Positions 1-64,000 of a stretch of 64,000 bases of DNA are shown here, in pieces. The position numbers and the translations under genes are program-made. This stretch comes from Candidatus Zhuqueibacterota bacterium (GTDB lineage Bacteria; Zhuqueibacterota; Zhuqueibacteria; Zhuqueibacterales; Geothermadaptataceae): the NCBI GenBank assembly GCA_030950365.1, contig JAUZRQ010000045.1, positions 1 to 64,000 on the forward strand, written 5' to 3'. How positions within the stretch are numbered: the first letter of the stretch is position 1; each line of letters opens with the position of its first letter. The notes below the pieces were generated by a model, which worked only from the letters and a program-made list of their open reading frames with translations, had not been told where the DNA came from and did not search any database.

Positions 1-38
1 TAAAAATCTCAGGTTCAATCACTTTTATGGAGAACGCG

Positions 39-1016
39 ATGACGCTGTTCAAGAAGTTGAGTCTCGGATTGATTGGATTGGCGCTGGTCCAAACGACGGC
101 TCTGCCGCAGGGCAAACTGCGCGTGGATCCGGACATCCCCCGCTACAAAAAAGTTAGCGGAATTTCGGGCAATGTCAACAGCATCGGCTCGGACACGATG
201 ATCAACCTCATGACCCTGTGGGCCGAAAAATTTGCCAAATACTACCCCAACGTCAAAGTGTAGATCGAAGGCAAGGGCTCCAGCACCGCGCCACCGGCCC
301 TCATCGCCGGCACGGCCCAGTTCGGCCCGATGTCTCGCAAAATGAAAAAAGAAGAAATCGACAAGTTCGAAAAACGGTTTGGCTATAAGCCCACGGTCAT
401 CCGCGCCGCTATCGATGCCCTGGCGGTGTACGTGAACAAGGACAACCCCATCGAAGGCCTCACGCTGCAGCAGGTGGATGCGATTTTCTCCAGCACACGC
501 CGCGGCGGCTACAAAGAGGACATCCGCTTCTGGGGGCAGCTCGGCCTCACCGGTGAATGGGCGCGAAAGCCCATCAGCTTGTACGGCCGCAATTCCGCCT
601 CGGGCACCTACGGCTATTTCAAAAAACACGCGCTGTTCAAAGGCGATTACAAAAACACCGTAAAAGAACAACCCGGTTCGGCTTCAGTGGTACAGGGCGT
701 GGCCGAAGACCGATACGCCATCGGCTACTCGGGCATCGGTTACATCACCTCAGGAGTGCGGGCGGTGCCGCTGGCCAAGAAACCCGGTTCGCCCTTCTAC
801 GCCCCGACCATGAAAAATGTGATGACCGGCAAATATCCCCTGGCGCGCTTCCTGTACATCTACATCAACAAGGCGCCGGGCAAGCCACTGGACCCGCTGG
901 TGCGCGAATTCCTGAAATTTGTGCTCAGCCGCGAGGGACAGGAAATCGTGATCAAAGACGGTTACCTGCCACTGCCGGCCAAAGTGGTGGAAGAAGAATT
1001 GCAGAAATTGCAATAA
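39..1016 (+). pseudogene. pstS: PstS phosphate-binding protein, interrupted by in-frame TAG
   Basis: Periplasmic phosphate-binding component of the Pst ABC transporter. One reading frame runs from ATG 39 to the stop at 1014-1016 but carries a TAG at 261-263. Both halves are unmistakably PstS: the first has a signal peptide and the phosphate-loop motif GSDTM, and the second has [32 protein letters not shown] and a GSASVVQGV segment. Start 39 is preferred over the in-frame ATG at 27 because GGAG (29-32) lies six bases upstream. The codon replaced is probably CAG (Gln), a single C-to-T change. TAG is also the normal stop of pstA (4973-4975), so genome-wide recoding is unlikely. Possible explanations are a real nonsense mutation, readthrough or an assembly error. 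It is followed 24 bp later by pstC. Identity of the family is certain; functional status is not. Confidence 0.9.
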
Positions 1017-1040
1017 GCGCGAGGAACTCACACGGCAACC

Positions 1041-3317
1041 ATGTCCGCGGATAGACCATCTCCCGTGTCTGTTTCTGAGCAGACGCCTCCCGCACGGTTT
1101 CGTAGCCGTATCAGCCGGTCCCGCCGGTGGACGGATCGGCTGGCGGCTATTTCGATTCGTGCAGGCGGTCTTTTTGTCATTGTAGCCATTCTGGGCATCC
1201 TGTCGCTGTTTCTGGTCGAAATCGCCCCGCTCTGGCAAGGGGCGGATGTTGAACTAAAAAGCCGGTTTTCCCTAGTGCCGATGGGCATCGCCGAAACCGA
1301 GCGCGTGCTGCTGCTGGACGTGGAAGAGTACCGGCAGATCGGCTTTGCGCTGACCGATTCCGGCAAAACCCTGTTTTTCAATATGGAAGATGGCGCCCCG
1401 GTGAAAAACGGCCGACTCGAGCTGCAGCCGGAGGAACGGCTCACGGCCGTGTGGCAATCGGTGCTGTCCACACGCTTCGCTGTCGCCACCAGCCGCGGCC
1501 GCGTGCTCTATGGCGAATTCGACTTTCGCCCGCATTTCATGGACGAGCAGCGCCAGTTTGCGCCCGAAGTGCGCATCAGCAGCGTGATGGAGCTGGACGC
1601 CGACCGGCCGTTATCTCACCTCGCCGTGGCCGGCGATCCGGAGGAAAGCTTCGTCATTGCCGGAATCACACAAAGCGGCAGGGTGCTGGTGTATCAGCGG
1701 CAGGTCGAAGAAAGCCTGTTCGGTCCGGGGGAGGTCACCGAGAACCGCTATGAGATTGACTACCTCGGCCCCGCGCCAACCGCGCTGGTGCTGGAAAGCG
1801 GCGGTCAAGCGTTTTTCCTTGGTACGGAAAATGGCCAACTGTACAAATACACGCTCTCCGAGGACGGGCCTGCCCGCGACGGCCAGTATTCGGCGTCGGA
1901 CACCAGCATCACCGTGCTCGGATTTCTTATCGGCGAGCGCTCGCTGGTGGTCGGCGATTCGGCGGGCAGGATTACGGTCTGGTTCGAAAGTTTCGACGAA
2001 GGCCAGGCCAATGTTCGCACGCTTAAACCAGTGCACCGCATGCAGGGCCATCCCTCCGCCGTGGTGCGCTTCACGCCGTCGCAGCGCAACCGCACGTTCA
2101 TCACCACCAGTCTTGACGGCCTGTGGCACATGCAATATTCCACCAACGAGCGGCTGTTGTACACCGGGCATCACTTCGATGCCGCTCCGACGCTGGTCCG
2201 CTTTGCCCCCAAGGGCGACGGCGCCCTGTTTCTCGATCAACAGCGCCGGCTATGGCATTTCGACATCAACAACCCGCATCCCGAAGCCAGCCTCAAAGCG
2301 TTTTTCGGCAAAATTTGGTACGAGGGCTACAGCAAGCCCGATTACGTGTGGCAATCCAGCAGCGGCTCGGACGATTTTGAGCCCAAGCTGAGCCTGGTGC
2401 CGCTGATTTTCGGCACCCTGAAAGGCACCTTCTATGCCCTGTTGTTTGCGTTTCCAATCGCCATTCTGGCGGCAGTGTATGTGTCACAATTCTTGTATCC
2501 GCGCTGGAAATCCCCCATCAAATCGGTGATGGAAATCATGGCTGCGCTGCCGAGTGTGATCATCGGCTTTATCGGCGGGTTGTGGCTTGCGCCGCGCGTG
2601 CAAGATGTTGCCCCGGCCATTTTTACCATGTTCATTGTGATCCCGGCCGGCGTGATTCTGGTAAGCTGGTTGTATAGCCGCTTTTCCGGCGCTCTACCGG
2701 TCCAGCTCGAAAACGGCTTCAAGGCCGTGCTCATCATCCCGGTTGTGCTGGTGCTCGGCTGGCTATGTTTGCAGTGGAACGGCGCGATCGAGCAAGTGCT
2801 GTTCGCTGGCGACTTTCGCCAGTGGCTGGTGGACGCGCTAAATCTGCACTACGATCAGCGCAACGCATTTGTGGTCGGTCTGGTCATGGGCTTTGCAGTG
2901 ATCCCGTTGATTTTCACCATCTCGGAAGACGCCCTATCCAACGTGCCGTCGAGCCTGTCAGCCGCCTCGCTGGCGCTGGGAGCCACGCGCTGGCAGACTG
3001 CCCTGTTCATTGTGGTACCAGCCGCCACTCCGGGCATTTTCTCGGCCACCATGATCGGCCTGGGGCGCGCCATCGGCGAGACCATGATCGTGCTGATGGC
3101 CACGGGCAACACGCCAGTGATGGACTGGAACATCTTCAACGGCTTCCGGACGCTCTCCGCCAACATCGCGGTGGAAATCCCCGAAGCGCCGCAAGGCGGC
3201 ACGCTTTACCGCACGCTGTTTCTTTCGGCGCTGTTGCTGTTTATGATGACGTTTCTGGTCAATACGGTGGCGGAGCTGGTGCGGATGCGCATGCGCAAAA
3301 AATACGAAAACCTGTGA
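1041..3317 (+). CDS. pstC: phosphate ABC transporter permease PstC with large propeller-like insert
   Basis: Inner-membrane permease of the Pst phosphate importer, 758 aa. One N-terminal membrane helix (about residues 35-58) is followed by roughly 370 residues of periplasmic sequence with repeated beta-strand patterns that look like a WD40-type propeller. The canonical permease domain (about 445-758) comes last. The EAA-type cytoplasmic loop that contacts PstB is visible ([17 protein letters not shown]). Short PstC proteins have about 320 residues; long forms with an N-terminal periplasmic domain occur in Pseudomonas and Vibrio, and this belongs to that type. It lies between pstS and pstA. 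No strong Shine-Dalgarno sits close to the ATG (GAGGA is about 16 nt away), so translation may be coupled to pstS. Confidence 0.95.
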   Translation: MSADRPSPVSVSEQTPPARFRSRISRSRRWTDRLAAISIRAGGLFVIVAILGILSLFLVEIAPLWQGADVELKSRFSLVPMGIAETERVLLLDVEEYRQIGFALTDSGKTLFFNMEDGAPVKNGRLELQPEERLTAVWQSVLSTRFAVATSRGRVLYGEFDFRPHFMDEQRQFAPEVRISSVMELDADRPLSHLAVAGDPEESFVIAGITQSGRVLVYQRQVEESLFGPGEVTENRYEIDYLGPAPTALVLESGGQAFFLGTENGQLYKYTLSEDGPARDGQYSASDTSITVLGFLIGERSLVVGDSAGRITVWFESFDEGQANVRTLKPVHRMQGHPSAVVRFTPSQRNRTFITTSLDGLWHMQYSTNERLLYTGHHFDAAPTLVRFAPKGDGALFLDQQRRLWHFDINNPHPEASLKAFFGKIWYEGYSKPDYVWQSSSGSDDFEPKLSLVPLIFGTLKGTFYALLFAFPIAILAAVYVSQFLYPRWKSPIKSVMEIMAALPSVIIGFIGGLWLAPRVQDVAPAIFTMFIVIPAGVILVSWLYSRFSGALPVQLENGFKAVLIIPVVLVLGWLCLQWNGAIEQVLFAGDFRQWLVDALNLHYDQRNAFVVGLVMGFAVIPLIFTISEDALSNVPSSLSAASLALGATRWQTALFIVVPAATPGIFSATMIGLGRAIGETMIVLMATGNTPVMDWNIFNGFRTLSANIAVEIPEAPQGGTLYRTLFLSALLLFMMTFLVNTVAELVRMRMRKKYENL

Positions 3318-3352
3318 GGCCATTTACCTAACAAGGCGAACCGATAGACATA

Positions 3353-4975
3353 ATGAAACATTTCATCAAACAGGGCAGCGTGTTCATCTGGCTGACCGGC
3401 CTGGCCATGTCCGTGGGCTTGTTGATGATCGGCGGATTGCTGACCCTGATCCTGGTCAATGGGCTTGGCATTTTCTGGCCGGAACCGCTGATTCAGTTCC
3501 AACTGAAAAACGGCGAAGTGGTGCTGGGCGAAATCTGGCAAAAAGAAACCTACCAGGTGACCCCGGAGGCGCCGCCGCGCGAGCGCATTCGGGTCAAAAT
3601 CGCCAACCGGGATTTCTACGGTCTGGATTTCCGCTGGATCAATCGGGACGATATCGAAAGCCAGCAGCGACCGCTGGATGCGTTCACCATCGAACGGCGG
3701 TCCTGGGGCAACTTCTTCGGTTTCATCGATAAAATCACAGTGCGTGATCACGTCATTGCGGAAGGGCCGAATGAGGTCCGGCAGGTTTTGCCTCAGTATC
3801 TCAGAGAAGCGCAGCAGTTGTACGAGCAGATTCGCGATGTGCAAAAAAATCGCATCGGCGACCTGAATTATGAGATTGAAAAAACGCGGCGCACCATGCG
3901 GCGGGTCGAATTGCGGGAGCGCGACCCCGAAAAGCGCGAGACCAGATTGGCCGAATTGCAGGAGCGGCTGGACCGTTTAAAAGCACGTTACCAGGAGTTG
4001 GAAGAAGAGTTGGTTCGCCTTGAAGAACGTGGGCAGAGTTATCTGGCCAACCTTCGCACAGTGGACGGGCAAACCAAAACGTTAGGTTTGATGCAAATTG
4101 TACGCGCGTATCAGCCCAACCAGCTATCATCGATGAGCAAAGCAAAGATTTACATCTCACGGCTATGGGAATTTCTGTCGGACGAGCCACGCGAATCCAA
4201 CACCGAGGGCGGGGTGCTGCCGGCGATTTTCGGCACCGTGCTCATGGTCATTTTAATGAGCATCGCTGTGGTGCCACTGGGCGTGGTGGCCGCCATTTAC
4301 ATGCGCGAATACGCCAAACCCGGCCCGATTCTGAACGCGGTGCGCATTGCGGTGAACAATCTCGCCGGCGTTCCGTCCATCGTGTTCGGCATTTTCGGGC
4401 TCGGCCTGTTTATCTACACCATCGGCGGCACCATCGACCGGCTGTTTTTCCCGGAAGCGCTGCCCACGCCGACCTTCGGCACTGGCGGCATCCTGTGGGC
4501 TTCGCTGACTCTGGCGCTGCTTACCCTGCCGGTGGTGATCGTGACGACCGAAGAAGGGCTAGCCGCCATCCCGCGTTCGGTGCGCGAGGCGTCGCTGGCG
4601 CTGGGCGCCACCAAATTTGAAACTCTGTGGCGGGTCATCCTGCCGAGCGCTTCGCCGTCGATTTTTACCGGCATGATTTTGGCTGTGGCGCGAGCCGCGG
4701 GCGAGGTCGCTCCACTCATGGTAACTGGCGTGGTCAAACTGGCGCCGTCGCTGCCCATCGATGGCCATTTCCCCTACCTGCATCTGGACCGCAAGTTCAT
4801 GCATCTGGGCTTCCATATTTACGATGTGGGTTTTCAATCGCCCAACGTGGAAGCGGCGCTACCCATGGTGTACACCACCACTCTGCTCCTGGTGCTGATC
4901 GTGTTGGTGCTTAACCTGACCGCCATTTTTATGAGAAATCGTTTGCGCGAACGTTTTTCCATCAGTAAACTATAG
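3353..4975 (+). CDS. pstA: phosphate ABC transporter permease PstA, long form
   Basis: Second inner-membrane permease of the Pst importer, 540 aa; it pairs with PstC and contacts PstB. An N-terminal membrane helix (about 15-40) leads into a periplasmic region of about 230 residues ending in a strongly charged Arg/Glu/Leu-rich coiled coil (about 165-245). The permease core follows (about 280-540), with the EAA loop [16 protein letters not shown] and the GEVAPLM segment typical of PstA. Classic PstA is about 300 residues; the extended form matches the extended PstC next door, so the two extra domains probably meet in the periplasm (inference). The gene ends with TAG and is followed 11 bp later by pstB. 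Confidence 0.95.
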
Positions 4976-4986
4976 GAGCTGGCAAT

Positions 4987-5844
4987 ATGATTTCGCTGAC
5001 GTCCCAGAATCTTGCACGCTCGTTCAGGGCCGACTCACAAGCCGACACGGTGGAAGCCGCCGCGGGCTCCCCCCTCCAGGAGATCGATCCCGATGCGGTG
5101 GTGTCGATTCGCAACCTGAATTTTTATTACGGCGACAAACAGGCGCTGTTCGACATCACCCTCGACATCCCACGCAATCAAATCACCGCGTTCATCGGTC
5201 CGTCCGGCTGCGGCAAATCCACGCTGCTGCGCTGTTTGAACCGGCTAAACGATCTGATCGAAGGGGCACGGCTCGAGGGAGACATTTTGATCGACGGCCG
5301 GGACATCTACGATTCGGATATCGACATCACACAATTGCGCAAAAACACCGGCATGGTGTTTCAAAAATCGACGCCGTTTCCGAAATCGATTTATGATAAC
5401 GTGGCCTACGGCCTGCGCATCGCCGGTATGAAAAACAAAAAAAAGCTCGATGAGATTGTGGAAAAGAGTCTGCGCGGTGCCGCGCTGTGGGATGAAGTGA
5501 AGGACCGGCTGAACGAAAGCGCCCTGGGCCTTTCCGGCGGCCAGCAACAGAGGCTGTGCATTGCGCGGGCGATTGCGGTGGAGCCGGAAATCATTTTGAT
5601 GGACGAACCGTGCTCTGCGTTGGATCCCATCGCGACGGCCAAAATCGAAGAGCTGATGTTGGAGCTGAAAAAACAGTACACGATCATCATCGTAACGCAC
5701 AACATGCAGCAGGCCGCGCGTGTGTCCGACCGGACGGCGTTTTTGTGGATGGGCAAACTGATCGAATACGACGACACCTCGGTGATCTTCACCAATCCTA
5801 AAGAAAAATTGACCGAAGAGTATATTACCGGACGGTTTGGCTAA
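4987..5844 (+). CDS. pstB: phosphate ABC transporter ATP-binding protein PstB
   Basis: ATPase subunit that powers phosphate import through PstC and PstA, cytoplasmic and membrane-associated. The 285 aa show Walker [10 protein letters not shown] (71-79), the ABC signature LSGGQQQR (near 182) and Walker B with [12 protein letters not shown] (near 201). The length is slightly above the usual 250-260 because of a poorly conserved N-terminal stretch of about 35 residues. The ATG is preceded by AGGAG with good spacing. It is fourth in the pst operon and followed 56 bp later by phoU, which has its own AGGAG site. Confidence 0.97.
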
Positions 5845-5900
5845 TCTGAACCGTTCATCAACTACCAGGGCGCCTAAAAAGCAAGCATACAGGAGCACGC

Positions 5901-6575
5901 ATGCATCGACATTTTGAACTGGAATTAGAGGCTTTGCGGGACGACCTGCTGTATATGGCCTCGCTCGCCGAAAAGGCCATCGCCAATGCCATTGAGGCAC
6001 TAAAAACCCGCGATGAGGACCTGGCCCGGCAGGTGCTGAAGCAAGACCAGGTGATCAACGAAATGGAGCTCAAAATCCACGATTCTTGTATCCAACTATT
6101 TGCGCGGCATCAGGTAGTGGCTAAAGATCTGCGCTTCATCGCCTCGGCCATGAAAATCAACAATGACCTGGAACGCATCGGCGACCATGCCGTGAACATC
6201 GCGGAGAAAGCCCTCGATCTACTCAGAGAGCCCCAGCTCAAACCGCTGATCGACATTCCACGCATGGCCGACCTGGCGCTAGGTATGCTCAAAGACGCGC
6301 TGGATGCTTTCATCCACCGGGATACCGACCTGGCGCTCAATGTCTGCAAGCGCGATGACGAAGTGGATTCGCTGGAAGATCAGGTGATTCGGGAGTTGAT
6401 CACTTACATGGCCAGCGATCCGCATACCATCAAGCGCGCGCTGAATTTGATCATGGTGGCAAAAAATCTGGAGCGGGTGGCGGATTACTCCACCAACATC
6501 GCTGAAGAGGTGGTATTCATCGTTGAGGCGAAGACTATCAAACATCACATGGCCGACCGACAGGCAGATGATTGA
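5901..6575 (+). CDS. phoU: phosphate signalling/transport regulator PhoU
   Basis: Cytoplasmic regulator that restrains the Pst transporter and, where present, the PhoR kinase. At 224 aa it has the usual length and shows the tandem three-helix PhoU repeat: two copies of the metal-cluster pattern, around DLRFIASAMKINNDLERIGDHA and again around LIMVAKNLERVADYSTNIAE. RBS AGGAG precedes ATG 5901. It is last in the pst operon. No PhoB/PhoR two-component pair is in the window, so the output of phosphate sensing cannot be seen here. No clear terminator follows; the next 400 bp hold a dispersed repeat. Confidence 0.96.
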   Translation: MHRHFELELEALRDDLLYMASLAEKAIANAIEALKTRDEDLARQVLKQDQVINEMELKIHDSCIQLFARHQVVAKDLRFIASAMKINNDLERIGDHAVNIAEKALDLLREPQLKPLIDIPRMADLALGMLKDALDAFIHRDTDLALNVCKRDDEVDSLEDQVIRELITYMASDPHTIKRALNLIMVAKNLERVADYSTNIAEEVVFIVEAKTIKHHMADRQADD

Positions 6576-6636
6576 CGCTGGTTTTCAGGAGGTACGGCTT
6601 CTCGATTCAACCATTCCATCATAATTGATTTTTGGC

Positions 6637-6790
6637 AACTATTCATCCTCCTACCCGTCGTCATCGCGAGGAGCGGATCGACGAAGCGATCTTATTTGCC
6701 TATCTGCAGAGAGAGCGCCGCGCACTCGCCTCATGGCGGCTGCTCGCGATGACAAACAATATTTCATCAAACGAAAATAGTTGAATAGTT
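6637..6790. repeat. dispersed palindromic repeat, copy 1
   Basis: An intergenic palindromic element. The core 6660-6753 is bounded by perfect 11-bp inverted repeats GTCATCGCGAG / CTCGCGATGAC. Outer arms AACTATTCA (6637-6645) and TGAATAGTT (6782-6790) form a second inverted pair. The right arm is closely similar to that of the copy at 61 kb. There is no coding capacity. It resembles non-autonomous, MITE-like or REP-like elements. The remainder of the 6576-6970 gap shows no gene or RNA that I can recognise. Confidence 0.8.
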
Positions 6791-6970
6791 ACGATTTTTG
6801 TTCTTCCGGCTTCTGGCAGAATCTCATTTTCCTGATTGTTCTTTAATTTATGAGAAGCAGGTATTTTAGGTCAAACAGCGTTGCCCATTGACGAAAAAAC
6901 CGGAGTGACAAAAAGGCTATCCGCGTTCAAAAGTAAATCCTGAAGAACAGTTGCTTTTTGATCATGGCCG

Positions 6971-7447
6971 CTAATCGAACAAGTCCAGCCAGTCCAGCGG
7001 CACCAAAATGCCCACATTAGGCAATCCGGGCAGCGAGACCACATCCCCCTCCACGCCAGGTACAAATACCATCCCCAGTTCTACAACAAGCTTATCCGCC
7101 AGCTTTAGCCGGATGCCGGTTTCCATGCCTGGCACCAACGCGCTACCGCCCAGGGGCCCGATCAGGTATATCCCATGCGCACGAATATACATACCCACGT
7201 ATTTATTAAAATCAACGCCTGGCCCAAGAGAAAAATCAAAAATTAATCCCAGCCAACCGGCCGATAAATGCCAATAACTGTGTTGACTCATTTTGAAATC
7301 CTGGGCGATTCCGACACCGCCCATAATTTTTACCTGTCCGTAAGTCTGACTTTTAACAACATCGTCTTTTTCGCTATCCTGAGCAATACCGGCAATGGGG
7401 CACATTATCCATAATGCAAGACAAAGGGCGCCAACCTGTCGTTTCAT
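6971..7447 (-). CDS. small secreted protein of unknown function
   Basis: Not recognised. The 158 aa begin with a good Sec signal peptide whose likely cleavage site (GIA / QDSE) leaves Gln at the mature N-terminus. The rest is glycine- and aromatic-rich with alternating hydrophobic residues and no charged helices, the look of a small periplasmic or outer-membrane beta-sheet protein. It ends in hydrophobic residues with Phe-Asp. It lies 25 bp downstream of ppx on the same strand and may be the last cistron of the sprA-QC-prmA-ppx transcript. The RBS is weak. Confidence 0.6.
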   Translation of the reverse strand: MKRQVGALCLALWIMCPIAGIAQDSEKDDVVKSQTYGQVKIMGGVGIAQDFKMSQHSYWHLSAGWLGLIFDFSLGPGVDFNKYVGMYIRAHGIYLIGPLGGSALVPGMETGIRLKLADKLVVELGMVFVPGVEGDVVSLPGLPNVGILVPLDWLDLFD

Positions 7448-7472
7448 GGTTGCTTATCCCATTTTGTGGCGT

Positions 7473-8429
7473 TCACACGGTTGGTTTGTTTTGAAAAAAT
7501 TCCAATGCCATGCCGTAACGCAACCCGCGATCGCTGACAATGATCGAATCGCGCTGTACGAATTGCATGACCGCTTCCAGAATCAGGGCGCCAGCTAAAA
7601 TCACATCCGCGCGTTTTGGCGAAAGCCCGATCATCCGCTTGCGTTCCTGGATGCTCCGCTTCGCGATCTCCGAAATAAGCGCCTGTACCGCGGCGAGTGG
7701 CAACCGGCTGCCATCGATGCGGTTTGCAACGTACGGCTCCACCTTGTGAAGCATGGCCGCGAGGGTGGTGACCGTGCCGGCCACGCCCAAAAACGTGCCT
7801 GTTTGATGGTCTCGCATAGCAAATGGTTCGGGAAGCCGCACCTGTTCTCGCAGCACTTTTTCGATGCTGGCGCGCGCCTGCTCGAGTTCCTCAGGCAATA
7901 CCGGATCATGGCGCAGGAGGCGTTCAGTGAGCCGCACCGAGCCCATGTCCAGGCTCAGCCGGCCAGTCATGCGGTCGCGGTCGCCCCAGCACAGCTCGGT
8001 GCTACCGCCGCCAATATCCAGCATGAGATACGGATCCGGAAGGTTGCGCTTATTGGACAGGGCGCCAAGGTAGGAATACTCCGCCTCTTTTTCTCCGGAA
8101 ATCACGCGAATATTGATGCCGATTTCATGGCGCACGCGCTGAATAAACGCATCGCGGTTGCTGGCATCGCGGAAGGCGCTGGTGCCACAGGCAAGGATGG
8201 GCCGGGCGCCGTGCTCCTGCGCCAGGTCCGCAAACCGGCGCAGGCAGTCCAGCGCGCGCTGCATGGGCGTCTCACCGAACCGGCCGGTGCGATCCACGTC
8301 TTCGCCGATACGAACGATTTTGGCGGTCTGAAAGACGGGACACAGCTCCCCGTCGCGCCATTCGGAAATCAGAAGCAGAAAGGTATTCGTGCCGAGATCG
8401 ATGGTGGCCAGTCGATTTGAATCAACCAT
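7473..8429 (-). CDS. ppx: exopolyphosphatase / GppA-type phosphatase
   Basis: Ppx/GppA family enzyme of the ASKHA fold, which removes terminal phosphates from polyphosphate and/or hydrolyses pppGpp. Its 318 aa are the short two-domain form without the C-terminal HD extension of E. coli Ppx. Visible motifs are the phosphate-1 loop DLGTNTF (11-17), the SGEKEAEYSY segment holding the expected catalytic Glu (111-120) and the second loop DIGGGSTE (138-145). The start ATG overlaps the 3' end of prmA by 8 bp, so the two are probably translationally coupled. Proximity to the pst operon (opposite strand, 900 bp away) fits phosphate metabolism, but they are separate transcripts. Substrate preference cannot be told from sequence. 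Confidence 0.9.
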   Translation of the reverse strand: MVDSNRLATIDLGTNTFLLLISEWRDGELCPVFQTAKIVRIGEDVDRTGRFGETPMQRALDCLRRFADLAQEHGARPILACGTSAFRDASNRDAFIQRVRHEIGINIRVISGEKEAEYSYLGALSNKRNLPDPYLMLDIGGGSTELCWGDRDRMTGRLSLDMGSVRLTERLLRHDPVLPEELEQARASIEKVLREQVRLPEPFAMRDHQTGTFLGVAGTVTTLAAMLHKVEPYVANRIDGSRLPLAAVQALISEIAKRSIQERKRMIGLSPKRADVILAGALILEAVMQFVQRDSIIVSDRGLRYGMALEFFQNKPTV

Positions 8430-9303
8430 GCGTTTTCTCCGTGACCATGAGCAGCCATTCTTCTTTTTGCCGGATATCCATTATCCGCAAGCCGTGCTGC
8501 CCGAGCAGGGATATCACCTCATCGCGCTCCGATGCCAAAATGCCGCTGAACAGAATTTCGCCGTCCGGCTGCAGTAGCGGCTGGAGATCGGGCAGAATGG
8601 CCCGAATGATGGCTTTCTCAAGATTGGCATAAATCAACGAGAAGGTCCGGCCCCGAAAGGATTCGACGCTGCCGACCAGAAAATGGCACTGCGCCGCGAC
8701 CCCATTGATTTCTGCATTCTCGTTCGCATTGTCAATGGCCGCCCGATCGATATCGCACCCCCACACCTGGCTGCCTCGGCGCAGTTTGGTATGCGCGATG
8801 GCAAGAATGCCGCTGCCGGTGCCCACGTCCAGCGCTTCCTTGGGCAGCCGATCATGGCGCTCCGCCATGGCTTGCAACATGAGCTGCGTCGTCGCATGCG
8901 TGCCGGTGCCAAACGCCTGCTTTGGCTCGATGACGATATCCAGCCACGGATCGCCGGCGGCCGGCTTCCACGGCGGCCGAACATACAACACATCGCCGAT
9001 ATGGATGGGCTGAAAATATTGCTTCCAGTTTTCCATCCAGTTTTCTTCCAGAAATCGCCGTAGGTTTACCGGTCCCATTTTGACCGGCAGGTCGCTTTCG
9101 GCGATGCGTTTAAGCCCTTCCTCAACCCCATGCCGCAATGTATCGGCATCGCGGTCTTCGAAATAGGCCGTGAGCCGGTTTTCAAATTCTTCGCAGCCCA
9201 GCGCGCCCAGCGAGAACAGCAAATAGCTCACCGCCTCCCGGCTTTCAGGTAGGCACTCCACCGATAGAGCGAGAAAATGCCGTTTTGGTTGGCTTCCGGG
9301 CAT
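8422..9303 (-). CDS. prmA: ribosomal protein L11 methyltransferase PrmA
   Basis: SAM-dependent methyltransferase that trimethylates ribosomal protein L11 (RplK) in the cytoplasm. The 293 aa match the family length. An N-terminal L11-recognition domain is followed by the PrmA-specific FGTGTHATT motif (131-139) and the SAM-binding glycine loop DVGTGSGILAIA (159-170). The gene begins 1 bp after the end of the glutaminyl-cyclase-like gene and overlaps ppx by 8 bp, so it is inside a tight operon. Housekeeping function; nothing odd. Confidence 0.93.
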   Translation of the reverse strand: MPGSQPKRHFLALSVECLPESREAVSYLLFSLGALGCEEFENRLTAYFEDRDADTLRHGVEEGLKRIAESDLPVKMGPVNLRRFLEENWMENWKQYFQPIHIGDVLYVRPPWKPAAGDPWLDIVIEPKQAFGTGTHATTQLMLQAMAERHDRLPKEALDVGTGSGILAIAHTKLRRGSQVWGCDIDRAAIDNANENAEINGVAAQCHFLVGSVESFRGRTFSLIYANLEKAIIRAILPDLQPLLQPDGEILFSGILASERDEVISLLGQHGLRIMDIRQKEEWLLMVTEKTHG

Positions 9304-9304
9304 A

Positions 9305-10258
9305 TCACGATGCTGGAGGATTGTAAATCACCGCTAACACGACACGCCCCACCTTTTCCAGGCTCTCTGGGCTACATTTATCCGGGGTGTCGTGTACCGT
9401 ATGCCAGTATGGATAGTCAAAATCAATCAGATCGATGCAGGGAATCCCGACATTAAGCAGCGGGACATGATCATCGAACACTTCATGGCGCACAGGGTTA
9501 TAAAAGTTGGATATCCCCAACCGAGCGGCATAATTCCACACCAGATCGACCACCGCCGGTGCATAGCGCACCGAATTGGCTTCGCGGTAGATCTGCAGCT
9601 CCCGGTCGCCGATCATGTCTAGTAGTATGCCTAGATAAGGTGCGTAATGCACACTCTTCTTCTGAGCAAAGTACTGTGCACCCGCTGCATAGGTATCCGG
9701 ATAGCCTTCGGAGCCCAGGTCTTCGCCGTCAAACAACACAATATCGACGCCCACTGGCGGCGGATTTTGTTTAAGAACCCGGGCGATCTCCAGCAAAACC
9801 GCCACTCCGGATGCTCCATCATTGGCACCAGGAACGGGTTTATTATGGTTTGCCGAATCCGGGTCTTGATCGGCCCAGGGACGGGAGTCCCAATGGGCGG
9901 CCAGTAAAATGCGCGGGCCCGTAGCCGTGCCAAAACTGCTGATCAAATTGGTGAGGCGCACCGTTTCGCCGGTTTTGTGGATGGTGTAATCGAACGACTG
10001 CCGCTGCACGCCGTCAGCATAGGCTTTGAGAGAATCTTCCAAAAACTGCAAGCATTGCGCATGAGCGGGTGTGCCAGGCACCCGAGGTCCGAAATCCACC
10101 TGTTTTTCCAGCAACGCATATGCACGCTGTGCATCGAATTCCGGCACGAACAGCTTTCGATCTCCGGGTCGATCCTGGCAGGCCGTCAACCCAAAAATCG
10201 CACACCATATGGGAAGGATGCCCCGCCACTGTCCAAATACAATCCGTAACGTTTGCAA
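9305..10258 (-). CDS. M28-family glutaminyl-peptide cyclotransferase-like lipoprotein
   Basis: Zinc-dependent M28-fold enzyme of the glutaminyl cyclase type, which converts N-terminal Gln of exported proteins to pyroglutamate; an aminopeptidase is the alternative. The 317 aa start with a lipoprotein signal (lipobox LTAC, Cys27), so it should be anchored at a membrane facing the periplasm. The metal-site segments are AAHWDSRPW, GANDGASG (Asp), FDGEDLGSEG (Glu) and HTVHDTPDKC (His). These match the single-zinc Asp-Glu-His pattern of glutaminyl cyclases better than the two-zinc aminopeptidases. It begins 1 bp after sprA ends, in the same transcript. Most secreted proteins in this window have Gln at the predicted mature end, which gives it obvious substrates (inference). 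Confidence 0.82.
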   Translation of the reverse strand: MQTLRIVFGQWRGILPIWCAIFGLTACQDRPGDRKLFVPEFDAQRAYALLEKQVDFGPRVPGTPAHAQCLQFLEDSLKAYADGVQRQSFDYTIHKTGETVRLTNLISSFGTATGPRILLAAHWDSRPWADQDPDSANHNKPVPGANDGASGVAVLLEIARVLKQNPPPVGVDIVLFDGEDLGSEGYPDTYAAGAQYFAQKKSVHYAPYLGILLDMIGDRELQIYREANSVRYAPAVVDLVWNYAARLGISNFYNPVRHEVFDDHVPLLNVGIPCIDLIDFDYPYWHTVHDTPDKCSPESLEKVGRVVLAVIYNPPAS

Positions 10259-10259
10259 A

Positions 10260-13200
10260 TCAATTTCCTCGAATGGATATATTCACATCGATACCGAATT
10301 CTCGAATAAACGTTTCGCCAGCGCGGGTGCTTTTGGTTTTTCCAACGATAAATTTGGCCGCCCCGCGCACCCGGGAGCTAAATTCGTAGGTGACTCGTGG
10401 CTCAAATGTCCAGCTCGAACGCTCGTTGGACAACACCCATTCGTTGCTGTTGCCGCGTATCTGTTCGGTCTTGTTCAACGATTTTGTGAAACTCAACGAA
10501 AAATCGACACTATTTTTCAACTCCTTCTTGCTTAAAAACGGAATCCGGAAACCGGAGCGTTTGCTGTAGGTCGTGGTGAAGCGAAGTTCCAGCCGGGTGT
10601 TGCGCTGCCCGCCCACTTTCTGCAATTGATCAGTGACCGTGTTGATGTTGAACGATTCGTTGATGCTGCGTGTGCGCGTGATGTCCAGATTAGTGACCAT
10701 GCCGTTTTTCCAGTTGATGGACAGCTTGAACAACGGCGTGAAATTGAACGAAAAATCTTCCTTGGTTTTGCGCGCTTTTTCATCTTTCCAGAAGACCGAG
10801 CGCTTGCCCGAAACGTTGTGGCTAATGTTGATGCTATTGGCAAATTTCCGGAAGAGTTTGAAACGTTCGATATTCGACCAGGTGAACGTCCATTCCGGAA
10901 ATGGGATGTTGAAATCACCCACCTGGATCCAGCTATTGCTGTAACTGCCGGTTACCTGATTGCCGTAATTGGCCTGACTGGAGTGATTGAATCGCAATTT
11001 CAGGCTCAGGCTGCGGCCGAGGCGCAGACCGGTGCTGACATCGAAGCTTTCGCTTTCGTTATTGGTGAAGGTAACCGTGGTGATCTCCGGCACCGTCCCC
11101 AGACCGGGGTCTGTGGAAAAACCAAGGGTGTATTTGAAATTCGGATCGCCCGGTTTCAGGCCCACGTTGCGGTAATTGCGCCGCTTGGAATAGCTCACAT
11201 TGATATCGTCCAGCGTGCGTAACACGCTGAGCATGCCTTTGAGCACAGACACCGGGCTTCGTTTTTTCTTCTCTTCTTCTTTTTCCTTTTCTTTTTTCTT
11301 TTCGCCTTCCTCCTTGCCGCGTGCACCCGGCGGTCGGCGGCGTGCGCCCGGCGGCGTGCGCCGACGACGGCCATAGGTGCCGGCACGGGACGATTTGCGA
11401 AACAATTGCGACAACCGCAAGGTGAGCTGTGCGCTCACGTTGGCCGACACATTGGCGCTCTTGCCGGTGGTTTTCTGCTGAATATTGTTGACATACCGGT
11501 ATGTCGAATTGTATGAAAAGCGCTGATTGAGCCACGAAAAAATGTTCGGCGAATAGTCCACGCGGAAATTTTGCGATTTGCTCAAATCCTCGAATTCCCC
11601 GGAGAACAGGCCCTGCCATCCGCGTTTGCGAAAATCGCCCTGCATGGTGCGCGCAAACGTGGTGGAGAGATTGTCAAAAATCTTGATGGTGGTGTTGTAA
11701 CTCCGCGTGATATCGTATGTATTCACATCGCTTTTGACACCGGAACGGGTTTCGGAGCTGGACCGTGAATTATTGCCGCTGATTTTGGCGCTGAAGCTGC
11801 GCGGCAGATAGTATAATTTGGTCTCGGCCAGTTTGCTCAACAGGGGCAATTTTTGGGCCCAATTAAACGGCCGAATAAACGTATTCTGGCCGAATTGGAG
11901 ACTATAATCCAGCGCGCCTTTCCACACCATGCGTTTCTGAAAACGAATCGTCGCACTGGACATGTTCGTGCGTGTGTGGCTGAAATTTCCAGACAGCTTG
12001 TCGATGGTGTAGCGCAACAGGAAATTTTTGGAGCGTTTGCTCTTTCGAAACGACAGGCTCAAGCCCTGCTGACGATTGAATGATTGGATTTCCGCCAGTT
12101 TGTCCTTCGGCACCTCGCCCGGCACCACCTCAATGTCCTTACCCGGAAAGTATTTCGGTGTGGCCCGACTCTCGTTATAGGTAATATTCAACGGCAGCGA
12201 AATACCCCAGCTCTGGGGTAAAAATTTATCCAGCTTTACATTGCCGTTCAGGCGTGTTGACAGACGATTATCCCCGGAACCGAAACGGGTTGCCACGTTG
12301 TGGAAATCAGCATCCTGCCGATTGATCTCAGCATTCACTGTCATAAAATCCGATAATTTTAGATCCATGCGTGCACGCATGGCAATGCCGCGATTTTTTT
12401 GAACCTCGGACAGACGCAATTCATTGAGCCAGATTTGACCATAAAACGGGGCATTCAGGTTGGACAGATTTCTAACGCCCACGATTAACGTGCGCACGTT
12501 GGTAATGGATGGATTGCCTTTAATACGATAGAGCTTGCCATTGATTTCTTTTTCAAACACGCCAAGGTCTGCATTAAACAAGGACGAATCCAGTTTCATG
12601 CTGGTGAGTTTGATAAATTCAATATCGATGTGATTGCGCTCATCCCAGGCGCCCAGCATAGGACTGGGCCCTGCATAAACTCGCTCCCTTACTTCATAAT
12701 AATTATTAATATCGGAGCCAAACCGGAAAAAGATTTCAATGGTGCTGCTATCGGGTGTGATATGCAAACCGCCTTCATCTTTAGCATAAATAAACATGCG
12801 TAACTTATTATAATAAATGTAATTCTGCGGCTGAAAAAAGGTTTTCTGTGCGATGCCATTTTGGCCCGGTTTCAAGCCATTAACATCCAGCACCAGGGCT
12901 TGCTCTTTTTCCCGAATACGGTACAACCGGTCAAACTTGCCTTCAACGCCGGGGGGCGGCTGATATTTTGGATTGTCATGGGTATTTACTACGGTCACGG
13001 CCACCGTGGTATCGTTTTCGGCATTGTAGCTATTCGGATCTTCCGTATCCGAGACGCCCAGCTCCTTCCACTCGTTCCCCACCAGATTGATCTCGGCGAT
13101 GCGGATCACCGTTTCCTCGCTCACGCCGTTGATCCAGATGCGGGCGTATTGGATGAGCGACAAATCCGGATTCCCCACTCGCTTGCGGTTGCGGTCTTCG

Positions 13201-16200
13201 AACCCCGGCGGAATGCGCAGAGGAATCCGGTACAGGGTCCAACCCCCGCCCTGTTTGTCATCGCTGGCGATGAACACGGTATCCGGGCTGAGCTTGTCGA
13301 GGTTGATGGTGTATGAAAAATAGTTATTGGCACGATCCACCGAACCATTGCCGTTGAGGTCTTCGGTGTTCGGAATGCGTGTGCCATCGTTCTTGTTGTT
13401 TTCAGTTCCGTTGATGAAGTCATAAAAATTGCTGCCTTCCGAATACGACCAGTCGTCCCAACTGATCGGCTCCCACGGCTCGCGCACACCGTTGCCGTTG
13501 ATGTCCCACCAGTCTTCGGGGTCTTTGCCCGGCATGCCATCGAGCCCGACGTCTTCATCATCTTCGAGGGTGTTGTTGCGGATGCCCCCGCGCAGCTTGT
13601 CTTCGGTATCCAGCCGCCGGTTCGGAATCACATCCTCGGAAATCTGACCGAGATCAATATGAAGAATGCCTTTATCGCCGCGCACCATGATTTCCAGGAA
13701 TTTGCTTTCGGTCTGATCGTAGAATCCAGGCGACAGTGCGCGCATGATACCGCCCCAGGATTCCTGCACCGGAAAGCTGCCGCTATCATGCGGAAAAAAG
13801 ACCAGCGTCAAAATATCGGTTGTCTGGCCGGTCTGCACGTTCACCTCACGCTTGGGCCAGATGTCTTTGATGGGCCAGCCGCCGAACGGATTGTACCAGA
13901 TGAGCCGGCCGCGCTTTTCCGAGCTGCGCATATACGCCTCAATGGTGTTGCCCTCGATGTATTCCATGGGCGCGGAAGAAAGGGTCCATCCACGGCGCTG
14001 CACGCCGAGCGGAGTCACGCGCTTGGCGCTCTCGAAATCATCGATGTAGGCCACGCCTTCATCGTCTTTGGTGGCCGTGTTGTTCAGCGTGTTCGGATTG
14101 GGGATCACCTGCGCGATTTCGCCCTCGAACTTCAGACTCGATGGCTGCTGCGCCGAAATCAGCGGCAGCGCATCCAGGGCTTTGGTGAGAAAATTCGGTT
14201 TGAAGTTCAGAGACGTATTCAAATCCCAGACCACGTTGCGCATGGGCCCCTGTCCGACCCGCACTTTGGTGTCGAGGGTGCGCTCATTGAGGTACAAAAT
14301 GGTGCCGCCCAGGAAGTTATTCTCGCCAAAGCGGTATTCGGCGCGCGTGCCGAGGATGGTTTTCTTTTCGAGCTGGAAAAGCTGATTGCGCTCATAAGTG
14401 ATGTCGATCTGCGCGTTGGGGTCGGTGGCGCGCTCGTCCAGGATCGTCAGCGTGCCGGAAAGATAATCGATGGTGTAATCGCGACCGCGCTGCAATCGCT
14501 GGCCGTTCAGGATGACTTCTTCAGAATTTTCAATCACATTGAAGCCCAGCGAGTAATTGGCGCTGCGGTTTTTCGAGCGCACTTCGATATAAAACCGGCT
14601 GTTCTGGGTAATGAAACTCTGACTGGTGGTATCGTAAATCGCGGGTTCGCGTTTTGCCGGATCGAGCTTGGTAATCTCATATTCATTTGGTTCGATAATG
14701 CCGTTTTTATTGAAATCGATGAACACCGTGTCCGGATCGAACGGCCGGAGGTTGGGGAAAATCAGCTCGCCGCGCGCCCGGTTGATCAGATTGTCGTCGA
14801 TGTCGATGTTGTAGTCCGGATTGAGGTTGCCATCCTTGTCGCGCACATCCAGACCGAAAATGTGCAAATACGAATCCTCCCCCTGGCTCTCCTCGTCGGA
14901 CCCCGATGGCGGCTGATAAAATATCTTGACCTTGAAACTTTCTTCATCCACTTCAATATTGCGGGCGCCGAGGGAGTACACATTTTTCCATTCCAGATTC
15001 CAGGTTTTAAAACTGGGCGTTGGACTCTGCGCCTTTATCAGTTTCAAAATAATGGTGCTGTCGGCCTGGGCATCGAAGTCGATATCGCCGAATTTGTTAC
15101 CGGAGCTGTCCTCAAAGGCCACAGCCAGTACATCCTCCGGCCCCAGCGGCTGGTTCATGATGATGTAGCCCAGACTGTTCTCGACTACATAATCCTGCTC
15201 CGGCTCCAGGCGGACGAAATGGCCGAGATACACTTCTTTATCGCTGATGTTTAGCGTGTCTTGTGGGCTGTTCGGATCGAGGATAGCCCACCCGCGGATG
15301 GAATTGGGATCGTACTCGAGGCCGGCCTTTGATTTGTACACCTCGATGCGCTTGATGGCACGCGCCGGATCGTACATGTGCACCCATTTTTCGCTGTAGT
15401 TGCGATACTGACGGCGAAAAAACTCATCGAGGAAGAAATAGGTGAACCGCTTGTAGCGATAGTCCTCGATGCGCTGCTTGCCTTCGGTGGCGCCGCCGCC
15501 GATCTTCAACCGCTGGCTTTCGCCTTTTTCCTGACTGGCGATGGTGGTCACATGCAGATCGCCGAGCTGCATTTTCATTTTCACGCCGAACAGGCCGGTG
15601 TTTTTGCCGCTGAAGGTCACAAAACGCGTTGCGGGCAGAGACAGCGAAATGTTTCCAGCTTCGATACTCTGGATCACCTCATCCTCAAAACCCCGGTAAT
15701 TCAATTTAATGTTGTTATCAAAGTCGAAAGCTCGCTCGGAATCCTGATCCACATTGACCGTGACCTTTTCACCAATGCGACCGGTCACGGTAAAGCGCTG
15801 CGTCTGGTTCATTTTGAAATTGGTATTCGAGCCCTGAGCGATGGAAGTTCGTACCTCGCTGCGCTTTTCGTGACGGAATCCTCCCTCGATACGGATATCG
15901 CCCTGCACATTCAATCCGACACTGCTGCCGCCGAAAATTTTCTGGAACGTCTGGCTTTTGATCGGTACCGGGATATCGATATTCACACCGCCCGGACCGC
16001 GCCGGTTCTGGCTAAGCGAAGCAAAAAGATGCTTGACCATGCTTTCGCGCCAAACGCGTTCCCGTGTATGCTCGGCCTGAACCAATTTATAGCGAGAAAA
16101 TGGTACAAAGCGTGGCAGGCGCAGATGATGGCCCAAAAGCGTTTCGTTAGCCACAATAAACCGAGAGGTGGAATCCAGCTTAACGGTATGGCGATAGGAT

Positions 16201-16448
16201 CGCGGACGGACAAAGGCGTAATGCGGCGGCAGCCCTTCCATAGACAGACCGGGCCATTGCTGATCCTGGTAGAGATTGGCAAGGGGGGCTGCCGGTTCAG
16301 GTAGCCGCAACCCGATGCCCGAGTCCGAAGTCAGTTCATGATTTCCCTGTGAAAGTGCCGATTGAGTCAGGCTAAGAAGAAGAGTGACAGTAAAAAGCCA
16401 ACGGGAAATCGAACGGTCGGTGAATTTTGGATAAAATCTGGAGACCAT
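10260..16448 (-). CDS. sprA: SprA-like giant outer-membrane protein
   Basis: A 2062-aa protein of the SprA family. In Bacteroidota SprA is the type IX secretion translocon, a 36-stranded outer-membrane barrel also needed for gliding. The signal peptide likely ends ALS / QGNHE. The long N-terminal half has repeated SprA-type modules and Asp/Asn-rich calcium-like loops (DINGNGVREPWEP, NTEDLNGNGSVDR). The C-terminal half consists of alternating beta-strands with many Ser/Asn/Arg turns, and the last residues form an amphipathic strand. A Lys/Glu/Arg-rich low-complexity insert lies near residues 1700-1730. It is slightly shorter than F. johnsoniae SprA (about 2400). A promoter and about 190 nt of structured leader precede it. 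Family assignment is strong; a role in type IX secretion outside Bacteroidota is not established by this window. Confidence 0.9.
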   Translation of the reverse strand: MVSRFYPKFTDRSISRWLFTVTLLLSLTQSALSQGNHELTSDSGIGLRLPEPAAPLANLYQDQQWPGLSMEGLPPHYAFVRPRSYRHTVKLDSTSRFIVANETLLGHHLRLPRFVPFSRYKLVQAEHTRERVWRESMVKHLFASLSQNRRGPGGVNIDIPVPIKSQTFQKIFGGSSVGLNVQGDIRIEGGFRHEKRSEVRTSIAQGSNTNFKMNQTQRFTVTGRIGEKVTVNVDQDSERAFDFDNNIKLNYRGFEDEVIQSIEAGNISLSLPATRFVTFSGKNTGLFGVKMKMQLGDLHVTTIASQEKGESQRLKIGGGATEGKQRIEDYRYKRFTYFFLDEFFRRQYRNYSEKWVHMYDPARAIKRIEVYKSKAGLEYDPNSIRGWAILDPNSPQDTLNISDKEVYLGHFVRLEPEQDYVVENSLGYIIMNQPLGPEDVLAVAFEDSSGNKFGDIDFDAQADSTIILKLIKAQSPTPSFKTWNLEWKNVYSLGARNIEVDEESFKVKIFYQPPSGSDEESQGEDSYLHIFGLDVRDKDGNLNPDYNIDIDDNLINRARGELIFPNLRPFDPDTVFIDFNKNGIIEPNEYEITKLDPAKREPAIYDTTSQSFITQNSRFYIEVRSKNRSANYSLGFNVIENSEEVILNGQRLQRGRDYTIDYLSGTLTILDERATDPNAQIDITYERNQLFQLEKKTILGTRAEYRFGENNFLGGTILYLNERTLDTKVRVGQGPMRNVVWDLNTSLNFKPNFLTKALDALPLISAQQPSSLKFEGEIAQVIPNPNTLNNTATKDDEGVAYIDDFESAKRVTPLGVQRRGWTLSSAPMEYIEGNTIEAYMRSSEKRGRLIWYNPFGGWPIKDIWPKREVNVQTGQTTDILTLVFFPHDSGSFPVQESWGGIMRALSPGFYDQTESKFLEIMVRGDKGILHIDLGQISEDVIPNRRLDTEDKLRGGIRNNTLEDDEDVGLDGMPGKDPEDWWDINGNGVREPWEPISWDDWSYSEGSNFYDFINGTENNKNDGTRIPNTEDLNGNGSVDRANNYFSYTINLDKLSPDTVFIASDDKQGGGWTLYRIPLRIPPGFEDRNRKRVGNPDLSLIQYARIWINGVSEETVIRIAEINLVGNEWKELGVSDTEDPNSYNAENDTTVAVTVVNTHDNPKYQPPPGVEGKFDRLYRIREKEQALVLDVNGLKPGQNGIAQKTFFQPQNYIYYNKLRMFIYAKDEGGLHITPDSSTIEIFFRFGSDINNYYEVRERVYAGPSPMLGAWDERNHIDIEFIKLTSMKLDSSLFNADLGVFEKEINGKLYRIKGNPSITNVRTLIVGVRNLSNLNAPFYGQIWLNELRLSEVQKNRGIAMRARMDLKLSDFMTVNAEINRQDADFHNVATRFGSGDNRLSTRLNGNVKLDKFLPQSWGISLPLNITYNESRATPKYFPGKDIEVVPGEVPKDKLAEIQSFNRQQGLSLSFRKSKRSKNFLLRYTIDKLSGNFSHTRTNMSSATIRFQKRMVWKGALDYSLQFGQNTFIRPFNWAQKLPLLSKLAETKLYYLPRSFSAKISGNNSRSSSETRSGVKSDVNTYDITRSYNTTIKIFDNLSTTFARTMQGDFRKRGWQGLFSGEFEDLSKSQNFRVDYSPNIFSWLNQRFSYNSTYRYVNNIQQKTTGKSANVSANVSAQLTLRLSQLFRKSSRAGTYGRRRRTPPGARRRPPGARGKEEGEKKKEKEKEEEKKKRSPVSVLKGMLSVLRTLDDINVSYSKRRNYRNVGLKPGDPNFKYTLGFSTDPGLGTVPEITTVTFTNNESESFDVSTGLRLGRSLSLKLRFNHSSQANYGNQVTGSYSNSWIQVGDFNIPFPEWTFTWSNIERFKLFRKFANSINISHNVSGKRSVFWKDEKARKTKEDFSFNFTPLFKLSINWKNGMVTNLDITRTRSINESFNINTVTDQLQKVGGQRNTRLELRFTTTYSKRSGFRIPFLSKKELKNSVDFSLSFTKSLNKTEQIRGNSNEWVLSNERSSWTFEPRVTYEFSSRVRGAAKFIVGKTKSTRAGETFIREFGIDVNISIRGN
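11262..11303. repeat. 42-nt pure pyrimidine tract inside sprA
   Basis: The plus strand is uninterrupted C/T for 42 bases; the coding (minus) strand is therefore homopurine and encodes the Lys/Glu run in SprA. It is flanked at 11320-11370 by a GC-rich near-repeat (GCGCCCGGCGG units) encoding two Pro-Gly-Ala-Arg motifs. Such tracts are prone to slippage and can form triplex DNA. No frameshift is present here. Confidence 0.85.
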
Positions 16449-16483
16449 TAACTACCGCTTTTGTCTTACATCCCAACAATCGA

Positions 16484-16550
16484 GTGCAAAATCCCCTTTC
16501 CGTCATCGTCCTAGACGGACAGGGAAACTCCGCCCCGAAGGATTTTGCGC
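16484..16550 (-). promoter_or_regulatory. nested hairpin in the sprA 5' leader
   Basis: Two stacked helices are separated by an asymmetric 16-nt internal loop. The outer stem GTGCAAAATCC / GGATTTTGCGC (16484-16494 with 16540-16550) has 11 pairs including one G-U. The inner stem CCTTTCCGTC / GACGGACAGG (16495-16504 with 16514-16523) has 9 of 10 pairs. It lies 35-100 nt upstream of the sprA ATG, inside the predicted leader. It does not match any riboswitch consensus I know. Confidence 0.6.
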
Positions 16551-16611
16551 AAGGCTAATCTCGGTTCCGTAACAAACGTCTCGATATGGTTCTCCAGATT
16601 TTTTTGCGGTT

Positions 16612-16630
16612 TGCTACTTGTTTTGTAGCA
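16612..16630 (-). promoter_or_regulatory. small hairpin near the 5' end of the sprA leader
   Basis: Inverted repeat TGCTAC / GTAGCA with a 7-nt loop. It would be within about 30 nt of the predicted transcript start, a position typical of mRNA-stabilising 5' hairpins. Confidence 0.45.
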
Positions 16631-16646
16631 GTTTAGAAGGACTCTA

Positions 16647-16675
16647 ATATTAGCAATTAATCCTTAAAAAGGCAA
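16647..16675 (-). promoter_or_regulatory. predicted sigma-70-type promoter of sprA
   Basis: On the minus strand TTGCCT (16675-16670), 17-bp spacer, TAATAT (16652-16647). Transcription would start near 16640, giving a leader of about 190 nt. It is the best match in the region between sprA and lptF. Confidence 0.5.
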
Positions 16676-17243
16676 GAGAAAATTTGCCATCATGGTCAAT
16701 GGAATCGGGTCATGTTTTGCCTAAGTCAGCAGGATGAAATTGCACTCCACCAGTCCTTGTAATCATACACCGCATACGCCGCAGGCTATTTCTGCTATTT
16801 TTATAATCGTCGCAAAATCCCGTGCGCTTGATTGACTCTCAGTGGGACGTCAACAGGTCCCTCTTCAGATTCAAAAGAGGAGCAAGGACTGTTGCAGGAT
16901 TTTTAACAAAAGCCCCCTCTTAAAAGCCTACTGAAATTGCATTGCTTTTGCTTAATAATGACCTCCTCGGGATTGACACTCCGGCAAGAAAAGGGCTTTT
17001 CGTCTTTTAATCTATGAATTGAATGGTTTCTGTATTTGTGATCCCAAATGCCGAAACATATTCTTTTATTGTAAGCGAATCCCCAAATTCGTATATTTAT
17101 AATTGGAACGTTTTGCTCCAATGTTAAAGGATGGCAGCTTCCCAATTGCACCGGGAGTACTGGCTGCACTGAGTCTGTAAATACTTGCTTCTTCAATATT
17201 TACCTTGTGACTTGGTATCATTTTCGCAACTTCTTCAAAATAT
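16676..17243. other. AT-rich divergent intergenic region without a recognised gene
   Basis: It separates sprA (-) from lptF (+). It should hold the lptF promoter, but no site stands out. One short hairpin (CCTCTT / AAGAGG, 16859-16880) is visible. A 97-codon minus-strand frame (16903-17196) has composition unlike its neighbours and no family resemblance, so I do not call it. Confidence 0.5.
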
Positions 17244-18770
17244 ATGTCCATATTAACCCGATACGTTCTTCGTCAGCATGTGGGCCCGTTTTTTTTCGGC
17301 TTCTCGATCATCGCGCTAATATTTATTTTAAATCTGCTGTTCCGCGAGCTGAACCGCATTTTGAGCAAGGGCCTGCCGCTGCAGGTGGTGGGTGAATTTT
17401 TCCTGCTCAACATGGGCTGGATCGTGGCGCTGGCGGTGCCCATGGCTATGCTCACCGCCAGCCTCATGGCTTTCGGCCGCCTGAGCGCGGATAACGAAAT
17501 CACCGCCATCAAAGCCTGCGGCATCAGCATGTACCGGCTGATTCTGCCGGTATCGGCCGCCGCCGCCGTGCTGACCATATTCCTGATCTGGTACAACAAC
17601 GCCGTCCTGCCCGAGAGCAACCACCGGCTCGCGCTGCTCATCCGCGATATTTCGCGCAAAAAGCCGACCATCAACATCGAACCCGGCGTGTGGTACGACG
17701 ACCTTTCCAACTACGGCCTGCTGGTGAGCGAGATCGAGGACAGCGGCCGCGTTTCGATGGTGAGAAATGTTCTGATCAACGACTACAGCCGGTACGACGT
17801 CACCACCACGATTACGGCGAGGCGGGGCTACATCCAGGTGAATGAAAAAGAGGGGCTGCTGGAATTCCTGCTGTTCGACGGCGAGATGCAGGAGATCAAC
17901 ATCAAAAAGCCGGAGGAATTTCGGCGGTTGAGATTTCCCCGTCACATCGTGCGTATCGACATCACGGATCGCTTTCTCAAGCGCAGCGAATCTTCGGCGC
18001 GCGGCGACCGTGAAAAAAGCGCAGCCATGATGCGCAAAGAGGTGGCCGAGGCGCGAACCGAGCTGGCCCAAAAACGCGCCATCATCGATGCGCTAATGGG
18101 ATGGTATTTCAATCATTACCTGGGCAGCTCGTTCGGCTTACCCATGCCGGATTCCGCCGATTCCAGCAGCGTGCTGCGAAAATTCCTGAATCTGGCGCCG
18201 GGATCGCCCGGCATTGCTACACGCGGCAGGGTGGCCACCACCAACCATTCCGCCGATTTGAAAGAGCGCGACCGCGCCGCACAGCGCATGCTGCAGCTCC
18301 GTGCCCTGCAGCGTCACCGCACTCTGAAAGCTCAAGTGCGTGCGCAAATCGGTATGATTCGCTCCTACAAGCGCCGCATCAATAGCCTGTCGGTGGAAAT
18401 TCACAAAAAATACTCCATCCCGGTGGCATGCCTGGTGTTTGTGCTCATCGGCGCGCCGCTGGGCGTCATGGCGCGCTCCGGCGGCCTGGGCGTGGGCGGC
18501 GGTATCAGCCTTGGCTTTTTTCTCATCTACTGGGCATCGCTCATCGGCGGTGAGGACCTCGCCGACCGCGGCATCATTTCGCCGTTCCTGGCCATGTGGT
18601 CGGCCAACATCATCGTCGGCATCTTCGGCGTCTATTTGCTGATCCAATCGGTGCGCGAAACCCGTTTTATTCAGTTTCACCGAATCGGCCCGTACTTGCA
18701 GGAAAACTGGCAGAAATTGTTGCTCTTCGGCTTTTTCATTAAACGCAAATTAGCCACCACAGACGAATGA
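17244..18770 (+). CDS. lptF: LPS export permease LptF (YjgP/YjgQ family), with long insert
   Basis: One of the two inner-membrane permeases of the LptB2FG transporter that extracts LPS and drives it along the Lpt bridge. Three N-terminal membrane helices are followed by a periplasmic beta-jellyroll and further helices (from about residue 392), as in the family. At 508 aa it is about 140 residues longer than E. coli LptF. The extra is a charged, helical Arg/Lys/Glu-rich stretch at about residues 240-390, between the jellyroll and the fourth helix. The last 4 bp overlap lptG (ATGA), indicating translational coupling. The assignment as F rather than G rests on gene order. Confidence 0.9.
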   Translation: MSILTRYVLRQHVGPFFFGFSIIALIFILNLLFRELNRILSKGLPLQVVGEFFLLNMGWIVALAVPMAMLTASLMAFGRLSADNEITAIKACGISMYRLILPVSAAAAVLTIFLIWYNNAVLPESNHRLALLIRDISRKKPTINIEPGVWYDDLSNYGLLVSEIEDSGRVSMVRNVLINDYSRYDVTTTITARRGYIQVNEKEGLLEFLLFDGEMQEINIKKPEEFRRLRFPRHIVRIDITDRFLKRSESSARGDREKSAAMMRKEVAEARTELAQKRAIIDALMGWYFNHYLGSSFGLPMPDSADSSSVLRKFLNLAPGSPGIATRGRVATTNHSADLKERDRAAQRMLQLRALQRHRTLKAQVRAQIGMIRSYKRRINSLSVEIHKKYSIPVACLVFVLIGAPLGVMARSGGLGVGGGISLGFFLIYWASLIGGEDLADRGIISPFLAMWSANIIVGIFGVYLLIQSVRETRFIQFHRIGPYLQENWQKLLLFGFFIKRKLATTDE

Positions 18771-19843
18771 CCATTCTGGATCGTTATATCGCTCGCAAAT
18801 TTTTGAGCAACCTGCTGTTCGCGGTAATCGCGTTCGTGAGCATCTACATCATTATCGATGCCGTCGAACGCCTGTCCGATTACATCGACAAAGGCGCGCC
18901 CACCAAAGTGATCGTGATGTATTATATCTACTATATTCCGTTCATTCTCATCCTGATCATGCCCATTTCAACGCTGCTGGCGTCCATGTTCAGCGTCGGC
19001 CAGTTATCGAAATACAACGAGATTCTGGCCATGAAGGCATCCGGGCTATCGTTATACCGCCTTCTTTCGCCGCTATTCGTTCTCGGCGTGCTCATCAGCG
19101 TGTTCATGATTTTCTTTGCCGAGGTCATCATGCCGCGCGCCAACACGGAAAAGGCGATCATCAAACGCCGTTACATCGATCGTATGCCGCGCAGCGTGCC
19201 ATCGCAAATTGCCAATCTGTATTTCCAGATCGATGACCGCCGGCGCATGTTCATCGGCTATTACAATCCCTACGAAAAAGTCGCCCGCAAGGTCAACATT
19301 CTGGAATTCGACGGCATCTTCATCCGCCACCGCATCGACGCCGAAATGATGCATAGAGGCTCCAAAGGCTGGGTGCTCACCAACGGTTTTGAACGGTTTT
19401 TTAAAAATGGGGAAGAGGTGGCCAGAGCCTTTGCTAAAATGGATATTTCGGACATCCAGTTGCAGCCAGAGGAGCTAAGTGCGGTTCAAAAGGCGCCCGA
19501 GGAGATGTCGTTTCTGGAACTGCAGCACTTTATTGAAGAAGTGAAGCGTAACGGTGGCGATCCGGACCGCTGGCTGGTGGATTTGTATCTCAAAATCAGT
19601 TTTCCATTTGCGAACTTTATTATTATTCTGTTTGGGGCACCCCTTGCCGCCGGACGGGTTCGATCCACCGGTGCGTTTGGGGTAGCTGTAAGTATCATGG
19701 CGGCGTTTTTGTATTTTGGTATGGTAAAAATCGGGCAGACATTCGGCCAGATCGGTCTTTTGCCACCGCTGTTCGCCGCCTGGTTAGGAAACATCGTTTT
19801 TGCAGCAGCCGGATTGATGATATTGATAAAGACCCCCAAATAA
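18767..19843 (+). CDS. lptG: LPS export permease LptG (YjgP/YjgQ family)
   Basis: Partner permease of LptF in LPS extraction from the inner membrane. The 358 aa are the normal length: two or three N-terminal helices, a periplasmic jellyroll (about 125-255) and three C-terminal helices beginning near SFPFANFIIILFGAPLAAG, a typical LptF/G segment. It overlaps lptF by 4 bp. The ATPase lptB is not in this window; the outer-membrane partner lptD is at 57-59.5 kb. It converges on clpS; no clear terminator is seen between them. Confidence 0.92.
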   Translation: MTILDRYIARKFLSNLLFAVIAFVSIYIIIDAVERLSDYIDKGAPTKVIVMYYIYYIPFILILIMPISTLLASMFSVGQLSKYNEILAMKASGLSLYRLLSPLFVLGVLISVFMIFFAEVIMPRANTEKAIIKRRYIDRMPRSVPSQIANLYFQIDDRRRMFIGYYNPYEKVARKVNILEFDGIFIRHRIDAEMMHRGSKGWVLTNGFERFFKNGEEVARAFAKMDISDIQLQPEELSAVQKAPEEMSFLELQHFIEEVKRNGGDPDRWLVDLYLKISFPFANFIIILFGAPLAAGRVRSTGAFGVAVSIMAAFLYFGMVKIGQTFGQIGLLPPLFAAWLGNIVFAAAGLMILIKTPK

Positions 19844-19882
19844 GAACCATACGATTGCAGCCTTCCCCCAGCTTACATACAA

Positions 19883-20137
19883 TCACCCTTCGATTTCCAC
19901 AATCAACTGGATTTCCCGCAAGATGCCCATCACCTTGAAGCACTTTTCAAACGGGCCGGAATAGGCCACGGCCTTGCCTTTGGTGTGCGCTTCCAGCGCA
20001 ATGCGTTCGGCTTCGGCATCGCTGCAGCCGGTGGCCTTGCGCAACTGCAAAATGACCTCATCGAAGGTATGGATATCGTCGTTGTATAAAATCACCTTCC
20101 ACGGTTCGTTGATTTTGATATCCGTGGTCTCATCCAC
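19883..20137 (-). CDS. clpS: ATP-dependent Clp protease adaptor ClpS
   Basis: N-degron adaptor that delivers proteins with N-terminal Leu, Phe, Tyr or Trp to the ClpA/ClpC-ClpP protease. From the proposed GTG start it has 84 aa and shows the whole ClpS fold: WKVILYNDDIHTF (13-25) with the NDD metal/degron site, the EAH motif in the alpha-helical part and a C-terminal beta-strand. No ATG exists at a sensible position; GTG 20137 lies 10 bp after the mutY stop with GAAG upstream. The open frame continues upstream into mutY antiphase sequence, where CTG or ATC starts are less likely. No clpA/clpC or aat gene is nearby. Family call secure, start uncertain by some ten residues. Confidence 0.85.
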   Translation of the reverse strand: MDETTDIKINEPWKVILYNDDIHTFDEVILQLRKATGCSDAEAERIALEAHTKGKAVAYSGPFEKCFKVMGILREIQLIVEIEG

Positions 20138-20147
20138 GACGACTTCT

Positions 20148-21275
20148 TCATCCGCGTCCGGCCGATCGTCGGCGCTCAGGCTGATTGCAAAATTCGGCCT
20201 CCAGCCGGCGGATAACCTTCTGGGTGGCGGCGGCAAAAGGATAGAACCGCAACTCATCAGGCTTGACCCATCGCCAGTCCACAGCCGCGGTGAGCCGGGG
20301 CTCACCGCCTTTGTAAAGACAGTGGTAAACGTGCATGGTGATTTTGAAGTGACTGTAGGCATGCCTGACCTCCATATAAAAATCGCCAACCTCGATATTC
20401 AGGTTCAATTCTTCTTTGATCTCGCGTTTGACCGCTTCCTGGGCGGATTCGCCGTCTTCAATTTTGCCACCCGGGAATTCCCATAGCCCGCCCAGCATCC
20501 CATTCTCTTGACGCCGATCGATGAAAATGTAGCCCTCATCCCAGATGATGCCCACCGCGACTTGATAGTGCGGTACGGCTTTCTTTCGCCGCTGCACCGG
20601 CAGCATCGCCGGGTCTTCGAGCTCATGATGGGCGCGGCAATAGGCCACAACCGGGCAGAGCAGGCATTTGGGTTTGCGCGGTGTGCAGATGGTCGCCCCC
20701 AACTCCATCATCGCCTGGTTGAAATCGCCGGGATGTTCGGGCGCTAGCAGCCTGTCAGCGAAATCCTGCAGCGTTTTGAGCGCGCTTTGGGAGTGGACTT
20801 CTTCTTCAAAGCGAAAGAGCCGGCATATCACACGCCGCACATTGCCGTCCATCACCGCACGGCGTTCCCCAAAAGCAATGCTGGCGATGGCAGCGGCTGT
20901 GTACTCGCCAATGCCCGGAATCTGCTGCAACGCTTCGTAGGATTCGGGCATGCGGCCTTCGTGATGTTCAACCAGATATTGCGCCGCTTTGTGCAAATTG
21001 CGCGCCCGCGCATAATAGCCCAGCCCTTCCCAGATTTTGAGCACTTCCTGCTGCGACGCGCGCGCCAACGCGGGAATATCGGGAAACGCCTCCATGAAAC
21101 GAGAGAAATAACCCAGCACCGTTTTGACTTGCGTCTGCTGCAGCATCACTTCGGATATCCAGATTGCATAAGGGTCGGAGGTCTTTCGCCATGGCAGATC
21201 GCGCTGCTCGCCATCATACCATTGCAGTAACCGTTCGCGGAATTCAGCCAGCGATTTTTCGTCGTTCCGTCTCAC
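20148..21275 (-). CDS. mutY: A/G-specific adenine glycosylase MutY with complete Nudix domain
   Basis: DNA repair glycosylase that removes adenine mispaired with 8-oxo-guanine. The 375 aa show the catalytic Glu in SEVMLQQTQV (Glu42), the helix-hairpin-helix PGIGEYTAA (120-128), the catalytic Asp in MDGNV (Asp143) and four iron-sulphur cysteines (197, 204, 207, 213). The C-terminal domain, which in E. coli MutY is a catalytically dead Nudix fold, here carries a complete Nudix signature: Gly270, Glu276, Arg284-Glu285 and Glu288-Glu289. It may therefore also hydrolyse oxidised nucleotides (inference). clpS follows 10 bp downstream. Confidence 0.95.
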   Translation of the reverse strand: MRRNDEKSLAEFRERLLQWYDGEQRDLPWRKTSDPYAIWISEVMLQQTQVKTVLGYFSRFMEAFPDIPALARASQQEVLKIWEGLGYYARARNLHKAAQYLVEHHEGRMPESYEALQQIPGIGEYTAAAIASIAFGERRAVMDGNVRRVICRLFRFEEEVHSQSALKTLQDFADRLLAPEHPGDFNQAMMELGATICTPRKPKCLLCPVVAYCRAHHELEDPAMLPVQRRKKAVPHYQVAVGIIWDEGYIFIDRRQENGMLGGLWEFPGGKIEDGESAQEAVKREIKEELNLNIEVGDFYMEVRHAYSHFKITMHVYHCLYKGGEPRLTAAVDWRWVKPDELRFYPFAAATQKVIRRLEAEFCNQPERRRSAGRG

Positions 21276-21432
21276 CTTGCCTCGTTTTTATCTATCGTTC
21301 CCTCGACATCGCACGAATGCGCCATGAAATATAAAAAAGATTTTTAAACTTTCAATCGTTTTCATCCGGAAGATCGATACCCATGACGCCTGTTCATCAT
21401 CGGTACGAAAATGAACATAATGAGAAAAAATA

Positions 21433-21461
21433 TTGAATTCTTAATATAGCTTTTTTATATT
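21433..21461 (+). promoter_or_regulatory. predicted sigma-70-type promoter of greA
   Basis: TTGAAT (21433-21438), 17-bp spacer, TATATT (21456-21461). Transcription would start near 21468, about 155 nt before the greA ATG and about 55 nt before the leader terminator hairpin. Confidence 0.6.
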
Positions 21462-21522
21462 CAAAACAGCTATTGTTGTTCTTTCATGCCAGAACATGGT
21501 CAGAAATTTTAGTACCAGGCAC

Positions 21523-21557
21523 GCGCGTTATCTTGCGACAACGCGCATTTTTTATTT
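21523..21557 (+). terminator. intrinsic terminator in the greA leader (attenuator)
   Basis: GCGCGTT / AACGCGC stem (21523-21529 with 21540-21546), 10-nt loop, then ATTTTTTATTT. No plus-strand gene ends in the preceding 1.6 kb, so it can only act on the greA transcript or on a short leader RNA. Confidence 0.7.
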
Positions 21558-21622
21558 CAGCTAATTTGAATCTCGACACCCATGTCAAAATAGAAATAGA
21601 ATGATCCGAAGGGAGGCCTATA

Positions 21623-22102
21623 ATGCAAACGTATTACTTCACGGAAAAGGGTTATGAGAAATTGCGCAAGGAAATTGAAGAATTGGAAAGGTATTTAAAA
21701 AATGACATCGCTTCCGAAATTGCCACAGCCCGGGACCACGGAGACCTGCGGGAAAACGCCGAATACGAATCGGCCAAGATGAAACAGGCCAACTATATGG
21801 CCAAACTCAATGCCCTCAAAGAAAAACTGATGAACGCGCAGGTTATTCGCAAAGAGGACCTACCGCCTGATATCGTTACGCTGGGGAAGACGGTGAAAAT
21901 TCAGGATGTATCCACCGGTGATACGGTACAATATACCATCCTTGGCGACGGCGAGACCGATATCGACAACGGTATTATCAGCTACCAGTCGCCGCTGGCT
22001 CGCGCGCTGATGAAGCATTCGGTCGGCGACGAAGTCGAGGTGCAGCTCCCCAGGGGCACCAAAACCTACAAAATCCTGGAAATCGAATTTTACGAAGGAT
22101 GA
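21623..22102 (+). CDS. greA: transcription elongation factor GreA
   Basis: Binds the RNA polymerase secondary channel and stimulates cleavage of backtracked RNA. The 159 aa match the family exactly: an N-terminal antiparallel coiled coil (about 1-75) with the acidic tip within ARDHGDLRENAEYESAK (Asp and Glu catalytic residues), then the C-terminal FKBP-like domain (about 80-159) with the family segments SYQSPLARALM and VGDEVEVQLP. RBS GGGAGG precedes ATG 21623. It is a single-gene unit with its own promoter and a leader terminator. It ends 27 bp from the convergent Cys-rich gene. Confidence 0.97.
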   Translation: MQTYYFTEKGYEKLRKEIEELERYLKNDIASEIATARDHGDLRENAEYESAKMKQANYMAKLNALKEKLMNAQVIRKEDLPPDIVTLGKTVKIQDVSTGDTVQYTILGDGETDIDNGIISYQSPLARALMKHSVGDEVEVQLPRGTKTYKILEIEFYEG

Positions 22103-22129
22103 TTCCGGATTCGTCCCCTGCGCCACCGA

Positions 22130-22318
22130 TCATTCTTCATATTCCGCTTCGAGGTGAGGCGTCAGAGTTTCTTCATCAAAATAGACTTTGATGCGGTTGG
22201 GCCGACAGCAAACCTGGCAATCTTCGATGTATTCCTGGTACATGCCGGCCGAAATGTCCACCTCGATCACATTTTCCTCACTACAGAAGGCGCAAAGAAA
22301 TTTGGCCACGGTTTCCAT
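22130..22318 (-). CDS. small CPXCG-type cysteine-rich protein
   Basis: A 62-aa acidic protein with two Cys-x-x-Cys-like pairs (CAFC near residue 9 and CQVC near residue 35), followed by RPNRIKVYFD. This is the pattern of the small 'CPXCG motif-containing cysteine-rich' family (PF14255), probably a zinc ribbon; the biological role of the family is unknown. A strong GGAGG sits seven bases before the ATG, so it is clearly translated. It stands alone, downstream of the terminator that follows the TolB-like gene. Confidence 0.8.
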   Translation of the reverse strand: METVAKFLCAFCSEENVIEVDISAGMYQEYIEDCQVCCRPNRIKVYFDEETLTPHLEAEYEE

Positions 22319-22475
22319 GCTCCGACCTCCTTCTAATGATTAAGGCGGTTCAACAAAGTGATTCACAATGCGCTTTTTCTGCATTCGCATGTCTGCCGTC
22401 CTTTTGGCTCGTCTTTTTGAATTGCATGCGCAGTTCTATCTGAAATCGTACACCTCTTTCCGAAAGCAAATTCAT

Positions 22476-22522
22476 AACCGGGTTTCGTTTGCCGGTCCGT
22501 GACGGACAAACGAAACCCGGTT
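22476..22522 (-). terminator. long perfect hairpin after the TolB-like gene
   Basis: AACCGGGTTTCGTTTG pairs with CAAACGAAACCCGGTT (16 bp), with a further GTCCGT / ACGGAC pairing inside. It starts 11 bp after the TolB-like stop codon. The following bases are only weakly T-rich, so it may act as a terminator or a 3'-stabilising structure. Confidence 0.65.
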
Positions 22523-22533
22523 GTTTGCCGCTG

Positions 22534-23607
22534 TTAATCCTGCCACTCGGCAATGAACAGGTTGGTCTGCCGCGGCGTCTTGCCGTTACGGTTCGAGGCG
22601 AAGATCAACTTTTTGCCGTCTTTCGAAAACATCGGAAAGCCGTCAAAGCTTTCGTAATTGGTGATTTTTTCCAGCCCGGTGCCATCAATATTGATCATCC
22701 ATAGCTCAAAGTTGCGTCCAGTCTCACTGCCGTAATTGGACGAAAAAATGATGCGTTTGCCATCCGGATGGAAGAACGGCGCAAAGTTGGCCGCTCCGTT
22801 GTTGGTGATCTGCCGTTTGTTGCTACCGTCGGCATCCATCACCCAGATTTCCAGCCGGTTCGGCCGGATCAGGTTCTGCGCCAGCAGCGACTTGTAGTCT
22901 TCAATCTCCTCAGGAGTTTTGGGATGATAGGCCCGATACACGATTTTTTTGCTATCGCGCGAAAAAAACGGGCCGCCGTCGTAGCCAAGTTCGTGCGTCA
23001 ATTGTTTGACGTTTTTGCCGTCGATGTCCATCACGTAGATATCAAGATCGCCGTTGCGGACGGAGGTAAACACGATTTTTTTGCCGTCGGGTGAAACCGT
23101 TGCCTCAGCATCGTACCCCGGGGTGTCGGTCAGCTGCCGCATGTTGCTGCCATCGGCATTGGCCACAAAAATATCGTAACTGGGATACAGGGCCCAGACG
23201 TAGCCCTTGCTCCAGTCAGGCGGGGGCGGGCATTTTTCATCGTAGTGATGCGTGGAAGCGTATAGTATCTGCTGATCACCGGGTAAGAAATAGGCACAGG
23301 TGGTGCGTCCTTTGCCGGTGCTCACCAGCCGTTTGTTTTGGCCATCCACATCCATGATATAAATTTGATCACACTCGAACGTGTCGCGCGTGGCCTGAAA
23401 TATGATCCTGGTTTCGTCAAAACTGAAATAGCCCTCGGCCGAGTTTTCACCTTCAAAGGTCAATTGTCGCACGCTCTTGAAATGCGTTTCCCCCGGAAAA
23501 ATCAGGTTCGCATCGGCGCCGGTTGTATCGCCGTTTTGCTCTTTTTTCTGGCATCCCATCCACATCAGCGACACCAGCAGCCCAATCCATACACGTTGCA
23601 CCTTCAT
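22534..23607 (-). CDS. TolB-like beta-propeller lipoprotein
   Basis: A 357-aa secreted lipoprotein (lipobox WMGC, Cys19). The mature part consists of TolB/PD40-type propeller repeats: the recurring patterns PDGKKIVFTS, SRDSKKIVYR, PDGKRIIFSS and SKDGKKLIFAS alternate with DIYVMDIDG-type strands (five to six blades). TolB is the periplasmic propeller of the Tol-Pal system, but true TolB is not a lipoprotein and has an N-terminal domain missing here, so I do not use the symbol. It may bind a periplasmic protein or glycan. It is 120 bp downstream of sfsA with an AGGAGAG-type RBS. Confidence 0.8.
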   Translation of the reverse strand: MKVQRVWIGLLVSLMWMGCQKKEQNGDTTGADANLIFPGETHFKSVRQLTFEGENSAEGYFSFDETRIIFQATRDTFECDQIYIMDVDGQNKRLVSTGKGRTTCAYFLPGDQQILYASTHHYDEKCPPPPDWSKGYVWALYPSYDIFVANADGSNMRQLTDTPGYDAEATVSPDGKKIVFTSVRNGDLDIYVMDIDGKNVKQLTHELGYDGGPFFSRDSKKIVYRAYHPKTPEEIEDYKSLLAQNLIRPNRLEIWVMDADGSNKRQITNNGAANFAPFFHPDGKRIIFSSNYGSETGRNFELWMINIDGTGLEKITNYESFDGFPMFSKDGKKLIFASNRNGKTPRQTNLFIAEWQD

Positions 23608-23726
23608 ACCCTCTCTCCTTTGCTAATTCGCATCCATTTACAAAATGCTCTATGTTGAGGCCAATTGCACCCGTGTCATTTACTCATTTATCGTAGCAGC
23701 CGGTTCGAGTCGGTGGCAATCCGCCC

Positions 23727-24455
23727 TCAGCCCGCGGCGGATTGCGAAATGCGCTCCTGGTCCAGCCGCCAGGGCAACTCGCGACGCAATCGCACACCCG
23801 TCTCGTTGACCGTGGTATCATACACCAGAAGCTCGACGCCCTTTTCCACCGCCTCGATCAGCGTCCGGCCGTAAGTGACATCGATGTGGTGCGCAGGAGC
23901 GAAGCTGTGCGCATCCTCGCGGTGCACCAGAAAAAAGATCACCCCGCGATGGCCTTGCTGAACCATTTGCATCAGCTCGCGCAGGTGTTTCGTTCCACGC
24001 TCCGTCACGGCGTCCGGAAACAGGGCGATGCCCTGCTCCACCAGGGTGACATTTTTCACTTCGATGAAAACTTTATGGCCGTCGTCTTCCAATAGAAAAT
24101 CGGCGCGGCTATTGGCTCCATAGCGAAACTCGCGCTTCAGAACATCATACTGGCTCAACGGCGCAATCCGGCGCTCCCGCAGGGCCTCTTCGACGATGCG
24201 GTTGGTGCGCATCGTATTCACTCCCACCCAGGTGCTGCCCACCCGGATCAGCTCCCAGGTGAACGGCAATTTGCGTTTGGGATTGCTGGCCCGCGATACT
24301 CGCACCGGAGCCCCCGGGATGTTGCATCCGAGCATGCTGCCGGAGTTCGGGCAGTGCGCGGTGATAACCTCGCCGCTGTCAAGTCGGATATCGGCCAGAA
24401 AACGTTTATAGCGTTGAATGAGAGTGCCAGGGAGCAATGGAGTTGAAAAGTCCAA
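23727..24455 (-). CDS. sfsA: SfsA family nuclease
   Basis: Member of the SfsA family ('sugar fermentation stimulation'), whose N-terminal OB-like and C-terminal endonuclease-like domains suggest nucleic-acid binding or cleavage. At 242 aa it is the usual length. Diagnostic segments are HCPNSGSMLGC (near 34-44), SRADFLLEDDGHKVFIEVKN (the nuclease-type Asp...Glu-x-Lys site, near 115-134), FPDAVTERGTKHLREL and the RGVIFFLVHRED strand. It lies 26 bp downstream of the GalT-like gene and probably shares its transcript. The cellular role of the family is poorly defined. Confidence 0.92.
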   Translation of the reverse strand: MDFSTPLLPGTLIQRYKRFLADIRLDSGEVITAHCPNSGSMLGCNIPGAPVRVSRASNPKRKLPFTWELIRVGSTWVGVNTMRTNRIVEEALRERRIAPLSQYDVLKREFRYGANSRADFLLEDDGHKVFIEVKNVTLVEQGIALFPDAVTERGTKHLRELMQMVQQGHRGVIFFLVHREDAHSFAPAHHIDVTYGRTLIEAVEKGVELLVYDTTVNETGVRLRRELPWRLDQERISQSAAG

Positions 24456-24481
24456 TGATCAAGCCCTTTGCCTGCTTGCGT

Positions 24482-25537
24482 TTAAGCGATGGGATCCAGC
24501 TCGTTGTGCAATTTGCCGCTGCGCAGAATGGCCGCCGCCACCTCGGGAGGCACTGGATTGACCTGAAACCCGGAACTGGCTTCAAAGCTGTGGAAGGCCA
24601 ACACTTTCGGCGTCAGTTCGATGTGCCAGTGGAAATCTTTTTCCAGGGTTTTCCAGTAGCCGCGCTGCTTGCCGGCAACGATATTCGGTCCGGAATGGAT
24701 CACCATAATGTAATCAAAATTTTGCAAAACGGCACGCATTTTTTGAAAAATCTCCTGCAGGCAAATGGCCAGATCGTACAATTCGCTGTTCCATTCGAAG
24801 AAGGTCTCGTGGCGTTTGGGCAAGATCATGAGCTGAAAGGCCGCCCTGGCGGCAAAGGGCGCGATGACGATGAACCCCTTATGTTCGAGCACAACCCGAA
24901 CGCGCGCTTCCTGCTCCTGTCGAATGATATCGCAAAACAGGCAGCGCTCTTTATACTCGTAATGGGCGCGGGCGTTGGCCAGCTCCTCTTTCACCAACAG
25001 CGGGGTGATGGGGGTGGCAATGATATGCGAGTGGGAATGATCCAGGAATCCGGGGTCGCCATCCGAAGTGGCCTTGTGCATCAGTACGTATCGAAACCGA
25101 TTGTCGCGTTTCAAATCGAGAAAGCGCTCTTTGTAAACGGCCAGCACTTTCTCCAGTTGGGGGGCTTCGAATTCGGAGAGATCGATGCCGTGCTGCGGTG
25201 TTTCCACAACCAGCTCGTGCGCGCCGATGCCATCGAGGACGTCGTAGATACCGACGCCGCGGCTGTTCAAATTGCCATGAATCTGCAGCACCGGATATTT
25301 TTCGGGAATGACCCGTACCTGCCAGCCCGGCTCGTTGGCCTGACGCGGCACGTCAGCTATTGCATAAATCTCGGGCGTGGTTTCATGTTCATGGTTTTCA
25401 CAGTAGGCACACGCGTCGCTGCTCACCTCCGGACGCTGCTGCACTTTATGAATGATCTTGTCGATATGGTTCTGATTTTTCAAGATGATGGTCCAATTTC
25501 CGGATACCGGATCGCGGCGCAGTTCATTCTTGTGCAT
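24482..25537 (-). CDS. GalT-family nucleotidyltransferase, possibly ADP-glucose phosphorylase type
   Basis: HIT-superfamily nucleotidyltransferase, 351 aa, with two HIT-like halves. It begins with RRDPVSGNWTII, has a zinc-type Cys pair CAYC followed by HEHETTPEI, a second Cys pair CLFC, and the active-site segment DHSHSHIIATPI. Classical GalT has an NPHPHGQ active site; the HSHS form seen here is that of the GalT-like ADP-glucose phosphorylase of plants (Arabidopsis At5g18200). I therefore call the family and leave open whether it makes UDP-galactose or phosphorolyses ADP-glucose. No galK, galE or glycogen gene is nearby. It starts 3 bp after the CNNM gene ends. Confidence 0.85.
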   Translation of the reverse strand: MHKNELRRDPVSGNWTIILKNQNHIDKIIHKVQQRPEVSSDACAYCENHEHETTPEIYAIADVPRQANEPGWQVRVIPEKYPVLQIHGNLNSRGVGIYDVLDGIGAHELVVETPQHGIDLSEFEAPQLEKVLAVYKERFLDLKRDNRFRYVLMHKATSDGDPGFLDHSHSHIIATPITPLLVKEELANARAHYEYKERCLFCDIIRQEQEARVRVVLEHKGFIVIAPFAARAAFQLMILPKRHETFFEWNSELYDLAICLQEIFQKMRAVLQNFDYIMVIHSGPNIVAGKQRGYWKTLEKDFHWHIELTPKVLAFHSFEASSGFQVNPVPPEVAAAILRSGKLHNELDPIA

Positions 25538-25539
25538 CG

Positions 25540-26850
25540 CTACTCATTCTCCACTTCGATGGATTGCTTCTCCGATGCATCAGACCGTTTTCGAATTTTA
25601 ACTTGTAAAATGCGATTGCGTTCGACTTTTTCGATCACAAATTCATAGTTTTTATAGAAAATCGTTTGTTTTTCTTCGGGCACTTTACCGGTCAGGCTGA
25701 AAATAAAACCACCGAGACTCTCGTAATCTTCTTCTGTGGGCAGGTCCATGTCCAGCTCATCGTTCAGATCGTGCAAATCGATCTTGGCGTTGACTACGTA
25801 AGTATCATCCTTGATGCGTCGGAATAGCGGCGTTTCCTGATCGTATTCGTCTTGAATTTCGCCGACTATTTCTTCGAGGATATCCTCCAGGGTCACCAGA
25901 CCGGCCGTGCCGCCATACTCGTCCACCACGATAGCCATGTGAATTTTCTCGCGCTGGAACTCGCGTAGTAATTCATCGATGCGTTTGTACTCGGGCACAT
26001 ACAGAGTCTTACGCGCCAGATTGGCCAGATCGATCTTTTTGCCCTTGTCATTCAAATAGGGCAACAGGTCTTTGGCGTGGATGATGCCGAGAATTTTATC
26101 GACGCTGCCTTCGTAAAGCGGTATCCGGCTGTGTCCCTTTTGATGGATCAACGTAATCAGCTCTTCCAGCGTGGCGTCTTTTTCAATGCAAACCATATCG
26201 ATCCGTGGTACCATGACCTCTTTAACCTGGGTCTTGCGGAACTCAAAGATAGAATGGATCATTTCGCGCTCTTCTTCCTGTAGCGCGCCCTGCTCCTGTC
26301 CGACCTCGATCAATGTGCGCAACTCTTCTTCTTTAAAAAAATAGCCACGTTTGGCAATTTCCAGCCGGTCGGCAAGGCCCGTGGTCAGGGCATTCAGCAC
26401 CGCCGTTAGCGGCTTGAAAATATAGAAAAAGACCACCATCAGGCCGCCGAAAGTGCGCGCGAACCGACCTGCGTGTCGGAGGGCGAGGGTTTTGGGCGTT
26501 ATTTCGCTCAGCAGCAGCAGAATCAGGGTAACAGCGAAGACTTCGACCATCAGGGCCAGGTCGGAACTCACCTGCAGCATGGCCGCGATGCGGGTGGCAA
26601 GAAGCGCCGCGATCGTCGCTGCCGAGATGTTCGCGAGCGTGTTTCCGATCAGAATCGCGATGAGAAGTTCCTGGACCCGGGATTGGAGGACGTGAACCGA
26701 TCGGGGATATCGAGCGGCCTTTTCGTTAGCTTCGATCTGGCCGTTCTGAAAAAGGGTCATGAAGGCCGTTTCTGCGGCTGAGAAAAACGCCGACAGGCCC
26801 ACGAAGAAAATGAATGCGAGAATTTCAAAAATGCTTAGTTCGGATTCCAA
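25540..26850 (-). CDS. CNNM/CorC (hemolysin C-like) membrane protein
   Basis: A 436-aa integral membrane protein of the CNNM/CorC group, associated with magnesium or cobalt efflux. Domains in order: an N-terminal DUF21 domain with three to four membrane helices (about 1-190, containing SAFFSAAETAFMTL), a CBS pair (about 205-330, with VPRIDMVCIEKDATLEELI and GTAGLVTLEDILEEIVGEI) and a C-terminal CorC/HlyC domain (about 345-430, with ESLGGFIFSLTGKVP). It follows ybeY on the same strand; phoH-pgpH-ybeY-corC is a common bacterial gene order. Confidence 0.92.
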   Translation of the reverse strand: MESELSIFEILAFIFFVGLSAFFSAAETAFMTLFQNGQIEANEKAARYPRSVHVLQSRVQELLIAILIGNTLANISAATIAALLATRIAAMLQVSSDLALMVEVFAVTLILLLLSEITPKTLALRHAGRFARTFGGLMVVFFYIFKPLTAVLNALTTGLADRLEIAKRGYFFKEEELRTLIEVGQEQGALQEEEREMIHSIFEFRKTQVKEVMVPRIDMVCIEKDATLEELITLIHQKGHSRIPLYEGSVDKILGIIHAKDLLPYLNDKGKKIDLANLARKTLYVPEYKRIDELLREFQREKIHMAIVVDEYGGTAGLVTLEDILEEIVGEIQDEYDQETPLFRRIKDDTYVVNAKIDLHDLNDELDMDLPTEEDYESLGGFIFSLTGKVPEEKQTIFYKNYEFVIEKVERNRILQVKIRKRSDASEKQSIEVENE

Positions 26851-26947
26851 ATTTGCCAGTATCTCCTGAAATAGGTTCGCTAATCCTCTTTATAGTTTGC
26901 TGCTTAACAGTTCGCTTTTCCTGTATGGTACACCGATCCAAATATAT

Positions 26948-27376
26948 TTAATACTGCCAGTATTTTTCAAGAAATTTGTTTTCCAGCCGTCGCATCGCTT
27001 CACGCTCAGTATCGGTGGCATCGTCATAGCCGATCACATGCAGCACACCGTGAATCACCAAACGCGCCAGCTCTTCTTCAAAGGAACACCCGTAATATTC
27101 GGCATTTTCCCGCGCAACCTCGGGGCAGATGTAAATGTCGCCGATCGTCTTGCCCTCCGGATCGGCGCCGAGATTGAAAGAAATCACATCGGTCTGGTAG
27201 CTGCGCTGCAAATAGCGCTGATTCAAATCCACAATGGCATCGGTCGTCACGAACGTGATGGTGAGATCGCAGCCGTCTTTTTGATGCGCTTGCCACACGG
27301 CCGAGGCCAGACGCCGAAATGGCTGCTTTTTAAGTTTTTTGAACGGGCTCTGATTGTATATTCTCACCATGAGCAT
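26948..27376 (-). CDS. ybeY: endoribonuclease YbeY (16S rRNA maturation)
   Basis: Zinc-dependent RNase for 16S rRNA 3'-end maturation and ribosome quality control. It reads about 142 aa from ATG 27376; the frame is open further upstream inside pgpH, but the family's N-terminus corresponds to VRIYNQSPFKKL, so the internal ATG at 27376 (or 27370) is chosen. The metal site reads HGVLHVIGYDD: the first two His of the usual H-x3-H-x5-H are present and the third is Asp. I believe Asp here is frequent in Bacteroidota-type YbeY. It overlaps the end of pgpH by about 45 bp, consistent with coupled translation. Confidence 0.9.
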   Translation of the reverse strand: MLMVRIYNQSPFKKLKKQPFRRLASAVWQAHQKDGCDLTITFVTTDAIVDLNQRYLQRSYQTDVISFNLGADPEGKTIGDIYICPEVARENAEYYGCSFEEELARLVIHGVLHVIGYDDATDTEREAMRRLENKFLEKYWQY

Positions 27377-29756
27377 CGGTTTCCGATTTTGCGGCGCCTG
27401 CCGTTCCCGTTGCTGCCGCGGGCTCGGCTTCACTCAGCTTCCTGTCTTGATCCGGATATTCGACCCGGCCGTGGAAAATGCCCGTCAATATTTTTACGAA
27501 CGCTTCCTGAATTTGATTCAAATCGCGCAGGGTCAGCGGCGATTCATCCAGCTCGCAGTTCTTGAACCGGTCATCGATGATGGCGTTCACCACCGACCGA
27601 ATGCGGCTAACCGAGGGATCCTTGAGCGACCGGCAGGTGGCCTCCACCGCGTCGGCCAGCATCACGATGCCTGTTTCTTTGGATTGCGGTTTCGGTCCGG
27701 GATAGCGGAAATCGTCCTCGTTGACTTCCTTGCCCTCACTCACCTCTTTAGCTTTGTTGTAGAAATACGATATCAGGGTGGTGCCGTGATGTTCAGAAAT
27801 AAACGCCCGGATCTCCTTCGGAAGGCCATATTCCTGAGCAATTTCCAGCCCGCGCTTCACATGGCTGACCAGAATCAGGCAGCTCATGGTGGGCGAGAGC
27901 TTTTCATGCGGATTTTTGCCATCCACCTGGTTTTCGACGAAATATTCCGGCTTTTCCATCTTGCCGATGTCGTGATAATACGCACCCACGCGCGCCAGCA
28001 GTGAATTGGCTCCAATCGCTTCAGCGGCGGCTTCGGCCAGCGAGCCTACCAACAGGCTATGATGGTAGGTACCCGGGGCCCGAATCGCGAGTTGCTGCAG
28101 CAGCGGCTTGTTCAAATCCGACAGCTCCAGTAAAGTCGCATCCGTAGTCATATCAAAGGTATATTCGAAAATCACCATCAGGCCGTAGGTCAAAATCGGG
28201 CTGAGAAAGCCGTTAATCAGGCCGAAGCCGATGTTATTCATAATTTCATCGAAAGCCGAATAGCGTAGAAGCTCAAGGGTGCCAATACTGATGATGTAGC
28301 CCGAGGTCACCCATAAAAACGATTTGAACAGCCACGAGCGCGAACGCACGCGCCGCACCGAAAGGATGCTGGTGATGCCCACCACCAGAGTGATAAGCGT
28401 AATGGAGAATTCGTTGCCCCGCAATCCGGCGAGCAAAATCGCCAGGCTCACCGTGCCCATGAATGCCACCTGTGGATCAAAAAAAATAGTCAGCAGCATG
28501 GCGGCGATGGCCACCGGGATTAGATATTCCGACAGCGAAAAGCGACTAATAAAATTGCCGACAAACAAAATCAATAGCAACGTGATAAGGATCATCAGCA
28601 CCTTGGACAGGTCGTCGAACACCTCACGACGCAGATAGTACAGAAACAGCATGATGAAACCGAGCCCGACGCAGGCCATCATGACACGCCCCCATAGGGG
28701 AAGGATGGCAGCCCATCCGCGCGTGGCCTTCTCACGCTCGGCCTTGGCCTGGGCTAGCGAGCGCAGCTTCTGGATGTGCTCTTTGGTGATTTTTTCGTGG
28801 CTGTCGATGATTTTTTCTTTTTCCAGCACGGTGCCTTTGGCTAGCGGCACCCGCGCAACGGCTTCCTGAATGCGCTTTTGGGTTTCGTTTTCGTCGTAAA
28901 AAATATTCGGTCGGACGATCTGCCCCAGAATCTCGTAGCCCGCCTTCACGGCTGGCTCGTAGGAAAAAGCTTCGCGCAGCTTCTGCAGAATCGTGGCATT
29001 CAGATTACCCACGTGATGGAAGATATTGATATCCTCGATGGTCTCCTCATCACCAGTGGTGAGCGCCAGCTTTTCCGGTTGATTCGGCAAATCCTGCGGC
29101 GCGATGTTGAGAATACCGATGCTGTACGTATCGCGCGCAATTTTGGATAGCATTCGCTGGAAATCAACCAATGCTAAGGTGGTGGTATCGGTATCCGCAG
29201 GCACCGACTGCATCCGTAATTTCGCCTTTCCCACGACTTTCTTCTGTGCTTTTGCCGGTGCCTTTTGCACGCGCAAATGACCAAGGAAAAACCTGAGCAA
29301 ATCCTCAGTTGGATTGATTTTGAGCGTTTTCAAATTTTCGCTGAGCATCGTGGCCTTGACGCTATCCGGCAATTCTTTTTTGAGAACCGTGTCCACCCCG
29401 GCAAAAAACCGCTTTAGGGTGACAATTTTGTGTTGTGCCACCGTATCGATGCGGATAAACACGGGCGCCACGCTTTTTTTCGCGGCGTCCACGTCCCGGT
29501 TATATTCATCGGGCGTCTTGTTTATAGAAAAAGTAAATGGCGCCACCACCTGCTCACCAATATAAATTTCGCCTTCTTTCAGGTCGGCGAATTCATACGA
29601 CTTTTCACTCGGATAGATGAGAACGATGAGCAATACTGTCAGCGCGAAGACGACCCAGTGAAATGCATAACCGCGCCGCACTTTCGAAATTTTTCCAAGC
29701 CACGTTTTGGAAAATTCCTGCCAGAGCTGCACGAATTTCAAATTATTCCTCTTCAT
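27330..29756 (-). CDS. pgpH: PgpH-type 7TM HD-domain c-di-AMP phosphodiesterase
   Basis: Membrane-bound HD phosphodiesterase of the PgpH/YqfF family, which hydrolyses cyclic di-AMP to pApA. From ATG 29756 it has 808 aa. One N-terminal membrane helix is followed by an extracytoplasmic 7TMR-HDED domain (about 60-350), a seven-helix membrane block (about 360-580) and a cytoplasmic HD domain with the YHHS, YYHDIGKMEKPEYF and EHHGTT motifs. The C-terminal tail of about 45 residues is Ala/Glu/Thr-rich. The start is placed at ATG 29756 because AGGA precedes it with five-base spacing and the hydrophobic region begins soon after. It overlaps the 3' end of phoH. Its presence implies c-di-AMP signalling in this organism. 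Confidence 0.92.
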   Translation of the reverse strand: MKRNNLKFVQLWQEFSKTWLGKISKVRRGYAFHWVVFALTVLLIVLIYPSEKSYEFADLKEGEIYIGEQVVAPFTFSINKTPDEYNRDVDAAKKSVAPVFIRIDTVAQHKIVTLKRFFAGVDTVLKKELPDSVKATMLSENLKTLKINPTEDLLRFFLGHLRVQKAPAKAQKKVVGKAKLRMQSVPADTDTTTLALVDFQRMLSKIARDTYSIGILNIAPQDLPNQPEKLALTTGDEETIEDINIFHHVGNLNATILQKLREAFSYEPAVKAGYEILGQIVRPNIFYDENETQKRIQEAVARVPLAKGTVLEKEKIIDSHEKITKEHIQKLRSLAQAKAEREKATRGWAAILPLWGRVMMACVGLGFIMLFLYYLRREVFDDLSKVLMILITLLLILFVGNFISRFSLSEYLIPVAIAAMLLTIFFDPQVAFMGTVSLAILLAGLRGNEFSITLITLVVGITSILSVRRVRSRSWLFKSFLWVTSGYIISIGTLELLRYSAFDEIMNNIGFGLINGFLSPILTYGLMVIFEYTFDMTTDATLLELSDLNKPLLQQLAIRAPGTYHHSLLVGSLAEAAAEAIGANSLLARVGAYYHDIGKMEKPEYFVENQVDGKNPHEKLSPTMSCLILVSHVKRGLEIAQEYGLPKEIRAFISEHHGTTLISYFYNKAKEVSEGKEVNEDDFRYPGPKPQSKETGIVMLADAVEATCRSLKDPSVSRIRSVVNAIIDDRFKNCELDESPLTLRDLNQIQEAFVKILTGIFHGRVEYPDQDRKLSEAEPAAATGTAGAAKSETDAHGENIQSEPVQKT

Positions 29757-30750
29757 ACTCATCCTGATTTGATGGTTTTGAGGATTGCTCGTAGTTGCTA
29801 TACGCCTTGATAATCTCGCGCACCAGCCGGTGGCGCACGACATCCGCCTCATCGAGATACACGAAGGCGATGCCGGGAATATCTGACAGAATCCGCCGTG
29901 CCTGAATCAGCCCGGATTCGGCCTCCGGCGGCAAATCGATCTGGGTGATGTCGCCGGTCACGATGGCTTTGGAATACAGTCCCAGCCGAGTCAGAAACAT
30001 TTTCATCTGGCTGGGGGTGGTGTTTTGCGCCTCGTCCAGGATCACGAAGGCGTTGTTGAGCGTGCGGCCGCGCATATACGCCAGCGGCACCACCTCGATG
30101 ACGCGGGTTTCGAGATAGCGTTGCAGCTTCTCGGGCGGTAGCATGTCACCCAGGGCATCGTATAGCGGCCGAAGATAGGGATCCACTTTCTCCAGCAAGT
30201 CGCCGGGGAGATATCCAAGGCTTTCTCCAGCTTCAACTGCCGGTCGTGCCAGTACAATGCGCGAGACCTGACGATCACGAAGATGCGCTACCGCCATGGC
30301 CACGGCGAGATAGGTCTTTCCCGTTCCCGCCGGCCCGATGATAAAAGTCAGATCGTTGTTTTTGACGGTTTCAAAATATTTTGCTTGGCCGACGGTCTTG
30401 GGCTTGACCGCCGCATCCTTTGTGAATAAGATCGCGTCAAATCTATTGGGCTCTTCGGCGATTTTGTGCTTGTGATTTCTGTGACCAAGCACCACCGCCA
30501 TGATGGTCTCCACATCACTTTCACGCACGTGTTGGTTGCGATGGTACAGCATCAGCAGTTCGGTGAAAATGCGTTCGAGTTTGGCCACTTCATCGGGATC
30601 GCCTTTCAAAATAATTTGCGTGCCCCGGGCCACCACATTCGCCGAAAATTCTGAAGATATCTTTTTTAGGAGCTGATCGCCAAATCCCAGCAGAATGGTC
30701 TGATCAACCCCGCCAATATCAATCTTTTTCTCCACGCTTCGTTTTGCCAA
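29743..30750 (-). CDS. phoH: PhoH-like ATPase
   Basis: PhoH/YbeZ-type P-loop protein, 335 aa, related to superfamily 1 helicase cores and functionally linked to YbeY in rRNA handling. Walker A is GPAGTGKT (139-146); Walker B is VILDEAQNT, followed by a TRLG...VTGDITQIDLP motif as in the family. The start codon is TTG (30750-30748) with GGGAG about nine bases upstream; the residues that follow are Ala-Lys-Arg. It heads the phoH-pgpH-ybeY-CNNM-GalT-like-sfsA gene string. An intrinsic-terminator-like hairpin with its T tract abuts its RBS. Confidence 0.93.
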   Translation of the reverse strand: MAKRSVEKKIDIGGVDQTILLGFGDQLLKKISSEFSANVVARGTQIILKGDPDEVAKLERIFTELLMLYHRNQHVRESDVETIMAVVLGHRNHKHKIAEEPNRFDAILFTKDAAVKPKTVGQAKYFETVKNNDLTFIIGPAGTGKTYLAVAMAVAHLRDRQVSRIVLARPAVEAGESLGYLPGDLLEKVDPYLRPLYDALGDMLPPEKLQRYLETRVIEVVPLAYMRGRTLNNAFVILDEAQNTTPSQMKMFLTRLGLYSKAIVTGDITQIDLPPEAESGLIQARRILSDIPGIAFVYLDEADVVRHRLVREIIKAYSNYEQSSKPSNQDEYEEE

Positions 30751-30761
30751 TCCTTGAAACT

Positions 30762-30813
30762 CCCAAATAAAAAAAGCCCTTATGGAATGCGCGCGGCATT
30801 CTCAATAAGAGCT
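30762..30813 (-). terminator. terminator-like hairpin abutting the phoH ribosome site
   Basis: Minus strand: stem AGCTCTTAT / ATAAGGGCT (one mismatch) topped by AATGC / GCATT, followed by TTTTTTTATTT (30774-30764). The RBS of phoH follows within a few bases. It could be an attenuator of phoH or the end of a short RNA starting in the preceding 100 nt. Confidence 0.65.
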
Positions 30814-30902
30814 AATTTAAGCCATTTTCGTGCCAGAAGCAATCGTGCAAACGCAATATTCATAAGAACCGTTGGTTCGAACGCACCATTTAAAAAGGCC
30901 CG

Positions 30903-30942
30903 AATAAAAAATCAGGCTATGGGTAAGCACACCCATAGCCTG
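30903..30942 (-). terminator. intrinsic terminator of the LysM gene
   Basis: Perfect 12-bp stem CAGGCTATGGGT / ACCCATAGCCTG (30913-30942) with a 6-nt loop, followed on the minus strand by ATTTTTTATT. It lies 26 bp after the LysM gene stop. Confidence 0.85.
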
Positions 30943-30967
30943 AAAATTGGATAACCATCTTCAGAAC

Positions 30968-31816
30968 TTAACGGGGAATCCGCAAAACCTGGAACGGATA
31001 AATCAAGCTCGGATCGCTCCCGACGATGTCCTTGTTGGCCTCATACAGTTTGGTCCACAGAGTGGGATCGCCCAGGACATCGGTTTTGCCTGCGATCTTG
31101 TATAGAAAGTCACCTTTTTCTACCAGGTATTCATCCGGCCCAACTTCACGCTGAATCTTGAAAATCTGATCCGGATAAATCAAATCCGGGTCTTTGATCT
31201 GGTCGCGATTGTACGAATAAATCCTCACCCACTGATAAGGATCACCGTAAATATCGCTTTTACCGGCAATTTTCCACAGATAGTCGCCCCGCATCACGGT
31301 GTACTCATCATAAATGGCCTTGGGCATTCGGCTACGCAATTGTGTAATTTTGCCTTCAATGGAGGCGACTAGATTCTGCATCTCGGTCAACGCATAAATC
31401 TTGCTTTGTTTCAACTCATTGAGTTGGGCTTCAAGATCGTCAAGCTCTTTGCGTCGTTTAAAAAGTTCCTCTGGACTAAGAGCCATCAGGCCATCAACCT
31501 GGTTGTTCAGGGCATTGAGCTGATTGCGATACGCCTCAACGCCGGCTGCATCTGTCCCCAGCAGGGCGTAGATTTCATTCCAGACGGAGGCCGTTTGCTG
31601 TTCGGTATCCTGGATCTGCTGCTTCAAATTGGCAATCTCTTGATCCAGTCTGGCGATCTCGGCTTTTGCATCGTCTTCCCGCTTCTGCCACTCCTGCAAT
31701 TGCGCCTGGTATTCTTCCATGGTCATTTTTTCTTCTTGAGCGAAGGAAGCCGTGGCAAGCGAAAAAGCAAAAGCCCCGCACGCGATCGCCAGGGTAAATT
31801 TAGCGAACATCTTCAT
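30968..31816 (-). CDS. secreted coiled-coil protein with two LysM-like domains
   Basis: A 282-aa exported protein. The signal peptide ends SFA / QEEK, giving a mature N-terminal Gln. A long Glu/Gln/Lys/Leu coiled coil (about 28-165) is followed by two LysM-like modules, each starting with a GDYLWKIAGK or GDFLYKIAGK pattern (about 176-224 and 232-282) and ending with YPDQIFKI or YPFQVLRI. LysM binds peptidoglycan, so the protein probably bridges cell wall and another envelope partner through its coiled coil. It lies 42 bp downstream of the Lpp-like lipoprotein gene and shares its strong promoter; a perfect terminator follows. Confidence 0.85.
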   Translation of the reverse strand: MKMFAKFTLAIACGAFAFSLATASFAQEEKMTMEEYQAQLQEWQKREDDAKAEIARLDQEIANLKQQIQDTEQQTASVWNEIYALLGTDAAGVEAYRNQLNALNNQVDGLMALSPEELFKRRKELDDLEAQLNELKQSKIYALTEMQNLVASIEGKITQLRSRMPKAIYDEYTVMRGDYLWKIAGKSDIYGDPYQWVRIYSYNRDQIKDPDLIYPDQIFKIQREVGPDEYLVEKGDFLYKIAGKTDVLGDPTLWTKLYEANKDIVGSDPSLIYPFQVLRIPR

Positions 31817-31857
31817 CTTTCACTCCTCAAATTATTGTTTAGTTAGGTTCTCCCTCT

Positions 31858-32124
31858 CTAAAGTCCCAAACGCTGTTTAACCGCCTCTTTCTCGTCCTTG
31901 GCTTTTTGCAATTCGCGCTTCTTTTGCTCAAGTTGCCGTTCTAAATCGGCCTTTTCGCGGCGCTTCTGCTCCACCGTCTGCTCAGCAGACAGGGCCGCCT
32001 GCTTCGTTTCCTCCAGTACCTGGAGTTGCTCCTCATTCGGATGTTTCGTGCAGCCTACGAGTGCCAGGGAAGCCGAAAATCCCATGAGCAACCCCCAGTG
32101 TACCATCGTTCTGGCGATTTTCAT
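31858..32124 (-). CDS. small Lpp-like coiled-coil lipoprotein
   Basis: An 88-aa lipoprotein: lipobox LVGC (Cys25), then about 60 residues of continuous Glu/Lys/Gln coiled-coil heptads and a short tail ending RLGL. Size and layout recall Braun's lipoprotein, but there is no C-terminal Lys for covalent attachment to peptidoglycan and no clear homologue that I can name. The RBS GGAGG is strong and the gene follows a consensus sigma-70 promoter, so it is probably an abundant envelope protein. Co-transcribed with the LysM protein downstream, which may supply the peptidoglycan contact (inference). Confidence 0.8.
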   Translation of the reverse strand: MKIARTMVHWGLLMGFSASLALVGCTKHPNEEQLQVLEETKQAALSAEQTVEQKRREKADLERQLEQKKRELQKAKDEKEAVKQRLGL

Positions 32125-32245
32125 AAACGTTACACCTCCTTCCGGTTTTCCTTCCCAATTACTGTGTATGTCTTTTTAGGGAAATTTGCCAAAATCCTAC
32201 AAAGATTTTTGTTTTTTAAGGATTAATAACAGTTTTGGTCGAAAT

Positions 32246-32274
32246 ATTATAAGAATTAAATCATACTTTGTCAA
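32246..32274 (-). promoter_or_regulatory. perfect consensus sigma-70 promoter
   Basis: Minus strand TTGACA (32274-32269), exactly 17 bp, TATAAT (32251-32246): both hexamers match the consensus completely. It reads toward the Lpp-like lipoprotein and LysM genes, with a leader of about 115 nt, and starts 12 bp before the aspS stop region ends. Confidence 0.85.
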
Positions 32275-32285
32275 GCAAAAAAGTC

Positions 32286-34049
32286 TCAGGTGCCAATGAT
32301 TTTGATTCCCAGCTCCCGGAGCTGCCGTGCATCGACTTCGCTGGGAGCGCCGTCCATCAGCGACAGGGCGCTGTTGGTTTTCGGGAAAGCAATCACATCG
32401 CGGATGGATTGCCGGCCGGCCAGAATCATCGCCAACCGGTCGAAACCGAATGCGATGCCGCCGTGCGGAGGCGCTCCGTACTCAAACGCTTCCAAAAGAA
32501 AACCAAACTTCTTTTCGGCCTCTTCCGGAGAAATTTTGAGCAACGAGAACATTTTATTTTGTAAATCCCGCTTGTGAATTCGGATGCTACCGCCGGCGAT
32601 TTCGTAGCCGTTGAGCACCAGATCGTACGCTTTCGCTCGCACCTTTTCCGGAGCCGTGTCCATCAGGTGCAAATCCTCTTCCATCGGCGAGGTGAACGGA
32701 TGATGGCGCGCCACGTAGCGATGCTCTTCCTCATCATATTCCAATAGCGGGAAATCCACCACCCAGAGCAGGTTGTATTCACCGTCCGGAATCAGGTTTT
32801 CATCGCGGGCCAATCGGTTGCGCAAATTACCGAGCACGGTGTTGGTTCGTTCACGCTCATCCGCCACGATCAGCAACAAATCGCCGCTTTCGGCCCCGAA
32901 GGTCTGCGTGATGTTCCGGCGCGTGCTCTCATCGAAGAATTTGGCCAGGCCGCTATCCCAGTCCGACTCGCCGATTTTGATCGCCACCAGCCCCCTGGCG
33001 CCGAACTCTTTTACGAATTCCGTGAGCTCATCGATGCGCTTTCGCGAATAGGCGCTGCCTCCCGGTACCCGAATGCCTTTCACGGTCCCGTTGTTCTCCA
33101 GCACCTCCCGAAACACTCGAAATTCAGCGCCTTTGGCGATTTCGGAAATATCCACCAGGGGCAGGCCGAAGCGCAAATCCGGCTTGTCACTGCCGTATTT
33201 TTCCATCGCTTCCGCATACGACAGCCGCGGGAATGGCGTTTCAATTTCCACGCCTTTGATTTCTTTCATGACGCGTTGCATCAGGCCTTCGACCATGCCC
33301 AGCACGTCATCGGCATCAACGAAGCTCATTTCGACGTCAATCTGGGTGAATTCGGGTTGGCGATCAGCACGCAGATCCTCATCTCGGAAACATTTAACGA
33401 TCTGAAAATAGCGGTCGAAGCCGGCAACCATGAGGATTTGTTTATACGTCTGCGGCGACTGCGGCAGCGCGTAGAATTTGCCCTTGTGAATGCGGCTCGG
33501 CACCAGGTAATCACGGGCACCTTCTGGCGTGCTCTTCATTAGCATGGGCGTTTCGATTTCGACGAATTGATTTTCATCGAAGTAGCGGCGTACCACCTGA
33601 TACAGCCGGTGTCGCAAAAGCAGATTGTTCTGCATCGTGGGCCGACGCAAATCCAGATAGCGGTATTTCAGCCGCAGCTCCTCCGAAACTTCGATGTTAT
33701 CGATGATTTCGAACGGCGGGGTTTTAGCCGCATTGAGAACTTCGCAATCGTCGGCAATGACTTCAATCTCACCGGTAGCGAGGGTTTCATTGGCCATACC
33801 TGCCGGCCGGATGGCAACGCGTCCGGACACTGCAATCACAAACTCTCCGCGCAGGGTTTTGCCAATTTGATAAACGGCCTTGTTTTCTGGATTAAATACG
33901 ATCTGGGTTTTGCCATACCGATCGCGCAAGTCGATAAAAATCACGCCACCATGGTCGCGACGGCGATCCACCCAGCCCATCAGGGTGACGGACTGCCCCT
34001 CATGCTCTTTGCGTAATTCTCCGCAGGTGTGTGTTCTTTTTCTTTGCAT
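32286..34049 (-). CDS. aspS: aspartyl-tRNA synthetase
   Basis: Class II aminoacyl-tRNA synthetase charging tRNA-Asp, cytoplasmic. From ATG 34049 it has 587 aa: N-terminal OB anticodon-binding domain (GWVDRRRDHGGVIFIDLRD), the catalytic core with motif 2 FRDEDLRADRQPEFTQID, the bacterial GAD insertion (about 285-410) and motif 3 GIAFGFDRLAMIL. The open frame extends 20 codons upstream into a dispersed repeat; the internal ATG is chosen because MQRKRTHTCGEL is the normal N-terminus of the family. It is a single-gene unit; the promoter is not evident. Confidence 0.97.
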   Translation of the reverse strand: MQRKRTHTCGELRKEHEGQSVTLMGWVDRRRDHGGVIFIDLRDRYGKTQIVFNPENKAVYQIGKTLRGEFVIAVSGRVAIRPAGMANETLATGEIEVIADDCEVLNAAKTPPFEIIDNIEVSEELRLKYRYLDLRRPTMQNNLLLRHRLYQVVRRYFDENQFVEIETPMLMKSTPEGARDYLVPSRIHKGKFYALPQSPQTYKQILMVAGFDRYFQIVKCFRDEDLRADRQPEFTQIDVEMSFVDADDVLGMVEGLMQRVMKEIKGVEIETPFPRLSYAEAMEKYGSDKPDLRFGLPLVDISEIAKGAEFRVFREVLENNGTVKGIRVPGGSAYSRKRIDELTEFVKEFGARGLVAIKIGESDWDSGLAKFFDESTRRNITQTFGAESGDLLLIVADERERTNTVLGNLRNRLARDENLIPDGEYNLLWVVDFPLLEYDEEEHRYVARHHPFTSPMEEDLHLMDTAPEKVRAKAYDLVLNGYEIAGGSIRIHKRDLQNKMFSLLKISPEEAEKKFGFLLEAFEYGAPPHGGIAFGFDRLAMILAGRQSIRDVIAFPKTNSALSLMDGAPSEVDARQLRELGIKIIGT

Positions 34050-34107
34050 GGAACTGCTCGTTAAAACCCAATTGCGATTAGCTTGTTTTTTATTCAACGG
34101 AAAGCGC

Positions 34108-34224
34108 AACTATTTCAACCATGCGTTTCAATTTTGATAGCCATTGTGTCATTCCAGTTTTAACGCCAACCTTACGGTAACGCCAGATACCGAAATGACA
34201 AAAACAGCTTATGGTTGAATAGTT
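34108..34224. repeat. dispersed palindromic repeat, copy 3 (divergent)
   Basis: The outer inverted arms AACTATTTCAACCAT (34108-34122) and ATGGTTGAATAGTT (34211-34224) share the GTTGAATAGTT arm of copy 1. The inner GTCATT / AATGAC pair (34148-34153 with 34194-34199) corresponds to the GTCATCGCGAG ends of copies 1 and 2, but the central sequence differs. It lies between aspS and the AgmX-like operon. Confidence 0.65.
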
Positions 34225-34297
34225 CCTTGAACGCTAATTGAAATTCTTCTAATATAATATGAAATCGCCAAAAATCAATACGATGTTTACAATTCTT

Positions 34298-34338
34298 CCA
34301 ACAATAAAAGAGCCACCCACGGATCGTGGGTGGCTCTT
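34298..34338 (-). terminator. intrinsic terminator of the TPR-ExbBD-AgmX operon
   Basis: Perfect 13-bp stem AAGAGCCACCCAC / GTGGGTGGCTCTT (34308-34338) with a 5-nt loop, followed on the minus strand by TTATTGTTGG. It lies 26 bp after the stop codon of the last gene. Confidence 0.85.
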
Positions 34339-34364
34339 ACTTAAGCCAGGTTTTGAACTCTAAA

Positions 34365-35474
34365 TTAATACCCAAAGGTGTACACCTGTTTGAAAGCGGT
34401 ATTCCCTTTGGATTTCTCGATAGCGCCGAAATTCCAACGTTTAATGCGGTTGACGATGCATCGCTCAACACGACGATTGCGTAGCGTGGATGATACGATG
34501 CTCACTTCAACCACTTTACCTGAAGCATCGATGATGAAACGCACCACCACTTTGCCACGCAGGTTCGGGTTGCGCTTCAGCTCGCGCTGATAACAATACT
34601 GGATCGCAGCATTGTGGGATTTGACAATCGCCGCCACAGCATCGATATCGCGTCCCCCCCGATTGACGGTTTCGTCGGCTTCCTCCAACAATGAACCTGA
34701 AGCGTCGGTAACCAGATTGTTGCTGCGCGATACCCCGGATACTTCCGATTTCCCCAATCCTTCGACCAGCTCATCAATGCCTCCGCCACCGGTCTCGCGT
34801 GCGGCGCGAATGTTTCGGCCTTTTCGGGGGCCGCCGGCGCCGGCTTCGCCGCGCTTCAGGCCGGATATGTTTTCAAGCGCCCTGTCCAGATTCTGTCCCA
34901 CCTTGCCGCTAGTGAGAACGTCCTCCACTTCCGAGCCAGAGGCCGTTTTACTTGTGCTGGTAAGCAACCCGAGGATCCCCTGATTGCTCACCGCTTTTTG
35001 AATCTGTTCCCGCGAGCGGCGCCGGCCGGCTGCGGCGGTGGCCCGCTCAGCCTTGCGGCCTTCCACCGTGGCTGCGCGTCGTCCTTTCCCACTCCGCTTC
35101 GGCTGGCTTTTTTTGCCAGGCTTGGGTTCGGCCTTTTTCTCTTCTCTGGCCGCCTTGGCTTTGCCAATATCGGTAGTCTCAGCGAATTTGACGGTTTCCT
35201 CGATCTTTGGTCGGTCCAGAACCAGACTGGCAAAGCGCTTCTGGATTTGTGCTATTTCCTTGTCCGTTACTTCCGTAGTGGGCGGATGCGTTGCAAAATA
35301 ACTTACCATTGTCAGATGGATCAGCAGCGAAACAATCAGAATCGCGGTATATCGTTTGTCCAGACTATCAATGAATCGCCGTTCGAATTCTTTTGGAAAT
35401 ACGCCTGCGCCTACCTGTTCCATGTCTTGAGATCGGCCCTCCCTGGCAATTGAATGGTTGGATTGCATCGCCAT
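34365..35474 (-). CDS. AgmX/PglI-type TonB-like energy-transducing protein
   Basis: A 369-aa protein with a cytoplasmic N-terminus, one membrane helix (about residues 43-63), a long Lys/Arg/Ala- and Gly-rich periplasmic linker (about 75-280) and a C-terminal AgmX/PglI domain (about 285-369). That domain has its two characteristic cysteines (IQYCYQRELKRNPNLRG and RRVERCIVNRIKRW), then NF and a terminal aromatic strand. The domain is a TonB relative found in AgmX/GltJ of the Myxococcus gliding machinery. It is last in an operon with a TolQ/ExbB channel and two ExbD proteins, so it should span the periplasm and be driven by the proton motive force (inference). A strong terminator follows. Confidence 0.85.
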   Translation of the reverse strand: MAMQSNHSIAREGRSQDMEQVGAGVFPKEFERRFIDSLDKRYTAILIVSLLIHLTMVSYFATHPPTTEVTDKEIAQIQKRFASLVLDRPKIEETVKFAETTDIGKAKAAREEKKAEPKPGKKSQPKRSGKGRRAATVEGRKAERATAAAGRRRSREQIQKAVSNQGILGLLTSTSKTASGSEVEDVLTSGKVGQNLDRALENISGLKRGEAGAGGPRKGRNIRAARETGGGGIDELVEGLGKSEVSGVSRSNNLVTDASGSLLEEADETVNRGGRDIDAVAAIVKSHNAAIQYCYQRELKRNPNLRGKVVVRFIIDASGKVVEVSIVSSTLRNRRVERCIVNRIKRWNFGAIEKSKGNTAFKQVYTFGY

Positions 35475-35538
35475 ATGGACACCTTTTCTTTGTCCTTTTC
35501 TGGGCTGAATACAAAATGCCCTCAGTTTGACATCGGCA

Positions 35539-36048
35539 CTATTCTTCTTTTCTATAGACGACCAGGCGCATATTGGGATACTCGGATAAGCCGCACGTTC
35601 GCATCACTTTGACCAGTTGCGCGTACTGTAAATCCTTGTCGCCCTGAATCGTCACCTTGCCCGAAAATTTTACTCCGTAATCTTCTTCCATCTTTTTAGC
35701 ATGCTTAGCAAAATACAGAAGCTTGTCTTGCAGCGGTTTAATAACCCCGTTCTCCACCACACCGGGCTTGTTCTGGATCACATCCTGCAGCTTCACCACC
35801 GGTTCGTCGTTCACCATGATGATCTGCTTCGACACCACCAAATCCAGCGCCACTTCCGGTGGATTCTCAATGGTGGATTTAGGCAGGGTCAAATGCTGGG
35901 AGGGCGAAATGAGTTGGCCCTCGGTCGAATAGGTCTTTAACAGGAAAAGCAAGATGATGGTAAACATGTCCATCATCGAAGTTAGATTCAGCTTCGCCTG
36001 CCCCGGATCGGTTTTATGCTTTTTAATTCTGGATGGTATAAACGCCAT
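35539..36048 (-). CDS. ExbD/TolR-family protein with conserved membrane Asp
   Basis: A 169-aa single-pass protein of the ExbD/TolR family. The membrane helix (about 22-42) begins NLTSMMDMFTIILLFLL, with the proton-carrying Asp of the family in place. The periplasmic part (about 60-169) has the ExbD pattern of strands, ending with GDKDLQYAQLVKVMRTCGL. With the TolQ/ExbB gene two positions upstream it should form a proton-driven stator. It is the second of two adjacent exbD genes; the other lacks the Asp. GAGG lies seven bases upstream of the ATG. Confidence 0.9.
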   Translation of the reverse strand: MAFIPSRIKKHKTDPGQAKLNLTSMMDMFTIILLFLLKTYSTEGQLISPSQHLTLPKSTIENPPEVALDLVVSKQIIMVNDEPVVKLQDVIQNKPGVVENGVIKPLQDKLLYFAKHAKKMEEDYGVKFSGKVTIQGDKDLQYAQLVKVMRTCGLSEYPNMRLVVYRKEE

Positions 36049-36102
36049 CGCTCATCCTCGATTGTTTCGACGTTATCGGTTCCCGAATTCGCTCATGCAG
36101 CA

Positions 36103-36645
36103 TTACTGTTCGATGATCCCGGCACTCAACGATACCTGGGGGAACAGCACCACCTGTCGATGATTGATACTAATAGTTCTGGACGCATCCATGGTGCTGA
36201 CCAGGGTCTGGTAATCGATGCCGGGCTCTGCCTGGATGATGATATTCTCCAGGTCGGGGAATTTACCCTGCGCCTTCTGCTTGATTTCGTACAACTTTTC
36301 CGACAGGGCCTGAAAATCGAATGAGCCATCAGGCTTTTTGGGGATGGAGGGGCCGGCTCCGCTCTTGGGCCGCAGCACCGCCAGAGCGCTGGAAATGTAA
36401 AACCCCTCATCCGTAATGGACACTGTCAGGTCCAGGTTTTTCACCTTTTCCTGCGGTTTTTCGCTCACCGTTTTCACCGGCCCGGCAGCCGGCGGCAAAT
36501 TCAGCTCAATGCTGCCAATCTTGATAAACTCCGCCGATGTCAGCAGAAGCGGAATCAACACCACCATCAGGTTCATAACAGGGGTCAGGTTGGGTTCAAC
36601 CTCTTCCCCTTCGATGGTCCTGCGAAAAGATGGTCTGTACGCCAT
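36103..36645 (-). CDS. ExbD/TolR-family protein with Asn in place of the membrane Asp
   Basis: A 180-aa single-pass ExbD/TolR relative. Its membrane helix reads NLTPVMNLMVVLIPLLL: the position of the essential protonatable Asp of ExbD, TolR and MotB is Asn (AAC codon at 36573-36571). The periplasmic domain (about 50-180) is of normal ExbD type. The gene is intact and sits between the ExbB gene and the Asp-bearing exbD, so loss of Asp appears to be a designed asymmetry, not decay (inference). In ExbB5-ExbD2 type stators, a mixed dimer would carry only one proton-relay Asp. Confidence 0.88.
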   Translation of the reverse strand: MAYRPSFRRTIEGEEVEPNLTPVMNLMVVLIPLLLTSAEFIKIGSIELNLPPAAGPVKTVSEKPQEKVKNLDLTVSITDEGFYISSALAVLRPKSGAGPSIPKKPDGSFDFQALSEKLYEIKQKAQGKFPDLENIIIQAEPGIDYQTLVSTMDASRTISINHRQVVLFPQVSLSAGIIEQ

Positions 36646-36726
36646 AGTTCACTATACCCGGTTTATCGCATCCTGTTTATGCGTTGTTATGAATTGTGAA
36701 TGAAGAATGCACCCAATCCTTCGGCC

Positions 36727-37377
36727 TTACTGATTGCCGGTGATCAGGTTGATCAACTTCACCGTGTGCTCATCGATCTCGTCGATGATTTTGATGGTTT
36801 TGTTGTGCAAAAAGGTATAAACCAGGATCGATGGGATGGCGATGGCCAGACCGAGCAGTGTGGTGTTCATGGCGGTACTGATACCGGCGGCCAGCATGCG
36901 CGATTTCTCGGCCGCATCGATACCGGCGACCGACACTGAACGGAACGCCAGGATCAACCCCCAGATGGTGCCCATAAGACCGATCAGGGTGGCGACGTTC
37001 GCCAGCATGGCCAGAAAACCGGTGCGTTCCTGCAACTTCGGAATCACTTCCAGTGTACCCTCGTCAACCGAGTTCTGAATGGTTCGGAAATCGATGCTTT
37101 CACTTTCGGCAACTTTACGCAGGCCAGCGCCGACGACTTTCGGCAGGGCCTTGTTGGGGGCTGCTTCACACAGGGCCAGAGCGCGCTTGTATTCGCCCGC
37201 ACGTACCAGTTTGCGAATTTCCGCCATGAACTTCGGCGCATCGATGTTCGAGCGCACGATAATGTAATACGTCCGTTCAATGGCAATGGCGATGGCCACC
37301 GCCGCCACAATCGCCAGAGCTACCATGAAATAGAAACCACCGGAATCAGGGGAAAATCCAGCAATAATTTCACTCAT
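36727..37377 (-). CDS. MotA/TolQ/ExbB proton-channel protein
   Basis: A 216-aa inner-membrane protein of the MotA/TolQ/ExbB family, the channel ring of proton-driven envelope motors. Three membrane helices: near the N-terminus (VALAIVAAVAIAIAIERTYYII), and two later (ATLIGLMGTIWGLILAF and MNTTLLGLAIAIPSILVYTFL) with the conserved polar Thr residues of the channel. A cytoplasmic helical domain lies between the first and second. The start at ATG 37377 has GGAGG eight bases upstream; an in-frame ATG 15 bp earlier is disfavoured because it would lie before that site. Followed by two exbD genes and an AgmX/TonB-like gene. Confidence 0.93.
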   Translation of the reverse strand: MSEIIAGFSPDSGGFYFMVALAIVAAVAIAIAIERTYYIIVRSNIDAPKFMAEIRKLVRAGEYKRALALCEAAPNKALPKVVGAGLRKVAESESIDFRTIQNSVDEGTLEVIPKLQERTGFLAMLANVATLIGLMGTIWGLILAFRSVSVAGIDAAEKSRMLAAGISTAMNTTLLGLAIAIPSILVYTFLHNKTIKIIDEIDEHTVKLINLITGNQ

Positions 37378-37528
37378 CGAATAAACCTCCATTTTGAGTT
37401 TAAAGTCCTTTTTTCATAGGCACCCCACAACTCTATTTGGTGGGAACACCTATCCACTCAGGTGATTTCAGGTATTTTCGAATTTGGTTTTGGAAATTTG
37501 CGAAGGCGCTTGAACGACGTCCTCGTCA

Positions 37529-37930
37529 CTACTTTTTCAGTTTCTTCTGCCGCTTTTTCAGAATGGCTCTAAGGCGTGTCAATCGTTTGGCCGAATCCAA
37601 CTCCTCATCATACAGCAGTAGATTTTTGGGGATTTCTTTGATTTCGTGTTCAAACGTGCGATCGATAAAGGCGATCTCTTCCATATCCGCCTTGATACGT
37701 TTGGGGAAAATATCCACATTGGGCTTTTCCACCACCGCCTCGATGATGATCTCTCCCAGTTCAAACTCCGGCACGACGACTTTTTCCGCCGGCTTCTTTT
37801 TCTTGTCTTTATCGGCCGGCTTTTGCGCTGGCGGTTTTGCCTGCGACCTGGCCTTTTGAGGCTGCTGCCCCAGAGCCATCGCGGGCACTAGCCCCAGCAT
37901 CAGCGCGAAAACCAAACTCCATTTGCGCAT
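37529..37930 (-). CDS. small periplasmic protein of unknown function
   Basis: Not recognised. From ATG 37930 it has 133 aa: a signal peptide ending ALG / QQPQ (mature Gln), a Lys/Pro/Ala-rich linker (about 25-50), and a compact C-terminal part with a hydrophobic strand region (ELGEIIIEAVVEKPNVDIFP) and a basic tail ending in Lys-rich helix. AGGTGG sits five bases before the ATG. It lies 11 bp downstream of the giant TPR gene and upstream of ExbB, so it is probably a dedicated component of the same envelope system. The Lys-rich tail could contact peptidoglycan or membrane. Confidence 0.75.
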   Translation of the reverse strand: MRKWSLVFALMLGLVPAMALGQQPQKARSQAKPPAQKPADKDKKKKPAEKVVVPEFELGEIIIEAVVEKPNVDIFPKRIKADMEEIAFIDRTFEHEIKEIPKNLLLYDEELDSAKRLTRLRAILKKRQKKLKK

Positions 37931-37941
37931 CTCAACCACCT

Positions 37942-40900
37942 TTAATTTGCTTTCGGCAAAATGCCTTTATCGAACAGCAGATTTTCCTGCTCGCGTTTTT
38001 TCTGCACGCGAATTTCGGCTTCGCGTTTGGCCCAGCCCGGCAGGCTCTTCAGGAATACCAGGGCTTCCAGACTGCCCCCACTACGGTCATCATCGTGAAC
38101 AAACAACGCAATACGGTTCTTGCCGGAGGCCAGGAAATCGCTGAAATCGTGCACCTGCGGCGCGGCCTGCACACTGTCGAATTTCGCCTCGCTGATGAAT
38201 TCGCCGTTCACGAAAAGCTGATAGCCATCATCAGCCACGATTTGAATCTGCGCCATGACCGGCAATCCCGGCACGTCAAAATTCTTGCTGAAATAGACCT
38301 GGTGCACCGGCTCCTTTTCTTGCACAGCCACAGCGGTCTCCGCCGAATCGGTCATGGCCACCTGCAGCGAATCGCTGCTGTCGGTAACCGTGGCCTGCGG
38401 TGCCAGCGCCAGGGTGTCCACCGCAGCGGTATCCGCAGCCATGGCCGTCATTCCGGTGTCGACCACAGCCGGTCCGGACGGCCAGCGAAACCAGATGCGT
38501 TTCACGGCATAGCCGGGAAAGGCATGGGGCGAATCCACGACGGTGGCGGCAGGCCAGGCCGAATCATCGAAATCGGCCTCCATCCAGCGGTCACCGGGCT
38601 CGGGGGTGGCCTTCCAGGTCTCATCGGAACCGATGGTGAAATCATGGATATCCAACCCGAGAATACCGGCATATTCCTCCGGGTTCGTCCGCACCAGCGC
38701 AAGCACAATGTTTTCCGTATCTTCGTTCTGCAACTGATATTTCTGCACGGCGGCAAAGCCCTGTTCCAGAACCTCTTTTTTCGTGTCCAGCAGGCTGAAA
38801 TAATTGTCCTCGAACGTGAACAGACCGTCTTCGAGATAAGTCTCGCTGGACTGGCGCAATTTGGCTTCAAACGCTTTGCGGTGATGATTGGTCATCTGCG
38901 CCAGCGAATCCACCTTCAGCGAGAACCGGTTCACAAACCGGAACATGTCTTCTTCAGTGTTCAGCAACTCATAGTTCTGAATGTCCTGCTTGAGAGCGGT
39001 TTCAATCGTGTTTTCATAGGCGTGCACGGTTGCTTTGGCAAACGCGTTGCCGAAGTCGATGAAATTGGCCATTTCATCGGCAATACCCAAAGCCAGCACA
39101 TTGTCTTCGGGCAGCGTGGACAGGTACGCCGGCATGCGTTCTTCATAACCATGCAGCGCATCCCAGGCCAGCTTACTGTACTCCGCCGCGATGATGGCGT
39201 TGGTCGAGATGATTTTGCTGCGCGACGACTCAACCCACTGGTTGTCCAGGCCAAGCTCTTCGGCCTCCGCCAGGTTGCGAGCATGCGCCCGTACGATCTT
39301 ATCCACCAGTGGCCTCACGAACTTGCCAATCAACTGATTCCGGAATTCTAGAGCAGTAATCTTATCCAGCCCGGGCGGCAGAGGGGCATTAAGCAACTGT
39401 TGCACCGATGAAAAATTAATTTCGGCGATATCGTAAATGACCTCGGAAATCTTTTCATTTGAACGCTCGATCCATCGTTTGGCGATCCGCAGGGTAGAAT
39501 CAGCGAAGCTCACTTTCTCACCAGCTTTCGGCGATTCCAGACTATCACCATTGCTCATGGAGTCCCGGTACTGTTCAGAAATCCGCGTAAGTACCTCGCG
39601 GCTATTTTTGTAAGCTTCAAGAGCGCGTTCGTACAGCTCAGCCGCCGTTTCGTTAATCTCCTTTTTGGCCACAATACGCTTTTCGATCTGCGCTTCCGGG
39701 ATGTCCTGATTGGCCCAGGTTTCGGCAAAATTCTCATAAGCCATTCCAATCTTGAACGTGGCTTCATACAGGCGAATTGTACCATAAGCCGCCACACGCG
39801 CATAGTTATCCACAATTTCTAGCAGCATCTTTTTCTTGCGCTTTTTGGCCTGGGCCATGCGCTCCGGCGGCAACTTGAATTCGATTTGTATGTATTCACC
39901 AAATTTCAGATCCGTCAGCCGGAACAACGCCTCGGCGGCAAAAAACTCATTGGCATCTTTTCCAGCTTTTGCAAAGGCCTCACTCTTCTGAATGGCCTGC
40001 TGATATTCTTTTTTCGCCTGATCGAGCTGCCCATGGCTCTCGAAATATTCGCCTCGACGATAATATGTCTCTACCACGCGCGGCGAATCCGGAAAGCGTT
40101 GAGCATAATCGCCATAAATTTCATTGGCTTTATCGAAATCGCCAAGCTTCAAGTAATAGGTGGCGATATCGTAAAACAGGTCATCGGCGTCTTTGGAATT
40201 GGGATAGCGATCGACGAACTTTTTGTTGACTCGGATAGCGCGATTCCAGTCTTCTGCCTTCACATAGAACACCGATGCGTTGTACAAATGCGTTTCCGCC
40301 TTCACAGAATCGGGGTCTTCCTCAGCCAGCCGCTCGAAGGTCAGTGCCGCATTAGTGTAGTCTTTAAGTTCGCCGTAATCCAGAGCCATGTTATTGAGCG
40401 CTGAAATGTAGTACTGCGACTGCGGAAACCGCTGGGTGAGATTGGTGTATACTTCCACCGCCAGACTATATTCGCGAGCGCGATCGTATTCGAGGCCGGC
40501 GTTGAACATTGCCAGATCGGCGAATTCAGCATCCGGCACCTCTTCGGCCACGCGGCGGTATTCTTCCGCCGCCCGGAAGTGCTTCTCCAGATCGGCGAGG
40601 TTTTCGGCCTGCAGAAAAATCGCCTCGGCCAGCCGCTGATTAGCTTTTGCCACATATTCCGGGTTATGCGCCTTGCGCCGCAGCCTCTTGGCCACGATTT
40701 CTACACTCTTATAATCTAGCTTACCGAAATAGCTCTCCATCACCAGATATTCAGAATATTCGGCTAAGGGATGCTCAGGGAAATGCTTCAGTAGTGTTTT
40801 GAAATATTTCAGCGCATCCACGAAGTGATTTTTGTTGTAATAAATCGATCCCGCCTGACTCAGACGCTCCGGCGTATCATCATCAAATGGAAACAATTTT

Positions 40901-42585
40901 ATAAAATTATCGATAGCCTGCGTAAGCATGATCTCGCCTTCGGAGAGCGGGATGGGCTCGAGCTGCAGCGATTTGCGCAATTGACTGCTATCCTGCAACG
41001 CCTTTTCGCGCATCTCGCTCAGCGCTAGCGGCATCACTTCCTCGCGTTCCACCGTATCTGCGGCGGCAAGGTCCTGAGCAATGGCCACGGCGTTCTTCGC
41101 GGCATCCTTCTGAAATTGGGTATCCCAGTATTCGTTGCTGATTTTGATAAATTCTTTGAAGGCCGATTTGGGCATGTTCAATTTCGTGTCGAGAATCAAC
41201 GCCATGTTCCAGTGGATTTTCACGGCGTTGCTATCTTTCGGAAAGGATTTCAGGTATTCCCGGCTGTCTTCCACTGCCTGGTAATACAGGTTTTCATCGC
41301 CCGTTTCGTTGGCGGTTTGCACCAGCAGGTTGATGTTGGCGCGCATGGCCAGTTCGGCCAGCTCGTAGGCCCGCTTCCGGGCATCTTCATCATCGACGTT
41401 CTGCCACCAGTCCGAGCCCTCGCGGTAGTTTTGAAACAATTCCTTCCGGGCGAGATAGGTCTTTTGGTCATTGCCCATCTTGCGGTAGGCCTCCGCAATT
41501 TTCGCCTGAATCAGCGGTGCGTCCTTGGCAAACGGATACATGCGCAAAATGGTGTCATAGGCTTGAACAGCCATCTCGTATTCTTCTTTCACTTCCAGAT
41601 AGGCGTCGCCCATTTTTTTGAGAATATCGAATCCATACTCGCGGCCGCCGATCTCCTCGAGGTATTTGGCCACGCCATCCACGCCGCTGAAATCAAGAAA
41701 ACTGATGCCGATGTATTCGACCGATTCTTCCTTCAGGGCCGGGTTGGTAATACGATTGTTCGGATCGTATTTGCGCGCCTCCTCGATATCGTCGGCCAGC
41801 ATGGTGAAATAGGAGATGGCCTTCGGATAGTCGTTCAGGCGATAATAGCTCCAGCCGAGACGGTACAGCGCTTCATCGTAACGCGGGCTATCGGTGTAGG
41901 CCAGTATTTGCTTATAAATTTCGATGGCCCTTTCGATCTGATTGACCGGCGGATTGAAATAATACTCGGCCTGCCGCATCAGCACTTCGGGCATGTAGCG
42001 GCTATCCGGGAACATCTGAGTAAACTTTTCATACAGCGCAATGGCATCCTCGCGCTGGCCAACTTCTTCGGTCAGATAGGCGATGTTATACATCGCGTCA
42101 TCCAGCAACTGGCTATTGGGGAAATGATCAACGATGTACTGGTACAGCGCAATGGACCGCGAATAATCTTTCTTAGGTTCTTTGGGCAACTCAGCGATTT
42201 TTCCCTCGTCATAGAGGTCGAGCATTTCGCCGTATTTTTCTTGAGCGAACTGGTAATTTTCCTCGGCCTTTTCCAGATACAGCTCGGCCAGCCGGAACAC
42301 GACTTTATCGAGCACCCGACTATCGGGATGGTTGCGGATGAACGCCTCGAGATCGCGGATGCCTTTTTCGCGCAGCTTGATGCGCTCGGCTTCAAGACGA
42401 TCGCGTTCGGCTTGATAAAATTCCTTGTACGATAGCAATTCGTCCAGCGAATAGACGCGCAGCAGAGAATCCCCCAGCGCATCGACCGCCGCAATTGAAG
42501 CGATCGTCTGCTTGTTCTGCGCCTGTCCAGCAGCCGCAACCGCAACTGCAAAAGCCAAAATCATCATAAATGGATTTTTTTTCAT
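37942..42585 (-). CDS. giant secreted TPR protein with C-terminal carbohydrate-binding-like domain
   Basis: A 1547-aa exported protein. The signal peptide is followed by a predicted cleavage that leaves Gln (GQA / QNKQ). Residues about 40-1270 are dominated by tetratricopeptide repeats in at least three blocks, with recurring FPDS, AIALYEKF and YEEALY-like patterns, separated by charged helices. From about residue 1305 the sequence changes to beta-rich jellyroll-like: WMEADFDDSAWPAA, VYFSKNFDVPGLPVMAQIQI and ADDGYQLFVNGEFISEA, the signature of galactose-binding-like modules in glycosidases. That domain is split by an Ala/Thr/Asp/Ser-rich low-complexity stretch (about 1372-1420). It is the second gene of the TPR-ExbBD-AgmX operon. 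Function unknown; a periplasm-spanning or surface adhesion scaffold is one possibility. Confidence 0.85.
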   Translation of the reverse strand: MKKNPFMMILAFAVAVAAAGQAQNKQTIASIAAVDALGDSLLRVYSLDELLSYKEFYQAERDRLEAERIKLREKGIRDLEAFIRNHPDSRVLDKVVFRLAELYLEKAEENYQFAQEKYGEMLDLYDEGKIAELPKEPKKDYSRSIALYQYIVDHFPNSQLLDDAMYNIAYLTEEVGQREDAIALYEKFTQMFPDSRYMPEVLMRQAEYYFNPPVNQIERAIEIYKQILAYTDSPRYDEALYRLGWSYYRLNDYPKAISYFTMLADDIEEARKYDPNNRITNPALKEESVEYIGISFLDFSGVDGVAKYLEEIGGREYGFDILKKMGDAYLEVKEEYEMAVQAYDTILRMYPFAKDAPLIQAKIAEAYRKMGNDQKTYLARKELFQNYREGSDWWQNVDDEDARKRAYELAELAMRANINLLVQTANETGDENLYYQAVEDSREYLKSFPKDSNAVKIHWNMALILDTKLNMPKSAFKEFIKISNEYWDTQFQKDAAKNAVAIAQDLAAADTVEREEVMPLALSEMREKALQDSSQLRKSLQLEPIPLSEGEIMLTQAIDNFIKLFPFDDDTPERLSQAGSIYYNKNHFVDALKYFKTLLKHFPEHPLAEYSEYLVMESYFGKLDYKSVEIVAKRLRRKAHNPEYVAKANQRLAEAIFLQAENLADLEKHFRAAEEYRRVAEEVPDAEFADLAMFNAGLEYDRAREYSLAVEVYTNLTQRFPQSQYYISALNNMALDYGELKDYTNAALTFERLAEEDPDSVKAETHLYNASVFYVKAEDWNRAIRVNKKFVDRYPNSKDADDLFYDIATYYLKLGDFDKANEIYGDYAQRFPDSPRVVETYYRRGEYFESHGQLDQAKKEYQQAIQKSEAFAKAGKDANEFFAAEALFRLTDLKFGEYIQIEFKLPPERMAQAKKRKKKMLLEIVDNYARVAAYGTIRLYEATFKIGMAYENFAETWANQDIPEAQIEKRIVAKKEINETAAELYERALEAYKNSREVLTRISEQYRDSMSNGDSLESPKAGEKVSFADSTLRIAKRWIERSNEKISEVIYDIAEINFSSVQQLLNAPLPPGLDKITALEFRNQLIGKFVRPLVDKIVRAHARNLAEAEELGLDNQWVESSRSKIISTNAIIAAEYSKLAWDALHGYEERMPAYLSTLPEDNVLALGIADEMANFIDFGNAFAKATVHAYENTIETALKQDIQNYELLNTEEDMFRFVNRFSLKVDSLAQMTNHHRKAFEAKLRQSSETYLEDGLFTFEDNYFSLLDTKKEVLEQGFAAVQKYQLQNEDTENIVLALVRTNPEEYAGILGLDIHDFTIGSDETWKATPEPGDRWMEADFDDSAWPAATVVDSPHAFPGYAVKRIWFRWPSGPAVVDTGMTAMAADTAAVDTLALAPQATVTDSSDSLQVAMTDSAETAVAVQEKEPVHQVYFSKNFDVPGLPVMAQIQIVADDGYQLFVNGEFISEAKFDSVQAAPQVHDFSDFLASGKNRIALFVHDDDRSGGSLEALVFLKSLPGWAKREAEIRVQKKREQENLLFDKGILPKAN

Positions 42586-42599
42586 TGAATTACCATCAT

Positions 42600-45509
42600 T
42601 TACAGAATTTCACTCGACCCCTTACTGCTCCGTTGCTCAACCGGCAGTTCCGTTGTCGTGGTATCGAAGTACAGTTTTTCGAAAATCTTCTCGTGTTCCA
42701 ACTTTCTCAAGCGCAACTGTTCGGCTTCCAGTTCCTCGCGAATTTTCTCCATCTCGGCATCGAAGCGAGCAAGACGCTCTTCAAGCACCTTACGGCGACG
42801 GCGCATGAGCTCCTCGATGAACATCATGTTTTGCGTGTATTGCGAAATCTTCTCGTCGCGTTTCTGGATTTCCTGCATGGTAATATCGCTCAGGCCGAAG
42901 CCGGAAAAATCCGCCCAATGATCGAAATCCGTGGAAATCTCTTCCACTTCATGTTCGCTCAGCCAGGTCTGGAATCGGTCCATGCGATCCTGTAGATACT
43001 CCAGGTCTTCCTGCAACGCTACCAGATCGATCTGAGTGGCTTGCTCGGGGTGTTTCTTTACCAGCTCGCGCGCTTTTTGCATCGCTTTTTCAATGCGGGC
43101 TTTCTCCAACTCCATGTCGCGCAACATCTCTTGCAGCACGCGTTTGCGGTACTTGCTGCTGCTCTCACGCGTTGCCAGCGGATAGTCGATGAAGTAATTG
43201 ACATGGTCGATTTGTCGATCGGCCTGATAGGTTGTTAGCGCTTTGATAAGTCGCTGTCGCTGCGCCATGGCCGTCTTCAGCACATCATTCCGTCCGGCCT
43301 TTCGCGCCTCGGCAATAATTTGCTCCAGTTCCTGAATCTGGCGGTAAATCGCCTGGCGTTCGGAATCAAACTCCTGGATCAGGGTGCTGCCGATGCCGCC
43401 TGCATAGCCGAGATTTAAAATCTGCTTCTGCAATTCAAACTTGATCTGCGAAATCACTTCATATAGCTGCCGGTCCTGGCGGTCGAGTACCTTTTTCTCC
43501 ATTTCCTCTAGTTCATCCAGTTGTTCCAGCAGCCTGTGGCGCTCTTCGTTGTAGCGATCGGCGATATCCAGCACGCCGCGGGCATTGGCCACATAACGCA
43601 AGTCTTTGAGCGCATCATCGGGCTGGTTCAGCAGCCGCTTGCAATGCGCTGCCAGTACAAGCGCTTCGTAGGTGTAATTGCTGCCCAGATAATTGCCAAA
43701 CAGCTCGTTCACCACGCGGATGGCTTCTTCGTATTCTCCATTTTTCATGTGAGCCCAGGCCAGCCCAACTAGCACCTTGTCGCGGCCTTCCACACCCCGG
43801 CTGATCCGGTTCAGATATTCCAGAGCCTTCTCATATTCGCCGCGATCGTAATAGATGTAGCCCAACTTCAGCAGCGCATTGTTTTTCAGCTCGGCCAACA
43901 ACGGATCGGACCAGGGCAGCAAATTGGAATCCACCAGCAGCGAAAAAATGCGCGTGGCGCCCTCGTAGGCACCGCGATTGGCTAGCGCCAGTCCGGTGAG
44001 GTACAGCCCGGGGAAGTAATATTTGGAACCCTTTTCGATTTTGGTCAGCGCCTCTTCCGCCGAGCGCGTGTCGCGGTTTTGCAGAAAATAGTAGCCGGCC
44101 AGATAATAGATCCGGTTGCGGATTTTCGGATGCACCTGCTCGGCAAATGTTTTGAATCTTTCGAATAGCTGATAAAAATCATTTTTGCGACTGAGGGTTT
44201 GTGCTATGGTCAGCATGCGTAGATACACTTCATCCCGAAAACGCGTGTTGGGGTAATCGGCCAGCAATTCTTTGTAACCGTCGTAGGCCTGCTCGTAAAA
44301 CAGCTGTGCATACTGTGCCTCAGCACGGTAAAAATACACCGCTTCCATTTTCGGAAAATAGCGGCGGTAATCTTCAATGATCTGATCGAACTGCAATTCG
44401 GCCAGCCGAAATTGGCCATCGGCATAATTGAGCAGCGCATCGTTCAAATCCCGTTCCAGCATGCGCGATCGCTCGCGCGAATCGCCATTTTTGATCAGGA
44501 AGACTTTCATCACCTTGTATTCGGTGAACTTGGCCTCCCATTGGCTGAGCCGCGCCTTGCGCCACTCGTCAAACATCTGGCTGACCGTGGGCCCCTGTAG
44601 CGGCAGATAGTCGTCATAGCCAAACATCTTCAACAGCCGCCGATCCATTTTAGACAGCAGTTCGCGGCGCAGAATCTCCACTTCGGTGAGCGTTTCGGGA
44701 TCGCTCTGGCTGGCCTTTTTCTGGATGGATTCCAACTCCTTGAGCACACGGATGGTTTTCTGCACTTCGCTGAAGTATTCGTCGGCCAGTTTTTGCTTCA
44801 AACTGTCACTCTGCGTGCTGTCGCCCAGCGCAATGATTTCCAGGATTCGCCTCTTCTGTCGGCCGATCCGATCCAGCAAATCGTAATCATTCAGCCGGCG
44901 TGCGGCTTTTTCCATTTGCGTCAGGCGATTGTAAAATTGCTTGAAATAATCCAGCTCGAAATCATATTCTTTGAGCAGCGAACTCACATAGCCGTAGGTG
45001 ACGGGCAACTTTTTGTACAGGTCACGGTTATCGATAACGGCTTCCAGCGAATCCTTCAGAGCCGCGAAGAGATCGGCCATGCCATACCGCTGTTCGCGCA
45101 CCATCAGGTCTTCCAACTCGGTAATTTCGGCGATCAGCGTTTTGATTCGCTCGATTTCTTCATTATAAGATTTTACCATGCCCTCGATATCGCCGTATAG
45201 ACGGCCAAAGCCTGGCTGGTCTTCGAGAATGGTTTTGGCCCCGCGGCTTTTAATCTCGGCCGAAATATTCTGAATCAATTGCAGGAGCATCCTCTCCTTG
45301 ACGACCATTTCCTGCAGAAAAGCTTTACTCTGCTCATCAAGGTAGAAGCGAAGACGCTCCTCAAAATCGACTTTGACGGCTTCTTCGATTTCACGGGGAT
45401 TTTGAGCCAGCACTGGAGATGCACTTCCCGCCAGGAGTACAAGCAAGATCAAAACAAAAAGGAATAAAGGCGGAAGGCTATGCTGAACTCTCCCTAGTTC
45501 CTTGCGCAT
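42600..45509 (-). CDS. large secreted coiled-coil/TPR protein
   Basis: A 969-aa exported protein, first gene of the operon. The signal peptide ends PVLA / QNPR (mature Gln). Residues about 40-340 are long amphipathic, Glu/Arg-rich coiled coils; about 360-650 are TPR-like helical repeats (AELQFDQIIEDY, AYDGYKELLADYP, YEKALEYLNRI); about 660-950 are again coiled coil, including a strongly Arg/Glu-rich segment near residue 900. The gene is followed 14 bp later by the giant TPR gene. Large size, TPRs and coiled coils fit a periplasmic scaffold working with the ExbB/ExbD/AgmX proteins. No enzyme motif is seen. Confidence 0.83.
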   Translation of the reverse strand: MRKELGRVQHSLPPLFLFVLILLVLLAGSASPVLAQNPREIEEAVKVDFEERLRFYLDEQSKAFLQEMVVKERMLLQLIQNISAEIKSRGAKTILEDQPGFGRLYGDIEGMVKSYNEEIERIKTLIAEITELEDLMVREQRYGMADLFAALKDSLEAVIDNRDLYKKLPVTYGYVSSLLKEYDFELDYFKQFYNRLTQMEKAARRLNDYDLLDRIGRQKRRILEIIALGDSTQSDSLKQKLADEYFSEVQKTIRVLKELESIQKKASQSDPETLTEVEILRRELLSKMDRRLLKMFGYDDYLPLQGPTVSQMFDEWRKARLSQWEAKFTEYKVMKVFLIKNGDSRERSRMLERDLNDALLNYADGQFRLAELQFDQIIEDYRRYFPKMEAVYFYRAEAQYAQLFYEQAYDGYKELLADYPNTRFRDEVYLRMLTIAQTLSRKNDFYQLFERFKTFAEQVHPKIRNRIYYLAGYYFLQNRDTRSAEEALTKIEKGSKYYFPGLYLTGLALANRGAYEGATRIFSLLVDSNLLPWSDPLLAELKNNALLKLGYIYYDRGEYEKALEYLNRISRGVEGRDKVLVGLAWAHMKNGEYEEAIRVVNELFGNYLGSNYTYEALVLAAHCKRLLNQPDDALKDLRYVANARGVLDIADRYNEERHRLLEQLDELEEMEKKVLDRQDRQLYEVISQIKFELQKQILNLGYAGGIGSTLIQEFDSERQAIYRQIQELEQIIAEARKAGRNDVLKTAMAQRQRLIKALTTYQADRQIDHVNYFIDYPLATRESSSKYRKRVLQEMLRDMELEKARIEKAMQKARELVKKHPEQATQIDLVALQEDLEYLQDRMDRFQTWLSEHEVEEISTDFDHWADFSGFGLSDITMQEIQKRDEKISQYTQNMMFIEELMRRRRKVLEERLARFDAEMEKIREELEAEQLRLRKLEHEKIFEKLYFDTTTTELPVEQRSSKGSSEIL

Positions 45510-46200
45510 TATAGCCCTCGTTGATTAGAGGTAGGCAATTCCGGAAAGACCCGCTTCCGCGTTACCCTGAACCAGTCCAACACTGCGATAGCCCTTAAAC
45601 TCCAACATTAAATCGTCAATAAGAAGAAAAAGTTTAGAGCCCTCGAACGCCTGCTCGTTTGCTCACGGTCCTGATTTCTCAATACGTTACCATGGGTTTC
45701 AATGATTTTTTCGCATGCGGTGGATGCAGCCGAATCGAAATTGATGGCAGAATTTCGGCCAATTTACAGAAACCGACATTATATATATACGCGCAGCCGA
45801 ATCGAACACAGAAAGAAATTATGGATAATTCAGGGTAACGCTGGTGGTCGGGACAAAATCCTTTTTGCCACCGTCCGGGTGTTACGGCGATACCATGTGT
45901 TGATTTTTTGCCATTGGTTTTGTAGGGAATCTTGAGTAAATCATAACGCCGGACAGCCCACAAACCCAGTCAGAGGTTTTCCAGCATGATGCCGGTAGGT
46001 TGCCCGGGATGTTTCGCAACCACAGCCACCCGGTCCTGCTGCCAGGCCTAAGAGTGCACACCACGGCAAACCATTTTCGGTTAATATAGCCACAGCAAAG
46101 ATGAAGGCAAAATTAAATTATTGTTACCTTAATAGAGGACCTACTGCCAAAGAAAACCGATCGCTCATTGTTACGCTCTTTTATCAGACACCTGACACCA
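45510..46200. other. long intergenic region without a recognised gene
   Basis: About 690 bp between the ATP synthase operon (transcribed toward it) and the start of the TPR operon (transcribed away). It should hold the TPR operon promoter; no strong site stands out. A hairpin GGTTGC / GCAACC (45998-46021) and an alternating AT run (near 45780) are visible. Several short open frames are of random composition. I cannot identify an RNA gene here. Confidence 0.5.
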
Positions 46201-46238
46201 TAAAACAAAAAGCCACAACCGCAATGGCTGTGGCTTTT
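46201..46238 (-). terminator. intrinsic terminator of the ATP synthase operon
   Basis: AAAAGCCACA / TGTGGCTTTT stem (46208-46238) with a loop of about 11 nt, then TTTTGTTTTA on the minus strand. It lies 36 bp after the atpC stop. Confidence 0.8.
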
Positions 46239-46273
46239 AAAAGGTTGATCTTCAGATTAAACCATCATGATCA

Positions 46274-46687
46274 TCAAATGCCGATCCTTTTAGCGACTTT
46301 CAGGCGGTTGAGCGCGCGCGCCAGAGCCGCCTGCGCACGATCGACATCCCAGACCTTTTTGCCTTCGGCGAGCCGCTGCATGGCCCGCTCTCGGGCCGCT
46401 TCGGCCCGCTGGATATCGATCTCGTTGGCCGCTTCGGCGCTTTCGGCCAGGATAGTCACCCGATCCGGCAGCACTTCGACGAAACCGCCCGAGGTGGCAA
46501 AATAAAGTTCCTCGGAATCCGTCTTCACCTTGATTTCACCGATACGGATGGCGGCGACCATCGGAGCGTGGCGGGCCAACACACCAAAGTAGCCCTCAAA
46601 GCCCGGCGCCACCACGCCTCTGGCCTCGCCCGAATACACCTTTCGGAACGGCGTGGTAATTTCAAACAGAAATCGGTTTTCAGCCAT
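46274..46687 (-). CDS. atpC: F1-ATPase epsilon subunit
   Basis: Epsilon subunit of the F1 central stalk, coupling rotor to catalytic head and able to inhibit hydrolysis; 137 aa, the usual length. The N-terminal beta-sandwich (about 1-88) has the family pattern TPFRKVYSGEARGVVAPGFEG, LARHAPMVA and GGFVEVLPDRVTILAE; the C-terminal part is a two-helix hairpin of Ala/Glu/Arg-rich sequence (about 90-137). It is last in the operon, 26 bp after atpD, and followed by the terminator. Confidence 0.95.
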   Translation of the reverse strand: MAENRFLFEITTPFRKVYSGEARGVVAPGFEGYFGVLARHAPMVAAIRIGEIKVKTDSEELYFATSGGFVEVLPDRVTILAESAEAANEIDIQRAEAARERAMQRLAEGKKVWDVDRAQAALARALNRLKVAKRIGI

Positions 46688-46713
46688 GGGTCTGGTCTTC
46701 TATCTTTCGTTTC

Positions 46714-48129
<1,416 letters not shown>

Positions 48130-48141
48130 TCACCTTAATGT

Positions 48142-49014
48142 TTATTTCAATGCTTCTGCACCACCAACAATTTCGGTAATTTCCTTGGTAATGGTTGCCT
48201 GGCGCACTTTGTTGTAATACAGCGTCAAGTTGTAAATCATTTCCTGCGCGTTGTCCGTCGCCGATTCCATCGCCACCATTCGCGCTCCCTGTTCCGCAAA
48301 GTACGATTCCAGCAGCGCACGCCAGATTTTGATGTTCAAACTCTTCGGGCATAGCCATTGCAACAACGTTTCCGGATCCGGCTCGAAAATGTACTCGAAA
48401 TGATAAACGGCCCCGGTCTCCTCTTCCGGCTCATCCGGCACGATGGGCAGAAACTGCTCCACTACCACCTTCTGTTTGACCGGACTCATCGCCTCCGCCC
48501 GCACGATGTAGATCAAATCAAGTTCCTTTTCCAGAAACCGCTTGCCGAGCGATCCGGCGATGTCGGTGGCATGCCCGAATTGCAGATTATTGAAAATATT
48601 GATCAGCTTGTAATCGATCTGATACCCTCTGCGGGAAAAGAAATCGAACGCTTTTTTACCAACAGCGGCAATGCGCACATCGAATCCCTGCTCAATCTGC
48701 GCATCGATTTCATTTTTGGCCCGCCGGAGGATATTGGCATTGAAACTGCCACATAGCCCGCGGTCGGCCGTCACCACTATGTATCCGATCGTTTTTACCT
48801 CGCGGGCCTGCAGATAGGGATTCAATTGGTGATTAACTCTGGCGGTCACGTGCCGCAACATCTTGTCGAGGCCAACGGCATAGGGGCGTAGTTGCTCCAG
48901 TTGTTCCTGAGCCCGACGCAATTTCGCCGCGGCCACCATCTTCATGGCCTTGGTGATTTGCTGCGTGCTCTTGACCGAATTGATTCGCCTGCGAATATCC
49001 CTTAATGTCGCCAC
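48142..49014 (-). CDS. atpG: F1-ATPase gamma subunit
   Basis: Rotor shaft of F1; 290 aa. The N-terminal coiled-coil helix has the conserved start RDIRRRINSVKSTQQITKAM with MVAAAKLRRAQ. The central Rossmann-like domain has TADRGLCGSFNANI, and the C-terminal helix has ARMVAMESATDNAQEMI followed by the LYYNKVRQATITKEI ending. All three conserved gamma motifs are present. The atpA stop is 3 bp upstream. Confidence 0.97.
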   Translation of the reverse strand: MATLRDIRRRINSVKSTQQITKAMKMVAAAKLRRAQEQLEQLRPYAVGLDKMLRHVTARVNHQLNPYLQAREVKTIGYIVVTADRGLCGSFNANILRRAKNEIDAQIEQGFDVRIAAVGKKAFDFFSRRGYQIDYKLINIFNNLQFGHATDIAGSLGKRFLEKELDLIYIVRAEAMSPVKQKVVVEQFLPIVPDEPEEETGAVYHFEYIFEPDPETLLQWLCPKSLNIKIWRALLESYFAEQGARMVAMESATDNAQEMIYNLTLYYNKVRQATITKEITEIVGGAEALK

Positions 49015-49017
49015 GGT

Positions 49018-51100
<2,083 letters not shown>

Positions 51101-51104
<4 letters not shown>

Positions 51105-51595
51105 TTCGAATCTCCGATTTCTTTTAAGGCTTCCTGAATCAAGGCCTCATGATCCTTCGGAGTCAGGGTCTTGCCAATCGCCTTTCTGGTCGCAATCAGC
51201 GAAAGATCAACGGCCAGCTTTCTGATCTCATCCACCGCCTTCTCACGTTCCAGAGCGATTTCTTTTTTGGCTCGCTCCAGCAGACGCTCTGCTTCCTTCT
51301 TGGCGTTTTCGACGATTTCTTCCCGCATGGTTTCTGCGGTTTTCCGGCTCCGCTCGATGATTTCCTGGGATTCGGCTCGTGCCTTTTCCAGCATTGCCTG
51401 ATATTCCGCAATGTTTTTTTCGGCCTGACGCTGCGCTTCCTCCGCTTTCTCCAATGATTCCCGGATGCGTTGTTCGCGCTCATTCAGGGCCGAAACCAGC
51501 GGCTTCCAGGCAAGCTTTCCCAGGACCAGAAGCAGCAACAGAAACGTGAGGGCGGTCCAAAACATGGTGCCCGTTTCTGGACTGAGAAGATCCAT
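51101..51595 (-). CDS. atpF: ATP synthase b subunit
   Basis: Membrane-anchored peripheral stalk of the Fo sector; 164 aa. One N-terminal helix (about 10-30, TMFWTALTFLLLLLVLGKL) is followed by a continuous charged coiled coil of Ala/Glu/Arg/Lys-rich sequence to the C-terminus. Only one b-type gene is present, so the stalk should be a homodimer. It lies 18 bp downstream of atpE and overlaps atpH by 4 bp. Confidence 0.96.
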
Positions 51596-51613
51596 TTTTC
51601 AACCCGTGTTAGA

Positions 51614-51841
51614 TTATTTAATGGCCAACAAAAAGCAAATCACCAGTGCGAACAGCGCCACACCCTCGATCATTGCAGCGGTCAGGATCATCAGACCCCG
51701 AATATCACCAGCGGCTTCCGGTTGCCGCGCAATGCTTTCCATAGCTGCGCTTGCCAGTTTGCCGATACCCAAAGCCCCACCAATCGTCGAGCCCGCGGCT
51801 CCGATACCTGCTGCCAGAAAGGCCATTGCTATGTCAGTCAT
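51614..51841 (-). CDS. atpE: ATP synthase c subunit
   Basis: Proton-carrying ring subunit of Fo; 75 aa, two membrane helices joined by the polar loop ARQPEAAGD. The ion-binding Glu lies in helix 2 (MIEGVALFALV). The residue after it is Gly and helix 1 lacks the Gln of sodium-type rings, so a proton-driven enzyme is expected. A very strong GAGGAGG site four bases before the ATG suits the need for many copies. A hairpin stands between it and atpB. Confidence 0.97.
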   Translation of the reverse strand: MTDIAMAFLAAGIGAAGSTIGGALGIGKLASAAMESIARQPEAAGDIRGLMILTAAMIEGVALFALVICFLLAIK

Positions 51842-51907
51842 GCATCCTCCTCATTACCTTTTGAAGTTCACTAAAAACGGATTTTCTAAAGGTGTATTAA
51901 TTCGTGC

Positions 51908-51955
51908 GACAGACAAAAGGGATCGTCATTGTTTAAGAAGCCCTTTTGTCGTGTC
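51908..51955. promoter_or_regulatory. intercistronic hairpin between atpB and atpE
   Basis: ACAAAAGGG / CCCTTTTGT stem (9 bp) extended by GACA / TGTC after a short mismatch, with a loop of about 19 nt. On the minus (coding) strand it is followed by no T tract; on the plus strand it is followed by GGTTTTTTC. It may stabilise or process the atpE message, or terminate antisense transcripts. Confidence 0.6.
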
Positions 51956-51969
51956 GGTTTTTTCTCGAA

Positions 51970-52809
51970 TCAGTGCTCCTGATGGATGGCTGCGCCTATA
52001 AAAACAGCCGATAACATAGTGAAAATATACGCCTGAATCATCGCCACTAAAACTTCCAGCAGGCCGATGCCCACCGCGCCGACTAGCGGCAGTAACGCAA
52101 TCAGATAGCTCTTGAACAGGAAGATCAGGCTGATCAGCGCAAGAATCACCACGTGGCCGGCCGTCATATTGGCAAAAAGTCGGATGGCCAACGCAAAGTG
52201 CTTGGTGATTAGCCCCATAATCTCAACAACAAACAACAGCGGCACCAGTACTTTGGGCAACCCCGGCGGAACCAGCCCCTTGAAAAAGCCAAATGCACCA
52301 TGAGCCTTCATACCGGCCAGTAGACCGATCAAAAATGTCAAAATGGCCAGCGCCGCCGTCACACTAATGTTACCAGTAGCCGATGCACCACCCGGAATCA
52401 GCCCCATAAGATTATTGAACAGAATGAAAAAGAACACCGTGTATAAATACGGCTCGAAACGATGGCCATCGTTGCCGAGATAGGGCTTGACCACATCCTC
52501 ACGCAAAAACACGATGATGGCCTCGAACATGTTGGCCAGTCCGCGCGGCACCAGCTTGGCGCGTCCAAACAGCACCGAGAACAGCGCTAGCATCAGCACC
52601 GCCGAAATCCACATCATCAGTACATGTTTGGTGATGCTCAAATCAATGCCGAACACCGTCGGTAAATGAACCAATGGCTGATCCGAAATATGATGGAGAA
52701 TAAACTCACCGGTTCCCTGCTCGGCACCATGACCGGCCGCAGCCGCCGCCTCTTCGCCATGCGCCGTTTGGTGTTGTTGAATCAGTGTAAAGACAAAATT
52801 CAGCACCAT
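51970..52809 (-). CDS. atpB: ATP synthase a subunit
   Basis: Fo stator subunit forming the proton half-channels; 279 aa with about five to six membrane helices. The essential Arg lies in the family segment ALAIRLFANMTAGHVVI, and NLMGLIPG precedes it. The N-terminal 40 residues are rich in His, Ala and Gly, a feature that varies in the family. It follows the 128-aa membrane protein by 10 bp and is separated from atpE by 128 bp containing a hairpin. Confidence 0.96.
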   Translation of the reverse strand: MVLNFVFTLIQQHQTAHGEEAAAAAGHGAEQGTGEFILHHISDQPLVHLPTVFGIDLSITKHVLMMWISAVLMLALFSVLFGRAKLVPRGLANMFEAIIVFLREDVVKPYLGNDGHRFEPYLYTVFFFILFNNLMGLIPGGASATGNISVTAALAILTFLIGLLAGMKAHGAFGFFKGLVPPGLPKVLVPLLFVVEIMGLITKHFALAIRLFANMTAGHVVILALISLIFLFKSYLIALLPLVGAVGIGLLEVLVAMIQAYIFTMLSAVFIGAAIHQEH

Positions 52810-52819
52810 ATTGCCAGTC

Positions 52820-53206
52820 TCAGTTCTTGTTTTTTAGCAAATTCTTTTGAAAATAGCGAATTTCGATGGCCTGAAAGAGAACGTAGAATGCCATCAACGA
52901 GATTAAAAAAGTGATCAGGTGCAAACTGGTGTACCGCCACACGCCAAATAAAACGATCCCCACCACCATGAAACGCAGAAACATCCCCCCAAGGACCAGG
53001 CGATAAAAACTTTTGCCGCTAAACCGAAAGGCCCAGGAATTGACCGTAAAGGCAAAAATAGTAATAAACAAACTGAAAAATGCGCCCCAAAGAAAGGCGA
53101 GTAGTTTATTCAGGCCAAGGAGTTTATAAACAGGAAAGCTTACAATCAAAATGAATAAGCTCGCTCCTATTGCCAACCTGACAACGAATCCTAATATTTG
53201 TCCCAT
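52820..53206 (-). CDS. four-helix membrane protein of the ATP synthase operon
   Basis: A 128-aa, strongly hydrophobic protein with four predicted membrane helices (about 5-28, 33-55, 70-90, 95-115) and a basic C-terminus (KNLLKNKN). By position, between atpZ and atpB, it corresponds to the poorly conserved AtpI-like protein (an assembly factor of the c ring). I cannot confirm membership from sequence alone, so no symbol is given. Gap of 10 bp to atpB. Confidence 0.75.
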   Translation of the reverse strand: MGQILGFVVRLAIGASLFILIVSFPVYKLLGLNKLLAFLWGAFFSLFITIFAFTVNSWAFRFSGKSFYRLVLGGMFLRFMVVGIVLFGVWRYTSLHLITFLISLMAFYVLFQAIEIRYFQKNLLKNKN

Positions 53207-53255
53207 AGATTCACATGACTCTGCGTCTGCTCTATACCACGGTACAGCCAGTCAT

Positions 53256-53507
53256 TCATTCTTGGTTTTTGTTTTTCTCAGGCGGTTTTGGTGGGAACAC
53301 TGTTTTATAGATGGTCCAAAAACCACTCACTCCGCCCAGGATCAACCCCAGAAATAGAAATAATGGGGTTGTGGAATACCGCTGGTCCAGCCAGTGACCA
53401 AAATACACGCCCAGAAAAATCGACAGGGCAAATCGCAAACCAAGATCCAAATAATAGATCGTAGCCTTTTTTTTGTTAGTGGAAGCAGGCTCTCGGACAG
53501 GAGTCAT
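53256..53507 (-). CDS. atpZ: AtpZ/AtpI-family F1Fo accessory protein
   Basis: An 83-aa protein with two membrane helices. The segment FALSIFLGVYFGHWLDQRYSTTPLFLFLGLILGGVSGFWTIY (described by positions about 26-66) has the Gly-rich and Asp residues of the AtpZ family, a partner of AtpI proposed in Mg2+/Ca2+ uptake for the ATP synthase. The C-terminal tail is Pro/Lys/Glu/Asn-rich. Its ATG overlaps the stop of the bactofilin gene (ATGA), linking it to the upstream cell-shape genes. Confidence 0.85.
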   Translation of the reverse strand: MTPVREPASTNKKKATIYYLDLGLRFALSIFLGVYFGHWLDQRYSTTPLFLFLGLILGGVSGFWTIYKTVFPPKPPEKNKNQE

Positions 53508-53956
53508 TTCTTCTGGGTTACTGGCGTTTCTTCTTTTGGCGCACCGATCAGGGATTTGGCACCTTCCGCCAACCGTCCACCCACCGAAGCCTTACCATCT
53601 TCCTGCCCCATAGAGCAAACACCTTCAAAAATGGCACCCTCATCGATGACCAGCTTCGCCGTCTTCAATTCACCATTGAAACGCGAATTCGCCTCCAGAA
53701 CCACCTTGCCGGTTGCGTGCACTTTACCGCGAATCCTCCCCCCAATGACCGCGTTTTTCACATGCACTTCACCTTCAATCTCTCCTTCCTTACCCACAAT
53801 CAGACTATCGCTAGTAGAAACACTGCCCTTGACGCGGCCATCGACACGCAGGCTGCTCTGCACTTTGATATTACCCTCAAAAAACGTGCCTTTTCCAATG
53901 ATGGTGTTCAGATCTCCGGGGCGATCAAAATCGGCCATTTCTTTTTTCCCTAACAT
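53504..53956 (-). CDS. bactofilin (polymer-forming cytoskeletal protein)
   Basis: A 150-aa bactofilin: a short N-terminal tail, then a right-handed beta-helix core (about 17-110) with regularly spaced Val, Ile and Gly, beginning NTIIGKGTFFEGNI, followed by LRVDGRVKGSV and VIGGRIRGKV. The tail (about 120-150) ends in PVTQKK. Bactofilins polymerise without nucleotide and position cell-wall enzymes. It follows the M23 peptidase gene by 37 bp, a frequent pairing, and its stop codon overlaps the atpZ start. Two starts are possible (53956 or 53938); the first preserves the Leu-Gly-Lys-Lys N-terminus common in the family. Confidence 0.93.
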   Translation of the reverse strand: MLGKKEMADFDRPGDLNTIIGKGTFFEGNIKVQSSLRVDGRVKGSVSTSDSLIVGKEGEIEGEVHVKNAVIGGRIRGKVHATGKVVLEANSRFNGELKTAKLVIDEGAIFEGVCSMGQEDGKASVGGRLAEGAKSLIGAPKEETPVTQKK

Positions 53957-53993
53957 TTGCTCATAATTCCTCTACTTGCGGTTTCAAAGCTGC

Positions 53994-54884
53994 CTATTCT
54001 TCGAGTTCACTTTGAAAAGCCAAAATAAAATCACGGGGATTCACCGGTACTCCATCTTTCCAAATCTCAAAATGCAGATGCGGTCCCGTGGACGATGAGC
54101 CCGTATCGCCCAAAAGGGCAATTGGATCGCCTTTTTTCACAAACACCTTGTCTTGCACCAGCAACTTACTGTTGTGTGCATAATAGGAAAAAATATTGTC
54201 CCCGTGACTGATGATCACCATATTGCCATACCTGGATGTCCAACCGGCAAACACCACCATCCCACCGCCTGCCGCATAAATCACCTTGCCGCGCCGCGCC
54301 GCAATATCAATACCTGGATGCCGTCGCCCGGAAAGCCAACTATAAGGCTCGAAATCTGCCGTCAAATAGCCTTCCACCGGCAGATACGTGGGTAGATAGG
54401 GCATGTAATTGTGCACCCGGGTTTTGCGCCGAGCGATAAAACTCGATTTGCCAGAAATTAACCTGGCATTCGATTGCGACAACCCTTTGCGCTCGAGATC
54501 GCGCCTCAACGCAGGGATGGATTTCACCCCATCAACACTCAGCTCTTTCAAAGAACTCGGGGACGCGTTTAAACCTTCCACTCCCAAAGCACGCAGCACC
54601 TTGCGGTGCTGGTACACCAAATCTTCAAACCGCGAAGCTAATAGATAGATACGCTTGTTATCTTCCAGCAACCGCTGGTTATCCTCCAGCAATTGCAAGT
54701 TTTCGCTGTGAACTCGGTACCATCGCCAATAAGCGACGCCCCCAACAATCATATGAATGGTAAGGATAATGCCCACGAATACCAGCAACCGCACCGTTCT
54801 CAGATTGATCTGAAAACTATACGGTTCGACATTATCGTCGGGAATCAAAAGAACAGAAATTCGTCGTGCTCGTCGCTTGCTCAT
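53994..54884 (-). CDS. M23 family peptidoglycan metalloendopeptidase
   Basis: A membrane-anchored LytM-type peptidase, 296 aa. A single helix near residues 25-50 is followed by a coiled coil (about 55-90) and the C-terminal M23 domain (about 170-285). That domain has the zinc site HPGIDIA (His, Asp), the SHGD region, and HLHFE near the end; all catalytic ligands are present. It should cut cross-links in the cell wall in the periplasm and, with the bactofilin next door, control cell shape (inference; compare Csd1/CcmA of Helicobacter). The start is ATG 54884, since GGGAAG lies four bases upstream; a TTG 12 bp earlier is the alternative. Confidence 0.93.
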   Translation of the reverse strand: MSKRRARRISVLLIPDDNVEPYSFQINLRTVRLLVFVGIILTIHMIVGGVAYWRWYRVHSENLQLLEDNQRLLEDNKRIYLLASRFEDLVYQHRKVLRALGVEGLNASPSSLKELSVDGVKSIPALRRDLERKGLSQSNARLISGKSSFIARRKTRVHNYMPYLPTYLPVEGYLTADFEPYSWLSGRRHPGIDIAARRGKVIYAAGGGMVVFAGWTSRYGNMVIISHGDNIFSYYAHNSKLLVQDKVFVKKGDPIALLGDTGSSSTGPHLHFEIWKDGVPVNPRDFILAFQSELEE

Positions 54885-54929
54885 ACCGCTTCCCAAATGG
54901 GTTTTGAACGCGGCCTAAAAACAGACCGA

Positions 54930-54958
54930 AAATTATTGATAAAAAGATTAAAAGTCAA
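54930..54958 (-). promoter_or_regulatory. predicted promoter of the M23-bactofilin-atp transcript
   Basis: Minus strand TTGACT (54958-54953), 17-bp spacer, TAATTT (54935-54930). It lies about 45 bp before the M23 start codon, between parB and the M23 gene. Confidence 0.5.
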
Positions 54959-55023
54959 CTGATTTTTCTGTTATATTATTGCAAAACTCATTGTAAATAT
55001 GCAATTTGCATCCCGCCACGCCG

Positions 55024-55890
55024 CTACCACAATTTCATCATCATATCGACCAGGCGCTCCAAATCATTTTCGGAATAAAATTCCAATTCTATACGCCCGC
55101 CTTTGCCTTTTCCCTGCAGGTGAATTCGCACCTGCGTGCCGAAAATCTGGCGCAATTTGTCCTCGGCTTCGCGCACCTCGTACGGCAATTCCGCTTCGCG
55201 GCTTTTCTTTTTCTTCTTGTGTTTGCCTTCCTGCGAGGCCAGCCGTTCCACCTGCCGGACGTTCAGCCCCTTCTTCAGAATATCCTTCCAGAGCTGGATT
55301 TGTTTTTCACGGTTGCTTGCGCCAAGCAGCGCCCGCGCGTGTCCGGCGGAAATTTCGCCCTTGCGCAAGCTTTCCTGAATCTGGTCCGGCAGTTTCAACA
55401 GGCGCAAAAAATTGGCCACCGTCGCGCGGTCCTTGCCGACCTTTTGCGCCACCTGCTCCTGAGTTAGCTGGCACTCATCGATCAGCCGCTGATAGCCCAG
55501 CGCCTCTTCAATCGGATTCAGGTTTTCCCGCTGGATATTTTCAACCAGCGACATCTCCAGCATCTGCGCATCGGTCTTCACGTCCAGCACAAAGGCAGGA
55601 ATGGTGCGCAGACCCAGCTCCTGCACGGCACGCAAACGCCGTTCCCCGGCGATCAACTGATAACCGTTGTTGTGCGGCCTTACCGTAATGGGAGTGATGA
55701 CGCCGTTTTCGGAGATGGACTGTTTGAGTTCTTTCAGTGCGTCCGCATCGAATTCCAGGCGGGGCTGAAAAGGATTGGGGCTGATTTGTGAAACAAGAAT
55801 TTCAGTGAGCTTGTCCTTGCGATCCACGTCCTCTTCGGACAGGTCAGGAATGAGAGCCGATAATCCTTTCCCCAGCCTCTGGGTAGCCAT
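55024..55890 (-). CDS. parB: chromosome-partitioning protein ParB
   Basis: Centromere-binding CTPase that loads at parS sites and spreads along DNA; 288 aa. N-terminal ParA-stimulating peptide [14 protein letters not shown]-binding motif GERRLRA (82-88), a helix-turn-helix region with [24 protein letters not shown], and a C-terminal dimerisation region. A basic stretch ([12 protein letters not shown]) lies in the linker, as in many chromosomal ParBs. Its ATG lies inside the end of parA (47-bp overlap). I found no perfect parS palindrome in the window. Confidence 0.95.
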
Positions 55891-56644
55891 TTTTCAACAC
55901 CTCTTCTGCTAAGCTCATGTAATTTTCGCACCCGGTGGATACGGCATCGTACAGAATAATGGGCTTGCCATGACTTGGGGCCTCGCTCAACCTGACGTTT
56001 CGCAAAATGACGGTATTGTAAACCTTATCGCCAAAATATTTCCGGACGTCCTCGGCAACCTGCCGGCTCAAATTCAGGCGGCTATCGTACATCGTCAGCA
56101 GCACGCCTTCGATCTCCAGCGAGGGGTTCAGGTGTTTTTGCACCAGGCGAATGGTGTTCAACAGCTGGCTAAGCCCTTCCAACGCATAGTATTCGCACTG
56201 GATCGGAATCAGGACCGAATGCGCGGCGCTCAATGCATTCAAGGTCAAAAGCCCGAGCGAAGGCGGGCAATCGATGAAAATAAACTTATAATCTTTGCGA
56301 ATCTTCTTCAGTTCACGATCCAGGATTTTCTCCCGGGAAATGGCACCGACCAGCTCAACCTCGGCGCCTACAAGTCGCACGGTGGAGGGGAGCAAATCCA
56401 AGTACGTTAAATCGGTGGGAATGATGGCGTCATTGATGTTCAATTCATCAATGAGCACTTCGTATATGCTTTTGTCGATCTCTTTGGGGTTTAGGCCAAG
56501 CCCGCTGGTTGAGTTGGCCTGTGGGTCAAAATCCACTAACAGCACCGGGTGTTCGGCTACCGCGATGCTCGCAGAAAGATTTACCGCTGTGGTGGTTTTG
56601 CCTACCCCTCCTTTCTGGTTGGCTATCGCTATAATCTTCGCCAT
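55844..56644 (-). CDS. parA: chromosome-partitioning ATPase ParA (Soj)
   Basis: Walker-type ATPase that moves ParB-parS complexes; 266 aa. Deviant Walker [10 protein letters not shown] (11-19) with the signature Lys, [13 protein letters not shown], and a Walker B-type [11 protein letters not shown]. The C-terminal [12 protein letters not shown] region is typical. Chromosomal type: no N-terminal DNA-binding extension. RBS AGGAGG upstream. Promoter TTGATT-17-TATCTT at 56708-56680. Followed by parB, overlapping. Confidence 0.96.
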
Positions 56645-56679
56645 CGAAAATTCATTCCTCCTGTACGGTTCAGTGCCGA

Positions 56680-56708
56680 AAGATAAATCACATATTGGTC
56701 AAAATCAA
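56680..56708 (-). promoter_or_regulatory. predicted promoter of parA-parB
   Basis: Minus strand TTGATT (56708-56703), 17-bp spacer, TATCTT (56685-56680), about 35 bp before the parA ATG. Other near matches overlap it, so the exact register is uncertain. Confidence 0.4.
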
Positions 56709-56893
56709 GCGATTTTACCGCCCGATTTACTGAAAATTTAACTTTGGTTTCAATTTTATCAATTTTTCATGCCGACGCAACTCCTTCAAAAATCAGCGCC
56801 GATGGCGGGCTGTTTCTGGCCCAAATTGGCCGTCCATAGGCTAGACTCAGACAGGCATGCCATGGCCCCGGTGGACAGGAATCGGCGGATATA

Positions 56894-59512
56894 TCAATAG
56901 AAATAACTACCACCAAAGATGCTGCGGCGACCGCCATGCTTCTCAAATTTAATATCCTGCAATTGCGGCGCTTTGATGTTGATGCGGAAATAAAAACCCT
57001 TGCCGATGCCGATGGGCGTCCAATGGAAGGAAGCTTCCCAGCAGTGCAGATCGCGGTAGATGCTCCAGTTCTGACCGGTGAGCTGCTTTTTGATCAAATC
57101 GAACTGACCGCGAAACTGCACCCGCCAGTTTTTGCTGATCTTGAATTCGGCCTGCGATATATCGATGTAGGCCCGCCTGGTGGGTTTGAGCGGATTGAAT
57201 TTGCTGATCGAATATCGAAAGGTGAACTGGATGCGCCATGGAATGCCATAATTCATCATCGGCGCTTCTTCGAAGCGGTTTTCCACTGCTGTCCCGGCCC
57301 TTTCCGACGACTCGCCTGCCGCGCTTTCGTGTTTGCCCTGAAAGCGAAAGTTGGATGAAATGCTCAGGCTGGTCAACCGCAACCATTTGCCGCTGAAAAG
57401 GCCATGTTCTTTCCATAAATATCGGCTGGTTTCCTGCCCGCTGGTTTCGGAGGTCTGTTCGAACACGTATGGACTGTGCGACATGCTGAGGCTGAAATTG
57501 ATCTGCCGCGTCGGCTGTGCATTGATGGACGTGCTGATGTTGCGGAGCTTTTTCTCGCGGGCGGCAAAATTGTATCCGGTGGAGATGGTCATGCGAAACA
57601 GATCGATCTTTTTCTCTTCTTGGCCGCGCAGCAATTTCATCTGAAACAGGTTGCCTATCGACAAATTCATGCTGGCCAGCTTGCCGCGCGGCGTGCCGCC
57701 AAAGCGATCTCGGATCACAACATTGCTATCCGCGTCTAGCACCCTGACGTAGTATCCCCAGCGCGGATCGGAAAAATCGGGGCGGTAGCTGAACGACAGA
57801 CTCGGCGTAACCACATGCCGGAAGGCCTGAATGGGACCAATGCGCGTATTGAACAGGCCGTAAATGGTCGTGTTCGCCGAGGCGTTGTAGCTAAACGTGT
57901 GCCGCCGAAAAAAGCCTTTTTCCTCGTTCATTTCCAGGGTCGAATCTTCATACACCCTGGCGCGATCGAACCAGTCCTCATCGATGGTCAGGCTCTGGCT
58001 CAACCGCAACCAACCGAACAGCCGGGTCGGCCCGCTCATGCGCAGGCTGATATCGTGATTGGCAAAGGACTTGCGGTCGGTGATGAAAATGCCGGAATCC
58101 GGCTCCACCGCGGTTTTGCTGTAGCGGCTCTGCATGGTCACGTTGTAGCGGAAATAAATATTCTCGTACCACTTTTCGCTGCGGGTGGAGCCGCTGCCAC
58201 GGCGGCCTCGCGATTCCTGACCGCCCCCAAACAGCTTGCGTTCATTCAAATAAAGCTGAATGCTCGGCAGCAGCCGTGTGACGCTGCCATCTTCGAGGTC
58301 TTTTTCCTCAGACAAGGACAAACTGAGGCTGGCCCGCTTCTTGGGCCAGCGTTTGGAAAACGTGCCGCGGGAAATCAGCCGGCGGGTGAGGCGCTGGTTG
58401 GTATTGAAGCTGAAATCCTTGTAATAGCTGTTGTCGGAAACGAACGTGCCGTTGACGCGAATCGAGGCGGTTTTGCCGAGGGTCTGGTTGTGGCGGATGG
58501 ACAGATCCCAGCGGCGCTCGGTCTGACCGCTGGCAAAATTTTTTCGCGTGAGCGAGCCGCTGATGCCGCCGGTGAAATTGTAGCGAAGCGCGTAGTTTAT
58601 GCCCGCTTTGAACAGCCATCCGGATTTTTCATAGAAATCCACCGTGGCGCGCGCATCGAAATAATCGCTGGCAGCCCAGTAGTATCCCAACTCGCGCAGA
58701 TACCGCCCCTCGCGCGCGCTGACGCCATAGCGCGGCACGATGAGTCCGCTACGGCGGCCCTTTTGTGTGGGAAACATGCCGAACGGCAAAAACGCAACCG
58801 GGATCTTGCCAAAAAACATGACAATCGGCCTGGCAATTACTCGCTCTCCGACGATGATTTTCATTCGTCGGGCCCAAAAATGATAATGTGGTTTATCCTC
58901 ATACTCGCAGGTGGTGTAAATGCCGCGCGACACATATAGCACCTTCGGGCTGGCGCGCTTGATCTGCTGGCCGAAATACTTGCCGCCTTCGAAGTCAGTG
59001 CGGCCGCGCACCACCAGCCCCTTTCCGGTGCTAAAATTGTACTCCATGCGTTCGCCGCGCATCTGATCGTTGCCATCAGAAAACACGGGATAGCCAACCA
59101 TGTGCACGCGCACGCTGTCGGCGTGGCCGTTGCCGGCGAGACTGTCCGCAGCCACATGCAGGGTTTCGGGCAAAGCTTCGGCAATGAGGATGCGCTTGTT
59201 CAGATCGACAGTAATCTTGCCGGCCTCGATGGTCATGTCCTGATACTTCACCACCGCATCGCCGATAAGGTACGTAATGCGGTTGACCACATCGTTATCG
59301 ATGATGCGCGCGTCGTATTTGATCGGACCGGCGAGGCCGGTGTCCGAGGCTGGCACGGTGGTCAGGGTGTCATCGGCAGCCGGCGGTGCCTGAGGTTGCT
59401 GCGCCATCAGGTGAGCAGGGCCCAAAAGTAGAACAAGCAGCACCAGGCCAAGAAAGCGCCCGCGGTTCCGTCCACAAAGCCAGATCGAAATTTTCGGAAA
59501 AATACACGTCAC
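56894..59512 (-). CDS. lptD: LPS-assembly outer-membrane protein LptD-like
   Basis: Outer-membrane LPS translocon that receives LPS from the periplasmic bridge; 872 aa. The signal peptide ends HLMA / QQPQ (mature Gln). An N-terminal OstA/LptA-like jellyroll (about 45-225, with GDAVVKYQDMTIEAGKI and GERMEYNFSTGKG) is followed by a large beta-barrel (about 250-872) with the LptD-type segments RRSGLIVPRYG and LRELGYYWAASDYFDA. It ends in Tyr-Phe-Tyr, a proper barrel C-terminus. No Cys pairs comparable to the E. coli LptD disulphides are obvious. It follows rarA by 96 bp; LptF and LptG are at 17-20 kb. Confidence 0.9.
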   Translation of the reverse strand: MTCIFPKISIWLCGRNRGRFLGLVLLVLLLGPAHLMAQQPQAPPAADDTLTTVPASDTGLAGPIKYDARIIDNDVVNRITYLIGDAVVKYQDMTIEAGKITVDLNKRILIAEALPETLHVAADSLAGNGHADSVRVHMVGYPVFSDGNDQMRGERMEYNFSTGKGLVVRGRTDFEGGKYFGQQIKRASPKVLYVSRGIYTTCEYEDKPHYHFWARRMKIIVGERVIARPIVMFFGKIPVAFLPFGMFPTQKGRRSGLIVPRYGVSAREGRYLRELGYYWAASDYFDARATVDFYEKSGWLFKAGINYALRYNFTGGISGSLTRKNFASGQTERRWDLSIRHNQTLGKTASIRVNGTFVSDNSYYKDFSFNTNQRLTRRLISRGTFSKRWPKKRASLSLSLSEEKDLEDGSVTRLLPSIQLYLNERKLFGGGQESRGRRGSGSTRSEKWYENIYFRYNVTMQSRYSKTAVEPDSGIFITDRKSFANHDISLRMSGPTRLFGWLRLSQSLTIDEDWFDRARVYEDSTLEMNEEKGFFRRHTFSYNASANTTIYGLFNTRIGPIQAFRHVVTPSLSFSYRPDFSDPRWGYYVRVLDADSNVVIRDRFGGTPRGKLASMNLSIGNLFQMKLLRGQEEKKIDLFRMTISTGYNFAAREKKLRNISTSINAQPTRQINFSLSMSHSPYVFEQTSETSGQETSRYLWKEHGLFSGKWLRLTSLSISSNFRFQGKHESAAGESSERAGTAVENRFEEAPMMNYGIPWRIQFTFRYSISKFNPLKPTRRAYIDISQAEFKISKNWRVQFRGQFDLIKKQLTGQNWSIYRDLHCWEASFHWTPIGIGKGFYFRINIKAPQLQDIKFEKHGGRRSIFGGSYFY

Positions 59513-59608
59513 GTTTATGCTGATTTCGGTTTTGACAGGTGTTTGCTTTTCGTCACAGCCGGGACTTGCAATCCTGGCACGGAATGGGTCAACCCGGTTT
59601 AGCGACCT

Positions 59609-60943
59609 CTACTCCTTTTTCTCTTCGTATCGATCCGGCCACCAGGTCTTAAGCCGTTTCCGGATCGCCTCCTCAGCACCGGCCGCCTTCGGCCGGTAAT
59701 ACACCCGATCCTGCCAGCCCTCCGGAAAATAATTTTCCCGGACGAAGCCGCCCGGAAAATCGTGTGGATACTGGTAATCCTTGCCATACTCCAGGTCTTT
59801 AAGCAATCCAGTGGCCGCATTGCGCAGATGCAGCGGAATCGCCTCGAGTGGCCGGTTGCGCACGTCATTCATGGCCTGTTTGATGGCCACATAACTGGCG
59901 TTGCTTTTGGGCGCCGAGGCCAGGTAGGTGGTGGCCTGCGCCAAAATGATTTGCGCCTCCGGCATGCCGATCACATGCGCGGCCTGAAACGCGGCATTGG
60001 CCAGCACCAGCGCCATGGGCTCGGCGTTGCCCACATCCTCGCTGGCGAAAATCAGAAGCCGTCGGGCGATGAAACGCGGCTCCTCGCCGGCATCCAGCAT
60101 GCGCGCCAGGTAGTGCATCGCTGCATCCGGATCCGAGCCGCGCAGACTTTTGATGAACGCCGAAATGGTGTCGTAATGCATTTCGCCGGCGCGATCGTAG
60201 TGCGGGGTTTTGCGCTGAGAGGCCAGAGTCACGGTTTCCGCGGTGATGTGCCGCTCCTGCTGATCATCGGGTTGAACCAGAAGAACGGCCAGTTCCAGGC
60301 CGTTCAGCAGCTCACGGGCATCACCGGCGGCGAGTTCGAGCAGCAGATCACGCGCCTCCTGATCGATGCGAATCGTGCCTTCGATTTTGCGCTCCAGCAT
60401 CGGCAGGGCGCGGTCGAACAATTGCGCCAATTCATCTTTGGATAATGGATTTAAAATATAGACCCGACAGCGCGAAAGCAAGGGACGGATGACCTCAAAA
60501 GACGGATTTTCCGTAGTAGCGCCGATCAGAAACAGGGTGCCGTCCTCGACCGCGTGCAACAGGGCATCCTGTTGCGCCTTGTTGAAGCGGTGAATCTCAT
60601 CAATGAACAGAATGGTGCGCCGTCCCACCTGCCGGTTTTTGGTGGCCTTTTCGATGACTTTTTTCACATCGGCCACGCCGCTGGCTACCGCGCTCATTTC
60701 CAGGAAGTCGGCGTCGCAGGCCTGTGCGAACAGCCGCGCCAGGGTGGTTTTGCCCACGCCGGGCGGGCCCCACAGAATCATGGAAATTGGCCGCTGGTTT
60801 TGCATCAATAGCCGCAGCGGTCGCCCCTCACCCACCAGATGCGATTGGCCGATGAACTCGTCCAGCGTTTTCGGCCGCAGCAGGTTCGCCAGGGGACTAT
60901 CTCGAAAGCGGCTCTCTTCTGCAACATGATCGAACAGGTCCAT
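59609..60943 (-). CDS. rarA: replication-associated recombination protein RarA (MgsA)
   Basis: AAA+ ATPase acting at stalled replication forks, related to clamp loaders; 444 aa, the usual length. Walker A GPPGVGKT (59-66), Walker B with [17 protein letters not shown], sensor 1 within GATTENPSF, and the tetramerisation region with [11 protein letters not shown]. It ends with the typical YHDFPGGF-to-Y-PKAAGAE segment. No partner gene is immediately adjacent; the upstream gap contains repeat copy 2. Confidence 0.95.
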
Positions 60944-60981
60944 GGGATTTCCATCTTTATGTGGATTGAGGCCGATAATTA

Positions 60982-61161
60982 ATTGTTCAGAAACCTACCC
61001 GTCATTGCGAGGGATCCGCCAGCCGGCGGAGACGACGCAATCTCATACGCTTATCTGCAAAAAGATCGCCGTCCGCCAGCAGCCGGACGGGCGCAGCCGC
61101 CGCGCGGCGGCTGCTCGCGATGACAGGCAAGATATCATCAATCGAAAATTGCTGAATAGTG
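60982..61161. repeat. dispersed palindromic repeat, copy 2
   Basis: The core 61001-61124 is bounded by GTCATTGCGAG / CTCGCGATGAC (one T/C difference). The interior folds into several GC-rich hairpins, including GCAGCCGCC / GGCGGCTGC (61094-61115) and CCGTCCG / CGGACGG. The outer arms ATTGTTCAG and CTGAATAGT correspond to the outer arms of copy 1. The right flank matches copy 1 over about 40 bp. Besides this element and the hairpin after it, the 60944-61418 gap shows no gene that I can support. Confidence 0.8.
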
Positions 61162-61165
61162 ACAA

Positions 61166-61185
61166 TAAAAAAGCCCAAATGGGCC
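61166..61185 (-). terminator. possible terminator downstream of the propeller gene
   Basis: Minus strand GGCCC-ATTT-GGGCT followed by TTTTTATT: a short stem with a good T run, directly beside repeat copy 2 and about 235 bp after the propeller gene stop. Confidence 0.4.
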
Positions 61186-61418
61186 ATGCAAGACGCTCGC
61201 AGAACCGCCGAGCGCGCAGAGGTTTGCTACACGTATTTCAAAATGATGATATTGGGCCGTCTATCTCGCTTCAACATGTCATTGCTTTTTAAAGCCCCAT
61301 TCCATGCGAACGGTCTGCTCAGGCAATCCGTGCGGCGACTCAACGCCAGAGCCCCATCCGCGTTCAATCCGCAACTATTCATGGCTCAACCAAAGGCCCT
61401 GCACAGGCCAACACCCGT

Positions 61419-63122
61419 TTAATCAATCCGGTTCGGATCGTTCCAAAAAAATAGTGTGAGACCCTGCGACGTGCCGAGCCACACATAATCGCCGTCGATG
61501 AGGATAACATTGACCTGATTGTCGATGAGGCCGTCTTCCACCGTGAACCGCCGCCAGTCGCGGGTCTTGCGGTTGTATTTCAGCACACCGGCGTCGGTAC
61601 CGGCCCACACGGCCGCGCCGTCCGCGGCGATGGCGCGCACGGGCCCGGGCAAAAAAATATTTTTTTCCGGTGCGCCGAGCCACTGCCCGGTCTTCAAATC
61701 ATACACATTGATGCTGCGCGTGCTGCCGAACCACAGCTCATTTTTGTAGCGCGCGATGCAGGTCACCATACGGCCACCCGGGCTGTTCACCTCATCCACA
61801 AAGCCGCCGATCTGATTTTCCACATCAAACCGGTAGACGCCGAATTCGGTGGCCGCCCAGAGAAACCGCCCGGCGCGCTCGATATCGAATACGCGTCGCA
61901 GATGCAAATCGTCTGCGGCCACCTCCACCACGCGCTCGCTATCCTTGTGGGCGGGCTGCAGCTTGATCAGATTCAGCCCGCCATCGGTGGCCACCCAGGC
62001 AAATCCATCCTCCACCAGAACATCGTTGACGTTGTCTTTCACCAGGCCGTCGAACAGGGTAAATTTGCTCCAGCGGTCGTTGGTCATGTCGTAGATGCTC
62101 AGTCCGAACCGGGTGGCACAAAACAGCGAATCGCCCGCCACCACCATCCGGTTTATCTCATCGGTGAGGAGTTGGCCGATGAAGCGCGATTCGAAGTAAC
62201 GCCAGCGTTGCCGCACCTGATCCCAGTAGGTGATGCCGGACCGGTCGATTCCGCGATTGAGCCCGCCGATCCACAGCCCGTTGCTGTCCAGCGCCAGAGC
62301 ATTGACGTGCCGGCTGTACAGTCCGAACGGCAGCATCACCAGCTCTTCGGTCCGCAGTTCGCCTTTCATGGCGCCAAAGCCCCACGTGCCCAGCCACATA
62401 AATCCCCAGCCGTCGCGCACGGCTGCGGAAATCTCGGCGCGCCGCAGCCGAGCGTCCTGCACATAGCCCTCGGGCATGAAGAAAAAGCCGTTGTTCATGT
62501 AAAACAGCGGAAGCTTCTGATGCCGTGTGACGCGCTCGCCAAACCAGCGCAGGCCGGGCGCCTCCGCGCGTATTCCATCGCTGCTCAGGCTGACGTTACC
62601 GCCCGTCACGTTGCCCTCATACAACCGGCCACCGCGGGTTTCAAAATACACGCGATTCTCACCGATGCCAATGGACACCACGTCATCATATTTTGGAATG
62701 CCAATTTCATCTTTGAACTCATTGGTCCACTTTTCGGCGGTGGGGTGGTAGTAGGAAATGCCGAGGGTGGTGGCGCACCACAAAATGCCTGTGTTCTGAT
62801 CAAAGGCAACGGCGGTGATGTAATTGTCGGCGAGACCGTTGCTGGTGGTGAAAGGATAATCCCATCGGTTGGAAAACACGTTGTAGCGGGTGATGCCGCC
62901 GGTGGTACCGAAATACACAAACTCGTTGCCCACGGCCACCGAGGTCACATAACGGTTCACCGTGTAGCTGATCCAATCGCCCTGACGGTAGCGCGGATTG
63001 GTGCCGCGAATGCGCGGCCGCCGCGACTGGCTATAGGCGGCATCCAGCGCGGAGCCAATGGTCTGCGCCAGTATCAGGCAAAGCAACAGCCACGGCACCG
63101 ATTGTCGCATACCCCGCCGCAT
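61419..63122 (-). CDS. secreted beta-propeller protein (regulator-propeller type)
   Basis: A 567-aa exported protein. The signal peptide ends AAYS / QSRR (mature Gln). The mature part is a beta-propeller of the type seen in the sensor half of hybrid two-component systems: recurring patterns such as VYFGTTGGITRYN, LWCATTLGISYYHP, AWVATDGGLNLIK, LWAATEFGVYRFD, VWAGTDAGVLKYN and VWLGTSQGLTLFF, about seven blades. No kinase, membrane helix or type IX C-terminal domain follows. It may be a periplasmic or surface ligand-binding propeller. It starts 3 bp after hflX with GAAGGA upstream. Confidence 0.82.
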   Translation of the reverse strand: MRRGMRQSVPWLLLCLILAQTIGSALDAAYSQSRRPRIRGTNPRYRQGDWISYTVNRYVTSVAVGNEFVYFGTTGGITRYNVFSNRWDYPFTTSNGLADNYITAVAFDQNTGILWCATTLGISYYHPTAEKWTNEFKDEIGIPKYDDVVSIGIGENRVYFETRGGRLYEGNVTGGNVSLSSDGIRAEAPGLRWFGERVTRHQKLPLFYMNNGFFFMPEGYVQDARLRRAEISAAVRDGWGFMWLGTWGFGAMKGELRTEELVMLPFGLYSRHVNALALDSNGLWIGGLNRGIDRSGITYWDQVRQRWRYFESRFIGQLLTDEINRMVVAGDSLFCATRFGLSIYDMTNDRWSKFTLFDGLVKDNVNDVLVEDGFAWVATDGGLNLIKLQPAHKDSERVVEVAADDLHLRRVFDIERAGRFLWAATEFGVYRFDVENQIGGFVDEVNSPGGRMVTCIARYKNELWFGSTRSINVYDLKTGQWLGAPEKNIFLPGPVRAIAADGAAVWAGTDAGVLKYNRKTRDWRRFTVEDGLIDNQVNVILIDGDYVWLGTSQGLTLFFWNDPNRID

Positions 63123-63125
63123 GGA

Positions 63126-64000
63126 TCAATGTCCTTCATCCGCGGAATGAGCGGTCGGCTCCTCCACAAACTCAATGCGCGAATTCAGCCGCGCTTTGAG
63201 CCGGGCCAGTTTTTCCGGTGTGGTACGGAATCGCAGGATGATGGTATCGTTCTCGATGTCCCGGCTGGTGACCTCGGCCAGCTCGTACATTTTCGCCAGA
63301 GCCGCACCATCGCTGGCCGGGACGCGCGCGGTGACGTTGCAGGTGCGCAGATGCACGATTTCCAGAATGGCGCGCCGCAAATCGTCCAGGAAAAGACCTC
63401 GGGCCGCCGATACGAACACCGACGGCTGATATTTTTCCTTCATTGTGTCGATGAGGGCGCGGTTTTCAAGCCGGTCGATTTTGTTGAACACGTACAGGCT
63501 CTGCTTGCCATTGACGTTCATTTCATCCAGAACCTGCTGCACGGTGCGCATCTGGTCCTCAAAATACGGATTGGCAATATCGATCACGTGAATCAGCAAA
63601 TCGGCCTCATGCACTTCCTCCAGGGTGCTTTTGAAGCTGGCTACGAGATGATGCGGCAGCTTGCGGATGAAGCCGACCGTATCGATCAGCAACACGAACT
63701 CATGGTCGGCGATGGGCATGGCGCGCACGGTGGCGTCGAGGGTGGCGAATAGCCGGTTCTCGATATACACCTGAGAATCGGTCAGCACGTTCATGAGGGT
63801 GGATTTACCCACGTTGGTGTAGCCCACCAGCGCCGCCTTGAAAATCCCCTCGCGGTGCTTGCGCCGCATTTGCCGCTGTTTTTCGATTTTCTTCAATTCG
63901 CCCACCAGGTTGGTGATGCGCTTGCGGATGAGCCGGCGGTCCACTTCGAGCTGGGTTTCGCCCGGACCGCGGGTGCCGATACCGCCCACCTGCCGCGACA
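63126..64000 (-). CDS. hflX: GTPase HflX (3' part; continues beyond the window)
   Basis: Ribosome-associated GTPase that splits stalled ribosomes; the frame is open to the window edge (upstream codons read Ser-Arg-Gln), so the N-terminal domain is cut off. Visible parts: RGPGETQLEVDRR at the start of the linker, a coiled-coil KKIEKQRQMRRKHRE, P-loop GYTNVGKST, G2/G3 region with LFATLDATVRA and DTVGFIRKLP, NKIDRL (G4) and SAARG (G5). The C-terminal HflX domain follows, ending with an acidic tail. It shares a transcript with the propeller gene. Confidence 0.96.
   Translation of the reverse strand, partial: SRQVGGIGTRGPGETQLEVDRRLIRKRITNLVGELKKIEKQRQMRRKHREGIFKAALVGYTNVGKSTLMNVLTDSQVYIENRLFATLDATVRAMPIADHEFVLLIDTVGFIRKLPHHLVASFKSTLEEVHEADLLIHVIDIANPYFEDQMRTVQQVLDEMNVNGKQSLYVFNKIDRLENRALIDTMKEKYQPSVFVSAARGLFLDDLRRAILEIVHLRTCNVTARVPASDGAALAKMYELAEVTSRDIENDTIILRFRTTPEKLARLKARLNSRIEFVEEPTAHSADEGH

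Follow-up and report, generated by a model that had tools for sequence, protein, structure and literature searches.

A seven-gene operon of candidate division KSB1 and Calditrichota is related to the Agl-Glt core complex and may encode a proton-driven envelope machine

The group B genes aglR, aglQ, aglS, gltC, gltD, gltE, and gltG constitute a 'core complex' that has been described as ancestral to the Agl-Glt and Nfs systems, and that is without assigned function in most of its hosts (Luciano et al. 2011, PMC3169522). Gliding is not the only task that sets of this kind can perform, as is illustrated by Agl-Nfs, which serves sporulation in M. xanthus; Nfs, a relative that has been studied experimentally, transports a glycan (PMC3858216). 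The transmembrane Asp of the motor is conserved in AglQ and AglS alike (PMC9389320), and the engineered D28N substitution in AglQ abolished proton conductance and paralysed the M. xanthus machine (PMC3858216).

This paper describes an operon of candidate division KSB1 that was encountered in a 64,000-nucleotide stretch of DNA, the whole of which is referred to as the window. The operon is best read as a variant of the 2011 core complex, and the gene combination itself was already recognised at that time. With a probability of roughly 70%, its products are predicted to form an envelope-spanning, proton-driven force transducer that is sister to the Agl-Glt/Nfs core complex, though diverged from it, and ancestral in KSB1 and Calditrichota, two phyla that were not listed in the 2011 survey.

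The operon consists of seven minus-strand ORFs (45509-34365) in the order TPRa-TPRb-S-ExbB-ExbD1-ExbD2-GltG (Table 1), with intergenic gaps of 14, 2-11, 136, 81, 54, and 64 nt, respectively. All seven ORFs of the initial annotation were recovered in place, on one strand and followed by a strong terminator. Terminator-like sites over the whole 16-kb scan occurred at chance level (22 observed versus 21.0 expected), and the terminator assignments therefore rest on the two stems listed being the longest. A Pfam search of the operon proteins detected MotA_ExbB once, ExbD twice, and many TPRs.

Table 1. Coordinates and characteristics of the operon features
Feature	Position	Strand	Characteristics
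Terminator after atpC	46208..46238	-	13 pairs, T-rich tail; divides the operon from the ATP-synthase genes upstream
TPRa, 969 aa	42600..45509	-	Sec signal peptide, coiled coil, TPR block, long coiled coil; putatively GltC-like
TPRb, 1547 aa	37942..42585	-	Signal peptide (by eye), TPR superhelix, predicted beta-sandwich at the C-terminus; putative GltD position
TPRb C-terminal domain, ~residues 1314-1516	38038..38646	-	GH2-type sugar-binding-like beta-sandwich (predicted), without catalytic barrel
S, 136 aa from GTG (37939) or 133 aa from ATG (37930)	37529..37939	-	Exported protein
ExbB/TolQ-type channel, putatively AglR-like clade	36727..37392	-	PF01618 2.4e-24; ExbB tree; motif NVATLIGLMGTIWGLI
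ExbD1, ExbD/TolR-type	36103..36645	-	PF02472 5.6e-13; Asn25 (codon 36573-36571) replaces the transmembrane proton-carrying Asp
ExbD2, ExbD/TolR-type	35539..36048	-	PF02472 5.7e-13; Asp27 kept (codon 35970-35968)
GltG-like transducer, 369 aa	34365..35474	-	Short cytosolic end, one TM (43-61) with SxxxH, Gly/Ala-rich linker, AgmX/PglI tail (276-357)
Intrinsic terminator at the operon end	34308..34338	-	14 pairs, 9 G-C, then T-rich stretch; directly past the last stop

The operon shares with the Agl-Glt core complex one ExbB and two ExbD proteins, a GltG-like transducer with an AgmX/PglI tail, and the arrangement as a single operon outside the myxobacteria, plus an additional gene. Its ExbB is putatively AglR-like, TPRa is a candidate GltC-like protein, and the large TPRb probably occupies the position of GltD. 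It differs from that complex by the absence of GltE, a GltG without FHA, the replacement of Asp by Asn in ExbD1, a longer TPRa, a longer TPRb with an added C-terminal beta-sandwich, and its KSB1 and Calditrichota hosts, in which it lies next to atp and aspS genes and appears to be passed on by vertical inheritance. Matches to the GltE model NF033758 elsewhere in the genome were restricted to unlinked TPR proteins, and this model also matched in 12 of 14 control genomes. The two systems are related, a kinship that rests on synteny and on the curated GltC, GltE, and GltG models, whose equivalog cut-offs are far above the scores obtained.

The transducer matched the NF033760 GltG model at 1e-33, NF033768 at 8.4e-29, and AgmX/GltJ at 2e-11, and the first two models were matched by all 31 of its orthologs. 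Because its score of 117 falls short of the equivalog cut-off of 650, the protein is regarded as related to GltG, not as an equivalog. Approximately 40 residues precede the transmembrane segment, and no FHA domain was matched in any of the 31 orthologs. Two Cys residues of the AgmX/PglI tail, at positions 294 and 339, were invariant in the ortholog alignment. The initial annotation had compared the operon to the Agl-Glt parts list; its combination of a proton-channel motor and an AgmX-tail transducer in one unit was retained, but the far better GltG score led to rejection of the transducer as AgmX/GltJ.

The same annotation found no recognisable counterpart of the giant TPR proteins, a view that is not supported for either of them. 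TPRa was the best match of the whole genome to the gliding_GltC model (NF033756), at 34 bits, although the cut-off of 450 was not reached and generic TPR models matched as well. The model was matched by 19 of 33 TPRa orthologs, with a best E-value of 2.7e-13. Profile-profile comparison of TPRa with the TPR protein of a second core complex in the same genome gave an E-value of 2.8e-41 over 379 columns, and among solved structures TPRa matched designed TPRs. TPRb was collinear over ~960 residues with proteins of 1193 and 1292 aa that adjoin GltE-like and GltC-like genes (loci L166 and L171) and that also have GltG-matching neighbours; no match of TPRb to the GltD-named NCBIfam models was seen. 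Moreover, TPRb contains CpoB/YbgF-like repeats. The small protein S gave nothing significant in family-model searches and was predicted to be extended, without a fold of its own (AlphaFold2 pTM 0.24), and an alignment of 65 distinct orthologs revealed the conserved motif I.I.A.(V/I)EKP.V.I.PKR.....RSF..E.

The ExbD pair of this operon is a natural counterpart of the engineered AglQ substitution by which the Myxococcus motor is killed. Of 76 aligned rows, 75 had Asn at the site in ExbD1, the sole exception being an unrelated ExbD that was mistakenly included, and the site in ExbD2 was Asp in all 75 rows; Asp was also present in 10 of 10 other ExbD/TolR proteins. The Asn/Asp split is fixed in both KSB1 core-complex systems. 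As the pair is stable in two paralogous systems, whether 5:2 motors need both axle subunits to be protonatable becomes directly testable.

In the ExbB tree, which was constructed without M. xanthus AglR, both KSB1 core complexes and a Vibrio plasmid cluster formed one clade (100/99), within which the window-type ExbB was a supported subclade. This clade stood apart from the other TolQ/ExbB proteins included, among which were E. coli TolQ and ExbB and the other ExbB proteins of the genome. Comparison with solved structures returned TolQ/ExbB for ExbB and, weakly, TonB for the transducer. The ExbB, the ExbD proteins, and the TonB_C-like tail matched in the transducer would fit an ordinary energiser of the Ton or Tol type, serving to take up nutrients or to constrict the outer membrane, but with an ExbB from a separate clade, an AgmX-type tail with two conserved Cys, and a unit that includes neither a TonB-dependent receptor nor TolA, TolB, or Pal, this explanation is extremely improbable, in agreement with the initial annotation. 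The likeness to Tol-Pal extends to a proton motor, a transducer, and a periplasmic TPR protein. TolB was absent from the genome at 1e-30, and none of the six genomes in the window's family has it. Simple replacement of Tol-Pal by the operon was nevertheless rejected, since 19 of 21 TolB-bearing genomes carry both.

The second, more canonical core complex of the genome (L033, contig C112) has the order TPR-TPR-ExbB-ExbD-ExbD-GltG, the same Asn/Asp split, and an ExbB of the same clade. Unlike the window operon, it has an FHA-like N-terminus on the transducer (matched weakly by Pfam in 4 of the 11 proteins of this type) and an extra gene of ~360 aa in front, and its TPR proteins are shorter, at about 455 and 990 aa, and have no beta-sandwich. 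The pairing of one motor type with a second, paralogous Glt-like set recalls Agl-Nfs, although Nfs borrows AglRQS whereas the KSB1 operons each carry their own motor.

The order of the recognised genes was common to all 97 loci with TPRb and ExbB in KSB1 and Calditrichota, which represent 77 distinct ExbB sequences and include some genomes counted via two routes. All recognised members were on the same strand, and all seven genes were visible in 80 of the loci. The linkage of the seven genes is far beyond chance; the single contiguous unit of the initial annotation, for which scattering of the genes in relatives had been named as contrary evidence, withstood this check, and the proposed search for the gene order in other phyla recovered it in both KSB1 and Calditrichota. 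Among the 71 loci with long enough flanks, atpD was located upstream in 45 and aspS downstream in 52, and this flanking includes most Calditrichota loci. Inheritance looks vertical because the operon mostly sits between ATP-synthase genes and aspS. Of 69 genomes of the phylum, 54 had a TPRb ortholog at E<=1e-100; the operon is missing from about 12 and is therefore not indispensable. A high-scoring GltG was absent from the phyla of two outlying genomes, represented by only six genomes and one genome.

This distribution bears on a role in surface gliding, in which the motor would push TPR-linked outer-membrane adhesins and the cell would move as in Myxococcus. Homology to the Agl-Glt core favours such a role, but gliding as the main job is argued against by the clearly different parts and the housekeeping neighbours of a near-universal, vertically inherited operon. 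Besides the missing GltE, no group A gene (gltA, B, F, H, I, J, K) was recognised in the operon, and a core complex alone is judged unlikely to drive motility; furthermore, the genes of Caldithrix abyssi include those for flagella and type IV pili, and gliding was not reported for it. The surface motility suggested in the initial annotation thus gained no specific support, and we consider it unlikely.

The window also encodes SprA (10260-16448), which was present in 65 of 68 genomes, and TPRb orthologs weakly matched PorW/SprE, which would suit an operon that powers the SprA-type (type IX) secretion translocon. However, SprA was kept in 10 of 12 genomes without the window-type operon, three of which also lack an AglR-type ExbB at 1e-25. 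An obligatory SprA motor was rejected on this basis, and a SprA motor of any kind appears highly unlikely.

The C-terminal domain of TPRb was modelled by AlphaFold2 with a pLDDT of 85.9 and a pTM of 0.76. Foldseek matched the model to domains of GH2 beta-galactosidases, beta-glucuronidases, and one alpha-L-rhamnosidase, with E-values of about 1.5e-5 to 5e-5, and these matches span just a portion of the large enzymes, with TM values by query of about 0.25-0.37; weak sequence matches to PF02837 and rhamnosidase were obtained as well. The modelled beta-sandwich may be a candidate glycan grip of the machine. It could then hold exopolysaccharide or another glycan while an Agl-Nfs-like machine draws this polymer over or into the envelope, and the studied example of Nfs is in line with such a function. 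The operon contains no polysaccharide genes, though, and a partial fold match is no proof of sugar binding, which makes a polymer mover rather unlikely.

For the preferred reading as a force transducer, a pentamer of ExbB would enclose an ExbD1-ExbD2 heterodimer, which is suggested by the gene pairing only, and protons would pass via Asp27 of ExbD2 only, leaving one active and one silent axle subunit per motor. The transmembrane helix of GltG would dock on the channel and its AgmX tail would pull a periplasmic TPRa-TPRb-S scaffold, possibly anchored to glycan via the TPRb beta-sandwich. Its most likely purpose, proposed tentatively, is constitutive housekeeping of the envelope, in which the inner membrane, the cell wall, and the outer membrane would be coupled to one another, Tol-Pal-like in kind rather than dedicated to gliding. 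More speculatively, the operon could be an ancient KSB1/Calditrichota housekeeping machine that shows the pre-motility role of the ancestor of gliding and sporulation systems, with an asymmetric 5:2 motor and an obligate ExbD heterodimer of which one subunit is permanently without Asp. Such a motor, if real, would take half the usual number of proton steps and have a built-in polarity. A near-universal, vertically inherited, and housekeeping-placed version offers a place to test what the Agl-Glt core complex originally did, a question that dates from 2011.

Finally, no relative of TPRb was found in viral contigs, and plasmid searches gave no match for TPRb or for the GltD-like and GltG-like proteins of the second system; the plasmid search with ExbB matched the Vibrio plasmid cluster.

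All seven minus-strand ORFs annotated initially for the operon were found at the positions claimed (see table), and domain searches bore out the channel protein, the two ExbD proteins and the TPR proteins. The flanking atp and aspS genes of the window also served as BLAST probes for other loci.

Features of the operon, its neighbourhood and the second core complex (window positions unless a locus is named)
Feature	Position	Strand	Remarks
SprA-like, 2062 aa	10260-16448	minus	PF14349, 7e-45; type IX secretion outer-membrane translocon
aspS			downstream of operon; recognised by sequence
Terminator beyond transducer	34338-34308		14 pairs
Transducer (AgmX tail)	35474-34365	minus	ORF
ExbD2	36048-35539	minus	ORF
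ExbD1	36645-36103	minus	ORF
ExbB	37392-36727	minus	ORF
S (small exported protein)	37939/37930-37529	minus	ORF
TPRb	42585-37942	minus	ORF
TPRa	45509-42600	minus	ORF
Terminator past atpC	46238-46208		splits operon from ATP-synthase genes
atpG, atpD, atpC			upstream of operon; recognised by sequence
Second core complex	L033:4474-14415		contig C112, same genome; own motor

Scattering of the genes in relatives was assessed in the 97 loci that have both TPRb and ExbB; the recognised members occurred on a single strand and in a single order in all 97, and all seven genes were present in 80, although some genomes were reached by two routes and the independent cases are therefore fewer (77 distinct ExbB sequences). 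Median intergenic gaps were 3 to 47 nt, and among the 71 loci with sufficient flanks atpD was found upstream in 45 and aspS downstream in 52. The single gene order and the retained flanks point to an old, vertically inherited unit. TPRb orthologs (E<=1e-100) were detected in 54 of the 69 genomes of the phylum. The closest named record, WFVT01000025.1 (86% identity across TPRb), places the window's genome in candidate division KSB1. Loci found by scanning named genomes carried the labels KSB1 and Calditrichota (a few MAGs being named otherwise), and there were also a few outliers. In genus g2 of the same family (L049, L050, L051) the locus lies between the atp and aspS genes with an ExbB that is 75-79% identical, and genome G057 retains ExbB at 67% identity. 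The TPR and transducer genes of genus g2 are strongly diverged and almost unrecognisable, periplasmic parts changing fast on a fixed motor. AglR-type ExbB was not found at 1e-25 in G030, G067 and G068 (family f10), where the motor may have been lost or shared; G030 (L068) carries second-system TPR and GltG genes without an adjoining ExbB.

Luciano et al. (2011, PMC3169522) described the core complex of AglR, AglQ, AglS, GltC, GltD, GltE and GltG as a single operon of no known function that occurs in Geobacter, Fibrobacter, one betaproteobacterium and Gammaproteobacteria. Judged by curated family models and gene order, the window's operon appears to be a relative that would work alike, but it differs in three tested features: a GltE model search found no GltE in the operon, a domain search found no FHA domain in 31 transducer orthologs, and Asp is not present in both ExbD proteins. 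It is therefore reported as a variant of the core complex rather than a member. GltG was the top match of the transducer (1e-33), mostly via the AgmX/PglI tail but also through the linker (residues 27-350), and was matched by all 31 orthologs. The transducer has a single transmembrane helix, two invariant cysteines in its tail and, in the window protein and most KSB1 orthologs, an SxxxH motif, which in TonB and TolA contacts ExbB/TolQ. A solitary 412-aa AgmX-tail protein is encoded elsewhere in the genome (L097:7883-9121, contig C110) amid methionine-synthase and RmlD-like genes, with no ExbB or ExbD close to it.

The TPR proteins, for which the initial annotation recognised no counterpart, proved to have relatives. 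TPRa was the genome's top, albeit weak, GltC match (34 bits), and GltC was matched by 19 of 33 TPRa orthologs (best 2.7e-13). TPRb is collinear across about 960 residues with 1193-aa and 1292-aa proteins of two unrelated MAGs; M. xanthus GltD has 1191 aa. At locus L171 the TPRb relative is flanked by GltC-matching and GltE-matching genes, with GltG farther on, and at L166 GltE-like, ExbB and GltG-like genes come after it; by gene order, these relatives occupy the place expected of GltD. For the C-terminal 200 residues of TPRb a beta-sandwich is confidently predicted (pLDDT 85.9); among solved structures it comes closest in fold to the sugar-binding-like domains of GH2 enzymes and an alpha-L-rhamnosidase. 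The conserved linear motif of S and the lack of a fold in its predicted structure suggest a short adaptor. Neither feature, nor the Asp replacement in ExbD1 described next, would have been predicted from the known core complex.

The transmembrane proton-carrying Asp is replaced by Asn in every genuine ExbD1 ortholog (75 of 76 aligned rows, the exception, L054, being an unrelated ExbD mistakenly included), and is present in ExbD2 in 75/75 rows. The second core complex displays the identical split (Asn 12/12; Asp 12/13, with one gap), and Asp is kept in 10/10 other ExbD/TolR proteins of these genomes and E. coli. In M. xanthus, Asp is described for both AglQ and AglS in a review (PMC9389320), and AglQ D28N abolished proton conductance (PMC3858216). 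ExbD1 and ExbD2 may pair as a heterodimer in which only one Asp would be active.

The anatomy and conservation of the operon are established at the level of the genomes compared, and it follows by analogy that motor and transducer would operate as in the known ExbB/ExbD/TonB class. A basic task in the envelope is favoured by the operon's wide distribution, its vertical inheritance and its housekeeping neighbours; the surface motility suggested in the initial annotation gained no specific support as gliding. TolB was not found at 1e-30 in the window's family (0/6 genomes, G000 and five relatives), which suggests that the family lacks canonical Tol-Pal. This absence and the scarcity of clear TolB in the phylum (21/68 genomes) leave room for a Tol-Pal-like role. 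A plain Tol-Pal substitute is ruled out, as 19 of the 21 TolB-bearing genomes carry the operon too, and absence of the operon from about 12 genomes of the phylum rules it out as indispensable. SprA was detected in 65/68 genomes, including 10 of the 12 without the operon, which excludes an obligatory SprA motor; in several genomes SprA lies near the atp-aspS region.

The second core complex comprises an approximately 360-aa gene, an approximately 455-aa TPR gene (two frames in the G000 assembly, whole in relatives; L052:6290-7651), a 988-aa TPR gene, ExbB, two ExbD and a 445-aa GltG-like protein, in whose family an FHA-like start was weakly detected. Profile comparison revealed homology of TPRa to the 455-aa TPR protein (E 2.8e-41). 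In a tree of ExbB-type proteins that covered these genomes, E. coli and a Vibrio plasmid, the window system, the second system and the Vibrio plasmid protein formed one clade (100/99). It was separate from TolQ and ExbB of E. coli and from the remaining ExbBs of the genomes, and within it window-type ExbB was a supported subclade (99/97 without L166). The Vibrio alginolyticus plasmid pMBL96 (L076:453-12565) encodes an AglR-motif ExbB and two ExbD with Ser and Asp at their proton sites, in a cluster with outer-membrane barrels, a BTLCP-type peptidase and giant proteins of Ig-like type. The cluster is possibly a mobile adhesin-linked relative; a second plasmid has an ExbB match similar to that of pMBL96.
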